Of a stretch of DNA of 64,000 nucleotides, positions 1-64,000 are shown piece after piece. Under the pieces are notes generated by a model. It saw only the letters and a program-made list of their open reading frames with translations. It did not search any database and was not told the origin of the DNA. Origin of the DNA: Watersipora subatra (lineage: Eukaryota; Bryozoa; Gymnolaemata; Cheilostomatida; Watersiporidae); the NCBI RefSeq assembly GCF_963576615.1, contig NC_088711.1:63025248-63089247 (forward strand). The letters run 5' to 3'. Position numbers and translations under genes: made by a program. Within the stretch, counting starts at the first letter, position 1, and each line of letters begins with the position of its first letter.

Positions 1-152
1 GTACGTTTGCTTTAGATAACCTCAATTAAGTCGGCCATCTTATTAAAAATGCATAATCAATCATAATCAATTCAACTCCAATAGTAGTAATAACGGACAA
101 CTAGATGATTTAGGTTTTCATTCAGAAATATTTATGAAATTTTTATAATACA

Positions 153-440
153 AGACCATGGTGTTGTAATATAATATGATGTCTTTGTAATGGAAAAAAG
201 ATGTATACCTTATGTAGTATATGCCATGTATCGCAAGAGCTTTCGGTTAGAGCATTGGATAGCACAACTGTGAACGTGGTCTTTATGAGTTCAAATCCAT
301 CAGGACGCGGATTTTTAGTATCAAGGTTTTAAGATCTATAGCCAGAATGCAAACAGATCCAAACACGACGAGGACATACTTTGAGAAATATAAAGATAAG
401 GTCATGGTGTTGTAATATAATATGGTGTCTTTTTAACTGA
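153..440. repeat. tRNA-derived short repeat with duplicated flank
   Basis: Positions 228-306 read like a decayed tRNA head: a D-arm-like GGTTAGAGCATTGG and a B-box-like GAGTTCAAATCC. The AT-rich segment at 153-192 (TGGTGTTGTAATATAATATG) recurs almost exactly at 401-440, so the two copies bracket the tRNA-like part. This fits a SINE-like unit or a partial tandem duplication of one. No pol III terminator or clear target-site duplication was identified. Confidence 0.35.
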
Positions 441-732
441 CGAATGAGAACTAAATCATGTATATTTGATTTGTTGAAGTGAGTCATCCTCATTGGACAG
501 ATTACTATTTCCATTGTTATTCCTTCTATCTAAAGTCAGCTGCATTTGATATTTGTAGAAAAGAACTTGCGAATTCATCTTTAATAAAGATCGCTTTTGA
601 ATCGATGCTAAATTATTAGAAATGATACAGATGTCAAAGCCTTTGATCTTTGGTACATTTGTAGTTGTTTTAGATCTGTCAAATGTTACGCAATCAAAAG
701 ATTTTGTACATGTAGATGATTAAAACATTGGC

Positions 733-815
733 CATTACGGGACTCTAAGCCATGACATTGAACTTGTTAGCCTGATGTTCTAATCAACTGAGCTAATCGG
801 CCACCTTTCATAGCC
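733..815 (-). repeat. Decayed tRNA-like sequence
   Basis: Read on the minus strand, an acceptor-like GGCCGAT is followed by a good D-arm (TTAGCTCAGTTGATTAGA) and ends in GTAATGGCC, which can pair with the start. The T-loop has TTAGAGTC where TTCGAGTC is expected, and the anticodon stem pairs poorly. It is probably a tRNA pseudogene or SINE head rather than a working tRNA; the loop would give anticodon AAC if intact. Confidence 0.35.
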
Positions 816-1387
816 TCAGAATAATTGTGAAAATATTTATACTCTGTCCTTTGTGACAGAAAAAACTGACAGACAGACAACGGCCAATAGTACTATAGAT
901 ACGTGTATGCATATTAGAATGCTATGGTCTTTAGAGAGAGAAAAAATATGGAAAGAGGGCAGTAGAATAATCAATAGTAGTTAATATAGGTGATGAAAGG
1001 AGAAATGAAAGACAATTGAAAGGGTATATGGACATAAAACAGAAGCCAACAGAAAGACAGCTTGAAATAGTAAATTTCTCATTATTATGCAGCTATTTGG
1101 CATTTGGACATCCACCCAAACATTGATCAACTAAATTAATTCAAAGAATGTTATAGCTTTATTTAAAACAACGCGTATTAATTGCTCCTTCAAGTCAGGG
1201 TTTTTAGTAAAAGGTTTAGTCATTCGCAATCAACCACAAATGATAAATCTAGCAAATATGCACCAGAAAATAAGCGCTTTAGAGAATTTGCATACCTCCG
1301 ATAAAGGTAACTATGCGTTGCCATGGTTAGTTGTGTCTGCGGCTGTGCTAACTTTTCTAAGTATGTCCTTAATTATATATCTATTTT

Positions 1388-1484
1388 ATAAGGTAACTCT
1401 ATGAGCTCACCATATTATTATAAGGTAACTCTATGAGCTCACCATATTATTATAAGGTAACTCTATGAGCTCACCATATTATTA
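1388..1484. repeat. Minisatellite, about 32 bp x 3
   Basis: Three nearly identical direct copies of a unit containing GTAACTCTATGAGCTCACC and ending in an ATTATT tract. Confidence 0.8.
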
Positions 1485-2562
1485 TAATTACTGCACTACT
1501 TTCACAGTTATGCTACAATAATTGGCGGAATGCACCATAAAAACTGTAACTAAAGGAATAGAGAATACTTTAAGAATGTGCTAACTAACTGATATCCATA
1601 AAAAGAGTCTATCGACTACTGGAGGATCATTTTCAGCATCTACTCAAGTAAATGGAAACCTAAATACTTAACACATAGTTTATATAAAACACAATCAATA
1701 GTTAACTGCTGTCCACTGTTTTGTGACAACCACGCAAAAAATGGGAATCAAGAGGACCACGTTGGCCGATTTGGATCTAAGGCTAACCCTACCTTCAGTT
1801 ATTCTCTTTTTATTAGAATATTCATCTAGTCTCTAAAACATTTTGTACTAGTTGAAAGTGCGCGGCTAATAATCGGCTTTGTCAAATTTCCTCTTTAACC
1901 ATGGCTTTGGGTTTGGTGCACAAGAGAAGTGGCGGTCGATATTTCATGTAACGCTTCAGCTAAACCTGAACTTATGCAAAAATTGACACTCTAGGCATCC
2001 TCACCACATAAACACAATGTTTAGGTTTGTCCTAAACCGTGAGATGCCTCGCAGGTGCATAATAACATTAGCTGCTCTGAATTTAATGATATTCAACGAT
2101 ATTTATTTCTGTGGTGAAGGAAACTTGAATGAATGGGAAACTTTGATCTGCACTCTATGGATAGCACTCTATGGATCAGAATCAAAGAGAAAATTACCAT
2201 GTATATTCAGCTACACGAATCCCAGCGATCGCAGGAGAAACAGTGCTTGTGCTCATTAGAAAACTTTGCGCACCGCATCACACGATGCGCTGCACTCTGT
2301 ACCGTGTTAGTGTTTTTTACATTTATTTTGGGACTTTATAGGGGTTTGTAAAAACTGGGTTTACGGTGTCTAGTTACAAGGCCTCGCCTTGCTCCAAGAA
2401 TGTGGAATGATCGGTATTCGATTCCCAAAAGCGATCCGTTTTTCGTACGCAAACGTACAGCGCAAACATAATTGGTTTAGAGATTCGCAATTCAATTTAT
2501 TCAAAAGGTTTGGGACCCGTTTACCTTTAAAGTGTTTATTTCTGTAGGTACATCGTACTTAC

Positions 2563-2692
2563 TCATTCACAGCTTCACTTCTCACATCTACAATAGCCTC
2601 TAGTTCCTCTAGGTTGTCTTGCTGCACAGCCTCAAATACTGCAAGATCAGTAGAAAGTTCGGCAAGGATTTGACTTGAAACATTTTGTAATC
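2563..2692 (-). CDS. Candidate exon, unrecognised protein
   Basis: On the minus strand a pyrimidine-rich acceptor (TTTCCTATCAATTAG) is followed by 42 open codons (LQNVSSQILAELSTD..., then EAVQQDNLEELEAIVD) and a strong donor, GA then GTAAGT. The acidic, helical look, with EAVQQDNLEELEAIV before a boundary, resembles the first helix of an ankyrin-type repeat, but this is only a resemblance. The open frame runs further upstream to an ATG near 2807, so it could instead be a first exon. No downstream exon was found between 1 and 2562. Confidence 0.35.
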
Positions 2693-3763
2693 CTAATTGA
2701 TAGGAAACAGATTTCTTTCGACACGACCAGATTAGGTAGGAAACCGGAGTGAAAGCACTTAGCAAGAGTCTGTAGGTGTAGAACCGAGCTACCTTGTGGG
2801 AAGCCATGATGACCATAATTGTCAACAACTTAAGTTTGAATTGCTATTAGATTAAGCCATAAGCAGCGTATCAAAAGGAGATCATTTGACAAACGTATAA
2901 ACTCTGACAACTTTGCAGTTATTCGCCGTCTCACACTATGCCAGATGTCAAGACAAATGTCATCTCAAATACCACACAACAAGTTACAGGAGATAACCTT
3001 CTTCCTGAGCTGTGGTCCCAAGCACTGTACAAGCTATATAGGAAGTCAGTATTGTTGTTTTATATACAATAGCTTACCTGCGGCATTGTTTGTGTTATAT
3101 ACAGTTGCTTACCTGCGGCTGTATAGTCATATTCTAAGAGTGACTCAAAGCTTTTTTTCTTTTCCGTCTTGTACAGAGTCAGGGTCGTAAGGTCCGGAAT
3201 TGATGTATCGTACGACCGAGATCGCTTGTGTACATCTGTAGAATTTACCTTGCATATATGGCTAATCTTGTAAAAAACAATATCAGCGACTATAATGAAA
3301 TTATTGCCAATAAAGTAATGTATATATTATGCATTTCCAAAATCGATTTAAAGCCTTCAAGTTGTTTTGTATTTTCCTTCTTAGAGTATGACATAACTAG
3401 TTGCTTGTACGCTAATCAGTGTTCACTTCTGTGAATGATGAGAACAGTGCCAAGTCTTGCTGGGGTCTTACAACTCCAAAATATACAAAAAATATTTTTC
3501 AGACTAAAAAAAATTTTGAAAAAAAATTCATTTTTTTCCAGTTTTGCTCATATGGTATGTTGGCTTTAGTCAGAAAGCTGTCAATTTGAGTTTCTACTTT
3601 TTGCAATCCGTGTCCAGCATTCACGGCTAGGTCAAGGTCACTGTCAACAGTAGCAAACCAAACAGGCTATTGACCCGGTCAACCCAAGCTTGAAGCGTCA
3701 CCAGAAAAGTTCAATCTGGCTCTCTGACCGCCCGTCAAACTTATGTTTGCCTAGAATACTCAC

Positions 3764-3925
3764 AGTTCTTTCTTCTCATAGAGGCATCCAAAGAATAGGT
3801 TGGAAGCTGTGAGACATCTAAGGAGCTTGGGCTATTCACAAATGACCTTCTTAGAGAGCTTGTTCGCAGTGTCAGAGGGCTTTTCGCCAGCCCGTTGTCA
3901 ATGCTAGATGTCATCACGTCTGTAT
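3764..3925 (-). CDS. Candidate exon, serine-rich unrecognised protein
   Basis: Minus strand. The acceptor CTATTCCATACTTTAG precedes 53 open codons, and the donor is T then GTGAGT. The exon is phase 1 on both sides. The peptide is serine and arginine rich, with SPLTLRTSSLRRSF and NSPSSLDVS, like a disordered region with phosphorylation sites. It may belong to the same minus-strand gene as the exon at 2563-2692, but direct joining would create a stop codon, so at least one further exon would be needed between them. Confidence 0.4.
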
Positions 3926-5442
3926 CTAAAGTATGGAATAGGACCTCAATTATGTCTCAGTGCGGCTGAAATGCCATGCGTATTATAGCATTAGACACCA
4001 ACTAAACTGCACCTTTGATAGAAATATTTGACGAGTGACAGAGTGAATGTAGTTATTTATTCATGAAATAATTGGGTTTTTATAACATAGCACCATCATT
4101 AAAAAAGTCATATCATTGAATCTATCATTAATCTGTAAGAAAATTGTTTTCGAGTTTAGGTATAGTCTAGTCATCTATATACTTGCTAGAATGTTCTATT
4201 TTATTGACAACGCTTAGAGTTCCATCAGAAACGCAAAAGGGTAGTTATGCAGGTTAAATTTATAAACACAGTATTAAAAATTGACTTATCTACTTGAGTT
4301 ATTAGTTTACAGGAAACCCTGTTGAGATGTATTATATCAATCAATACAGTAGGGTCAGCATTTCCTTAGCATCTCTATATATAGCGATTATTTGTATTCA
4401 TTTATAGCGCATTCAAAGCACTCAATATTTTGCAATCTATATTGGTAGCGTCTCTCTAATGATTGGCATGTCAACTAATATAACAACCTGCTTCAACGAG
4501 TTGCTTTTTCTCTCTACATAAAGTATAATATTACTAACAACTCTCACCTGACATGTTAAATGTATTCTAAGTTGTGTTTGTCTTTGTTATCTTTCAGTTC
4601 CTCTGCGGCAGTAACCTGTCAAGCACCTGCTGTTACTCAGGTATTATATTCTGGTTGATGTTAGGCATTAACCTACCAATTAGATTCTTTACACTCGTTT
4701 GGTAAGAGGCCGCCGCCACTTATATGATACCTGTTGGCATGTGTCTACAGTTAGCTCAAAACTACTCGCTAGAGCTGTCAAATCTCAAGTTAGGTTCTTG
4801 ATCAGAAAGGCAGAATCACAACTAACTATCTATACCAGCAGTTAGTCGACTGACTACTGCAGTCTCAGCCGTCTCAGCGCAACAGGATGAGTTGAACATG
4901 ATTTATTACCCCGAGTTAGAGCAAGCCAATAGCTGAGATCTTCTCTACACAACATTATGTATGGTAGAAGAATTTCCCCAATAGCAAACACATTGTTTTG
5001 TAATTGGAAAAAGGCTTGATATCACTAAAGATGTCTATTATAGACACAAACTCCAGTTGAGTTCATGAGTTGAACCGTATGTCTAACCATACTGTTGGTC
5101 TAACTTGAATTAGTCTAAAAAGATTTTTATGTCATCATTTGACATCGGCAGCTGGTCACTTGGTTTGGTTGGCTCTGCGTAAAACTACTCCGAGTTTTAA
5201 TAAGATCTTTACTCAATCGTGTTACTCGCTTTGTTTGATTTGGTTGGATCATGATAAAACTGGCTAATCATAAAGGTCAAGGGCTTTCTAATAAAACCTT
5301 TTGCATATTTCTTGCATTATTAAATTGAACCTGTTTTCACACAAATTTTCAAATAAAACAAACTGCTTTTTTTGCCATTTTTTGCTAATATAATTGAATA
5401 TATACAAATACCTTAATATGAAGTCTTTAGTGAGTACTTTGT
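3926..5442. other. Intergenic or intronic, no supported gene
   Basis: Mostly non-coding. A 43-nt plus-strand segment at 4598-4640 has a good acceptor (TTATCTTTCAG) and donor (CAG then GTATTA). It could be a small exon linking an ATG-led frame at 2938 with the membrane-protein exons at 9248 onward; the phases allow it, but no homology supports it. Confidence 0.25.
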
Positions 5443-7391
5443 CTATGTGTATGTACTATGTGTATGTACTATGTGTATGTACTATGTGTATGTACTATGT
5501 GTATGTACTATGTGTATGTACTATGTGTATGTACTATGTGTATGTACTATGTGTATGTACTATGTGTATGTACTATGTGTATGTACTATGTGTATGTACT
5601 ATGTGTATGTACTATGTGTATGTACTATGTGTATGTACTATGTGTATGTACTATGTGTATGTACTATGTGTATGTACTATGTGTATGTACTATGTGTATG
5701 TACTATGTGTATGTACTATGTGTATGTACTATGTGTATGTACTATGTGTATGTACTATGTGTATGTACTATGTGTATGTACTATGTGTATGTACTATGTG
5801 TATGTACTATGTGTATGTACTATGTGTATGTACTATGTGTATGTACTATGTGTATGTACTATGTGTATGTACTATGTGTATGTACTATGTGTATGTACTA
5901 TGTGTATGTACTATGTGTATGTACTATGTGTATGTACTATGTGTATGTACTATGTGTATGTACTATGTGTATGTACTATGTGTATGTACTATGTGTATGT
6001 ACTATGTGTATGTACTATGTGTATGTACTATGTGTATGTACTATGTGTATGTACTATGTGTATGTACTATGTGTATGTACTATGTGTATGTACTATGTGT
6101 ATGTACTATGTGTATGTACTATGTGTATGTACTATGTGTATGTACTATGTGTATGTACTATGTGTATGTACTATGTGTATGTACTATGTGTATGTACTAT
6201 GTGTATGTACTATGTGTATGTACTATGTGTATGTACTATGTGTATGTACTATGTGTATGTACTATGTGTATGTACTATGTGTATGTACTATGTGTATGTA
6301 CTATGTGTATGTACTATGTGTATGTACTATGTGTATGTACTATGTGTATGTACTATGTGTATGTACTATGTGTATGTACTATGTGTATGTACTATGTGTA
6401 TGTACTATGTGTATGTACTATGTGTATGTACTATGTGTATGTACTATGTGTATGTACTATGTGTATGTACTATGTGTATGTACTATGTGTATGTACTATG
6501 TGTATGTACTATGTGTATGTACTATGTGTATGTACTATGTGTATGTACTATGTGTATGTACTATGTGTATGTACTATGTGTATGTACTATGTGTATGTAC
6601 TATGTGTATGTACTATGTGTATGTACTATGTGTATGTACTATGTGTATGTACTATGTGTATGTACTATGTGTATGTACTATGTGTATGTACTATGTGTAT
6701 GTACTATGTGTATGTACTATGTGTATGTACTATGTGTATGTACTATGTGTATGTACTATGTGTATGTACTATGTGTATGTACTATGTGTATGTACTATGT
6801 GTATGTACTATGTGTATGTACTATGTGTATGTACTATGTGTATGTACTATGTGTATGTACTATGTGTATGTACTATGTGTATGTACTATGTGTATGTACT
6901 ATGTGTATGTACTATGTGTATGTACTATGTGTATGTACTATGTGTATGTACTATGTGTATGTACTATGTGTATGTACTATGTGTATGTACTATGTGTATG
7001 TACTATGTGTATGTACTATGTGTATGTACTATGTGTATGTACTATGTGTATGTACTATGTGTATGTACTATGTGTATGTACTATGTGTATGTACTATGTG
7101 TATGTACTATGTGTATGTACTATGTGTATGTACTATGTGTATGTACTATGTGTATGTACTATGTGTATGTACTATGTGTATGTACTATGTGTATGTACTA
7201 TGTGTATGTACTATGTGTATGTACTATGTGTATGTACTATGTGTATGTACTATGTGTATGTACTATGTGTATGTACTATGTGTATGTACTATGTGTATGT
7301 ACTATGTGTATGTACTATGTGTATGTACTATGTGTATGTACTATGTGTATGTACTATGTGTATGTACTATGTGTATGTACTATGTGTATGT
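5443..7391. repeat. 13-bp satellite, about 150 near-identical copies
   Basis: A head-to-tail array of CTATGTGTATGTA. Every unit I compared is identical over about 1.95 kb. Because 13 is not a multiple of 3, all three plus frames cycle through the same 13-residue peptide without a stop, which creates false reading frames of more than 650 codons. It is not protein coding. Such uniformity implies very recent expansion or homogenisation, or an assembly that filled the array with consensus. Confidence 0.97.
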
Positions 7392-9247
7392 TGTCTTCTT
7401 TTGGTTGATTTGTCTTTGCCCCTTCACTCTGTAGTAAGTCCACCAGGCAGTAAAATACAAGCTGATCAAAAGTATTCTTATTGCCGTTTTCTCTTGATTC
7501 TAAAGTTTGTTACATAATAACAACGTTTAGTTCAACTAGTCCAGCTTGTTATCTCTCCGCATTCTTCAACTAAAAACCCTTAAATCAGCTTGGAAGAAAA
7601 AAATGATTTAAACTCCTTTGCAATCAGGAGATAATCAGTTGTAAAATGATTGGTTATTCATTTATTATTAATGACCAATCACACGATACAAGAAGAAGAG
7701 GAGTCACACACTGTGTAGAGCTCACCAACCAAAGTTTATTACGGCAATATATGATTGCTTAGAGCCTTAGATCTTATTATGTAGAAGATGCATGATTGAA
7801 ATGTTTTTGAGTTTATAGCTTGACATAAACTTTTTCTTTGTTATATTCTAATATTCTAATAGGTTCCAATGAATAAACATATGTTGTCTACTCAGTTTCT
7901 AAGGGAAAGTTTCTGTAGCTGTTATATAGCTGAGCTTAATCTGAAATTTATAAATTTCAACAGATACAATTTACATAAATATGTGACTTAAATATAGGGT
8001 GAGGTAATTTCAATAAAGTTTGCAAATGTTGTCGGTTCAAAGCTAAAATACTATAAAGTTGATGTTGGAACTTAAAGAACGTAAATATGATGATTTCCCA
8101 GAGTACTTTGCATAAGAAGATATGAGCTGTTAGTGCACATGGCTATATCTGTATTACAGTGCAGAGTCTTTCTGTTCTCACTGAATAATAATCTCCTTTC
8201 CTGAAGACTAATTAATGGATTATAATGTTAAAGAGCTTTACAGTGTTGAAAGATTACTTTATGAGGTCAAAGAATGGTTAGAGAACAAAGCTATTGCATC
8301 AGTGTGAGTTATGACTGCTACTAGCATTGTTGTTAGCTTATCTTCTAAAGTTATTCCCCTGCACTATGTACACGCTATTGACTAGATGTCTATATGTCTG
8401 CGCAGAATACTGTTTGTATAGACATAGATGTTGATATGCTTGCGTAAAATACTGTTTACACATATATAGCTGTCCATAAGCTGGTGTTTAAACCTACAAG
8501 CAGGAGTTGTATAAATCTGTGTGTCTGTGTTTCTCTTTATATTAAAAGTGTAAGCAGCTAAGTAAAGATCAGATTAATTCACTTGTTAGTACTTGTCTAA
8601 GCACATGGCAAGCAGGTGTTTGATATTTATCCCATGAAGAACATGAGTGTTGATTTGGCAACTCATGACAAAAAATTGTTATTATTCAGACCTAAACTAG
8701 TACTATATGTCTATTTGGCCTTTTAGCCATTTATCCATCTATTGTTTATTTATTATTTCTCATTATTCATTTGTCTGTTTGTTTATCTATCCATCAAACC
8801 AAACTATCTATTTATTCATCATCCTTCTATACCTAATGTTTTGTACTTTAACTAAAATACAACAAAAATACCCAATATATTTATGTTAGGAATTTTTTTA
8901 AACTGGATTGCTCCCATGGTCCAGCGGTAAATGCCTAGGTATAATATGAAGGATATGTAAAAATGTGTAAATTTTTGTTAAAACTCATTTTGTCATATGG
9001 TACGGATACATTAAAAAAGTAGGAACATCAATAAGTTTGCCGCTAATTAGTGTTCGTCAATAATTAGTGTTTGTCAATTATGCCCCAATTATGTACCAAG
9101 TAAGCCACAACACTAAAACAATTTTCAAACCTTTTGGAGTTGTTCCCTTTTAAGTCAACGTATAAAACATACATGGTTGTAGATTATGGGCTATAAAGAA
9201 AACATTTTTTGGATTTTTACTAGGTCAAGGCCAACAATTTTATTCAG
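7392..9247. other. Non-coding stretch
   Basis: I see no supported gene. It contains a TTTATCTATCCATC-like simple region near 8720-8830 and a short tRNA-like fragment near 8905-8950 (CCCATGGTCCAGCGGTAAATG, an A-box-like D-arm). Confidence 0.4.
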
Positions 9248-10358
9248 TTTCCTGTATCGAGTTGCTCTCGATAACGGTCAAAAAAACAAAATTTTTATCA
9301 GTGGTGATGCAAGCAAATGCTTCTCGAATTTTTGGCGAACTATTCAACAATATAACTAAATTTGATTATTTTGAGTTTGCACATAATATATATTTGCTTT
9401 TTGGTGAATCTGTTCAAAAGATTTTTAAAGCTGATTCTGGTAAAACTAATTTCGAAGAGAATATTTTCATCATATTTTGTCTTGTTCTAATAATTGAGGC
9501 TATTGTTCTAGTTTTTGTTTGGAATAGATATTCACTAAAAATAAAAACCGTTAAAGCTCTACATCAGCATACTGCAGGTACAGAGTTATCTAACTCAAAT
9601 TATTGTATTGCGTTTTGCTTGCCGAGTTTCATGTTTAATGTGCTGCATAAGTAGCGCTGTTCAATATCTTGCACTTGACTGTTTGTAAATTGTTTTTATT
9701 AATACAACCTGTAGACGACGACGAAGTGGAAGGATCTCTTAGCAATACCATATTGATGTCAGCAAAACATCCCAAATCAGGTATTCTTATAAATATGACA
9801 GCCCGTAATCAAAATTCGTTTGCGTTCTTTCGATAATATGTATGTATTCATTTGTTCTCTGTTTTAATTTATTGAAGGATGCAAGATTATCTCTCTTGTA
9901 AAAACTTATCTTTATCATCCATTCAAACTAATGTATAAGTTTTCTATATTTGTTGTTAAAAACGTGTTATTACTGTTTGCCTTCAGCTGGGGCACAATGA
10001 CATCTGGTTCAAGTGCATACTTATAGTTGTCATTTTATTGAATTTTTTAATAAGAAAGAAATATCTTTTATTGCTTACTGTTCTGAGCCATCTCATTCAT
10101 GTAGAGATCAACATTTGAACCAGCCTTAGCGCCATTTTTTGTCAGCTTTGGTTCTACTTGACTCATTATACTGTATAACACCTTATTATATTAAACCAAA
10201 GATTAGGTTTGGTAAAAAGAGAGTTACACACAATGCAATCATGTTGCACTATTAAAACAATGTTATTGTTTACATTTTTAGCCCTTCAAGAGATTCGTCT
10301 AGTTTTGCAAGCAATCACTCGACTAGTTCCTCACAAATTGGCTCACCACAAATACTAA
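9248..10358 (+). CDS. Small single-pass membrane protein, unrecognised
   Basis: Three exons fit together: 9248-9581 (acceptor AATTTTATTCAG; first ATG at 9307), 9715-9780 and 10282-10358, all joined in phase 1. From the ATG at 9307 the protein has about 91 residues before the first splice. These include one clear membrane helix (FIIFCLVLIIEAIVLVFVW) followed by basic residues (NRYSLKIKTVK), which suggests a cytoplasmic C-terminus. An acidic stretch (DDDEVEG) begins the second exon. I do not recognise the family. The last exon lies only 61 bp before the UBXN6 start, so its assignment is the weakest part. Upstream exons at 2938 and 4598 are phase compatible but unproven. Confidence 0.4.
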
Positions 10359-10419
10359 TCATGTTTCTGCGGTATTTATATATTCAATACAATCAATGTC
10401 TTGTTTTAGATTGAGCACA

Positions 10420-13400
10420 ATGTCGGCTATCAAGAAGTTTTTTGAGAAGAAAAAATTAGACAAGAAGTTTAAAAAGGCCGGTGAGGGCCACACACTCAAC
10501 TCGGTGAGGGAAGTGCCAGTCCATGTCCCTAAACAGATGCCCATTGTTGAAGCATCCAGGCCAAAGACAGCAGCTCAACAGCAGGCAGCAGGAGCTGCTC
10601 TCAATCGACTGCACTCGCAACCAGGTAATATGCAATCACTTATCCTCTGCATTGTTTTTCCAAATTATGTAGAATCAGAGATTGTCAGCTCATTTACTAC
10701 TGTCTTTTGTGTTTTATCGTTTTTGTGAATTAGTTTGCAGTAAATGTGTAGTGTTGTTAACAGCACAACCTCTTGTTTTAAAAGCATCTGGCAAACAAAA
10801 CTTTCTCATTGTATTCATTCTTGCTATGATTTGTGTGTTTCATCAACTTCATGTAAAATTTCAACAATTTCACATGAAAGAAATTGTAGGTGAAGCCAGA
10901 AGAATAAATATATTTCATCAGTCACTTGAGTTGTAGAAGCTCTTTAGCTCAGTTTTTTGGTTGTGTATAGCTGGCACCCCAACAGTTCGAACGGGCAGGG
11001 AGGTTATCAAAGCTCAAGTAAAGAGAGAGCTAGCGCAGGAGAGAAAGTTGGCAGAAGAAGCCCAACATCTCAGCAGAGGACCTGAGGAGGTAAAATTCGA
11101 TGCAGCTCAAGTTGTCGACGCTTGTGGTGGCGTTTTCTTCACCTGTCCCCTCTTGCCTAAGGTGATGCTACCAAGAAAGGAAATGGAGGGTAGGCATTTC
11201 TTCGTATCTTACATTTTGCACTTATTTCTTGTAAGTACAAGGCTAATTGAACTGGTTGCATCTGTTTCTTGCAGAAGTGTATTTCCTAAAGCTTGAGAGG
11301 AATTCATACTAAGTGTATTACTAAGGATATTGTTGCATCCAACCACTCATAGGTCTTGTTACATCCCACCCACCACTCATAGGTCTGGTTACAACCCATC
11401 ACTCATGGGTCTTGGTACAACCCACCACTCATGGGTCTTGGTACAACCCACCACTCATGGGTCTTGTTACAACTTACCACTCATGGGTTTTGTTGCATAT
11501 GACCCGCTCATCTGTTTTGTTACATCATGCTTTGTGTAAGCGGCTGGTGACAGTTGTGTTACCGGCGCTTGCTTAGACTGTGTCTCTTCTTCTGCAAACT
11601 GCCAGCGGGGCTGTCCTGCTGCTAGTCTTGAACTATCAGACAGTCTCCGTTTGCTTTATGTTTGTATTTTTGTTAATTTCTATGTTTCACTTATAAATTA
11701 CATGCAATAAAACATCGTACACGCACATCCCACTACTCATGGGTCTTCTTACAATCCAGTCTTGTTACTCTCACCGATCATGGGAGTTGCCACACCTTAC
11801 TGGGAGTTGGGATATCTTTTCACCTTCTCATCTGCTTCGGGAGTTGCTAAACCATTTCACTTACGGAATTGGTGAACCCGTTTACTAGATATAGGAGTTG
11901 ATAGATCGCACTACTATTTGGGAGTTGTCACACTTTATGTTTATAATTATAGTAAAAATAGAGGAATTTCTAACTGCACAGTTGGCAGAAGACGCGGAGA
12001 TGGCTTCAGCCCTGCTCATTCATACAGTGAATAAGGATATAGACAAAGTGAGCTTTTCTGTTTTGTGCTTATCATATTACCTGGACTCCTAGATAGTAGC
12101 AAGCAGAAGTGCGCATAGTCATTCATGTTATGTTATGAGTGATCCCTCAAATATTAAGTATAATGTCTGTTTAGCTTACTGCTAGCTGACACTGTGTGTG
12201 TTTTTAAGAGGATTAGTGTGAAAGCAATTGCTTTGTGTTCTTGGCTAAACATGTTCGAGTTCAGTGGTGAGGAACATCAATGATTGGAGACATTTCCAGT
12301 TGCTGAGAGCCATTCGAGGTTGGATGTCATTCCTGTTACCACCAGTTGTCTTTTATGGCAATTGAACCCTAACCTGTTGTTTGTAGGGCAGGTGTGCTAG
12401 ACCACTAGGTTGGTTTATATAGGACATCTGTGTAGACCAGGTTTTGTATAGCTGTATTTTGCATTTAGGTACGGTAAAGGTACAAGTTTCTATAGACATA
12501 ATTATGTACATGTATTTATTTGGTCATGTCGTGTGTTGACACAGGTAAAAGTGTGCATAGAAACCCTCTGCAAGTACATTGACAACCTGTTGGATCATCC
12601 AGGTGAAGAGAAATTTAGAAAGATTCGCTGCGGCAACAAAGCATTTCAAGAGAGGGTGTGCAGCGTGACTGGAGGAAAGCAGTTTTTGGTCTGCGCTGGC
12701 TATCAGCTAGAGAGGTGAATGCTAACCACACATAAAACAAGGAGGATGTTTCTTGTTTTTGTTTGAGCGTGTCTGTTGATGGTGCATCTATAGTTTATAA
12801 ATAAAATAGAAAACAAGTTTTAGCACACAAGTCTGTGTAGTATTTGTCTATGGCTGACTATACTTTTGTAAATTTCTATTCATCGCTCTATTGTTACTTT
12901 AGACTGCCTGGAGTGAACGGTGGAGAGGAAGACTTCTACGTAATACCAGAAGGAGAGTCAACCGAACCGGACAAATTGAATCACCTCAAGGAGGTACTCA
13001 CTAACTCTGAGCCAATCAGACCTGTCCTGTGGAGGGCTCCCAGGCTCTTTCATTGCCCAGGGAATACAACTCCAAGGTATATGTTGTTTTCTGTCTTCCA
13101 CTTAGCTTGTGTGTCAGCTAGGCATGTTCTAGAGGAAGCATGCTCACAGTTTGAATGATAAAAAGTTTTGTGCTAGCTAGCAACACGCCCAATGAGGTCT
13201 TTGCTAGCTAGCAACATGCCCAATGAGGTCTTTTCTAGCTAGCAACATGCCCAATGAGGTCTTTGCTAGCTAGCAACACGCCCAATGAGGTCTGTTTGGT
13301 TGTGATAAACATTCTGTTTAACTATCATAGACATTTGCGCAATTGCACACTTGTAGCACCAACTTTGTAGGTTTCACAGTTCATGCGCGAATGAGACATA

Positions 13401-16400
13401 TTTTCCAGCTCAGCTGCTCTCATCTTTGTGAAATAGTAGAACCATATGTAGAGTTATTTCCTCTTGTCAGATCAAGATGCAGGAATGGACAACTTCAACC
13501 ATTTTTTTTATCACTTCACCTTTCGCTGAAAGTGCTTTTTATGTGTAATAGGTATCGTGGAATATCCTATAGCATTTGGCTGTCTATATTTAGTAAATTT
13601 ATTTTAGTTTATCCACTTGGTACTCTTTCCTTTGCTTCTGGCAGTATGGAATTTGAATCAGACTTTATTAAGTTGTAGAAATGATACAAATTAATGCAGT
13701 TGTGATAAGATGTACTTGATAAATTCTTTAGTAATTTTCTAATAAAATTCAGTATTTGTAAGGTTTCTAATAAGTCTAAAAAAAGAAAATAAAATATTCA
13801 TGCAGAATGTTTACCTATAAGGTAATGGAGACCATCTCTAAGTCTTATGTAATAGGCCGGGGCAGAGCCCCTTTTACTCTTGGTATGAATTGGTGGTAAA
13901 AGGATATCGGATTGTAAAAGGTGTCTAAAACTAGGAAGAGTAGCACTAGGAAGAGTAGGAAGGTTTACCAATGCTGTTGTCATTGGCAAACCTTTACGGC
14001 TTTCCTGGTGTAGTGACACAACATCTAGAATAACAGCAAAGGGTAAAGAAAGCCTTTTATGACATAATAGCACTTAGTTAGGTCGAGTAGCAGCAGCGGG
14101 TTTTATAGACTGAGGCATAGAGTGATGCATTAAGCAATAATTTACTTTGTGGGTGTACTAGTCAAAAGGTTACACACGGCAATGTTAGAGTCCACAGTGT
14201 GTTTTCACTTCATCTGGAGGAAACTTACCCATATTAATAGCCATTGCTCCTGCGCCTTCAGGTTTGGTGAGCTACCCACTGAGTTCTATGCCATCAGCAA
14301 AGAAGAGATAAAAAGAGAACAACAGGCTAGGGAAGAAGCTGTGCAGAAGCTTGGTATGCTTAGAACCAAGGCTATGAGAGAACGAGATGAGCTGAGAGAA
14401 CTCAGGAAATATAGGTTGGCTTTTTTCCTTGACGTTATCTATACTTGTCGGTCTACAGTAGTTGTGTGCACTTATATACTACAACAGTGAGTAGGTCACT
14501 GTGTGTGTATTTCTCACTGCTAGTATATTGCATGATTAAATTACTACCACTTGAGGTACATACTTTAGAAAACAGTCTATAAAGCACGATTGGGAAACAA
14601 AGTCTTTTTAAGTTTGAGACAGTTTGAAGCAGTACCAGAAGCATAGCCATCTTGTGAACTGGCGAAGCATATTCCCTTTGCAAAAATACAAAAAATCTAT
14701 CATTCCATTTGAGTATGTCACTTCAGGCACTCTCTACTAGGAGTAGTTCTCCCATACTTTTAAGAGAATTACTTTTACACATTGCATATCATTGGAGTGT
14801 TATACAGTGCTTGGTGGCATTCTTATATTATGTTAGTTTTTTTTCGAGCTAACACCAAGCTGTGCTACAAACACTGTTTAGTGTTGCTAATTGGTTATCA
14901 GACTGACTGTAACCTCAAACCTCTTGAGTTAACCTGTGAAAAGGGGGGTGCTTGTAGCTTCCGCATAAAATTTCGAGACTCTGATGTTATTCAGACACCA
15001 AACTTGTTTAACTACACAAGAACAGTAATTTTTTATGAACTAGTTATAAATACCTAAGAAGGTGAGTTCCATTTGGAGCCTAAATTTTGCAAAAGCACCA
15101 AACACCATCTTGATAACTAGTAATTGCACTGCTTTTGTTGCATCCAGAAAGCACACTTGGAGCAGAGCATAATGGATATTGGTATATTATTCCTCAGTAG
15201 GATGTCACTAGATTAAAAGACCTCTGGAGTTGTTTTTACTGCTTCAGTTATTTTTAGCTACCTGTTAGCAGGAATCAAGCATTGAATGCTGTATAAATGG
15301 ATTATGTACAGTGGCGTTCGCAGAATGCAAGTGTTGATGCTGCTTCCCTTAGTAATATCAGTACGAGTTCAAATCCCATGCGATGCAACCCTTTTTCTGA
15401 CCTCCAACTGTGTCTTCGGACAGAGAGATTATTTAAAATGTTGCCACTTGATCTGATAATATAATATTACTACAGGATGTTAAAGGTAATAGAACAGACC
15501 TTGTCCACTCATGTGCTCATGTGCGACATCACTAATAGCGCCCACATGACTACATATATGGTGCAATAAAGATCAATAAAGATTAGATGCTAGTTAACCT
15601 ATTAAGCCTCTCCTAATCTTTTGTGTTGTAATCTTACTGCGCTAGGATACGCTAGGATGCGGAGGCTACTGCAGCTGTTAGGGGCTGAAGCTGGTTTGAC
15701 TTGCGCTCTTTCAGTTTTTTATTAGAGGAATATTGTCCTCAGTTTACTAGAAGAGATTTGAAGTCAAAGCCTCAGGTTGTCACGAGTATCGCACTTAGTT
15801 GCCGTGTGGTCTAAGAAATCTTTGGTTTAATGCTTAAGCACTTTCACATTCATTTTCTACAGTCAAGTGTGAAAAGTTTTTAGTCAGGCAGCACCTGCAT
15901 TGCATGTCACTCCTTAATGTATACAGAATCAGCTAATAAAGGAGGGTTTAAAAGCTATGCATATTGAGATGATCTGGGAGCAAGGGATGGCTGTTAGCAT
16001 CAATCTCTGGCTAGCTTCTTCAATACTAATTGTTCAGTGCTTGATTTCCACTAAATCATTGCATGTTGAAAAAAGGCTGTTTAGCAAATATTGAAGAATA
16101 TTTGTCATGTTGCAGGTACACACTGTTGAGAATAAGATTTCCAGAAGACATTTACCTGCAAGCCATATTCAAGTCTAATGAAACACTCCAGCATCTTCAG
16201 GGTTATGTGCAAGAGCAACTCGAGTTTGATTGGTTGCCGTTCAGTTTACTCGACCCCCAGGGTCAGAAGCTGAATGAAGAGGAGAAAACTCTCGCTGAGC
16301 TCCACTTGGTGCCGGCTTGCATCGTGAAGTTCAACTATGACAAAGATTTACTGAAAGATGCGCAACAGGGTTCAGGTCGGCCCAGGCATGTCCTTCAGCA

Positions 16401-16437
16401 AGCACTATTGGATCGATTAGAAAATTGGTCTATTTGA
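10420..16437 (+). CDS. UBXN6: UBX domain-containing protein 6 (p97/VCP cofactor)
   Basis: Seven exons: 10420-10624, 10971-11189, 11962-12047, 12545-12714, 12903-13076, 14262-14414 and 16116-16437. All junctions are GT-AG and in phase, giving 442 residues against 441 in human UBXN6. UBXN6 is a cofactor of the ATPase p97/VCP in endolysosomal sorting and ER-associated degradation. The lysine-rich N-terminus (AIKKFFEKKKLDKKFKKAG) matches human MKKFFQEF...IKFKSAG. Residues about 143-240 form the p97-binding PUB domain (DNLLDHPGEEKFRKIRCGN). EEIKREQQAREEAVQKL and LRTKAMRERDE precede the UBX fold at about 336-415. As in the human protein, the UBX loop reads DWLPFSLL and lacks the FPR p97 signature. 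I chose the start at 10420 because an acceptor (TCTTGTTTTAG) lies just upstream, so the in-frame ATG at 10396 is probably intronic. Confidence 0.95.
11330..11510. repeat. Intronic minisatellite, about 26 bp
   Basis: About six imperfect copies of a unit built on CACCACTCATGGGTCTTG and TACAACC, in UBXN6 intron 2. A related stray copy lies at 11725-11760. A different GGGAGTTG-based repetition follows at 11780-11935. Confidence 0.8.
13165..13295. repeat. Intronic minisatellite, about 33 bp x 4
   Basis: Four close copies of a unit containing GCTAGCTAGCAACACGCCC and AATGAGGTCT, in UBXN6 intron 5. The GCTAGCTAGC core is itself palindromic. Confidence 0.85.
15305..15400 (+). repeat. tRNA-derived short repeat fragment
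   Basis: Within UBXN6 intron 6. It carries a B-box-like GAGTTCAAATCCC about 55 bp after a weak A-box-like region, as in other tRNA-headed repeats of this window. Confidence 0.3.
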
Positions 16438-16772
16438 CTCGCGTTATGGAAATATTCTACCTTCACTTCCGGTGCCACACATTAGCTTTCTGTTGAGCAT
16501 TGTAGCCTATTTTTCTACTATTGGCTTATATAAAGCTACTTTCACCATTTTTCTGTTGTAAGTTGTCCTCTCAATGCCTTTATCACAGCGCAATTTCAGA
16601 GTCACTCATTTTGCTTTATGTTCTAATCTACCATCTCAAAGAAATACATGAAAGAAAGTTGCGTAACATTATTAAATACTGAAAGGATAATTCTCAAAAT
16701 TATGTTGCTGCACCACCACTACTGAACTCTGATAGTCACTAATGTGACACTTGCGAGTCTCAAGTTTTGAAG

Positions 16773-19700
16773 CTAGACTAGTGTCACGGATGAGTCATAT
16801 TGCTCTAGCAGTTTCAGTGCTTCTCTCAATGCATCAACATTGTTGTTGACAAGTACTGATGTTTTGATGCTCTGCTCCCAGGTCATGTAGTAGTGTTCTT
16901 GTTTCTTGGTCTCACTGTTGATAACAACATTAAGTTTGCCCATGAGTTGGCTCATGATGTGAGCGTGGAGCCTATCAGATATGACCACCTGAAACAGACA
17001 GCAGCTGATGTATCTCGTCGCCTCTCGCTGACATTAATTAAAGATTACAAACTTGATACTAGTATTAATTGATACTAGTATATACATGCGTATGAGAAAC
17101 CCTACCTTTCCTCTCGCTAGAAAGGCTATCCCTGTCATTGTTCTTAGCTGATGATCTTCCCAGAAATCGCTTGACTGCTGGCCCATCCATTCATCACTCC
17201 AATCTGTTACCTAACACGACCCAAGCTTAACATAACTGGTATATAGTAAGTCCTCATGATCAAACCACGCGGCTTGAGTACATGCATCTCTCACGCAACA
17301 TATGAACCTTTACGTTACTTGTTTGCATGAACAATGGAAAGTTAGTCATACAGTTGATATAAAAGCAAAATACAGTCTATTAATGCTAATAAACTAGCAG
17401 TCAGGTGTAATAACTATGCGCACAGTTATTCCATGATGCGGCAAGGTAGTCCAGTGGTAGTGTGCTTGACTGCAAATATGGATATTTGAGTTTGATTCCT
17501 TTGCAGTGTAATTTTCTTTCCTAACGCTCTTAGCGTGGCTTGGGACAGACACGGCTCTTATTATAGCAATCAAGGTCATAAACAAGGTCATATGAATAGT
17601 CATCATTGTATTAGCAATGCTAGTATTCAGGTCAAGCCAGTTTTATATAAAACTAGAAAATCAGTTAAACATGAAGTAAGTATTATTTGTGTTACTGAAA
17701 TCTATCCATTAAAGACAAGTGCCAGAGCAGTTGGAGGCCAAATGAAGTACTTGGTAATTCAGTTGGTCATGTTATAAAATTATTTTACAGCTAGTTAGTC
17801 AAAAATATATCTGCAAGTTTTGTTTCAAAGTTTGGCAGAAATTTTATGTAATAACGAGTCGCCGCCTCTATGCTGGGTCTTTCAGCAAACAAGCTATGAG
17901 TTGTTGTTTAAAATGAGAACACAACTCTAGTATGGTATAAAAAGCATTAATATGTAAATGACGGATGATTCTTGACTGTTTTTTAGCAGCTTATGAAGCG
18001 AATTCTAGATTTAGTGTTAAGCATTTTAGCTGAGAGTTGTCTATAATAACAATGTTCTGTTTATTCTATTGGTGGAAAGTTATATGAAAAAAGTTGGCTA
18101 AGGAGATAATAGTCATAAAGTAGCCTTTGGGCGGTATCTAAAATGAATATCATTTGAAGAAGATTTGGTTGCAGAGGAGAAATAGTACTTAGTAAGCTGC
18201 CTCTGCAAGGGTATCAAGGATTGGTCAACTAAGCTTTTAATACCAAGATTTTTATACCAGCCATTTGAAAGGTTGGACCAAGTGCTCTCATTTGAAAGGT
18301 TGAACCAAGTGCTCTTATTTGAAAGGTTGAACCAAGTGCTCTCGCATCAGCAAAAAGCGCTAATGATATCTAGTGGTAAATTAATGTTTATATGTTCACC
18401 AACCTGTACTTTGAGATTGGCTGGAAATTCCGGCATTGCATCATTTTGGGATTCCCAATCATTCCTTTTCAGCCATATGATGTCATAAACAGGCACAATG
18501 TTCATTCTTATACTGCCTACAGCAAATGCCGAGTCGGGCGCCAAATAGTTGTGCGTGTTTTTAAAATACTGTTCTGCCAGGTCGTAGGAATATCTGCAAA
18601 TAGGAGAGTTGTAGAAGCAATGACAAGCTTTAAAATCTGGAGGTAACCAAAGAGCTTGCAACACAAGTTACGGACAGTTCTTGGTTGAGCTTTGATAGAC
18701 ATAAACATACATGTGAATACCTCAAAAAATGACAATATGAACATCATTGTTCGTCTCCTACATACAGAGAAGCTTAGTGATTATAAATGAGTTTTTAATA
18801 TTATATTAACGAGTACATAATCTATCATACGTATAAATAGTTATGTCTAGCTGACAAACACTCACCTGTCTCTGAGCACAACATGCACATCTTTATGTTT
18901 CCCGAATATAGCAGCAAATTGTTCGATTTCAGTGCATGGCGCTATTGGGTGGCAAACGCTGATTGGAAATACCATGATGCGATTATTGGGAAAACCTTCT
19001 ACTGTAATTGTTGTTACAAATTCATGAGAAGGATGGCCTATATAACCTGCGCCTTGAATCAACACAACCTGAAAATACATTTAAAATTTTTTACAGAAAA
19101 GTCTTACGATTGGCTACCTAAAGGAGATCAAAAGTCAGCAAGTTGCCGAAAGTACTAAGAGCATTTGTTCTATCTCACGAAACAAACTGCAATAAATTGT
19201 TTACCTATCGTGAGTTATGAAAGAAAAACAGCACCTGTGCTAGCTGCCATATATCATTGCAAGTATTCTATGGAATAATTCAAACCCTTTACTAGATAGT
19301 CAAAGATTGCATCACATAAAGCAACTTCAAAGTCAGCATGTTGCATTCACAGCTTCTGATATGTTTAAACCTCCCATGTATTTGTCTCTTTATGGCTAAT
19401 GCTATACATATTCAGATAGTTGTGCTAATAACACAGATATAAGCCAGACACTTCATACCATTCATAACTAGCTAATAAAAAGGGTGTCATAAAATGTTTT
19501 GTAATGAATGGAAACCAACCAGTTCAGGGTCATCTTTATTGATTTTGCTAAAATCACACTCTCTTCCAGGATAGAAGCAGTGATAGATGAGTTCAATACC
19601 CATCCTCTGCAAGATTCGTCGTTGACCAATTGTGATCAGGTGGTCTCCTTTGTTGAACCATTGGAAAACATTGACTAGTACAGCTTTCTTGTATTTGCCT

Positions 19701-22700
19701 GCAAGCACCCAGAGTTGTCTTCTTTTTAAGTTGTATTTTAGAATGTGATAAGTGAAGGCATAAAAAATTATTTATTAATTTTAGACAAATTTTTTTGTTT
19801 TCAGTATTATGTGCTACAGTCAATAGATTGTCTATGAACTAGACTTAAAAACTGAAGTCTACATGCAGTGGGTATCCCACTCTATAAATTGAACTATAGT
19901 CTTTGCAAATTGGACTACAGACTTCAGGTTCTGCAACAGTTGAGTTGGTCAATAGGTGTAAAAGCACAAGAAATGCTTTTAGTTAAATTGTTGGCAGTAG
20001 TATTTAAGATTAGATGATTTTCTTCTTACACAAATCAAATCATTTGAAAAACTAAGTAAAGATACACACTTGCTCACCGACCTGTAACCATGTATCATGA
20101 GGGTGCCATACATGTAAGTAGAGTTTAACCTCATTTGCTGGACACCAGTCAGTATATAAGATCTAGTAAGTAAGCTTGACTTTTTTAATCTGTTCAACTG
20201 ATACTATAATAGCTCATCATGAATAGGCGATGCTATTTATTAGCATCGACCGCTGAGGATCTGACTTTAGCCCTAGGATATTATCCGCAGACGGATCATT
20301 ACGACAAGCTGGTAAACTTTGTTTGCAAAATCAACTTTTTAAAAAGTATCTGGTGAAAGCAGCAGAGGTCTTCACGGTTTGATACACACATCACATTTTT
20401 TAAGACAGAGAGTGATACCCCCTAGAAACAGAGAGTGATGTTTCCTAGAAATGTACACTTACTGTGTATAGAGACAGCACACTGTACTCCAATATTTTAG
20501 TAGATTCTTTAAACATTAAGTAAATGAGATCATAGTAAGTTGATAGATTCATATGACGAGTGAGTTTAGATTTGGACAAATACGTGTGAATGTGGCATTA
20601 CGTTACCATATAACTTACTAATGCTGGCGGACTGATTGTAACAAGGCTAGAGTTACATCACATGCATGTCTTACCAATGATGTGGGTGAACACTTGCTGA
20701 TGTACCTCGTATGCTGCCTTTATCAGGGTGTTTGTGTCTTTTGCACGGATAGAATTGCTGTTAGCTTTTGTAGGATTTTTATAAGCATTTATCGCCTGCA
20801 AGATAACATTTTCTGCTACAATTTTTACACGTGTGTTGATTCAGTTCATTGTGAAGACTCTTGAAATGAAGGCATTATTTTAACACAGTTCAACTTCACC
20901 AAACTTTCCTAACAAGAATTTGTCTATGGCCATTTTTAACACTTTTAGTCTCAGACACCTTTAATCTATAATCTTTAGTACTTCAAAAAGTATTTATTAA
21001 GCAGACTATGCTCGTGTTGTACCGAGTGTACTTGTGTTGGACTGAGGTATCGGCCTTCTCTCTTATGCCAACTAATGAAGGTTTAAACGGCTATTATTAG
21101 AATGACATATTTTCTAATTTATAAATGGAGAAGACAAAAACACTGAAGAACAAATAACCAGCATATCTTTAAGTTGGCAGAAGACAAAAATGAGATCCGA
21201 TGAGTTGTTAGCCAGCCCTAATGATCAAATGTTAACAGGTCAGCAGGCTATGACAGCTCTTTTGGTAAGCTATCATAAAGTATACACATCTACATATGTT
21301 GGTGATTATATCAAACAATCTATAGCTTTGAACTTTTATGACAAGCACAAGTGTAGACTATTTGTAACTATCTACAACAGAATAGAAGCTCAAATATTTT
21401 TCAATTAAATGGATGTATGTGAGTGAAGATGGTTTCACTAACTTGAGCAAAGTGAAAAATCTAAGTTTTACGTCTAATATATAAACGATAGATTTTTTCC
21501 AGATGAAAACTAAAACAATTAGTCTACCACATTCAGTATAGTATAACATAATTTAAAAGTTTTTTATTTAACATTTTTATATATAACTTTTAAAACGGGT
21601 CTATTAAAAAAGTCAAAGGTAGTTAGTTATCAGTTAATCAACTCCTAAACATTAAAAATTCCAAAACACAAATGTGCAAAGATAAATTTATAATTTTTTT
21701 CTCTTCGCACATTTCAAAAAGATTTAAAATTATACATACCATGTTTGGCACATCTCCAACCTGTTGCACAGCCTTAGACATCACTTCATGTCTCTGCTGT
21801 AGTGTTTCTTTAATTGCAAGAGGAGGTAACTTTACTCTGATTTGATTATCGTTAGGGGAGGAAAGCGGTGGCAGAACGGAGAAGAGAATAACAACTGCAG
21901 TCACTACCACAACCAGGCTCAAGGAAGCATTCGTATCTAAACATAAATTCAGTCAAAATGTTTGCATATCGTAAATAAAGAACTACATTTATGGAAGAAA
22001 GAAATGACATTTCTCAAATACTAAAGCGTATTTTTATGTCTATTAAGATGTTAGATGTCTACGGTGTTCAGTGTACACAGTATCCACCGAGTCCACCGTG
22101 TTCACAGTGTTCATAGAGTTAACGGGCACCCACATGGTGTACATAGTGCAGTGGGTGTCCATGGTGTACAAGGCGTTCACGGTGTTCAGTGTCTGAAAGT
22201 TTGTTGCCTTGTTCAGCTTCTAGCAATTTTTTTTAATTCTATTTTTCTTCTTAAATTACTATCGTAAACATGTGCTGTCACTCTATCCTCACATGCTGTC
22301 ACTCTATCCTCACATGCTGTCACTCTATCCTCACATGCTGTCACTCTATCCTCACATGCTGTCACTCTATCCTCACATGCTGTCACTCTATCCTCACATG
22401 CTGTCACTCTATCCTCACATGCTGCCACTCTATCCTCACATGCTGTCACTCTATCCTCACATGCTGTCACTCTATCCTCACATGCTGTCACTCTATCCTC
22501 ACATGCTGTCACTCTATCCTCACATGCTGTCACTCTATCCTCACATGCTGTCATTCAGGCCTCCAAGGTGCTTAAATTTCAAGACTAAAATATGATATTT
22601 TAGAACTTTGTGAAATTATGCGAAATTAACATTAAATTTTTGTGCAACATGTAAATGTAACATACCTTTAAAACGACACAATTTGGGAAACAGGTAAATG

Positions 22701-23641
22701 ATGAGGCCAATCAGCATAACTCCTCCAAGAAGCCAATTGGTCGAACTCACGATAGTTTGTCCAATCAAGAAGAAGGTCAATGCCACAAGAATTCGTTTAA
22801 GCAGGTTGAAAGTAGCGTGACCCACGACAGAGGTGTACTTTAATATCACACACGTAGAAATGATTGTGTAAGTAACATGAAAAGCTGCTGAAAAGAGGCT
22901 GGACATCCAGCCAAATGTGAAAGGAAATTTTGCAGTCAGTAGCAATGTTGCTGCAGCAGATGCGATGATTCCGGAAGCTACCATGCTGGCCGTTTGTAGT
23001 ATCTCAAGTTTGCTCCTCATACTTGCTGCATCTCTTTGTAGCATTTTAAGGTTTATATTTCTCACTCCAAAAAGAATGTTAGAAACAAAGGCCATCGATA
23101 ATCCATAGAGGGCGCCTGATCGCAAAGACGGCTGCCAAACGAAGCCTACAGCGCCCATTACTACCAATGGCAGTGATACTACAATGTGTGACTGTAATTT
23201 CGTTCCGATTAGCATCGACGTAAGCACCGCTGTCGTTATTGGTTCAAATGCTTTAATAGTAAATGCTGAGCCTGTATTTACAAATGCAATACTAGCATTT
23301 GTTGCTAGTGTGGCGAGAGCGTGGCATGTGTATAGAGATATCCGGCATGGCTCAACTTTCTCTTCAGCCAATGGAGAACTGTCCTGAGAGACCATAGCCT
23401 CAGTACCAACCCAGCTTTGGCCGACTCCACGATCAAGTAGATATATGGCCAATCGGAGTACGACTGCTCCTACCACGAGTTGCACAAGAGTGAGCAACAG
23501 GACAGACATCCATTGCTCACTGATATCAGGGGAAGCAGACGACTGTATAGCTGTACGAGCAAATAAGTGAGCGCAGAAGGAAAACAGAGTCCATGTGGTG
23601 AACCAGAAACCACCGTAGAATACTCTAGAGAGCTCAGCCAT
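16773..23641 (-). CDS. Fused phosphate-translocator-type transporter and polysaccharide pyruvyl transferase
   Basis: Seven minus-strand exons: 23641-22666, 21936-21740 (or 21736), 19698-19520, 19068-18866, 18593-18404, 17210-17106 and 16988-16773, about 689 residues in all. Exon 1 encodes a ten-helix transporter. It ends at AAAG then GTATGT in phase 1, and the next exon starts in the complementary phase (G+AT gives Asp). That exon has no in-frame ATG before its membrane helix (LSLVVVVTAVVILFSVLPPL), so it needs an upstream exon, and exon 1 supplies one in frame. All later junctions match in phase except exon 2 to 3: the strong donor after ATG is phase 0 while exon 3 needs phase 1, so either the weaker GTATAA donor 4 nt on is used or a small exon is missed. 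If exon 1 is not spliced, the transporter instead ends 16 codons later at 22616. Proposed job: PEP import into the Golgi coupled to pyruvylation of glycans. A likely 5' UTR acceptor (GCTTTTTAG) lies just before the ATG. Confidence 0.62.
17390..17640 (+). repeat. tRNA-like dispersed repeat
   Basis: It contains GGTAGTCCAGTGGTAGTGTG (A-box type) and TTTGAGTTTGATTCCT (B-box type), after GCACAGTTATTCCATG. Closely similar modules lie inside the repeats at 36900-38176. It falls between exons of the fused glycan gene. Confidence 0.45.
18267..18350. repeat. Minisatellite, about 27 bp x 3
   Basis: Direct copies of a unit containing TTTGAAAGGTTGAACCAAG followed by TGCTCT, in an intron of the fused glycan gene. 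Confidence 0.8.
20212..20560 (+). repeat. Dispersed non-coding repeat, copy A
   Basis: About 350 bp, alignable along its length with 27326-27670. Shared landmarks are CATCATGAATAGGC, AGCCCTAGGATATT, CACACTGTACTCCAATATTT and GATCATAG. There is no coding capacity and no clear terminal repeats. Copy A is in an intron of the fused gene. Confidence 0.75.
22060..22200. repeat. Degenerate GTGTTCA/TCCA minisatellite
   Basis: Imperfect short units of the type GGTGTTCAGTG, TCCACCGTG and GGTGTACA, next to the cleaner 21-bp array in the same intron. Confidence 0.5.
22270..22552. repeat. 21-bp minisatellite, about 13 copies
   Basis: Head-to-tail copies of a 21-bp unit ending TCACTCTATCCTCACATG, with one visible variant copy. 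Both strands are open, which gives false frames. The array lies in the 729-nt intron that joins the transporter exon to the transferase exons. Confidence 0.95.
22666..23641 (-). other. TPT/PPT-type transporter module of the fused gene
   Basis: A single exon of 325 codons with about ten hydrophobic segments. It matches the triose-phosphate/PEP translocator branch of the drug/metabolite transporter superfamily rather than the typical nucleotide-sugar branch. Visible matches are FTIKAFEPI (residues about 127-135), SNILFGVRNINLK (187-199) and HATFNLLKRILV (about 275-286). The Lys-Arg pair at 282-283 and the Lys at 130 sit where plastid translocators bind the substrate phosphate, as far as I recall the solved structures. 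The substrate is inferred, not shown. Kozak context is good (AAAGATGG). Confidence 0.88.
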
Positions 23642-26635
23642 CTTTTGTTTTCCTAAAAAGCAATGTTCAATTACTTCAGTAAAATTAACCGAACAACTAT
23701 GTTAGCATTGTATCCAGTTGATAGCTTTACATAAAGCATATTATTATAAACAGCACTGAATGGTGTGATCATCTCTTACTTAAATGTGTATGTTACTAGT
23801 GCTTCCTGTTCAACATTAAACTTTGCTATTTCAAAGGAAGCCAACACACATTCTGTACATGTTCAACTAACAATATCAGCTGATACAAGATCAGGATAGT
23901 TTCTGCCAAGTGCAGTCGGGTTGGTTTGACGACTCCAAACATTCACTAAATAAAATCAATACAACTTTATTATCAAGCAAGTCCCAAAATACCTACAATG
24001 AATTTAATTCAAATGCATCCTTAAATAACTTTATGAATTCTTAAATAACTCTATGAACTTTTAAATAACTCTATGAGCTGTTAACTAACTCTATGAATTT
24101 GGCTTTACATAAATGTTGGCATGATTGGTCAAGGTTAGTTCAACTACCTTAATCGTGTTGACGTTACTAAAACTATTAGTACAAAATATTTTTATGATAT
24201 GGCTTTTTAGCAGCGGTGTAGCTGCCTAGCTATATTAAAAGATCCTATCTTATTAATAACATAGTCATTACAGATTTTTATTACTCCGGAAGGTATACAC
24301 TCCTCACCTGTGTGATTAGATGATACATTGCGCCCACAACTACCAGCCCACCTATGGGTAGTTAATAACGATCGATCATAGACTTATCACTTCATTTAAC
24401 ATAGATTTACTTTACAAACTTAACAGCTCATGTCAAATTATTGAATTTTAGTACAGTATATTCATCAAAATTATTATCACACTATATGGAGTTGTCCATT
24501 CATTGAATAGGTGATAGAACTGCATCTGAACTGTCATGAACTTACAAGCTGTTTTGTAGATTTGAATAGAGAATCATGTAAGCTGTGGGCGTAGGCTTAG
24601 GCTTAGGCTTAGGCTGAGCATAACATAATAAATAATCTACGAATAATACATGAATCAACATAAAAGAGCAGTTAGTCATTTCTGTTCTCTAACCACCAGC
24701 TTGCTATCAGATCTGATGAAGCTATTTTAGTGTCAGGATTTTTAGCAACCAAAGCAACAAATCTTAGAAGCTGCTGCAGAGGTGTCTCCCTGCAGTATAA
24801 TATGTTACAGAGGTTGTGCACCATTGGCCAGGTTAGCTCACACCATCCCTGTCAAGAGTTTATCATTCACCTTAATACGTAGCGATGAGAGGTAAGGTAC
24901 ATACCTTTAGCAAAGTAGATACACTTTGTTCAATATCTTAAACTTTTAATGTATGAGAAACTTTTCCAGAGTTGGCATGTTTTTTCCTAAAAAATCAATT
25001 TGAAACTAGTGCAAATCACTTAAACAGCAGGCAGTAGATCTTGAAGACTTGATAGAGTTTTGTAGTGATGAAGGTACTAAGGCTAGAGCTAGAATAAGTG
25101 ATGACTGCTCATCTTCACACCAGATGGTGTTTCCATAGCAACAGCTATTATCACCACGCGTGGACGTAAGCACTCGCATCTCATCCCAAGTGTTCAAAAT
25201 GGATGATTGGCTCTTAAATGTGGCTTATGTGACATGGCGACAGCTTGACCTTTTGGCAGTTCTTTCCATTCACAGGCTGTTTAAATCACATTTAAGCCTA
25301 CCAGAGCTATCAACCAGCGATATTCTTTCACAGGCATCTATGAATTTGGATATGCTTAAACTGCACTGTCTCATGCCTGTGTTTGCAATATTTAAAAATT
25401 CCATCGATTTAGACAATTCTACAAAGATCAAAGATGCACATAGTTTTAGCAGCAGCTCAATTTCACTGATACGCTAATGTATCAATGAAAGAGAGCAAGA
25501 CTCAGAATCCGATGTTTTGAGTGTTTATTAGCTTTTGATTCCTACAAAACTTGATATCATTTTATTACTTATGGGTGCCAGCGTCCCAAACCACAAATGC
25601 ATGATATGGCTTTAAAATATAATTCAAAATATTTTTAATGCGCTTACATGATAAAGCAAAATGTTTTTATGTTTTACAAATCAGCCGATATCAACATCCA
25701 CTTCAAACAAATACATATAGCTCATACTCTGTAATCAAGTACACAAAAAATCTCCAGAATTTGTTAACAATGCTATCAGGCCTAACTATTAGCTACCGTT
25801 CTATGACCTACAAAATGAATGCTCGTTCTTGTCATATTAACATATTGACAACACTCACTATAAGCTCCCTGCGTAGTCTTACCTTTGATTGAGCAAGGGT
25901 AGAGCTGAGATACCAAATGTAGGAACGGTGAAGCTAACAAGATGTGATAAATATGAGGATGGTAGAGAGAAACTCTTCCGTAACCAGAAAAAATTAGTCA
26001 GAGCCGCAGAGCCAGTCATGCATAGAGATATTGTACTAGTTCTGCGCTACTAGCTTCAGCTTAACTGAAAACCTATTATTCACCTTCATTCAGCTTTTGA
26101 ATTGCTAAGACTGAAAGCTGAAGCGCAAACAAGACTTGAATAGGCATGCGAAAGTGACTCACAAAACGGTTGTAGAAAATTGTCGCAGGCCGTAGGAGAG
26201 AGCGGCTGATGAGGTGGAACATGCCATCTGCCACTTTAAGGTGGGTTGCTTGTTTGAGATGATATTGTACACGTAGCTCTGTCACTCGATGGTGTAGTAG
26301 AAAGCTGGTATAGTACTTACTGATGTTTACATTGGTGGTGACAGCCTGACAGCCTGACAGCAAAGTACAGCAACTCGACATCAAGGGGCAGTGAATCAGA
26401 TTCTGTATGTTTAATTATTTTATTTACGTAACTCTTCAACTTGAAATACAATCATTATTTATAAAACTATTATTTTTATTTGTTTTTAGTGAGTTACTTC
26501 ATTTAGATTTTAGTTTGCTGTAGAGCTTCTGTTTGTTATGCTGCTGAGTGTGTTTTGTTGAAGAAATTTAACTGGAGCTTTAATATAGTCATAAGAAATC
26601 TTTTGCCGAAGGTTGAGTTTTTGTATTGTTTCTGC

Positions 26636-26722
26636 TCCCTTTACCTACCCAGAACTTTACCTATCCAGAACTTTACCTACCCAGAACTTTACCTACCCAG
26701 AACTTTACCTATCCAGAACTAA
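26636..26722. repeat. Minisatellite, about 17 bp x 5
   Basis: Tandem copies of CTTTACCTACCCAGAA with C/T variants. Confidence 0.85.
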
Positions 26723-27325
26723 TAAGTAAATGTTGTTGTTAAGGTGGTGCAATAGGTTATTAAGTTTGTCCAGATGTTGTATTTGATAAAAGGAATTCGT
26801 TTCAGTATCGTACAATCACCTACAGCGGCTCTTGCGGCATAAGGTATACGTGTCTAGTACTCTCTGTGTGTGCTACTAGTAAACTAACCGGCGAGTTATG
26901 TTCTCTCCTAGCTGCAATGGTTTGGCAAGGAGCTAGCATTACTAATACTCCATTACAGCTTAGACATGCCAGAGAATCAAAGGGGATTAAGTTCTCTTAA
27001 CCTTAGCTATTCTGAGCAACAGATTGGATAGTACAATATGTTTTTTTCTAAGCTAGTGACTTAATCTGCCAGGGTTGAACAGTATTTGATACGAAACAGG
27101 AGTATCAGTTATGCTCTCTAGAAATTTCTCTTTGTGTTAATTTCACTCGAATACAGAGACAAGCTGTAGGTAGCGTCTGGTGAGTGCGGGAAGGCTGAGG
27201 CGGTTATTAATGAAGCATTGTCTACCTCTATACTACGCTGTGAAAAGCCTGTCACCTTTGATCTTCTGGTTTAGAAAACATACTGAAAAGGCGCATAGAG
27301 TTGGGGCAGTTAGTAAATTAATTCA

Positions 27326-27670
27326 TCATGAATAGGCAATGCTACTTATCAGATGAGGAAAGGCATTGAGCGCTTGGGAATCTGTCCTTAGCCCTAGGAT
27401 ATTGTCCACAAGACGGGTCATCGGGACAACCTGTTAAACTTGGTGTATGAAATCATTCAGCTTTTAAAGATGTACAAGTATCTGAACTAAAGCAAGAAAG
27501 ATATATACAGTGCAATACACACTTCACATGTTTCAAGACAGAGGGTGACGCTCCCTAGAAATACATACGGACTATGTAATGAGACAGTACACTGTACTCC
27601 AATATTTTTAGTAGATTATTTAAACATGGTGTAGGTGAGATCATAGAAAGCTGACAGATTTGCGTAATGA
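27326..27670 (+). repeat. Dispersed non-coding repeat, copy B
   Basis: Same orientation as copy A at 20212-20560 and alignable over most of its length. It ends about 275 bp before the propeller gene start codon, so it may lie in that gene's promoter region. Confidence 0.75.
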
Positions 27671-27945
27671 ATAATTTGTTAGTTTTTTTGATGCATTAGT
27701 TGTTATTGACTTCAGCTCAGCATTGCAGGATAATTAACACCGAGCTAGTCTTTACTCAACGTTAGTAAAATATAATGTCAGCCCAATCAAACTTTTCCGT
27801 AGAGTTAATTTTGTTTTGTAGAAGTAACTCTATGCTAAAAAGCTGATGCTCAGTATACTTAATTCAGAGATGTTAAGCGATTTCAACCATTATGGTGACT
27901 CAATAAAACTTTTTATTTTTAGAAAGACCTGAAGCCAGTCACATA

Positions 27946-30900
27946 ATGACTTCATCTTTGAAACGAAGGAAACAATTCATAGCGGTCCTACTGCTGTCTG
28001 CGAGTGTAGCTCTATTGTGGTACAATCAAACTAGGACTCTGGTAGATGACTATGACACTACAGCTGGTAAGTTCTTGCATAAAAATAAAGTGCTGCAATT
28101 TCAGATACAATGAGCTCTCCAGCAAATATAAAGAAAATGATGTGTGGAGTGTATTCTTATGGAAAGAGTTTTTGCTTAATTAAGTTGCTGACACGCCTAT
28201 TTCAACACAAGTTTGATACTTGCCGAGGCTTGAGCTAAAAAAGACATTCAGCACCAGTGGCCCTTGTTACCCATTTATTAGAAGTGAACACAACTCCAAC
28301 TTTATGTTTAAATATGATAGCTGCTCATAAACAACAATGCCGAAAATTGCCAACCTCGTATGGATGTGGTCAAACTAGATGCATGCATAAGGTGGAAAGC
28401 TAGATATTATTATTATTACTATTGTTACCGGTTGATTTTTCTCAGCTCTTTGTCTGGTAGTATAATGGTAACCGGTAAGGTCTCCTTTCCTCAGACATTC
28501 AATACTTTCTGTGATACTCTTGCTGGTCCCAACAGATCAGAAAACTGCGCTCTGTCGCTCTGTCCTGCGTCCATTTTTCCCAATTCTTCTCTTAGATTTA
28601 TTACTGACCGTCCCCAGCGCTCCAATCACAACAGGCATCACACTCACAGACGTCCTTCACAATTTCCCTATCTCTATAGCCAGTTCTTAGTACATATCTA
28701 TCTTTGCTATTTTCTTCTCTTCTTCTCTCTCACCACCAGACACAGCAATATCTACCAACCATACATGACCTAGTTCTTTAGCTCGCACCAATATATCTGG
28801 TCTCCTTGACTGTACCATATGGTATGTTTGAATGGTGAAATCCCAAAGTACTTCTGCCTTGTTGTTCCCTACAACTTTCTCTGCTGGTCGTACCAGTTCC
28901 TCGCATGTAGTAGTTTATACAACATGAGTTCCAATGTATAAGCTGTGCAGCCTTATCATGCCCTTTTTTATATTCTACTGAGCAAATTTTCCACACTCAC
29001 TCAGTATGTGAAATATAGTTTCGTCTTTCTTGTTACACATCCTGCATTCTGGTGTCCCTTCTTACTTTTCTATATTCATTTTTTGCCATCTCCTAGGCAA
29101 CACTTGATCTTGTGGTGCAGTTATCAGTCCCTCAGTTTTTTTCATAAATCCATTCTTTATCCACTTGTAACAACGCTCTTTTTTCGTAATCCTCTATCAG
29201 CTTTGGGTATTGTCCACGCACAGTTTTAGACCAATCTTTCCCGTTCTCTTCCTTGAATCCATTGCTGTACTTCTTTCTGCTGCTGTTCTTTGTTAGTGCC
29301 CTCAACAGTCAGTTGTATCCCTTGTTTTTGTCTTTGATGTAATCTAACAATCCATGCTCTTCAGCTCGTATCGTCACTTCTACCAATGTGTCAGTCCTTT
29401 CCCACCCTCACTCCTTGTTAAGTACAGTCATGTGACACTTGCTCTCTGGATGTAATGCTCTATTCATAGTCATCAGCTTTCTTGCCTTTCTGTTTATCTC
29501 TTTTAGCTTTCCTTGTTTCCAACTTAATATCCCACTAGTGCAGCTAAGAACAGCCACTGTGTTGATGGCTTTGAAGTTGATTGTATTTCCTTCATTTAGT
29601 TTTTATTCTAGTATCAGCTTTGTTCTCCTACTATATTCTCTAGATATTTTACACTTCATTTCTTTCATATTGACATCATCTCTCCTTAAGATTCCTAATT
29701 ATGTCTATCCATTTTCTTATAGGTCTTTCATCATCTCCCTATCAGAAAACCATATATCATTGTCCTCTTCTCTTTTCCTCCTGCTCATCATTAACATAGC
29801 ACACTTCTCCACTCCAAACCGCATTCTGATGTCTTTCGTATATATCCTTACCATCCACACTAGGAATTATAGAGCATTCTTCGTCTTGCCAAATAGTTCC
29901 AAGTCGTCCATGTATAGCAAGTGATTAATCATATCAGGTTGAGATCTACTAAGGCTATACCCCTGCGTAGTTTGTTATTATTATTATTATTATTATTGAT
30001 ACTATTATTGGTATTCTTCAATTCATTCATAAAATGTCATGTCATGATAAAAAAAAATTCAGTAAGTTAAATATTGTCACTTAGTCTCATAGATTTAAAA
30101 TATTCTGAACAAACAGATTTTTTTGACTTGGACTACATTGACAGCTAAAGTTCAAATGAGTTTATTTAGTAAAAACTTGAGATATTGCGATTGGAAAATT
30201 GCGGTTTGATTTTAAGCATGCTGAGCTGTTATTATGTTAGCTGAAGAAATCCTGTAAGGCCAACATTTTTTACTCAGGAATCCTGCCGCACTGGTGATAC
30301 GCATAAGCTCATGATTTATTTGTTTAATGCTGAAATGCTTAGCAATTGCATCATAAACTCTGGCGAAATGTGTTTGCTGGCTTAGATAATTGCTTTGAAA
30401 ATGGCAATATGTGTAATTTGGGGGGAGATCATGTTTTTAGTTGAGTTTTTAAAGAAGTTTAATAAATGCCATTTCAACTTGCTGCAAATTTGATACTATC
30501 AGTATTTTGTTTTTAATAAAGCTTTTAATAAAAGTCAAATTAGATTATTCAAGCAATGCCAATTGTTAAAAAAATTTATTTAATATGAACACTTTGATTG
30601 AGAATTTTTTCTATAATATGTTTAATATAATAATATAATATAATAATATAATATGTTTAATATAATAATATAATATAATAATATAATATGTTTAATATAA
30701 TAATATAATATGTTTAATATAATAATATAATATGCTGACTATTTGTGAAGCAACTTTAACAAAGTTTAAGGTGAGACTTCAAGTTTTTTTGTTTAAGTTG
30801 AAGCAGCGTAAAGTTATTCCTTAATTTAAAACCCTGCCGTAGCCTTTAAGTTTTTATTATGGACGAACTGTTATTAAAATGTTTATATTCTGTGGTAATG

Positions 30901-33900
30901 ACTCCTCACGGGGACTTTTGCAGAGCAAGCTGTGAAACTCTCGGAAGCTACAAATATAAACAAAGAAAAAAACGAGGTACCGCTCAAAAGCTTACCAGAT
31001 GGACTGTTCAGATGCAAACAAATGCTTGCTGGTTTGGTGTTCACTGAAAATACACCAATGGGAAGCACTCATGGCGAGATAACTTCACCAGTTACGTTAT
31101 CCGTGGTAAGTGAAAAGTCCAAACTAAGTACATGTATGTTTAACCTTTTTCTGTAAGCAAGAGGTTACATGCCCTGGTTACTTAAAGGATGTGTTTTACT
31201 CTAAGGCTAACAGTCCAACTACTCCAAGAAATAGCCTGCCGCCCCACTATTGTTGTACAGGAAGCTTTCACACTGTTGGCTATCTAAAAATGTAAAATTT
31301 TGTGACAAGGAATTGACAGGTTAACATACTATTTATTTTCATAACCATATCATAATAGTGGCCTTTGTCTGAAAGCACTAGTTAATCACAACCTACAGAC
31401 TACAGACTAGGGTACTGATGGAATGACATATGGAGTGAGATGACTCCTCTAAATGCCTCTAAATGTGTTTTGATAAGCCAAAGTTGCCTGTATGTTGTTA
31501 CATCACTTAATTGCTTACATGATGGATTTATTAGTGGCATATTTGTGTTTTGAAGGGTAACAAGAGCTTTTTGAGTCGTAAGTCTAAACATAAAAAATGC
31601 TTAAAATTGCATAAAAATAATATATTATTTGTGCTAGTATAACAGACAACCTGCTAATCAGGTTAGGCTTCACCCACAACACAGCACTATGGCTTAGCAA
31701 GGCTGACATCACTTACCACTGCCAGATACACTTACCAGATACCAAGGCTCACTGATACTCTGTTTCAGTAGCAGAAGCGAGTGCTTAGATATATTGCTTG
31801 TAGGTCCTCAAGCTAGGTTAAATTCTTATCTCTGTCGTGAACTGACGTTATTTTTGCAGGTTTCAGAGTAATTTGATTGCCAGACCAGTTGTATTGAAAG
31901 TACACTGTATTCACTCTATGTTTCATGGTAAAACGTCATATTTGTTTATACAGGTACGGTCTTTATCAAAAGAGGTAATAGCCCACATAAAAAATATATT
32001 CAATGATGACCACAATGAAAACATATACTTTGCGACTATACCCGCAATGGTAAAATCAGGCAACACCATTCAGATGGTGCAGAGGATCTGGCTAGGGCAG
32101 TATGAGAAAATGAAAACACACTATAGAGAAAAAGGTGAGTAAAATTTGAAGCTTGAGGGATCAGCTACCCTATTTAAATTTAAAGTTGGAGTTGTGTTAC
32201 CTTTGAATTAAAATGGGTAACAAAAGCCACTGGTGCATATCCTAGCACCAGCCCCAGGAAGTATTGAACCTGTGTAGGAACAGGCGTGTCAGCAGCTTTA
32301 GCAACAATTCTTCTTATAAGATTACATTCCAACACCTCATTTTATTTATATTTGCTGTAGAGCTCAATGTATTTGAATTATAACAGAATATAACACATTA
32401 TAGTCATCAGCTACTGTAGAGAGATTATTGAGAATGTAACAGTGTTTATGATAACAAGCATTGTAAAATAATTCTAAAATAGTTTCAAGGCTTACACATT
32501 GTCATCACACGTAGCTCGGTATTAAGGAGGTGCAATTTATTCAACAGCAGACTGCATGATGCTAGGAGTCCTGATCTACTGCTTATGTTAACATCCAGTC
32601 AGTATAGAGCAGTCTTATGTAAATAAGCTCATTTTATGACCCTAATTAACACTCAAAATAAACAGCTTAGCGCCTGAAAGCAAGAGCTAAAGTTTTAGTG
32701 TTCTACAACGGTTTAAGGTTACATCTATTTATCTGTATATATATATTTCTCAAAGTATGTCCGTGTGTCGTATGTCTGTCTGCATTTCGGCTATAGCTAT
32801 TATTAGAATAACTGCAGCTGGACAACAATGCTGACGCAATGTCATGGAGTACTGTCATTAGAAGCCTAGCAGCTTACTGCAATTTCCCTTTGACAATGTG
32901 CCAGGCTAATAGCTTGAAAGTTACAGTTGTTTGACAAAGTTTTAAAACCTTTACAGTTGTTTTCATTTTTCTCTTAATTTATTTCAACTACACAAAGCAC
33001 TTCCCTCATGATATGTAGTTTGAAAGTTAGAATGGTAAATGTTGTTTTATATTAAATACAAATCAATTTTCTGTCTAGACTTTTTTATTACACGGGCAAC
33101 GCCGGGTAGCACAGCTAGTTACTGTCTAAAGTTTGCATAGCTTATCCCTATTTACAGGATGGAGTCTCAACACTATGTTTAACGAGTTTCAGAACAGCTG
33201 GCAAGAGAACCACTTTTACCATATGTTAATGGATGAAAACTATAACATAGTGAAACCTGGAGAGATCATGGGTATTCCAACGACAACAAATGTGAAGTTC
33301 ACATACAAAAGTGATGGTCTTATGGACCCCAGGTATGAAGTACGGGGCATACTCGGAGTTTTCTTCTGTGGGAGAAAAAAGTTGCTGCTTAAATCTTGAT
33401 GGTTTACTTTTCGATTGCGACGCTATACAACCCTGGTCAGCATAGCGGCTATTGAAAATTTTAAATGCTGGGAAACGAAATTATTTAGAATAAATTCCAA
33501 CTAAATTTCTAAGTCTAGCTAAGAATATAAATAATCCACTAGTCTCTTTAAGGAAATTGTGCATGCCCACCTACTCAAGACATCCATTTTGACTTAATTG
33601 TTGTTTAGTGGATGGTAGATTTACAATATGACATTTAAATCTTAGATGTTAAGGTGTTTAACACATGTTCTTCATGTGTAATTGGTTTATTGTGTGAACT
33701 TTAGGTTGGTGATGAGTGGTGAGAACATGTATCTCATATTCCACACCTGGTTAGTTGACAAGAACAGCCATAATGACATAGGAGGTAGAGTTCATGTCTG
33801 GGACATGGAGAGACACGTGAAGAGACGATTGAATCTTCATATTACTCTACAGAGAACTGAGATTAATTGGATACCTCTTGATGTTAGGGGACAATTATAT

Positions 33901-36089
33901 TTCACATACAGGTATTGTCCTTGTAGCTATAGAAAGCTTTATAGAACCACTCGAGTTTTATTTCTCATCAAGGTACCATCTAGCTTTCTATTTATGATTT
34001 ATCACGTAAACAAGTAGTAACTCAGTTTATTGTTACAAAGAACTGCTATAAATAAAGCTATGTAAGATATACATATCTTTGTTACAATTTTAACAATTAA
34101 CAAATTACAATTGTTACAATTGTGCAATAGGCTAACTGCAACGGTAGCTGTAATGTACTGGGTGTTATTATGTACAACAAACAGCAATAATGAAAGGAAA
34201 AGATTATATGTTTCATAAGTAATTTTGATATTCATGTAAACTCTATTCATATTCTCATATTGCAACATTGATTCGAATATTGCAGGTGTAGTTTCAGCAA
34301 TGACACAATTGTATAGCCTAATAACTCTATTGTATAGCCTAATAACTCTATTGGCGAGAACTATTCTAGCAGAGCTATTATGCTTTTCAGCTTTAGCAGT
34401 GAAGTGTTAACTTCCTTAAAGTTCTGAAGATAATCACTGTATTGTTATACAATAATGTATCCATACATACATCACATATATTGCATGTTAGCATTATTAT
34501 TATTAGTATGTCAGCGTAATTATATATCTTATTTTTATATTAATTATATTAAAATCAAAACATTATCATAGTGATTGAAATTTTTTTTTATGTGTGATTG
34601 AGCAATCAGTTTTGCAAAAGGAATTTGTACCGGCACATCTGATTGGCGATAATGACCAATGGTAGCTCTCACTGGTATGGGTTTAGGTCTTTAGGGTGTT
34701 GAGAGGCTCATGTAGTGACAGTTGAAGGCTAGTGCTATTTCTAAGTGATTTACTTTTTTCGTCACTCGTAAGGGTAGTTCTCAGAATGATGTGAAGTTAT
34801 GAGAAAGTTTACTAACTGTATTTACAGAGGCTACTTAGCAATCGGATGTAAACGTTCATCCCGTAAGTTTAAATTGGCTGTTAGAGAATTCAGTTAAGCT
34901 CAATAGAATTCAAATGCGCATTGAGGAAGTCCTCAGTTGGTGTATGATTGCTCTATGCTGATTATTATGAAGTTGTGCTATCTATGAAAAAATTGATTTG
35001 ATAACATTCCCCTTCAATTTTAGTATATTCTATATGGAATATAATCTGGTAAATATTATACATATGTGCATATACATAATTATACATATATACATGCATA
35101 TATACATATATACATGCATATATAAATATATATAATGTACAAGTACATACATGTATATACGTATATACACACACATGTATATATCTATAAATATACATAT
35201 ATAAATGTGTATGTATATATAAATATAGTTTATACATACACATTTTATAAATCTATATTTCTATATATTGTATAAATTTATGTTTTATGGCATATAAATA
35301 TTTATATACATGTATATATATTTATATAGATATATCGGCACTTCTAACAATATTAAATATTGTCAATATTTAATTAATAGTATTTAAATATTATATATTC
35401 AAACTTTGAATAAAGAAGATATAAGGCATATTCATCTCATCTGTATTTCTGTTATTCTTTTTAGTATCGACCCTTTACGAGTGATGAAATGCAACCCTGT
35501 TGATGGGGAGTGTCAGTTTGTTTATGAACAAGATGGAAGTGCTCAAGAACAGTTTCAATATACCAGTGACCATCTACGTGGAGGCACCCCATGGCTCGAG
35601 TACAGCTACCCGTATTACATCAGTCTAGCCCACAACGTCGCTGCCACTTATAAACCGTACCAAGACTTCGCTATCTATAATGCTAATCTAGTTGTGATAA
35701 ATGTAGTCGATTGGAGAGTAGTATACGTGAGTCGCAATATAATTGCCAATTCTCGATGGCTGAAAAGTGAACCTGTCATAAGGAATCATACGATAGTCGC
35801 ACCATTTTGGTACCCTACCGGCATCATAATGCAATCAAAAGACATTATCGATGTCTCGTGTCACCTCAATGATGCCAGTGGACACGTGCTACGGCTAAGC
35901 GGAATTGAAAGCATCCTTTCACAGGTCATAGCTAAAGATAAATCGGAACAAACTCGTGGAGGTCCAAAAGTGCGAGTTGTGCAGCAATATGTACTCGAAT
36001 CTACCAAAGAATTTTATAACAACTCATGGATTTTTACAGGAGATATTATTGGCAAAACTGTGGAAGGGAAGGATATACTATTATCGTAG
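27946..36089 (+). CDS. Type II membrane protein, five-bladed propeller glycan enzyme-like
   Basis: Six exons: 27946-28066, 30924-31105, 31954-32134, 33158-33332, 33705-33911 and 35465-36089. All are GT-AG and in phase, giving 496 residues. A short basic N-terminus (KRRK) and one helix at about 11-26 predict a Golgi type II topology with a lumenal body. The body has features of the five-bladed beta-propeller carbohydrate enzymes (GH43/GH130 and GT108 group): LMDPRLV near 216, EINWIPLD at 272, LYFTYSIDP at 284 and LRGGTPWLE at 326. Those families include mannoside phosphorylases and beta-mannosyltransferases. I cannot name the exact family or substrate. N-glycosylation sequons are present (NQT at 27, NHT, NNS). 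AATAAA at 36167 is a plausible polyadenylation signal. An acceptor just before the ATG (TTTTTATTTTTAG) implies a 5' UTR intron. The neighbouring divergent gene is also a glycan enzyme. Confidence 0.82.
28395..29945 (-). mobile_element. LINE fragment, restriction-like-endonuclease class, 5' truncated
   Basis: On the minus strand, degenerate pieces follow the order of R2/R4/NeSL-like non-LTR elements. First comes reverse transcriptase (INHLLYMDDLELFGK, then RMRFGVEKCAML), then AINTVAVLS and KARKLMTMNR, then a zinc-knuckle-region remnant (EYKKGHDKAAQLIHWNSC). A PD...D endonuclease remnant (RRPDILVRAKE, then VDIAV) and VMPVVIGALGTVSNK follow. Several stops and frameshifts break it. The 3' end is a TAA/ATT microsatellite near 28395-28425, typical of these elements. 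It lies antisense in intron 1 of the propeller gene. Confidence 0.8.
30595..30735. repeat. AT-rich tandem repeat
   Basis: Repeated ATATGTTTAATATAATAAT units in intron 1 of the propeller gene. Confidence 0.85.
32738..33119 (+). mobile_element. Non-autonomous Helitron-like element
   Basis: The 5' part reads ATATATTTCTCAAAGTATGTCC, as in many invertebrate Helitron-like repeats. The 3' end has a GC-rich hairpin (ACGGGCAACGCCGGGT) about a dozen bases before a terminal CTAG, followed by T. It is about 380 bp, non-coding, and lies in intron 3 of the propeller gene. Confidence 0.6.
34300..34350. repeat. Short tandem duplication
   Basis: TTGTATAGCCTAATAACTC occurs twice in direct tandem in intron 5 of the propeller gene. 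Confidence 0.8.
35030..35345. repeat. ATATACATGT-type microsatellite
   Basis: A long stretch of TATATACATGTATA and TATAAATATA alternations immediately before the last exon of the propeller gene. The open frame on its minus strand is low-complexity noise. Confidence 0.9.
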
Positions 36090-36899
36090 ATCTTTTATTT
36101 TTCTGCTGTTACTCAGCGTCCTTTAGAATTTCTGCAATATTATGCTATTTATGTATTTATTTCTTTAATAAAATTTGAGAATTTTAAACTTTTGAGTGGA
36201 AGCACAATATTTTGAGTTATTAAGTTGATTTCATATACGATTTTAGGGGTCTATCAGACAAGAAAAATAACTAACATAAAAACAACCCTTTTGGGTCAAC
36301 AGGTCAACATGATTGCGTATAAAATTATCTCATTTGACAAAAGCTTTAACTAAAATGTATTTGAATGACTTCTCCTTTTGAATTAACTAAAAGCTCACAA
36401 TCTCGGATAGACGCTCGCTCGGATAGATAGTCCAAGAAGTCTCCTTAATTCTTTAAAAACCATACATAGAGAAAAGTAACAATTGAAACATTTCCTTTTA
36501 CAAAGAAGCATCTAACAGCCACAAAAGCACCACTACATACACTTCTATACAACAAGTTAACTGTGATGAACATGCAGAGACACTTGTGAATCTAAAACGA
36601 GTCTATATTATCCTGTCACCTTCACACTCTCCAGCTCCCTTCTACCTTACACCTCTGCAGAATCCCTGCAGACTATCAACTGTCTGTTGTAAGTCAGAGC
36701 TGTTGAAGTATCATGGGTCTCTCTCAATTTGACAATACTCTGGGCTGTTCATATTGTCTGACCTTGACTTTGCTCCACTCGATGATCTGTCGAGTTTTTT
36801 TAAATCATTATATAGACAATTTGATATGTTGGGTGTTATTTTACAATCGCATCAACCTTGGCTCAATAAAGCCTAAATAGGTGGTGTCTATATACATGT

Positions 36900-37575
36900 A
36901 TATATATATATGTATCCACGAGCTGAATGCCGGGCATTACACAGGGTAAAAAAGTATTTTGTAAGTTTTTATTCATTACACAACATTCACAATACTAACT
37001 TTTAAATGAAGGTGTTTGTTTATTTCTGTGTGTGTCTGGCCATGCATAACTCTAATATTTGAAAGCTTGAGGCATATCTAAAACAGGTTGTTAAAAACAT
37101 TTCTTACTTCTTATGCAACACAATTGCTCATGATTTAAATTAGCTTTAAACCATGGCAGGTAATGCAGTTACCCTTTGCTAAGTTTCTTTGTCCGAAGAA
37201 CATGAGTAACTTAAACTAATCTAAATCTTTACTATAATAAGAACTGTGTTCACTCTGAAGCCAGCATGCGCTTATAATTGTGCTTTTAATTGTCGCGTCT
37301 CGCGTCATGATCTTTCCTGCAATCATGATCGTCAAGTGTGCTAGTGGTAACCAACGGTATTGTCTGCAAGCGTGCATATTTTAACCGGTGTAATAAGTAT
37401 GTGCACAATTAATCAATAGTATGGCAAGTAGCACGTGTGGTGTAGTGGATAGACACACCTGTCCGCAGAGCTGGGGTTCCAAGTTTAATTCTACTACGAA
37501 GTTGTTTTTTGTTACTAAAACTTTCTCACTATATATAATCTGTATATATAAATTGACATGTTTGTCGTATGTCCA
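36900..37575 (-). mobile_element. Helitron-like repeat with tRNA-like module, copy 1
   Basis: Its left end (GAGCTGAATGCCGGGCATTAC) resembles the inverted 3' end of the Helitron-like elements. A tRNA-like module at about 37430-37500 has GGTGTAGTGGATAG and GGTTCCAAGTTTAATTC. It shares CTAAATCTTTACTATA and GAAGCCAGC blocks with copy 2. The boundaries are approximate. Confidence 0.45.
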
Positions 37576-37657
37576 GTTAATATCCATTGGTTAAAATACG
37601 CACGCATGCAGTTCAGTGCTATGTGAGAGGTTATATTGGGTAATAATCATATGCACA

Positions 37658-38176
37658 ACTAGCTAAATGCTCGGCGTTGCAGGGGTAAGAAAAAACAGCT
37701 TATAAACACTGGCAGGTAATGTGGTAGTTGTCATTGGCTAACTTGACTAATTAGCCAATGTCAAAATTAGCAAATTGGCTGAATTGAGTAAATTAAGCTT
37801 GTCTAAATCTTTACTATAGTAAGAGCCATGAAGCCAGCTTGTAATCGTTATGTGTGACGTTATGCGTTATGATCTATCTCATTCCGATCTATCTCATATC
37901 TCTACCTCAATCATGATCTTCAAGCGTACTAGTAGTAACCCATTTTCTAGTATTTTCTCAAGCCTTTCAAGGGTGGGTATGTATTTAATATGACCACAAT
38001 TATTCCATGGAGTAGCTACTATGTAGCTGCTTGGCCTAGTGGATAGAATGTTTGCCTGCAGACCTGGAGAATTCGAATGCAAATTTGGTGGAAAGCGGAG
38101 TTTTTATTCTTAAAACTTTATCTCTGTAACTGGACACTCGATAAACAGACAGGCAAACACCAAGATTTATGTATAT
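37658..38176 (-). mobile_element. Helitron-like repeat with tRNA-like module, copy 2
   Basis: On the minus strand it starts near 38176 (CTATATACATAAATC...GTTTGCCTGTCTG) and ends at 37659 with a CAACGCCGAGCATTT hairpin region and GCTAGT. A tRNA-like module (GGCCTAGTGGATAG, GAATTCGAATGC) lies at 38030-38090. It is followed by another tRNA-like fragment at 38200-38270 (CATGGTTTAGTGATAGTG). Confidence 0.5.
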
Positions 38177-38329
38177 AGATTAATCCGGAGTGGGGCAATG
38201 TGGCTGCATGGTTTAGTGATAGTGTGTTTGGCTTCACATCCATGCTTAAGTTTGAAGTATGAGCTGGACTCCTGTGAGGCGCAATATAAAATAAATAATT
38301 CAAAATACATGGTAATGTTTAATCAAACT

Positions 38330-41300
38330 CGCGTCTTTTAACAGAAACATGGAAGTTTGAGCGCTCGCCTCAAGATCTTAGCCGTTATGAATAGTGTGCT
38401 TTTCTACAACTCATTTGTATTGATTGTTGCCGGTATTTGGGCAAGTCACATTTGATGTGCAGGTGTTATTGTACCCAATGTTCCAATGACCACTGGTGGC
38501 CACTGGTATTACCGTTGCTCTTACATGACAGCACTTTTTAATCTTCTCTTGGAGTGAGAGATATTTTTCCGGTTTTTCTTTTTTGCTAGCTATGTTGAGA
38601 TCATTGGGTACTGGAGCCTTCTTGCTCTCTTCGTTCACAACTACAATATCTGGTTGGTTTGCCAACATATATTTTTTAGTCCAACTGTACAAGTCCCAAA
38701 GGAGCTTTCCATGGTCGTTTTCATTGACCTTCTCTGAAGCTTCCTACCAATGTTGTGGTTTATAGAGGTCAAACTCATTACATACATGCAGACTTCTGTA
38801 CACTATACCTGCAACATGATTATGCCACTCAGTGTATGCATGTATGGCTAGCTGCTTGCATCCACTCATGATGCGTTGGATGGTCTCTGGTGCATCCTTG
38901 CTCAGTCTGCATCTTGGATCATTTTTAGTGCGATAGATCCGTGTTTGGAGTTGCCAGTTAGTTCACCTTTGTTTAGTCACATATACATGTATGTCTTATG
39001 GAGGTCACTAACTTCAGATACTCGCCTGATCGTCGGCCTATGTAGAGGTTGGGTGTGCCGGTCAGGCTCCTCATTGTCAATGACTGCTTCCATTGTCACA
39101 GCACTCAAATAAAATTTGGCCAGTAAGTTGTCTATGATGCTATGAAGGTTGCATAGGCTTTCATACTCTGTTCTTCTTCTTTCATTGTCTGCTGTACATT
39201 TTAGATCTTCAATCTTTTCTACTACTACACATGTAAGTTTTAACCTAGCAGTATCAGACTTTGGGTTAAAGGCTCCACGCATGGCCAGCAGCTTGCAGGC
39301 TGTTATGTTTGTTTCCTTGATGGCTTCTCCAGTCCACCTTATTATACCTGCTGGATACCTTATTATGCCTGCTGGTTACCTTATTATGTCTGCTGGATAC
39401 CTTATAATGCCTGCTGGATACCTTATTATGCCTGCTGGATACCTTATTATGTCTGCTGGATACCTTATTATGCCTGCTGGATACCTTATTATGTCTGCTG
39501 GATACCTTATTATGCCTGCTGGATACCTTATTATGCCTGCTGGATACCTTATTATGCCTGCTGGTTACCTTATTATGTCTGCTGGATACCTTATTATGTC
39601 TGCTGGATACCTTATTATGTCTGCTGGATACCTTATTATGTCTGCTGGATACCTTATTATGCCTGATGGATACCTTATTATGCCTGCTGGATACCTTATT
39701 ATGCCTGCTGGATACCTTATTATGTCTGCTGGATACCTTATTATGTCTGCTGGATACTTTATTATGTCTGCTGGATACCTTATTATGCCTGCTGGATACC
39801 TTATTATGCCTGCTGAATACCTTATTATGCCTGCTGGATACCTTATTATGCCTGCTGGATACCTGATTATGCCTGCTGGATACCTGATTATGCCTGCTGG
39901 ATACCTTATTATGCCTACTGGATACCTTATTATGCCTGCTGGATACCTTATTATGCCTGCTGAATACCTTATTATGCCTGCTGGATACCTTATTATGCCT
40001 GCTGGATACCTGATTATGCCTGCTGGATACCTGATTATGCCTGCTGGATACCTTATTATGCCTACTGGATACCTTATTATGCCTACTGGATACCTTATTA
40101 TGCCTGCTGGATACCTTATTATGTCTGCTGGATACCTTATTATGTCTGCTGGATACCTTATTATGTCTGCTGGATACTTTATTATGTCTGCTGGATACCT
40201 TATTATGCCTGCTGGATACCTTATTATGCCTGCTGAATACCTTATTATGCCTGCTGGATACCTTATTATGCCTACTGGATACCTTATTATGCCTGCTGGA
40301 TACCTTATTATGTCTGCTGGATACCTTATTATGTCTGCTGGATACTTTATTATGTTTGCTGGATACCTTATTATGTCTGCTGGATACTTTATTATGTCTG
40401 CTGGATACCTTATTATGTCTGCTGGATACTTTATTATGTTTGCTGGATACCTTATTATGTCTGCTGGATACCTTATTATGTCTGCTGGATACCTTATTAT
40501 GTCTGCTGGATACCTTATTATACCTGCTGGATACCTTATTATGTCTGCTGGACACCTTATTATACCTGCTGGATACCTTATTATGTCTGCTGGACACCTT
40601 ATTATACCTGCTGGATACCTTATTATGTCTGCTGGACACCTTATTATACCTGCTGGATACCTTATTATGCCTGCTGGATACCTTATTATACCTGCTGGAT
40701 ACCTTATTATGTCTGCTGGATACCTTATTATGCCTGCTGGATACCTTATTATGCCTGCTGGATACCTTATTATACCTGCTGGATACCTTATTATGTCTGC
40801 TGGACACCTTATTATACCTGCTGGATACCTTATTATGTCTGCTGGACACCTTATTATACCTGCTGGATACCTTATTATGCCTGCTGGATACCTTATTATA
40901 CCTGCTGGATACCTTATTATGTCTGCTGGATACCTTATTATGCCTGCTGGATACCTTATTATGTCTGCTGGATACCTTATTATGCCTGCTGGATACCTTG
41001 TTATGCCTGCTGGATACCTTATTATGCCTGCTGGATACCTTATTATGCCTGCTGGATACCTTATTATGTCTGCTGGATACCTTATTATGTCTGCTGGATA
41101 CCTTATTATGTCTGCTGGATACCTTATTATACCTGCTGGATACCTTATTACCAGCAGTGCATAGGTATTTATTCACTCAACCTGGTTTCTGGCAATGAGC
41201 TGGTTTAAAAAGACCGGTTGATGACCTTTCTTGTATTCTTGTATTTCTTGTATTTGGTAATGGCCTTATAATGCATTACGGTTTCATGGTTGATGCTGCT

Positions 41301-41690
41301 TTGCATAATTTACAAGTATTTTTATATACTTTTAAGTTCTTGATGGTACGAGTTAGCACATGCAGGCCACTTGTATGCATAGTGTAGCCTTTTTGTAGAT
41401 TAGCCTTTCATATTTTTCGGCATCGATTCTAATGTCCTTGCTATTGTCTTGAGTAAGGTGTACCAGCAAATCAATGTCCTTTTCCTTCTTTGCATACAGC
41501 TTGATGTTATTAATGTAGAAGAGTTAGTCAGTTTTAGTGCCACTCTCAAACTGGTATTTATATTGGGTACCATCCATAATATTACTTAGAGGGTTTAGGC
41601 GTATGCAAAAAAGCAGTAATGATAAGGAGTCACCTTGGTAGATGCCACGCTTGACTTTGACACTCAGCTTTTTTGTATTAGATTCTCAAG
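38330..41690 (-). mobile_element. LINE, restriction-like-endonuclease class, interrupted by an internal satellite
   Basis: Read on the minus strand, reverse transcriptase motifs (KRGIYQGDSLSLLLFC, LNPLSNIM, NIKLYAKKEKDID) lie at 41400-41670. Next come INTYALLVIRYPAGII at 41150-41185, the satellite, then RWTGEAIKETNITACKLLAM and GAFNPKSDT at 39240-39340. Last come WTKKYMLANQPDIVVVNEE (endonuclease PD motif), VVIGTLGTI and AKILRRAL near 38360. The order matches the element at 28395-29945. It is 5' truncated with scattered stops and frameshifts, but the blocks on both sides of the satellite are colinear, so the array grew inside the element. Confidence 0.85.
39343..41152. repeat. 21-bp satellite of about 86 copies inside the LINE
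   Basis: Head-to-tail 21-bp units; on the plus strand each contains CCTTATTATG and CTGCTGGATA. In the LINE's own frame the unit reads IRYPAGI or IRYPADI, seven codons copied from the element's conserved INTYA..VIRYPAGIIRW region. C/T variants mark subtypes, and longer blocks repeat: 39721-39840 equals 40141-40260 (420 bp, 20 units), and 40591-40740 matches 40801-40950 (210 bp, 10 units). Both strands have false open frames of more than 600 codons. Confidence 0.95.
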
Positions 41691-42143
41691 TTATTCTCTG
41701 ATGAGAGCACATATATATCTGTTAGAAACAAGTAATTTACTAAAGATTCACTAACAGCTAAGTATTTTTTATATTATATATTTCATGTATATGATTGGAC
41801 TGGTGCTGCGCGGATTGTTCATCGCTCAATAGTTTAAACTCTAGTTGAGCGTTGTCTACTCATGGCAAACTGGCTCGAAGGGATCAACGACCGGTGGGTT
41901 ATTAACTTATTGTTGTATAGTTTAGTTTTTAACGAAGTTGTCTTTTCTAGAACAGCAAAAATGCTCGATGAAGCCGGCTCACAGACCACCAATCAGTATT
42001 CAGAGGTTTAGCAGATTTCACGTTGGTTTCATAAAACTAACCGTAATATTGACGACATCATCAGTTTCGCTGGCGATTGCCGAGTTAGAACCTAGGCTGC
42101 AGATGTCTTGGGCAATACTAAGATTTTGAGCACTTATTTTACG
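41691..42143. other. Spacer before PDHX
   Basis: I see no gene. An open frame at 41938-42129 has no family resemblance. This region should contain the PDHX promoter. Confidence 0.35.
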
Positions 42144-45100
42144 ATGGCAAATGCTAGGGCGTTCGTAACAGTTTTAAAATCTAATTTGACCTTTTATCAG
42201 CGGTGTCCACGTCGGTTTAGAATTTTGCAAAATTCACTCATTGACGATAACTGTGCAACGCATTATAGCACTTCGGCATTAAAATTAAAAAGCGAAATTT
42301 CTAGGTGGGTAAGCCATGGATTAAGTGTGATTCAGAAAGCCTGGTTAAATGTCCTACGCCCTGCATGAGTAGCTTTGAGATGTTGATGCAATCAAATTCA
42401 TTAATCAATTTTTAATGTGTTTTGGAAATTTGCATGTTGCAGGCCGATGTATACATCGAAAGGTTTTTGCTGTTAACATTTTTACTTAATATATTAGACT
42501 AATATAGAGACTAATTAGAATCAGTAAAGGTTTTTTTTATAACGGTCTTAACATAAGAATCGGCCAAGAATACTTGGAGCTTCAAGCTCTTACAATTTTT
42601 AATAATATACGTAGATTTTGTTACTACTTTCTCGAGCATTGTGTAGCACACCCTGGTTTAGGCTGCAAATGGTCTAATTACTAAACTCCTCACTAGCTGG
42701 TCGGCATTGCAAGAGTAACTTCTTTTGCTTACAGTCTGCATAGGACATAGAAGTAAAAAAGTGTAAATAATTTATCATATGGATGTAACCAATAAAGTTG
42801 ATGTCATAATTGTAGGTCAGTAGGACCTTCTGTTCGTCTGCTGCTCACACTGTATGACATTGACCCGGCCTCAGTGACTGCATCAGGCCCTCATCACAGA
42901 CTACTTAAAGGGTTAGTATATATGTTCTTTGAGTCTTAGGATAGTACTTTTGGGCAAGCTAGCTAAGCCCGCGAATGAAATTCTGTTATAGAGATGTTCT
43001 GCAGCACATAGCGGACAACAAACTGGAACCTAAGCCATTTCAGGCATTGGCTCGTCAAGTTACAACAGATGTGGTTAAGAAAGACCTGGCTGTGGCAGAT
43101 GTCGTTACAAAAAGTATTTCCTCTCCTACGGCTCCTCCTCTTGTCCTAGATGATATCGAATACATAGACTCAGAAATCACTTCTATGAGAAAAGCTATAG
43201 CGCAACGGGTTTCTCAATCTAAGGTATTGTATACACAGCTAAATTGTTCTGTAAGATTTCAGGAAGATTTAAGTAATGTAGACCCTTGTCTGATGCCCTA
43301 AAGATGACAAAGACAAAACCGCTTGGCTTTTGATCCGATTCTGTAAATAGAACAGACGACAGCATTGATTGGCTATTCATCTATCAGATTGTTTCAGCTG
43401 ACAACTAACTTGTGCAAATGATGAATGCAGAAATATAGCTGGTAGGTATAAACTCTCATTCGGACCCTCATTTGGCCAATCACCTAGTATAATGTTGATG
43501 CTGTACTTTTTACCATTTGGTTTTGTCCAGGTCATGAAGATTTGCCAAAGTTGTTGAGGATGCAGCATTAAAATTGCAGTTACTAGTTTGTTTTCTGGCT
43601 AATATTTATAACAATCTACAAGTTCTTTTATATGTACCATAAAACCTCTTAATTGAATGCCATTGCGCTCTATTTTCAACCTCCCCTCTATGGTGGCGGT
43701 CAATTGGAGGTGGCGTTCAAATAGCGGCTGGCGGTGTATTTTTCAAATGGCTCGTCAGAATTTTGGAAAAATAAATTTAGTACTTTTATGAGTCAAGCGA
43801 ATGTCCGCCTATATTCTGCTCTCTTCTCGGTGGAGCGATATTAAACCTTTTGGATACAATAAATCTGCTAACTTACCTCCTACATGTCCAAGATCTCTTA
43901 ATAAATATGCATTAAGAAACTGAGAAATATCTCTATAAGGTGATATATATTGCTTGCAATTATCTTGCGATGATATCATAGCCTGTGTCCTGCTTTGCAA
44001 TTTGTTGGATCTTTCAATTTTTAGTTCATTTTAAATTTGATTACATTTTTATTTTATAACTATACAATGTATTTACCAATGTTACATAAAAGCTCATTGC
44101 ACTTATCGTTATGTTTGCTACAGTTTGCAGCCAAAACTAGCTTTTTATGCACAATAGAAGAGGAGTTATGAGTGTCGACCGATTGTACGATCAGATTACC
44201 GTAATGATGTTATCAGATAATATGCTATAAATCTGCAAATGTATAGGTTATATAAGGATAATCTATCAAATGCTACAAATACATGTTTATGGACAAGTGA
44301 CATAAACGAACCATACTTATACTACATGCAGAAACAAAAAATTAACATTTTTTAAACAAAAATATATGCATCGTTCGCTCGGATAGCTATGTTGCTTTTG
44401 ATGGAATGAACATTTTCTGATCGTCCAATGCCATCCACGATGTTTTCTGACCTCAACTCTTTTTCTGCACTGCTGAACTAGTCGATATTAGCATCGAAAC
44501 AATTTTTTAGCAGAGCAAAACTTTCATGCGTTGCATTTAGCACAAATGCAACACGTAAAAGTTTTGCTCGCTAAATGTAACCTGTAGTCTAAAACTATTC
44601 TTTCATCTACCATCATGAATTTAAACTGTTTTTATATACTTGTACTTTGACATACCCAGACCACGTTAAACAAGGGCTACTATTAGCCTGAGACAGTTAT
44701 TAATTATTTCCATGGTGTTGCTTTCAAAGTTGTAATGAAAAAGCTAAAGGCTTTGGAGTTGGATGACGAGAGAATTGATTGTTATTGATGTACACGATTC
44801 ATTATTAATACAATTTTGTAGACACTTTTCTCCTGATTACTTAACTTGATATTATGGGTTCAATAAGATCAAAGGTTTTCAAGGTGGTGTTCAAATAGAG
44901 GGTGACGCTTTATTTTTCAACGATTCTCTCATAGTGTCGGTCAAATAAAGGTTTTATAATACCCTAGAACACTTATGTATTCGCGTCATCTAACTTTCGC
45001 GTTTTCGCGGAGTCATCCTCTCGCGAAAATTTCATGAGCGAAACTAAACTATCATAACGAATGAGCAAAAACGCGAAATTGAATAGCTTTGTTCATTGAT

Positions 45101-48100
45101 ATCCACAATAAAATCGTCATCCCACGACCAAACAAGAGCGAAGCGATTGATTGGGAGATTTATGATAAATGCACATGTGCACACAACTCCCGAAAAATTA
45201 TCCGTTAACAGCCATCACCAAACCCTTGCAACGAAACCCTATCAACAAATTTAACTATTTTTCAGTAGAGTCGTTTAAATATAATAATGATACAAAACGC
45301 ATATAAACCTATTTATATATGTTACCAAGCCTTTGAAAGGTTACCGCGAATTCCTAAAACTAACCCATCTGATCGGATTATACACAAATAGACAGATTAA
45401 TTTGGACAAAAATTGCCACAAAATGCTAGAAAAGCTCGGTTTAATAAAAGTTAAGACCGGAAATTGAAACGCCGAGCGACAGAGAATAGAATGATAAAGT
45501 CGTGCGCATTTCACGAAAAATAACATGCACATTTCACCCGTCTATAGCATTGTTGAAGGTTTCTGTAATTAGCGTAGGAGTACTGAAATCATTTCAGTAA
45601 AGGAAATGACGATGATATTTTTTTCTAACGATTATTATGAGATTACGATATTTAATTATAAGTTTGGATATTCTTCTTGATATTGTTAGCTAGGACGTTT
45701 TGAAATGTAAACAAAATTGTGCATTGGTTTTCTATTGGCTCTACAATTGTAGTATTGGCTAAAATGTCGTACACAGTTTATCAGCCTACGTTTTTGTCCA
45801 ATTACCGAAGGTTTTTCAAATTATCTAGAACATCAGCCAGATTTCTTTACATCTTATCTACAAGATAGGGCGTTACTACAACGCCCTTTTATGACAAGAA
45901 TATTTCTTTATTTCACTCTAGTTTGCATAAAATTTCCAGACGCGTAAATGCCAACGCTTGCTTTCTGTTACATATCGCTGTCAAAACCATTCTACATTCA
46001 CAACACAACCAACTTTCAAACTGTATATTACACATCAGCTTGCCGTTTATCTTTTAATATTGCATTTCAGAGATATAATAAAGATATTTCATTATGGTTG
46101 TTGTTAGTTAAATTACGTACAGTAGGTTAGGTCTACAGCTTGAATTAATATTTATTTTATTATTGTAAAACATAAGTTTGAGATAGTTAAATATTGATTT
46201 TATTAATATTTGTTTCTGTTACATATCGCTGTCAAAACCGTTCTACATTCACAACCAACTGTCAAACTGTATATTACAATATATTTTACTTTTAATATTG
46301 CATTTCAGAGATATAATAAACATATTTCATTATTGCTGTTGTTAGTTTACTTGCTTACAGTAGTTAAGGTCTACAGCTTGAATTAATATTTATTTTAACC
46401 AACAACCAACTTTCAAATTGTATATTACACGGCAGCTTGCCATTTTACTTTTAATATTGCATTTCAATATAATAAGAGATATAATAAACATACATCATTA
46501 TTGCTGTTGTTAGTTAAATAACATACAGTAGTTTAGGTCTACAGCTTGAATTAATATTCATTTTATTATTGTAAAACATAAGTTTGAGATAGTTAAATAT
46601 TTATTTTATTAATATTTATTTCTGTTACATATCGCTGTCAGAACCGTTCTACATTCAACACAACCAATTTTCAAACTGTATATTACAATATATTTTACTT
46701 TTAATATTGCATTTCAGAGATCTAATAAACATATTTCATTATTGCTGTTGTTATTTAAATTACGTACAGTAGTTTAGGTCTACAGCTTGAATTAATATTT
46801 ATTTTATTATTGTAAAACATAAGCTTGAGATAGTAGTAGATTAGGTCTGATTTTTATACAACCTTTTGTTGTGCATAATTGACCTTTTGAATTTCATTTC
46901 AAAACTACTTGACAACTACCATGGACATACAACCTCCCAGAACATTACGTCGTCGCCTTTTTAGAGTCGTGCTCCCTCAAATTTATTTTATATCATCTCA
47001 AACAAGTCTCATTTACATTATACTCTGTCAATTCCTGCTGAGAACTACTCTTTCAACAACCAACAGTACCCTTTCTTTTTTCCAGTATTACTTTGGTCGT
47101 GGGCTGTATGACAGTGGAATTTCTAGTATTAGAAATGCAGGTAATTTTCGTGTGTGTTTGGGCTCATTGGGCAATTTCTGCTAAACTCATTATAGCTAAT
47201 ACACTGACTGAGCAGCATGGCAAAGCAAATTAAGATAACAAGTTTTTTTGGAAAAGCCAAGACAAATGAGGAAGATGATGATATTAGTTTAGTCACTCAA
47301 TTTGTAACTGATGAGAATGAAAGTCTGGTAGGGAAAGTCATAAAATTGTATAATAATTATTGTAGCGATGAATTTTATTACCAACCAAAAACAATAACAA
47401 CCTGGAGCCATGGCCACCGCATGCTATAAATACTTGAGATCTAATATTGGTATCACATCAGTCACGGCGGCAAGGACCTAGATGTCATTGATAGTCCAAG
47501 AAACAAATAGTAGCAAGCGATCAAATTGCATTATCGATCTCGTCCACACATTTCTACCTGCGGTTCACAAATACAAACTAGTCCCAAATTGGAAAAAAAT
47601 TTTCTTACTAGTGAACTGAGCCTAAGAAATCTAATTATGTTTGTTTCATCGGATTTATTTTCACATCACTATATTTTCGCACTAATCAGAGCCGCGAAAT
47701 TAAGTTGCAACGAAATTTTACTCTGTATGCTACTCACAAAACTGAATGCTAGCGAAATATAAGTGTCCTAGGGTATATCAATGAGGCTTTGGCCAATCAG
47801 GGAGCATGGCTCAATCATTTGATTGCATTGTACTCTGTAAATAAGGGACAGGCAATTCCTATTGCTATCATAGTTATATAGTTGTTTTATTACTAGAATA
47901 GTTTGGATGAGCTTGTTTTGCAGCTCAATGTTCCACATCTCTATGCCTCTACTGAATGTCTGATGGTCAAACTGAAGGATCTGCAGCAGTCATTAGCAGA
48001 ACATGGAATCCAAGTGTCTATCAATGACTTCATAATCAAGGCATGTGCCACAGCTTTACAGGTACTCATTCTATAATTATCACTGCTGGGCAGGTGTTTG

Positions 48101-51100
48101 ATAATCACAGACATTGCGGTACTGAAATTACCGTAATTTTTGTGATTAATTTTTGTTTTCAAGTAACTCTATACAACTCACTGAAATTCTAAATTTTAGA
48201 AATGTAGAATAAACCATGGAAGGAACTAGACAGAGTTTATTATTGTGAGAATCTATTAAAATTGATCGAATAAGCCGTCATATCGATGTTAACCTGTCTT
48301 TTTTATCTCATCACCAACAGCCAGAGCAACCTAAGATTGTAATGACCATAACACAGCCACTTAGCTTGAGTCAGATACAAGCTAAAAAAAATGTTGATTT
48401 AGACATTCGGTGCCCTCTGATCGCACGAATCTATTTATGGTGTTTTGAAGTACATAAGAGGCGACCGACCGTCTGTAAAGAAATAGAGTGTATATTGCTA
48501 TTACCCATGTCAAATTTGAGCTTCAGTTGCATCTGGCAGAACCAGGTTAAACATGACCACAGCCATTTAGTTGCAAGTTTGTGAGCTTTGGTTACCTTGG
48601 CTGCATTTTTAACTGAAGTTTCTGATGATACAATCTGCCATAGTCATGTGGCTGCGGGTTGCTCAACAGCATCTCTAATTTAGAGGTGTGGAAATTTCTA
48701 ACCCTGATCCGTAGAAGCTACATAACATTAGGAGTAAAGTGATCGTTTTTCGTAGCCGGCTGATATTCATACATGTACAGTGAATGTTAGCCACTCAGCT
48801 TGTCTGCCATTCCATGCCTGTATCTTTCTAAGTGTCTATGAAAACATGATGTTCGTTAACTTGCAGCTATTGTTAATAGCATGTGAATCAAACTATGCTT
48901 TGTAGGTCTATCCTTATTTGAAGTGAAAAACTGATTGTCATGATGAAATAGAATTTGGAGTTATAATACCCTTTTGAGTGGGAAGAAACAGTAATTGTTA
49001 GCCTTAGCTCTAGCCTGTCTTGACAAGCTGTTGTTTTTGCGTAGTTGTCCCCTCCGTCGAGCGGCGAGCAACAACAGCTTGTCACAAGACGTACTGCACC
49101 TGATGCATCAGCTGCACTTATAAGGAGTTGTTCTCTTTCGTCTACGCGGCTCGGCTGCGATGTTATTCCGGTCGCTCCATTGGTAATCATAACGGATTTC
49201 ACGCAAAAATTTATGTAGAAAAATTAAGATAAGAACGTTTAACTGGCGACCCCTCTCTGCAGTAAACGTTATTAGGATTTGAGAACTTAGGCAACAACAG
49301 CGACTAAACATGTCGTTATTTGTGCGCTCAGTCAGTTTTATTTCTATTTTTGTATCAGTCAGTTTTATTTGCTCTTATGGATTTTATTTTGAGTTTATTT
49401 TATTCTTAAGTTCTACTAAAGTTTATGACAGAAACTGGTCTTTAGTTGAACGTTGTAATCTTGTTTTTTTTTACATAAATTTTTGTGTGAAATCCGTTAT
49501 GATTACCAATGGAGCGGCCAACATAACATCGCGGCCAAGCCGGGTAGACGGAAGAGAACAACTCCCTATAAGTGCAGCTGATGCATCAGGTGCAGTACGT
49601 CTTGTGACAAGCTGTTGTTGCTCGCCGCTCGACGGGGGGACAACTACGCAAAAACAACAGCTTGTCAAGGCAGGCTACCTTAGCTCTCACAACAGGGTTG
49701 TGTAACCATCATTGTCAAGTAATTGAATGCAAACCTTCAGCAGTTAAAGATATTATGATAGTTTTGTTATGCGTTATGGTTCAGTCATCAGAGTTTTTGA
49801 TTTAATGAATTTTATTCTGCTTTATTTATATTATGTTTAGATTTTTCAAAATAATCAATTTTTTGTTGTTAAATTCCATTGTTTCATTGTTTATTCTGAC
49901 AGCCAAATGTGACATTTAAAATTATTTGCTCAGCTCTTCGACAACATTGTATTCAAGTTGTAGGCTTTTGCACTTTTTATTCTTCTAGCGAATGCCAAAC
50001 ATCAACTGCTCTTGGATTGAAGGCGAGATCATAGCTCTAAATTCAGTGGACATATCAGTAGCTATGGCTACTGATTCAGGGTTGTTAATGCCAGTAGTAC
50101 CAGAGGCTAATACTAAATCACTAGAGGAGATATCACGCATTACAAAGGTATGTGAATCAAAGACCACTTCTTGGACATTGTGACCTAATTACCGTAGTGG
50201 TGCCTGCAATTTTAACAATCTATTTCAGGAACTAGGATTACATGCTGAGGATGGCACCCTTCAGTCTAGCAAGATGTCAAGTGGTTCCCTTACGTAAGTC
50301 TCATTTTGGATGAAACCATGGATGGTAATGCAGCATGATAAGATAAATATGATCTTTTGGTTTAACACTCTTCATAGCAGAATAGGTTGTCTTTAACCAA
50401 CCATGGTATTTACATGGATATAAGTAGTGAAGTTGTTCGTAGGTTCAACCTTATTTGTTGGAAATCAGTTTGCTGATTGGATTAATTAACGCTGATGCTT
50501 GGGATAATTTGGGATATGTTTTTTGATCTGATCCTACCCTACCTACGCGGTTTCCCATTTGCCCTTTATTTTTTTTGCAGTTTATGTAAAATTACAAAAT
50601 TTGAGTCACTTCATTCGCTATACGCTTTCAATGCAATTCCAAATTTTCAAGTCTATTGGACAATTCTTGAGCTATCACCGAAATACCGAGAGCACTTGAA
50701 TGAAAAATGTCTGTCGCCAGAACATTCGTAGCCTGTCTTGACAAACCATTGTTTTTGCGGAGTTGTCCCCTGTTGAGCGGGCGAGCAACACAACAGCTTG
50801 TCACAAGACGTACTGCACCTGATGCATCAGCTGCACTTATAGGGAGTTGTTCTCTTCTGTCTATGCGGCTTGGTTGCGATGTTATTTCGGTCGCTCCATT
50901 GGTAATCATAACGAATTTCGCGCAAAATGTATGTAGAAAAAAATAAAGTTACAACTGTTAACCAGCGACCAGTCTTTGTTGTTAACTTTAGTAGAACTTA
51001 AGAATAAAATAAATTGAAAATAAAATCCATAAGAACAAATAAAACTGACTGATACAAAAATACAGAAATAAAACTGACTGAGCGCACAAATAACGACATG

Positions 51101-52238
51101 TTTAGTCGCTGTTGTTGCCTAAGTTCTCAAGTTCTACTAAAGTTTACCGCAGAGACTGGTCGCTAGTTAAACGTTATACATGTAATCTTCTTTTTTTCTA
51201 CATACATTTTTGCGCAAAATTCGTTATGATTACCAATGGAGCGACCGACATAACATCGCAACCAAGCCGCATAGACGGAAGAGAACAACTCCCTAGAAGT
51301 GCAGCTGATGCATCAGGCGCAGTACGTCTTGTGACAAGCTGTTGTGTTGCTCGCCCGCTCAACGGGGGACAACTCCGCTAAAACAACAGTTTGTCAAGAC
51401 AGGCTACGAATGCTCTGGCGGCAGACATTTTTCATTCAAGTGCTCTCGGTATTTCGGTGATAGCTCAAGAATTGTCCAATAGACTTGAAAATTTGGAATT
51501 GCATTGAAAGCGTATAGCGAATGAAGTGATTCAAATTTGAAACTTTTATTACTGTCTAGGATCATTGGACTTACTTCAGTATACAAGGTTGGACTTCAAT
51601 GTGTTGCAACCAAGTATTCAATGCAATTTTTCCCTCCAGTTCACTGTCTCAAATTTATCCTTTTGTTAAACATAGAACCAATGAATAGCTAAGTTGTAGC
51701 AATTTCTACTTTAGTTGTGTACTCTAATCTACATTTAGTCCCATGAACTTTTCTTTCATGTTTAATGTTTTGTTTCACATCGATCATAAGCAATCTGAAA
51801 TTAGTGATAATAAAGAAAAGAAAAAATCCGTATGTAAATATTTTATGGATTATTAGCCATGATAATAGAGATACAGTCCCCAATGCACGTAACCCGGCAA
51901 GATGCTGGACCTGAAAGTCAACGAATAAACCTGACGGTGGGCTATCCCAGATTATCCAACAGATACTGTTTCCTTTGTTACTAAATGTCATTCGTTATTG
52001 TAGAGTATCGAATCTAGGAATGTACGGGGTAAAGGAGTTCACTGCTGTCATCGACCCTCCACAAGCAACGATATTAAGTGTCGGCTGTGAACAGGCATCA
52101 TTACACGAAGGCAGCATTGTTCCTGTTTTAAACTTTTCGCTGACATATGATGGCAGGGCGATAGAGGCTGATCAAGCTGTCCAGTTTCTCTCCGTAGTGA
52201 AAAGGCTTTTGGAAAATCCAATTGAGATGGGCCTCTAG
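42144..52238 (+). CDS. PDHX: Pyruvate dehydrogenase E3-binding protein (component X), lipoyl-less form
   Basis: Seven exons: 42144-42304, 42816-42911, 42992-43223, 47924-48061, 49989-50147, 50229-50293 and 52004-52238. All are GT-AG and in phase, giving 361 residues against about 500 in human PDHX. PDHX anchors dihydrolipoamide dehydrogenase (E3) to the mitochondrial PDH core. Residues 1-50 are basic and hydroxylated with no acidic start (MANARAFVTVLK..., ending HYSTSALK), a typical mitochondrial presequence. Residues 57-95 are the E3-binding domain (GPSVRLLLTLYDIDPASVT). From about 145 the core fold follows: MRKAIAQRVSQSK, INDFIIKACATAL, DISVAMATDSGLLMPVV, VSNLGMYGVKEFTAVIDPPQ. The E2 active-site motif (DHRVVDGA) is replaced by TYDGRAIEADQA, with no catalytic histidine, so this is PDHX and not DLAT. 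No lipoyl-domain exon is visible, and exon 1 splices in phase (AG+G) straight to the E3-binding exon. Confidence 0.88.
43640..44956. mobile_element. Decayed DNA element with ATAAAACCT ends
   Basis: The left end (ATAAAACCTCTTAATTGAATG) and the inverted right end (TATAAAACCTTTATTTGACC) are similar. GGTGTTCAAATAG-type blocks lie near both ends. The middle is non-coding. The ends are approximate, and the blocks could be two solo fragments. It lies in PDHX intron 3. Confidence 0.35.
44957..47775. mobile_element. DNA element with CCCTAG terminal inverted repeats
   Basis: The left end ATACCCTAGAACACTTATGT is inverted at the right end, which on the minus strand reads ATACCCTAGGACACTTATAT. The CCCTAG tip recalls piggyBac-type ends, but no TTAA duplication is seen. 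The interior holds AT-rich repeats at 45966-46830 and small frames at 46909-47184 and 47217-47429 (MAKQIKITSFFGKAKT), with no recognisable transposase. About 2.8 kb, in PDHX intron 3. Confidence 0.5.
45966..46830. repeat. Four tandem copies of a 180-250 bp unit
   Basis: Copies start near 45966, 46216, 46402 (shortened) and 46624. Each contains TATATTAC, TTTTAATATTGCATTTCA, a CATTATTGCTGTTGTTA block and GGTCTACAGCTTGAATTAAT. Three of the four begin with GTTACATATCGCTGTCA. The array lies inside the CCCTAG element. Confidence 0.85.
49011..49677. mobile_element. Foldback/Mutator-like element with 9-bp target duplication
   Basis: The 667-bp element starts TAGCCTGTCTTGACAAGC and ends with the inverted copy (GCTTGTCAAGGCAGGCTA). 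The inverted arms are about 220 bp long and still closely matched, with a short unique centre. CCTTAGCTC directly flanks it on both sides (49002-49010 and 49678-49686), a 9-bp target-site duplication as in Mutator-like elements. Non-coding, in PDHX intron 4. Confidence 0.8.
50597..51538. mobile_element. Second foldback element inside a larger palindrome
   Basis: The core at 50729-51406 is the same family as 49011-49677. Here the flanks are not a target duplication: 50597-50728 and 51407-51538 are inverted copies of each other, with only a few mismatches over about 132 bp. The whole is therefore one perfect-looking hairpin of roughly 940 bp. Both outer arms encode the same short peptide (SLHSLYAFNAIPNFQVYW and onward). 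It lies in PDHX intron 6. Confidence 0.75.
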
Positions 52239-53285
52239 AAGATTTCTCTCTCCCTCTCCAACTTGTTGCATAATCTATGCAGTATATGTTTGTTACTGTG
52301 TAGTTTATACTCTATGGTGTAGTTACAAGGCGTAGCTGGAGCGGCCAAGAAACTATATGCACGCACCCAATATTTTTTGCATGTCTCATGATGCTAAGGC
52401 TTCTACGAGCTCCATCGACCCCAAACTGGTAAAAGGTCCAGCCGTTACATACACTATTTCAGCCATCGTTTTGGTATTAATAACAATCCTCACCAGATAG
52501 ATATTTATTTTAAGAGTTGTCTGTTTTTAAATAATACAAGATTAAAAAGAAGATATTCAAAGTACTTCTTATTACGGGTGTTCCGACGTGTCGTAGTTTG
52601 CGGAGTGAGATTGTTGAGATGAACTATGAAATAGTATTTTATGTAAGTCCACGCTACTTCTGTTACCTCATCGATCTATCCTAGTGCAGATAAATTGTCT
52701 ATGTATATCTGGTAGGCTTTAGTTGCCTGTTCTTCCATTGTCATACCTTTTTTGGTATAGTTGCGTGGTTATACTTTTTAATTACATGTACATTGCTAAA
52801 GTAACAATCCATGGATGATGCTATCCAGCGATGTCATCATTGTAATCATGTTGCTATAGTTACACCATTGTCCAATACAATAGGTTTTTACATGACATTC
52901 ATTTTAAGAAGAATAATCTCATCCTTTTGCTGTTAAGCACCTAGATGTTATACATATATTTTTTATATTAATAGTGATGACTGTCTTCATACTGTATAAT
53001 ATATATATACATTAAAAGTGTTGACAAATGGGTAAGATGCGAGCCATTGTTTTGTTCCGGCGCATCCTATAACTATATCACCGAACCATTCAGTTTATCT
53101 ACAATCCAGTATACCTTATCTAATATTAAAATCACAGAGCAAATTATAAATCACAAAAATTTAGGTGAAATATCCAAGAAAGTAGTACCATAAAGAAATG
53201 GCCGCTAACTGACTAGCTATTGACTGACTCGAAGAAAATCAAGGATTTTTGCGACAAGAAATCGCTGTAGCGACAGGGACATTGT
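52239..53285. other. Spacer between convergent PDHX and EMC8/9
   Basis: I see no gene. It contains the two 3' ends and AT-rich sequence around 52980. Confidence 0.4.
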
Positions 53286-55950
53286 TCATTTGTCCAGATG
53301 TTCATTCCTCCAATCCAAGCTGATATTATCTAGATGGTTATCAAAGTCAACTAGATCTCGATACAGACCATCTTGAATTGCCTTCCCAGCTCGTTCAGCG
53401 GCTTCAGTATCCATGAAGACACTAAAAAATAATCTATTCATAGCCAGAAGCTAGCTACAGTGAGAAGCTAGAGGTAAATCGACGAAGGCAGGCATAACAA
53501 GCAGTTATGCCTGGTTCAGACCAACGTCGTATGTATGGCATGGAAGTGCTGAGCTCTCAAATGACTGGGTAGTGCAATGCTCTTGTGGAGTGTGTGCAGG
53601 ATTTAATTGCGTCATCCTGCGATTTCATAACTATCACGGTTCACATAGATCACCCAACTGCATTAGCATGCATAGCAGGGGCAGCACCTCCCCCGCACGA
53701 CATTGGTCTGAACCAGGCATTAGTTGCAGGCAGTAGGCATTACTATCTGGCAAAAGAATATTCTAGAAGAGCTTCAAGAGAAAATATCACAATCACAGAA
53801 GCTACATTCAGGAAGCTGAATAATAGTCTTACACCAAATATATCAATGCAAACAGCCTTTTGTAGCATTTTTTAAACTACGGTATATCTAATTTGCATAA
53901 ATAATAGCACATACACTTGCCATAAAGGATATTGAACTGCAAGTGCTAGTAAAAACGCAACATTACTGTAAAAATCAACAACAATGAGTTCACTTACGAA
54001 TGAAACTGCTTTTTCCATATATTGTCTTAACACGATAAAAGTCAAGTTGATTACCCTATGTGCTACATTTCAGCTCACGAAATTAGTGTTTGTTTAAATA
54101 CATATCAATTTAGTAGCTAACTCTATCTGAACTAATGTAGCAAAAAGATTTGGTTAGGTTCCTTGAATTAGCGAAACCTATATAGAACATTGAAAAATTC
54201 TTGTTGAAAAGCAAAATAGCAAATCATGAACTTCATCGTCTAAATTTATCTCTAGAATGACTACAGAAGGTTAAGCAACTCAAACACCACTTGTAAACAA
54301 ATCAAAAAACACCGACCTAGATGTAGGTACAAGCCTTCCATCCACGTAGTTATATGTTGAATATGGCACTTCGTCCTCCTCGTTATTTATCTTGCGGTTA
54401 TCGACGATTACAAGGCAGACATTACCATAGTTTTCATCCAGCTTCTCCATTAGTTTGTGTGTAAAGATGTCCGGTCTGTTAATAAACGTTCAAGCTTGTT
54501 ATATTTCACTAAAACTCGATACCAACAGGAAATGGAGCCAGACCACTGGATATACAAGCATTATGCCGTTGCTTGGAGATATTGAGACACCAACGAAGAA
54601 TGGAGTGAGACCAGAAGATAGACATACGATACACACAACGGGACGTACAGATAGCAAGCCATGCCAGCAACAAGACACCTGAAGGCATCTAAAGTCCAAT
54701 AATTAAAAAGCAGCAAAAAGTTAATTAGAAACTCAAAATTGAGACGAATCAACCACAGTAGATGAGCTAATCGCATATCAGAGAAACTGAAATTCATTCT
54801 CCTCCCAGCTAACACCGGACATTGACAAAATAATCTGCATATACCATCTCATTAATCTGGTGAATTTCCGATCACGTACCCAAAGACAGTGCCCCCTAAA
54901 TGACCGACCTCAGTAACGTAAAGACACAACCCTGAACACTTATACATATACCCTCAGGCTAATAAAATGCCTATGAAAGAGAACATTTATAGTTCTCTTT
55001 TGACATTGACACCTTGTAGACGTAAAAGACTAAGCCTAAGAGCAGACACGGCCATTGGCGTAAGATATATATATTTTATAGCACTTATCTTTTGCTGCTA
55101 GTGATTATCTTTGATCTATTCTAGAATTTTGCTACTTGTGTATTAGGTTTGGGTTTATGAGAATAAAAATTCTATTGCTACAATAGCATCTGAAAAATAG
55201 CATAGTTAGACTTGCACTAAAGATCTGGGTTAAGTTCTATAAATTGAACGCTCAACTCTTGACAGCCATTACAAAATAAGGCGGTTTGCCTTTGATTAAT
55301 CAATCAATCATAGAAGCATTGTCTGAATAAAGTGATAATATAGTAGTTACTAATCAATGATGTAAGTGCGGTGTTCAAGTGAGTAAATTCTTTAAATACC
55401 ACATATAACGAGCTTATCAAAGGTAAATACAAGAACATAGGATTATGTCAAGACACCAAACGAAGAGTAGATAAAAAGGAAAAAACTCACAAAGTATTAT
55501 TGATGTCACTGTGTATATGATAGTAGCCACACACAGTTAAACCTTCTTCTTCACAGTAAGCTTCTACCTGCAGACAGAAATTATACATACTAGCGGTAAT
55601 TAGAAAAACTGTCAACCTAAACCAATTTATAGACGTACAACTAAAAGGGAATGCATTCCCAGCAAAAAAACATAGAGCTCGGTTAATCAAGACTTTGTAT
55701 GATACTTTACGAATAATCATATTAGTTCTATTATACAAAAGAAGCGAATTACCTCCGTAAGTGCCAACTCGAGCATGGGTAGAAGTGTTAGATTGCCGTG
55801 AAAAAGAGGTATACAATTTTTTGCTTGCATAGGAGTTCGAGAGCTTTCGTCTTCTTTTTTAGATTTTTTGCGAACAAACAAGCCATTTACAGAGCAATGC
55901 GGATACTTTGCTGCGTGAAGGAGCATCTTGACATACGAAGTTGAATTCAT
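53286..55950 (-). CDS. EMC8: ER membrane protein complex subunit 8/9
   Basis: Four minus-strand exons: 55950-55753, 55567-55491, 54475-54317 and 53421-53286. All are GT-AG and in phase, giving 189 residues against about 205-210 in human EMC8/EMC9. The EMC inserts tail-anchored and multi-pass membrane proteins into the ER; EMC8/9 is a cytosolic subunit with an MPN fold that lacks the metalloprotease residues. Matches to human EMC8: SYVKMLLHAAKYPHC, SVNGLFV, CIPLFHGNLTLLPMLELALT, GYYHIHSDI, NVCLVIVDNRK and, near the end, LVDFDNHLDNISLDWRN. EMC8 and EMC9 are vertebrate duplicates, so an invertebrate single copy is best called EMC8/9. The start at 55950 gives MNSTSYVKM, equivalent to the human N-terminus; longer in-frame starts upstream have no support. 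Confidence 0.95.
53505..53725. repeat. Hairpin-ended short element
   Basis: ATGCCTGGTTCAGACCAACG at 53507 is inverted at about 53700-53722 (TTGGTCTGAACCAGGCAT), with about 170 bp between. This resembles a MITE-like unit. It lies in the last intron of EMC8/9. Confidence 0.6.
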
Positions 55951-58555
55951 TTTTAGTTTCAATAAGTTTGGACTTGCATTTGTACGCACTCCAGAGCTCC
56001 TTATGGCGGCTGGCTAATTTGCTTATTCTATAACTCGCCTTCATTGATCACTTATAGGCAGTCGCTAAAAATAAGCATTGGCTTTTACAGATGTGAAAGC
56101 GAAACAGTGTTTTTGCAGACGGACAAGTGTATTGTAACACGGTTTGAATAAAAGCGTCTTGAACCCATAAAGGGCTTAGTAGCGATCTAAAATGCTTTTT
56201 CAAGAATTATCGAAGATTCGATGCGTAAACCCGATTTTATACGTACAGTATAAAGACTGAGTATTTTGACTAAACCCACTTTCTACAGTTCACGTTTTCT
56301 TCTTTTGTCAGTAATGTTCGTCATTAAGCTTTCGTGTGCGTATTTTGGAGCCCCACCTAGTTGACACGTTTAATCTGCATGATAACCGGTTATAAATGAC
56401 GCATTTCATGAGTTTTAAAAGTGGATATTTTTACAATGTTTGATGTCCATAATCTTCTTCAGTCTCACTCGAATACAGCCTATGGTAGCGCGTGCCTGTT
56501 AGTAAAACCGGTGTTGGTATCAGCCGCTAAGTTGTCACTTACAGTAATTGTTGTTTTCAGCTGTTTTGATAACTACATTACCAAGTTTTTTTATAGGGTA
56601 TATACTTAAAGTAGGAAGCGATTTATTCACCGTTTATAAACTGTACAGCTTAGTATATCTTTGTTGGCGTAATTTGATTTGTACACTTCGTTTCTGAACT
56701 GATTATACATGGAGTATAAACTTAAAAGTTTAACTATTTAAAAGTTCAAATTGTCTAATTGTTGGCATATTGTTACATTTTATAAACTGTTTAACTTGTT
56801 AATGCTTTGCCAGAAGCGTTAGTTTAGTAGTAGAAATTTCCTTTTGAGCGAGATATATCTAAAACATAAACCTAAATTATAGTATTGGCTTGATTATATG
56901 CTTTATGACCTATAATGGTTAAACCTCCAGTACATCATATTGTTACGTTAGTGCATCAACCTGTTGTTTGTGTGGTCATGGTACGATTTGTCTTTTCACC
57001 AACATTAGGCATTTTATAGGCAGTTTATAGGAGCAGCTTGAAAGGTTTCTGAAAAGTTTTTCATCCAACAAGAAAGGATGTTTTGGAGTGGTCCATGCCT
57101 ATTAGTACATTTTTTTTTCAACATTGTTTCCGATAGTCTCATCTACATGTAACTAAAAGTCGCTCATTTAAATACCTTTGAATAATACTTGGTTCATAAT
57201 GTTAATGATCTAGTGTTGGAAGTAAACTTAAAGGACTGTATTAAATATATAACTGGATTATTTCACATTCTAATATATTTCATCGAGAAACCTCATCCTC
57301 TCATCTAAAAGAGTGGGTACTTTAGAATGTAAATTTTAGAATATGGTTCAATATGTTTTCATAGTATAGATCCTTTCTCAAAATGAGAACATGAATAAAA
57401 TTGAAAGAATAAAATGTCAAATATTTTCCAATATGTAAATGGTGAATAGATTGAAAAACCTTTTTACTTTGCCTTCTTTTTGTCATCCCATTTTTCTCAG
57501 CTCTTGTCCCAGTAGCACTGCTACTCTTCTGTTAATAGGCATGTCTTATGAAAAAAATAATTTTCTTCAATTTTATAAGACCACTGAATGAAAGTTTAAA
57601 TAGATATAGACCAGCAAGAAATATAAAACACTCATACTTTGTAACAGAGTTATCATAGCGCAATTTAGGCCTGTTATTCCTACAAAAAGTCACTTGAAGG
57701 TTAACCGGCAGAATTTTAAAATTACATATTCGTAATAATAGAATCAAGATACAGTATTTTGTTTCTCAGCAATGATTCAATGTTAAAAGAATAAAAAACT
57801 AGTTTTTGCAACAACATTTGCAATGCAAGCTCCAAGCCGTGACGTAAAGAGGTCATTTTGTCAGCAAAATGTCATTTCATTATGAGTCAAAATCGCCTAT
57901 GTTCGCTACCATTATACATTTCTCTCATCTAGTCGCCACACTACATCATTTTGATACCCAACATGGCAGCTGATTATACCGCAAGGTTGAAGCAGATTCC
58001 GCAAATACCACGAGGTGTTTATAAACACAGGTGTTTATAAACATCTGTGTTTATACATCCCACATTAATTTTCAAGGGGTGATCACAGAATTAAACCATT
58101 CAGCCTGTTTTTATCATCTTGTGGAGTGCTCAAACAACAGATTCTTCCTTAACACAAATTGGAAATTTATAAAAAAAAATTATCTGTAGAAATGAGCTGT
58201 TCTTACAAGTCATCTGTTTTAAAAAACCTGTTAACAAATGCTCTGATTTTTGGAATAAAGACTTTAGATGCACACTTTTTAGAAAATCTACATGTAGTTC
58301 TAAAATCGAACGCTTTGAATATAATTATATAGCACTGCAGCTGTTCTTGACGATATTTGGACACGATCTCGAATCTTTCTTTTCATTTGCTCATCTTGAA
58401 AAAGATGAGCTGATAAAGCCTGGTATTTGATCAAAATTATACAACATTATTGTTCAAACTCCATACTGTAACATTATACCCTACTGTTAATGCAATGATA
58501 TTTTATGCTATTAGTTAACCTTTAATGCAAGCATCAGTTTTGATGTAACAATATA
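55951..58555. other. Intergenic, no supported gene
   Basis: It holds the EMC8/9 promoter side and AT-rich sequence. A palindromic GTGTTTATAAACAC cluster lies at 58010-58050. Short open frames (for example 56421-56609 and 57532-57747) show no family resemblance. Confidence 0.4.
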
Positions 58556-59983
58556 CAGTGAAATATGGATAACTCGCCCTCGGATATATCGAACACATGG
58601 TTAACTCGAATGGATTTGCTTGGTCCGTTTCCTTGCAATGATAAATGGCTTTATATAACTCGACCTCGGCACCGTTAACTCGAACAGTTTTTTGCCGAAT
58701 TCACAAACGTGGTTTCCGTTCAATTTATTTCGAAGGAGTTTCCACTAGTCGCGGAGCTGAGACTACTCTGCTTTCTTAACGAAAGCGCTTTTTATACGCG
58801 TATAGTGTACATATAATTTCCCCCATACCGTATAATGGAACCGAAAAAGAAATCGTATAAAAATTATTAATAAGGTCGCTAAACGTTAAACGTTAGAAGG
58901 TATTAGCGATAAAAATTTAATAAAGATAGACACAGCATGCAAAATACATATTGTAACAGTGATTATATGCGGATACATAAAGATAAAATGTCACAAATAG
59001 GCTCGTGGCTTGGCGTCCGCTACAACAGACATCCGCTTTACGATGGCATCACGCAAGCAAAGCGTAGAAACCTTCTGACAAACTTGAAGTACTCGAGGAA
59101 ATCGAAGCAGGACAAAAGCTATCAGCATTATCAAAAAGAGAAAATCTTCCAAAAAGTACAGTGTCAAAATGGATTAAACAAAAAGAAAGAATAAGATCGT
59201 TATGTGACCAAAATTCATCATGGCTAAGAGATCGTTCAACGTCGCATGATGATTTGGATGGTGTATTATTGACTTGGTTTAGACAAGTGCGTAGTGAAGG
59301 CGTACCTATCGATGGGCCAATTTTGTTAGAAAAGGCTAACAAGTTTTTAAGGACTATAATAACTGTTTAAAATCTATTTCTACAATAAGTCACACTGTTG
59401 ATCTTTGTCAAAAAAATACCTTGTCACAGACTACACTCGATAAGTTTTTTAAATGAAGCAACTGATCAGATGTAAAGCATGCTGTTTTGCGTTGGTCATA
59501 AATGTTTACTTATGTCCAGTTTTAAAAATTATCAGAAAGAATAGATATTTTTCTATTAGGCTGAGATTTGTTTGCAGTTTTAGGTGATGTGACTGACAAG
59601 ACGTTTTAAGATTAAAATTGGCAAAATTGATCTCGAGTAAAACACTCAGAAAAAAAAATGTCTTCTGAGCGTTTTAACCGTGATTAGGTTTTGCCAATTT
59701 TAATCTGAAAAAGTTCTGGCAGTCATATCACCTAAAACAACACACAAATCTCAAGTGTATAAAAATATCTATACTTTCTGATAAATACTTTAAAACTCTA
59801 CATCAGATGCCCTTTAACTTACAACAAACAACCTATATTTTAGTTTTATATGTACATGTAGTTTGTATATGTATCTACTGATAAATACATTCACTTGTGA
59901 CTGTGCTCTGATAACTTGAACGCTCTGATAACTCAAACACTTTCGCTCGGTCCCGTGAAGTTTGAGTTATCCATGTTTCACTG
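58556..59983 (+). mobile_element. pogo/Tigger-like DNA transposon remnant
   Basis: The 1,428-bp element has ends CAGTGAAATATGGATAACTC and the inverted ...ATCCATGTTTCACTG, flanked by TA on both sides, as in the Tc1/mariner superfamily. The plus-strand frame at about 59083-59370 encodes a CENP-B/pogo-type DNA-binding region: KLEVLEEIEAGQKLSALSKR, then STVSKWIKQKERIRSL, then LTWFRQVRSEGVPIDG. An ATG-led MASRKQSVE start at 59044 is out of frame with it. The DDE catalytic part is absent. A hairpin replaces it at about 59500-59810 (TTTTAGGTGATGTGACTG against its inverse). Confidence 0.85.
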
Positions 59984-60411
59984 TATGTGTTTTAGTGAAG
60001 GAAACCATGTCATATATGCCCTTTAGCAAAGTTCTTTTCAACGTATAATTCACTATATATATGTACATATGGGTTGGTTAAGTTACATTCTATTGCATTT
60101 GGTCTTGGTGAAATTCAAAAATGGTGTCAAAATACGTCAGATTTTCGTGAATTGACCCTGATTAGATAAGTGTTTATTGTATTTTTTCCTAAATGTTGTC
60201 TTTCTATTGTAATATTTCTGACATGTCTGGTGTTCTTACATGTTGTTCTTACGTGTTAGGTAAGTTCTTTCCTTCAACTAATTGTTGTCAATTGTGTGCA
60301 AGTGTAGATTTGGATATATGTATATACATGTAGTATTGAATTGTATTTGCTATTTAGACACATTCACAGAATCGGAAAGGCATCGTACTATCAGCCTGTC
60401 CTGTATTCAAC
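59984..60411. other. Spacer upstream of pantothenate kinase
   Basis: No gene seen. It presumably contains the pantothenate kinase promoter and 5' UTR. Confidence 0.35.
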
Positions 60412-62653
60412 ATGTCTTCCAAAGTCTTTGAAGATGACAAATTGACAGAGTATCGTGTTTTGGCTCGTAAGTAATATTCTACATATGTGCAGAGTCAATC
60501 CTTTATATCTATGCAGTTAACTGCTTTGTATAGTGGATCAATTATTCTTCTATGAATAGACTGTAATTTAATTAATACTCAGTTTGAAAAACCTAATCGC
60601 TCTTTGATAAATACTATAAATAACTACACATGGCAAGAAACAAAGTATTATAGAGAGATCTAAAGAGGTGTGGAACAAATATGCTAACAAAGAAATAACA
60701 ATAAAAATCGATTTTTATTGCCTTACCTCATAGACAAACAAACAGAAGTGTAGATTTGATGATGTGTCAGTGCAGAGGACATGTAGTGATAGAAGTACAT
60801 AGAATATTTCAGTTAGACTAACTGATGTTTATTTAACTCAGCATATATGCGTTTTACTGTCATTACTTTTCACCTTCAACCTCATCACCTTCATTTACGA
60901 AACTAAAGAGCTTTGAGTAACTCTAAATGTCATATGTTGAACTTTATGCTGGATGTAGGATCAATTTCGCTAAAATTTCCATCATATGTTGAAAAATTCA
61001 TCTGTCAAGGCAATCATAATCAGCGATTTGGCCTTACTTTCTTTTTAAATGTTTGTGCGATCGCTTGATTGTCAAGTAGTTTCAGATTTGGTTCATGCAG
61101 GCTAATAATGGTCATCAATTTTTGTGGCAACCCAGATTGTTACCAGTCGAATCCGGTCACTTATAGCATTCACCTGGTTTGGGCTGGATATCGGTGGCTC
61201 TCTCACAAAGCTCGTCTACTTCGAGCCAAATGACATTCCAGACAATGATGAAGATTCATCTGATATAAAGAAGACTGTCAACATTATACACAAGTACCTC
61301 TCCGGCAACACAGCCTATGGAAACACTGGTGTAAGAGACACACATTTAGAGATCAGTATAGCCTTAGGCGGCTACCATGGCTCGATGCATTTTATTCGGT
61401 TTCCAACGAGTGCCATGCCGGCTTTCATAGATCTAGCTAAAGCTAAAAACTTTCCTCTGCTGGCCACTACCGTCTGCGCTACCGGAGGAGGAGCACACAA
61501 GTTCTCTGAGCTGTACGAGACTGTGAGTTTACCATATGTTACAATGAATCTAGCTTCTTACATAAATATTTGCTGTCTTGATAAATATATCTGATAACTC
61601 ACATAATTACTATCCTTTCTGCCTGAACTGAGTCTACGCTGTATGTTTTTTCTTTCCCATTTTTTCTGCCAAGCTCGCTAATGATCTTGTCGCATTTGTT
61701 TTTATTACAGAACCTTAAGATGAGGTTACGCAAGATAGATGAATTGGCAGCGCTGATCAGAGGGATCTACTACATGGACAGCGTGAATGCTAATGAGTGC
61801 TTCTTTTTCACCGACCCTACAGATGACCACTTATATGCAAAACATACATATGACTTTTCCAATCCTTATCCATATCTATGTGTCAATATTGGCTCTGGTG
61901 TTAGCATCTTGGCTGTGACTGGAGCCAACTCGTTCACACGGGTTGGTGGCACAAGGTGGGAGTCATGAAAGAATATGAGAGTATTAAAGGGAGGCAATTT
62001 CTGTAATGCTAGAGGCAGTTTCAATCATTCAGCCATGCATGCAATACTCAGGAAAAATTAGAACTAGAGTTGAATTGTTTGTTCCAATATAAATGCCCCC
62101 CTCAGGCTATGATTGGCCATTTCCATTTGAAGCATTTTTTGAGTTATCGCTATGAAACAAGCATTGGTAGCATCAAGAACTCAAGAGGTCCGGAGTTTAC
62201 GTCTGACCATCCAACTTTTTGAGAAAGGTCTTTCTTTCTATTTAGGACTTTGCTTCATTGCTCAAGTGTGTTACCTGTTTCTATACTCCATGGTGGTGGT
62301 GGAGACACCAGACAGACTTGTTTCAATCCATCAGTTCAAATTTTCTGTTTTGTTAAAGTGCTCCATGCTACTAAATGTACTTGGCCAGGCTTGCTATTGG
62401 TCAATCTTTGTGACAAAACGAGAACTGTCTGTAGTGGTTGGCTTCTGTTTTTGTTAGCTCTGCATTGGTATTGTAGTATCGGAGGAGGAACATTCCTCGG
62501 TTTGTGTGCTGCCTTGACTGGCTGTGGATCCTTTGAGGAAGCCATCGACTTGGCATCGACCGGTGACAATGCAAGATGTGACAAACTAGTCAGTGATATC
62601 TATGGCGGCGACTATGATAAGTTCAGCCTTCCAGGACATCTAGTAGCTAGTAG
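60412..62653 (+). CDS. Pantothenate kinase (PANK1/2/3 type), 3' end beyond window
   Basis: Four exons: 60412-60466, 61167-61522, 61711-61955 and 62477-62653. All are GT-AG and in phase, with the gene continuing beyond 64000. The enzyme phosphorylates pantothenate, the first and controlling step of CoA synthesis. Matches to animal [24 protein letters not shown] (ATP-binding start), [86 protein letters not shown] and [17 protein letters not shown]. This is about 277 residues of a roughly 370-residue core. The missing part begins at the human FGNMIYK equivalent. A short first exon ([18 protein letters not shown]) joins by phase 1 to a TTATAG acceptor; an open frame from 61124 would be an alternative N-terminus without an ATG. 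It is not possible to say which of PANK1, 2 or 3 it matches. Confidence 0.93.
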
Positions 62654-64000
62654 GTGAGAGCTTACTAACCTGGTTTTTTACATCTCCCATTTCTAATTGT
62701 AACAATTAGAAAACTGCACCATTTGTTTCTCACAAGATATTATTGCAATCCACTCATTTTTGTGCCATTTTCAACTCGGCAATTATAGGCGCGCCTTGTT
62801 GTTTTCAGCACTGTTGATATATCGTCTGATATAAATCATGGTTTCTACCTGCCATATTAACATTAGCTTAGGTTTATTTGAAAATGTCATGCATTTTTAG
62901 TTGCTCATATTTCTTTACTCCAATTTCTCGACTGCAATTCTGAGCAGTTTTTCTGCAAAAAAGTTGTGTAATTTTTCAGCCACCTTTAGCATAGTGACTT
63001 ATAGTTAGTAACTAACAGCAGTGGACTGAAAGATGTAAGGCTTAAGTCAAAGATATTTGCCGTTTTCCTATGCATTCAGTAAATTGGAAAATATCTTAAT
63101 ATATCTTCTGTGAAAGATCAACATAGGCGCACACGCATTAAATCTCCTGTAACTGATTAGTCAATTTTCCAAAAAATTAACCTAATGCTCCAGTATGATT
63201 AACTCCATCTGGTATGTCTCATTTTCTTTGTTGCTAACATGCAAATAGCATGACACAAGACCAGTTGAAACCTGGCAGCATGCCTGCGAGTGTAGACTTT
63301 AAGCACCTGCTTCAAGCTGCAGGGTTTTGAAACAAAGTGTCAAGTTATAGTCAACTATTGTAAGGAAAACATAACTAGTTTAAATAAAATTCTGCACGTA
63401 TGCGTACCATAAATTCCAACGTATCAATCGAAAATTTGACATCAAATTTCACGCTCAAAAATCCTTCCTCGACTTATACCGCGGTGACGTGTTAGTGACT
63501 CGAAAAACATGTCTTGATTTTCTCTTAAATGCGTATTATCAGGGATGGCAGTTTCGTTCTATTGGCAAGGCGGTCCAATATGATAGTGAAGTATTGTTTT
63601 GTGCCTTGTGATCTTCAATAGAACTGTCGTATTCGTTCTTTTGTTAATGGTTGTTGCCGATGGCATCAAAAAATATGTGCGTTTTTGCTGATGGCATTTT
63701 TTAATGCCATTTTCTCAGCTACAAATCGCCTGCCTCTGATGCCGACTGAACTATTAGCAATCAATTGATTAAAGCCAGAAAAGGGGGTCGACTTATACGG
63801 CAGGTACATGTCAAAATCAGGATTGTTAAACCAAACTTACTCGACTTCGACTTACACACCGGGTCGACTTGGGCACCAGAATTTACGGTAACTGTTTCTC
63901 AAAGCGCATTCTGTTAAGTTTCGGTTCAATGTGATTGGTTGAAAACGTCACAGGCTTGTTATTAGTTGATTTAGGGATGAAATGTTCTGCTCGTTATCTA
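62654..64000. other. Intron of pantothenate kinase, with MITE-like repeat
   Basis: No coding exon was recognised, so the next PANK exon lies outside the window. A possible inverted-repeat element spans about 63408-63895: ACCATAAATTCC near the left end against the inverse of GAATTTACGGTA at the right, with CGACTTATACCGC and GGTCGACTTATACGGC inside. Confidence 0.4.

Follow-up and report, generated by a model that had tools for sequence, protein, structure and literature searches.

In the bryozoan Watersipora subatra, a transporter-like frame lies directly ahead of a pyruvyltransferase-like one on the same strand. This raises the question of whether one gene encodes both activities in a single chain. 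We examined a window of 64,000 nt (contig NC_088711.1, positions 63,025,248 to 63,089,247), to which all coordinates below refer. Judged from the sequence, the gene probably codes for transporter and transferase as a single protein. We also favour, with less assurance, the more specific reading that this 728-residue membrane protein is a covalent pair of a Golgi phosphoenolpyruvate (PEP) importer and a pyruvyltransferase.

An eight-exon frame with a carrier half and a transferase half

On the minus strand, eight exons join in one reading frame from 23641 to 16773 (2,187 nt, 728 residues), the stop codon ending at 16773. All seven introns are GT-AG, and the joined frame contains no internal stop, for which reason a pseudogene was rejected. 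The anatomy given in the earlier note was reproduced throughout. Exon 1 (22666..23641, 976 nt) holds the complete transporter half, residues 1–325, of the triose-phosphate transporter (TPT) family, and ends in ...FPKLCRFK. Directly ahead of the GAAAACAAAAG-ATG is a possible 5' UTR acceptor, TTGCTTTTTAG (23642..23663), so an upstream non-coding exon is likely. Exon 2 (21740..21936) contributes junction residue 326, an extra hydrophobic helix and a linker that continues into exon 3 (20675..20795), where similarity to fission-yeast Pvg1 sets in. The transferase occupies exons 4 (19520..19698; weak donor CTG/GTTGGT), 5 (18866..19068), 6 (18404..18593), 7 (17106..17210) and 8 (16773..16988), the last carrying the motif SDRLHAHI before the stop codon.

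Residues 12–316 match PF03151, the triose-phosphate transporter family (E 2e-13; 50.7 bits against a curated cut-off of 30; profile positions 5–290 of 291). Five Pfam families were listed at E<=1, a range in which HMMER filters discard most matches above about 0.1. Three of them were weak and unrelated, and none was EamA or a nucleotide-sugar transporter family (Nuc_sug_transp, UAA). The match to TIGR00817, the plastid phosphate and PEP translocators, reached 37.7 bits, far under its cut-off of 317.9, and the carrier was not counted as a member. Like the plastid translocators (GsGPT, PDB 5Y78; plant TPT and PPT; TIGR00817), the carrier belongs to the TPT family and retains the phosphate-pocket residues of GsGPT, with K204, Y339, K362 and R363 appearing as K130, Y258, K282 and R283. 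GsGPT T188 is likewise kept, as T114. It differs from them in its low overall similarity, presumed Golgi location and fused enzyme, and in having a threonine, T111, in place of pocket residue H185. The alignment reaches the end of the 5Y78 segment, at chain position 317 of 329.

The carrier had been called PEP-type. Its phosphate pocket is conserved, but F191 runs counter to this label, mapping to position 262 of AtTPT, where a phenylalanine is thought to exclude PEP from plant TPT. According to the excerpt of PMC6981301, a pocket open to PEP either lacks a bulky residue of this kind at AtTPT 262 or has the His and Tyr replaced, as in NspTPT2. Set against this rule, the carrier keeps the Phe as F191, replaces the His by T111 and retains the Tyr as Y258. 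Of the earlier interpretation, the sequence supports the gene model of a fusion, what the enzyme is and its predicted position in the lumen; the PEP-type assignment is tentative. A phmmer search with the carrier returned no PDB chain at E<=10, a 103-residue piece gave four weak matches (three to SLC35B1 entries, E 1.9–2.8, and one to FtsX, E 1), and a single-sequence AlphaFold2 model of the carrier alone had a pLDDT of 45, too poor for use.

In the enzyme half, residues 447–681 match PF04230, polysaccharide pyruvyl transferase (E 2e-18; 68 bits against a curated cut-off of 25.3; profile positions 1–277 of 280), and S. pombe Pvg1 (PDB 5AX7) was matched at E 5.6e-30, with 105 identities over 310 aligned residues (34%). 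Pvg1 D106, R217 and R337, for which catalytic roles are proposed in the part of PMC4872226 consulted, correspond to D450 in exon 4, R557 in exon 5 and R663 in exon 8; H168 corresponds to H506, also in exon 5. Like Pvg1p, a Golgi-membrane enzyme that pyruvylates galactose at the expense of PEP, the protein keeps these residues and has a hydrophobic helix ahead of the catalytic domain. Unlike Pvg1p, its enzyme domain continues the frame of a complete carrier, and in the alignment the C68–C373 disulphide of Pvg1 is absent. No N-glycosylation sequon occurs after residue 328; this and the missing disulphide count against the favoured reading.

The junction and its alternative readings

The claim of a fusion depends on how exon 1 is joined to exon 2. 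As the earlier note had stated, the exon-1 donor (AAAG/GTATGT, phase 1) is strong, ranking among all GTs at the 99.3rd percentile, and exon 2, whose phase matches, starts at 21936 just behind TTTAG. Splicing across 22665–21937 would join AAAG to ATACGAAT. By the same scoring, whose weights are generic frequencies, none of the gene's seven acceptors is weaker than that of exon 2, which stands at the 77th percentile among all minus-strand AGs; this counts against the fusion. Between 31800 and 21960, 27 ATG-open, phase-1 donor candidates score at least 4; the exon-1 donor leads them at 5.0, followed by one at 4.5. On the acceptor side, 22 AG sites were listed from 22300 to 21880, and stops close 18 of these. 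The four open starts are 21936 and three lying inside the helix (21917, 21903 and 21894), so that 21936 is the sole acceptor upstream of the helix that keeps the enzyme frame open. The acceptors at 21903 and 21894 are also open with a phase-1 donor, a point against the fusion, yet they would cut the helix.

The strong hydrophobic helix lies just past the junction, at residues 329–347. No in-frame Met precedes it, as had been noted before, and the first in the enzyme half is residue 378. A start there was rejected, since it would remove the helix and presumably confine the enzyme to the cytosol, where it would not meet glycans. We also considered a spliced leader ending in ATG and joined directly to exon 2; this would read ATG ATA CGA ATG CTT CCT TGA and, because it runs into the TGA stop, cannot yield the transferase.

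Intron 1 (21937..22665) is 729 nt long, within the span of the other six introns (117–1193 nt), and GC3 is alike in the two halves (0.418 and 0.434); both points favour the fusion. Its GC content of 0.395 is the highest of the seven introns, as against 0.301–0.368 for the others, and this too counts against the fusion. The intron contains a minisatellite (22273–22553) of 13.4 copies of a 21-bp unit, 99% identical. A scan for bacterial signals, a tool not designed for animals, gave 2 promoter-like sites in the junction against 2.2 expected, and 0 terminators.

An arrangement of two adjacent genes is unlikely in our estimation. In it, a free-standing carrier would end at 22616, and a type II transferase would begin with a separate small first exon, located either in the interval or upstream of the carrier. 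Such first exons can be drawn: the minisatellite contains 13 of the 27 ATG-to-phase-1-donor candidates (from 22554, score 4.4), and three others lie outside it, at 28818 (4.5), 25404 and 25374 (both 4.3). The weak exon-2 acceptor would suit this arrangement, as would the excerpted description of Pvg1, itself a type II protein that has an N-terminal helix of its own (PMC4872226). Against it, the carrier donor outscores every alternative, the minisatellite takes up about two fifths of the intron, and the intron holds a single ATTAAA (at 22237) and no match to TATAWAW; moreover, a chance agreement of function, order, strand and phase seems improbable. The same ATTAAA and weak acceptor would also serve a gene that makes a free carrier beside the fusion, by alternative splicing or intronic polyadenylation. 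Past the exon-1 donor the frame stays open for 16 codons, encoding the tail GMLHLHVAQKFNVNFA before the stop at 22616, and a carrier-only transcript is therefore possible. For comparison, the other introns contain 0 to 3 AATAAA or ATTAAA sites each. We give this double output only a small probability. The nearly uniform minisatellite could in principle mark a false assembly join that set two distant genes side by side, but this would need matching order, strand, phase and pathway, and the window is without any N. We consider it highly implausible.

A further alternative accepts the fusion and disputes its cargo: the carrier might move some other phosphorylated or nucleotide-linked solute, the enzyme obtaining PEP otherwise or performing another reaction. 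The low TIGR00817 score points this way, and so does F191, since the apicoplast and diatom TPT1/4 carriers that move PEP have a small residue at that position in the excerpted account (PMC6981301). Against a different cargo, the same excerpt describes the diatom carrier NspTPT2, which keeps that Phe and has its His and Tyr replaced. Its PEP exchange was 0.7 (SD 0.6) against 0.2 (SD 0.1) nmol/mg/min in the no-substrate control, a difference within the large error. As the other half of the protein has all the proposed catalytic residues of a PEP-using enzyme, we think a different cargo improbable, and PEP is the substrate assumed for the fusion protein below.

A proposed pathway and its relatives

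Altogether, these results suggest a model in which the N-terminal half would form a ten-helix carrier of the triose-phosphate/PEP family that ends on the cytosolic face with KLCRFK. Five K/R residues in the loop at 194–216, together with K/R ahead of the helix, fit a cytosolic carrier C-terminus. The eleventh helix would then lead from the carrier into a luminal, Pvg1-like ketal-pyruvyltransferase, placed presumably in the Golgi by its predicted topology and by analogy with Pvg1. The carrier would exchange cytosolic PEP for phosphate from the Golgi lumen. There the pyruvyl group would be passed by the attached enzyme to hydroxyls of a terminal galactose with release of phosphate, and the carrier would export that phosphate again. 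We lean, somewhat cautiously, towards the view that in an animal lineage the PEP importer and the pyruvyltransferase became one self-feeding Golgi machine, in which the donor enters and is used immediately, and the phosphate set free is carried out.

The same division of labour is described in fission yeast, where, as far as the excerpts of PMC4872226 and PMC6801904 extend, Pet1/Pet2 and Pvg1 are separate proteins, as the earlier note had said of Pet1 and Pvg1. Pet1p and Pet2p are PEP transporters that supply Pvg1 in the Golgi lumen; the carrier half is proposed to have the same task, and the likeness drawn here is one of described role. A physical parallel comes from PMC6453868, in which SLC35A carriers form Golgi assemblies with N-acetylglucosaminyltransferases. 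There too a carrier is held together in Golgi membranes with the transferase it feeds, although those assemblies are non-covalent and involve other families and substrates. If correct, our model provides a natural covalent form of such complexes, with donor import and transfer held in one chain by a single gene. Whatever benefit coupling may bring, it would also offer a natural test case for whether Golgi carrier–transferase coupling speeds glycan modification.

As a chemical product, pyruvylated galactose has for decades been familiar, in the partial accounts consulted, from nerve glycolipids of the sea hare Aplysia and from a sponge cell-adhesion glycan. The product is thus on record from two animals. 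As regards the gene, the earlier statement that no animal case was known agrees with our literature searches, which surfaced neither an animal gene or enzyme for pyruvylated galactose nor such a carrier–transferase fusion. By its sequence, the fusion gene is a direct candidate for the animal enzyme.

We also searched for relatives of both halves. In viral_contigs, none was found with the spliced transferase, the carrier or a 2-row transferase alignment, and the last of these had no match in genome_contigs either. With an 8-row alignment, 344 matched stretches of genome_contigs gave 325 relatives, and the best 80 were retained; in viral_contigs, 38 stretches gave 1 contig. Neither collection is intended for animal genomes, and both are thus uninformative on the spread of the fusion. 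PHROGs gave no match at E<=0.001. In a quick tree of 89 rows, the fusion, Pvg1 and a sequence from an alphaproteobacterial MAG (L015) clustered with an SH-aLRT of 92, under the 95 mark; long branches and an odd composition of the fusion sequence were flagged, and the order within this cluster is not settled.

Plasmid records yielded 26 bacterial relatives, of which 20 were listed, and the TPT family had no match in the one plasmid record searched for it. By tblastn, polysaccharide pyruvyl transferases of Sphingomonas, Omnitrophota and other bacteria belong to the same family as the enzyme half, with up to 31–32% identity among the matches listed. Unlike the fusion protein, the six plasmid-borne proteins that were translated span 282–355 residues, too short to include a carrier as well. 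Glycosyltransferase or lipopolysaccharide genes neighbour them at five of the six loci fetched, the sixth record being unannotated.

Structure of the probable fusion gene

The gene runs from 23641 to 16773 on the minus strand, with eight exons and seven GT-AG introns; once joined, the exons give an open frame of 728 codons followed by a stop. The 976-nt exon 1 closes in phase 1 at AAAG/GTATGT, and exon 2 starts at 21936 in the matching phase. The product matches the Pfam families TPT (PF03151; residues 12–316, E 2.2e-13) and PS_pyruv_trans (PF04230; residues 447–681, E 1.7e-18), in each case above the curated cut-off and over nearly the whole profile. An earlier note had proposed that one gene joins a PEP-type Golgi transporter to a pyruvyl transferase. 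Its coordinates and phases proved exact; the observation is confirmed, and the interpretation placed on it is supported in part.

The case for splicing across the junction intron (intron 1, 21937–22665) is built on the DNA sequence, with splice scores weighted by generic frequencies. Of 3,539 minus-strand GT sites scored, the exon-1 donor ranks at the 99.3rd percentile. It also has the top score where an ATG opens a frame that runs to a phase-1 donor scoring at least 4: over 31800–21960 there are 27 such cases, of which eleven are exon 1 and starts nested in it, 13 fall in a minisatellite and three lie elsewhere (28818, 25404 and 25374). Upstream of the extra helix that follows the junction (residues 329–347), 21936 alone keeps the enzyme frame open among 19 AG sites between 22300 and 21937; since stops lie immediately 5' of exon 2 in this frame, AG sites between 22665 and 22300 would be closed too. 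Three further open exon starts (21917, 21903 and 21894) all fall within the helix, and two of these match the exon-1 donor in phase. As had been claimed, the enzyme half has no ATG of its own before the helix, its earliest in-frame Met being residue 378. Intron 1, at 729 nt, is inside the span of the other six introns (117–1193 nt), and the two halves have similar GC3 (carrier 0.418, transferase 0.434). Against the junction, none of the gene's seven acceptors is weaker than that of exon 2 (77th percentile of all AG sites), and intron 1 has the highest GC content (0.395, the others 0.301–0.368). Moreover, a transcript left unspliced would encode the carrier with a 16-residue tail, and one ATTAAA lies within the intron. 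Overall, carrier and enzyme probably form one fused protein.

The junction intron also contains a minisatellite (22273–22553; 21-bp unit, 13.4 copies, 99% identity), whose minus strand stays open and translates as the repeat MTACEDRV; 13 of its GT sites resemble phase-1 donors, with a score of 4.4.

The enzyme half and its relatives

The enzyme half matches the fission-yeast galactose pyruvyltransferase Pvg1 (PDB 5AX7) with a phmmer E of 5.6e-30 and 105 of 310 aligned residues identical. PMC4872226 describes Pvg1 as a type II protein of the Golgi membrane that is supplied with PEP via Pet1p and Pet2p; D106, R217 and R337 are proposed as catalytic residues, and mutation of H168 altered acceptor use. 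By alignment, the three catalytic residues correspond to D450, R557 and R663 of the fusion protein, and H168 to H506. Pvg1 C68 and C373, which land on cysteines of the 5AX7 chain and so verify the numbering offset, are both absent from the fusion protein.

Bacterial relatives reached 31% identity in plasmids (26 records) and 32% in genome contigs (the best 80 of 325 relatives). In a quick tree of 89 rows (all 87 fetched loci, Pvg1 and the fusion protein, none dropped), the fusion protein and Pvg1 grouped with a single enzyme from an alphaproteobacterial MAG (locus L015, 2501–3460; SH-aLRT 92). Order inside this trio was not resolved, and long branches and odd composition were flagged. The bacterial enzyme may represent a donor-like lineage, or its placement may be a long-branch effect.

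Topology and cargo of the carrier half

TPT-family carriers have ten helices and a cytosolic C-terminus. Hydropathy at a cut of 1.3 detected seven of the ten expected carrier helices, and the extra helix is the strongest hydrophobic segment of the protein (2.76). Five K/R residues in loop 194–216 and the residues KLCRFK before the extra helix fit a predicted cytosolic carrier end and luminal enzyme. No N-glycosylation sequon occurs after residue 328, so the predicted luminal part contains none; for luminal placement this is a neutral or slightly unfavourable sign. The structure model was of too poor a quality to inform topology.

Among the five Pfam families listed at E<=1, the carrier matched TPT and no nucleotide-sugar transporter family. 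The plastid subfamily model TIGR00817 gave E 1.6e-9 and 37.7 bits, far under its cut-off of 317.9. The pocket was mapped by aligning the carrier with the solved plastid translocator GsGPT (5Y78) and a plant TPT sequence, which itself matched 5Y78 at E 7e-58. In GsGPT numbering, Lys204, Thr188, Tyr339, Lys362 and Arg363 are all conserved (K130, T114, Y258, K282 and R283), as is Phe 263 (F191), and His185 is replaced by T111.

According to PMC6981301, Phe262 of Arabidopsis TPT, the equivalent of F191, is thought to exclude PEP, and apicoplast and diatom carriers that move PEP have a small residue there. The same text describes a diatom carrier, NspTPT2, in which the Phe is retained and both His and Tyr are substituted. 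It exchanged PEP at 0.7 (SD 0.6) nmol/mg/min, equal to 23% of its rate with phosphate; the control without substrate gave 0.2 (SD 0.1) nmol/mg/min (6.9%). This is a weak precedent for PEP exchange despite the Phe. Unlike NspTPT2, our carrier keeps the Tyr, and with Phe kept and His replaced its pocket therefore neither proves nor excludes PEP. The assignment of PEP as cargo derives mainly from the attached enzyme.

A possible pyruvylation pathway and the gene's surroundings

It is fairly likely that the gene makes a fused protein that combines PEP import with pyruvylation. The carrier would bring in PEP from the cytosol as phosphate leaves the lumen, the attached luminal enzyme would move the pyruvyl ketal onto terminal galactose, and the phosphate freed by transfer would power the next exchange. 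Since public databases already contain uncharacterised animal proteins carrying PF04230, what is new here is the fusion together with the proposed pathway rather than the domain itself.

The abstract of PMC6453868 places SLC35A carriers and N-acetylglucosaminyltransferases in common assemblies, bringing carrier and transferase together as proposed here, but non-covalently. Fusion and channel passages in the review PMC9368800 concern cell fusion, tags, engineered chimeras and ion channels, and contain no natural carrier-enzyme fusion. In animals, glycolipids of Aplysia kurodai contain 3,4-pyruvylated galactose and the sponge Microciona prolifera has the 4,6-form (PMC6801904), in agreement with an account of sea hare and sponges (PMC6994554), and the sponge trisaccharide is involved in cell adhesion (PMC7828597). 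The relevant passages of these three papers name no animal enzyme for pyruvylated galactose; neither do the titles and abstract openings among the matches listed by literature searches, which covered few subscription papers.

Elsewhere in the window, Pfam identified a plus-strand UBX-domain frame convergent with the fusion gene (ending at 16434, before its own stop), a Fumble-family (pantothenate kinase) gene in two frames (61109–61591 and 62223–62654), a 2-oxoacid dehydrogenase acyltransferase domain frame (51915–52235) and a CENP-B/Tc5-type transposase DNA-binding domain (59068–59367). The UBX, Fumble and acyltransferase frames, like the spliced structure of the fusion gene, would fit an animal genome. 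Of ten frames scanned, five lacked any Pfam match at E<=0.001; one frame without a match, of 233 aa on the plus strand (35388–36086), resembles a true coding exon. A 13-bp tandem repeat (5443–7391; 149.9 copies, 100% identity) leaves three plus frames open, and a 21-bp repeat (39336–41150; 86.4 copies, 94%) carries long open frames on both strands, its unit equal in length to that of the intron-1 minisatellite but different in sequence. Related copies on both strands at 48891–51378, encoding ITNGATxITSQPSRxDxREQL in the ORF list, are probably a dispersed repeat.
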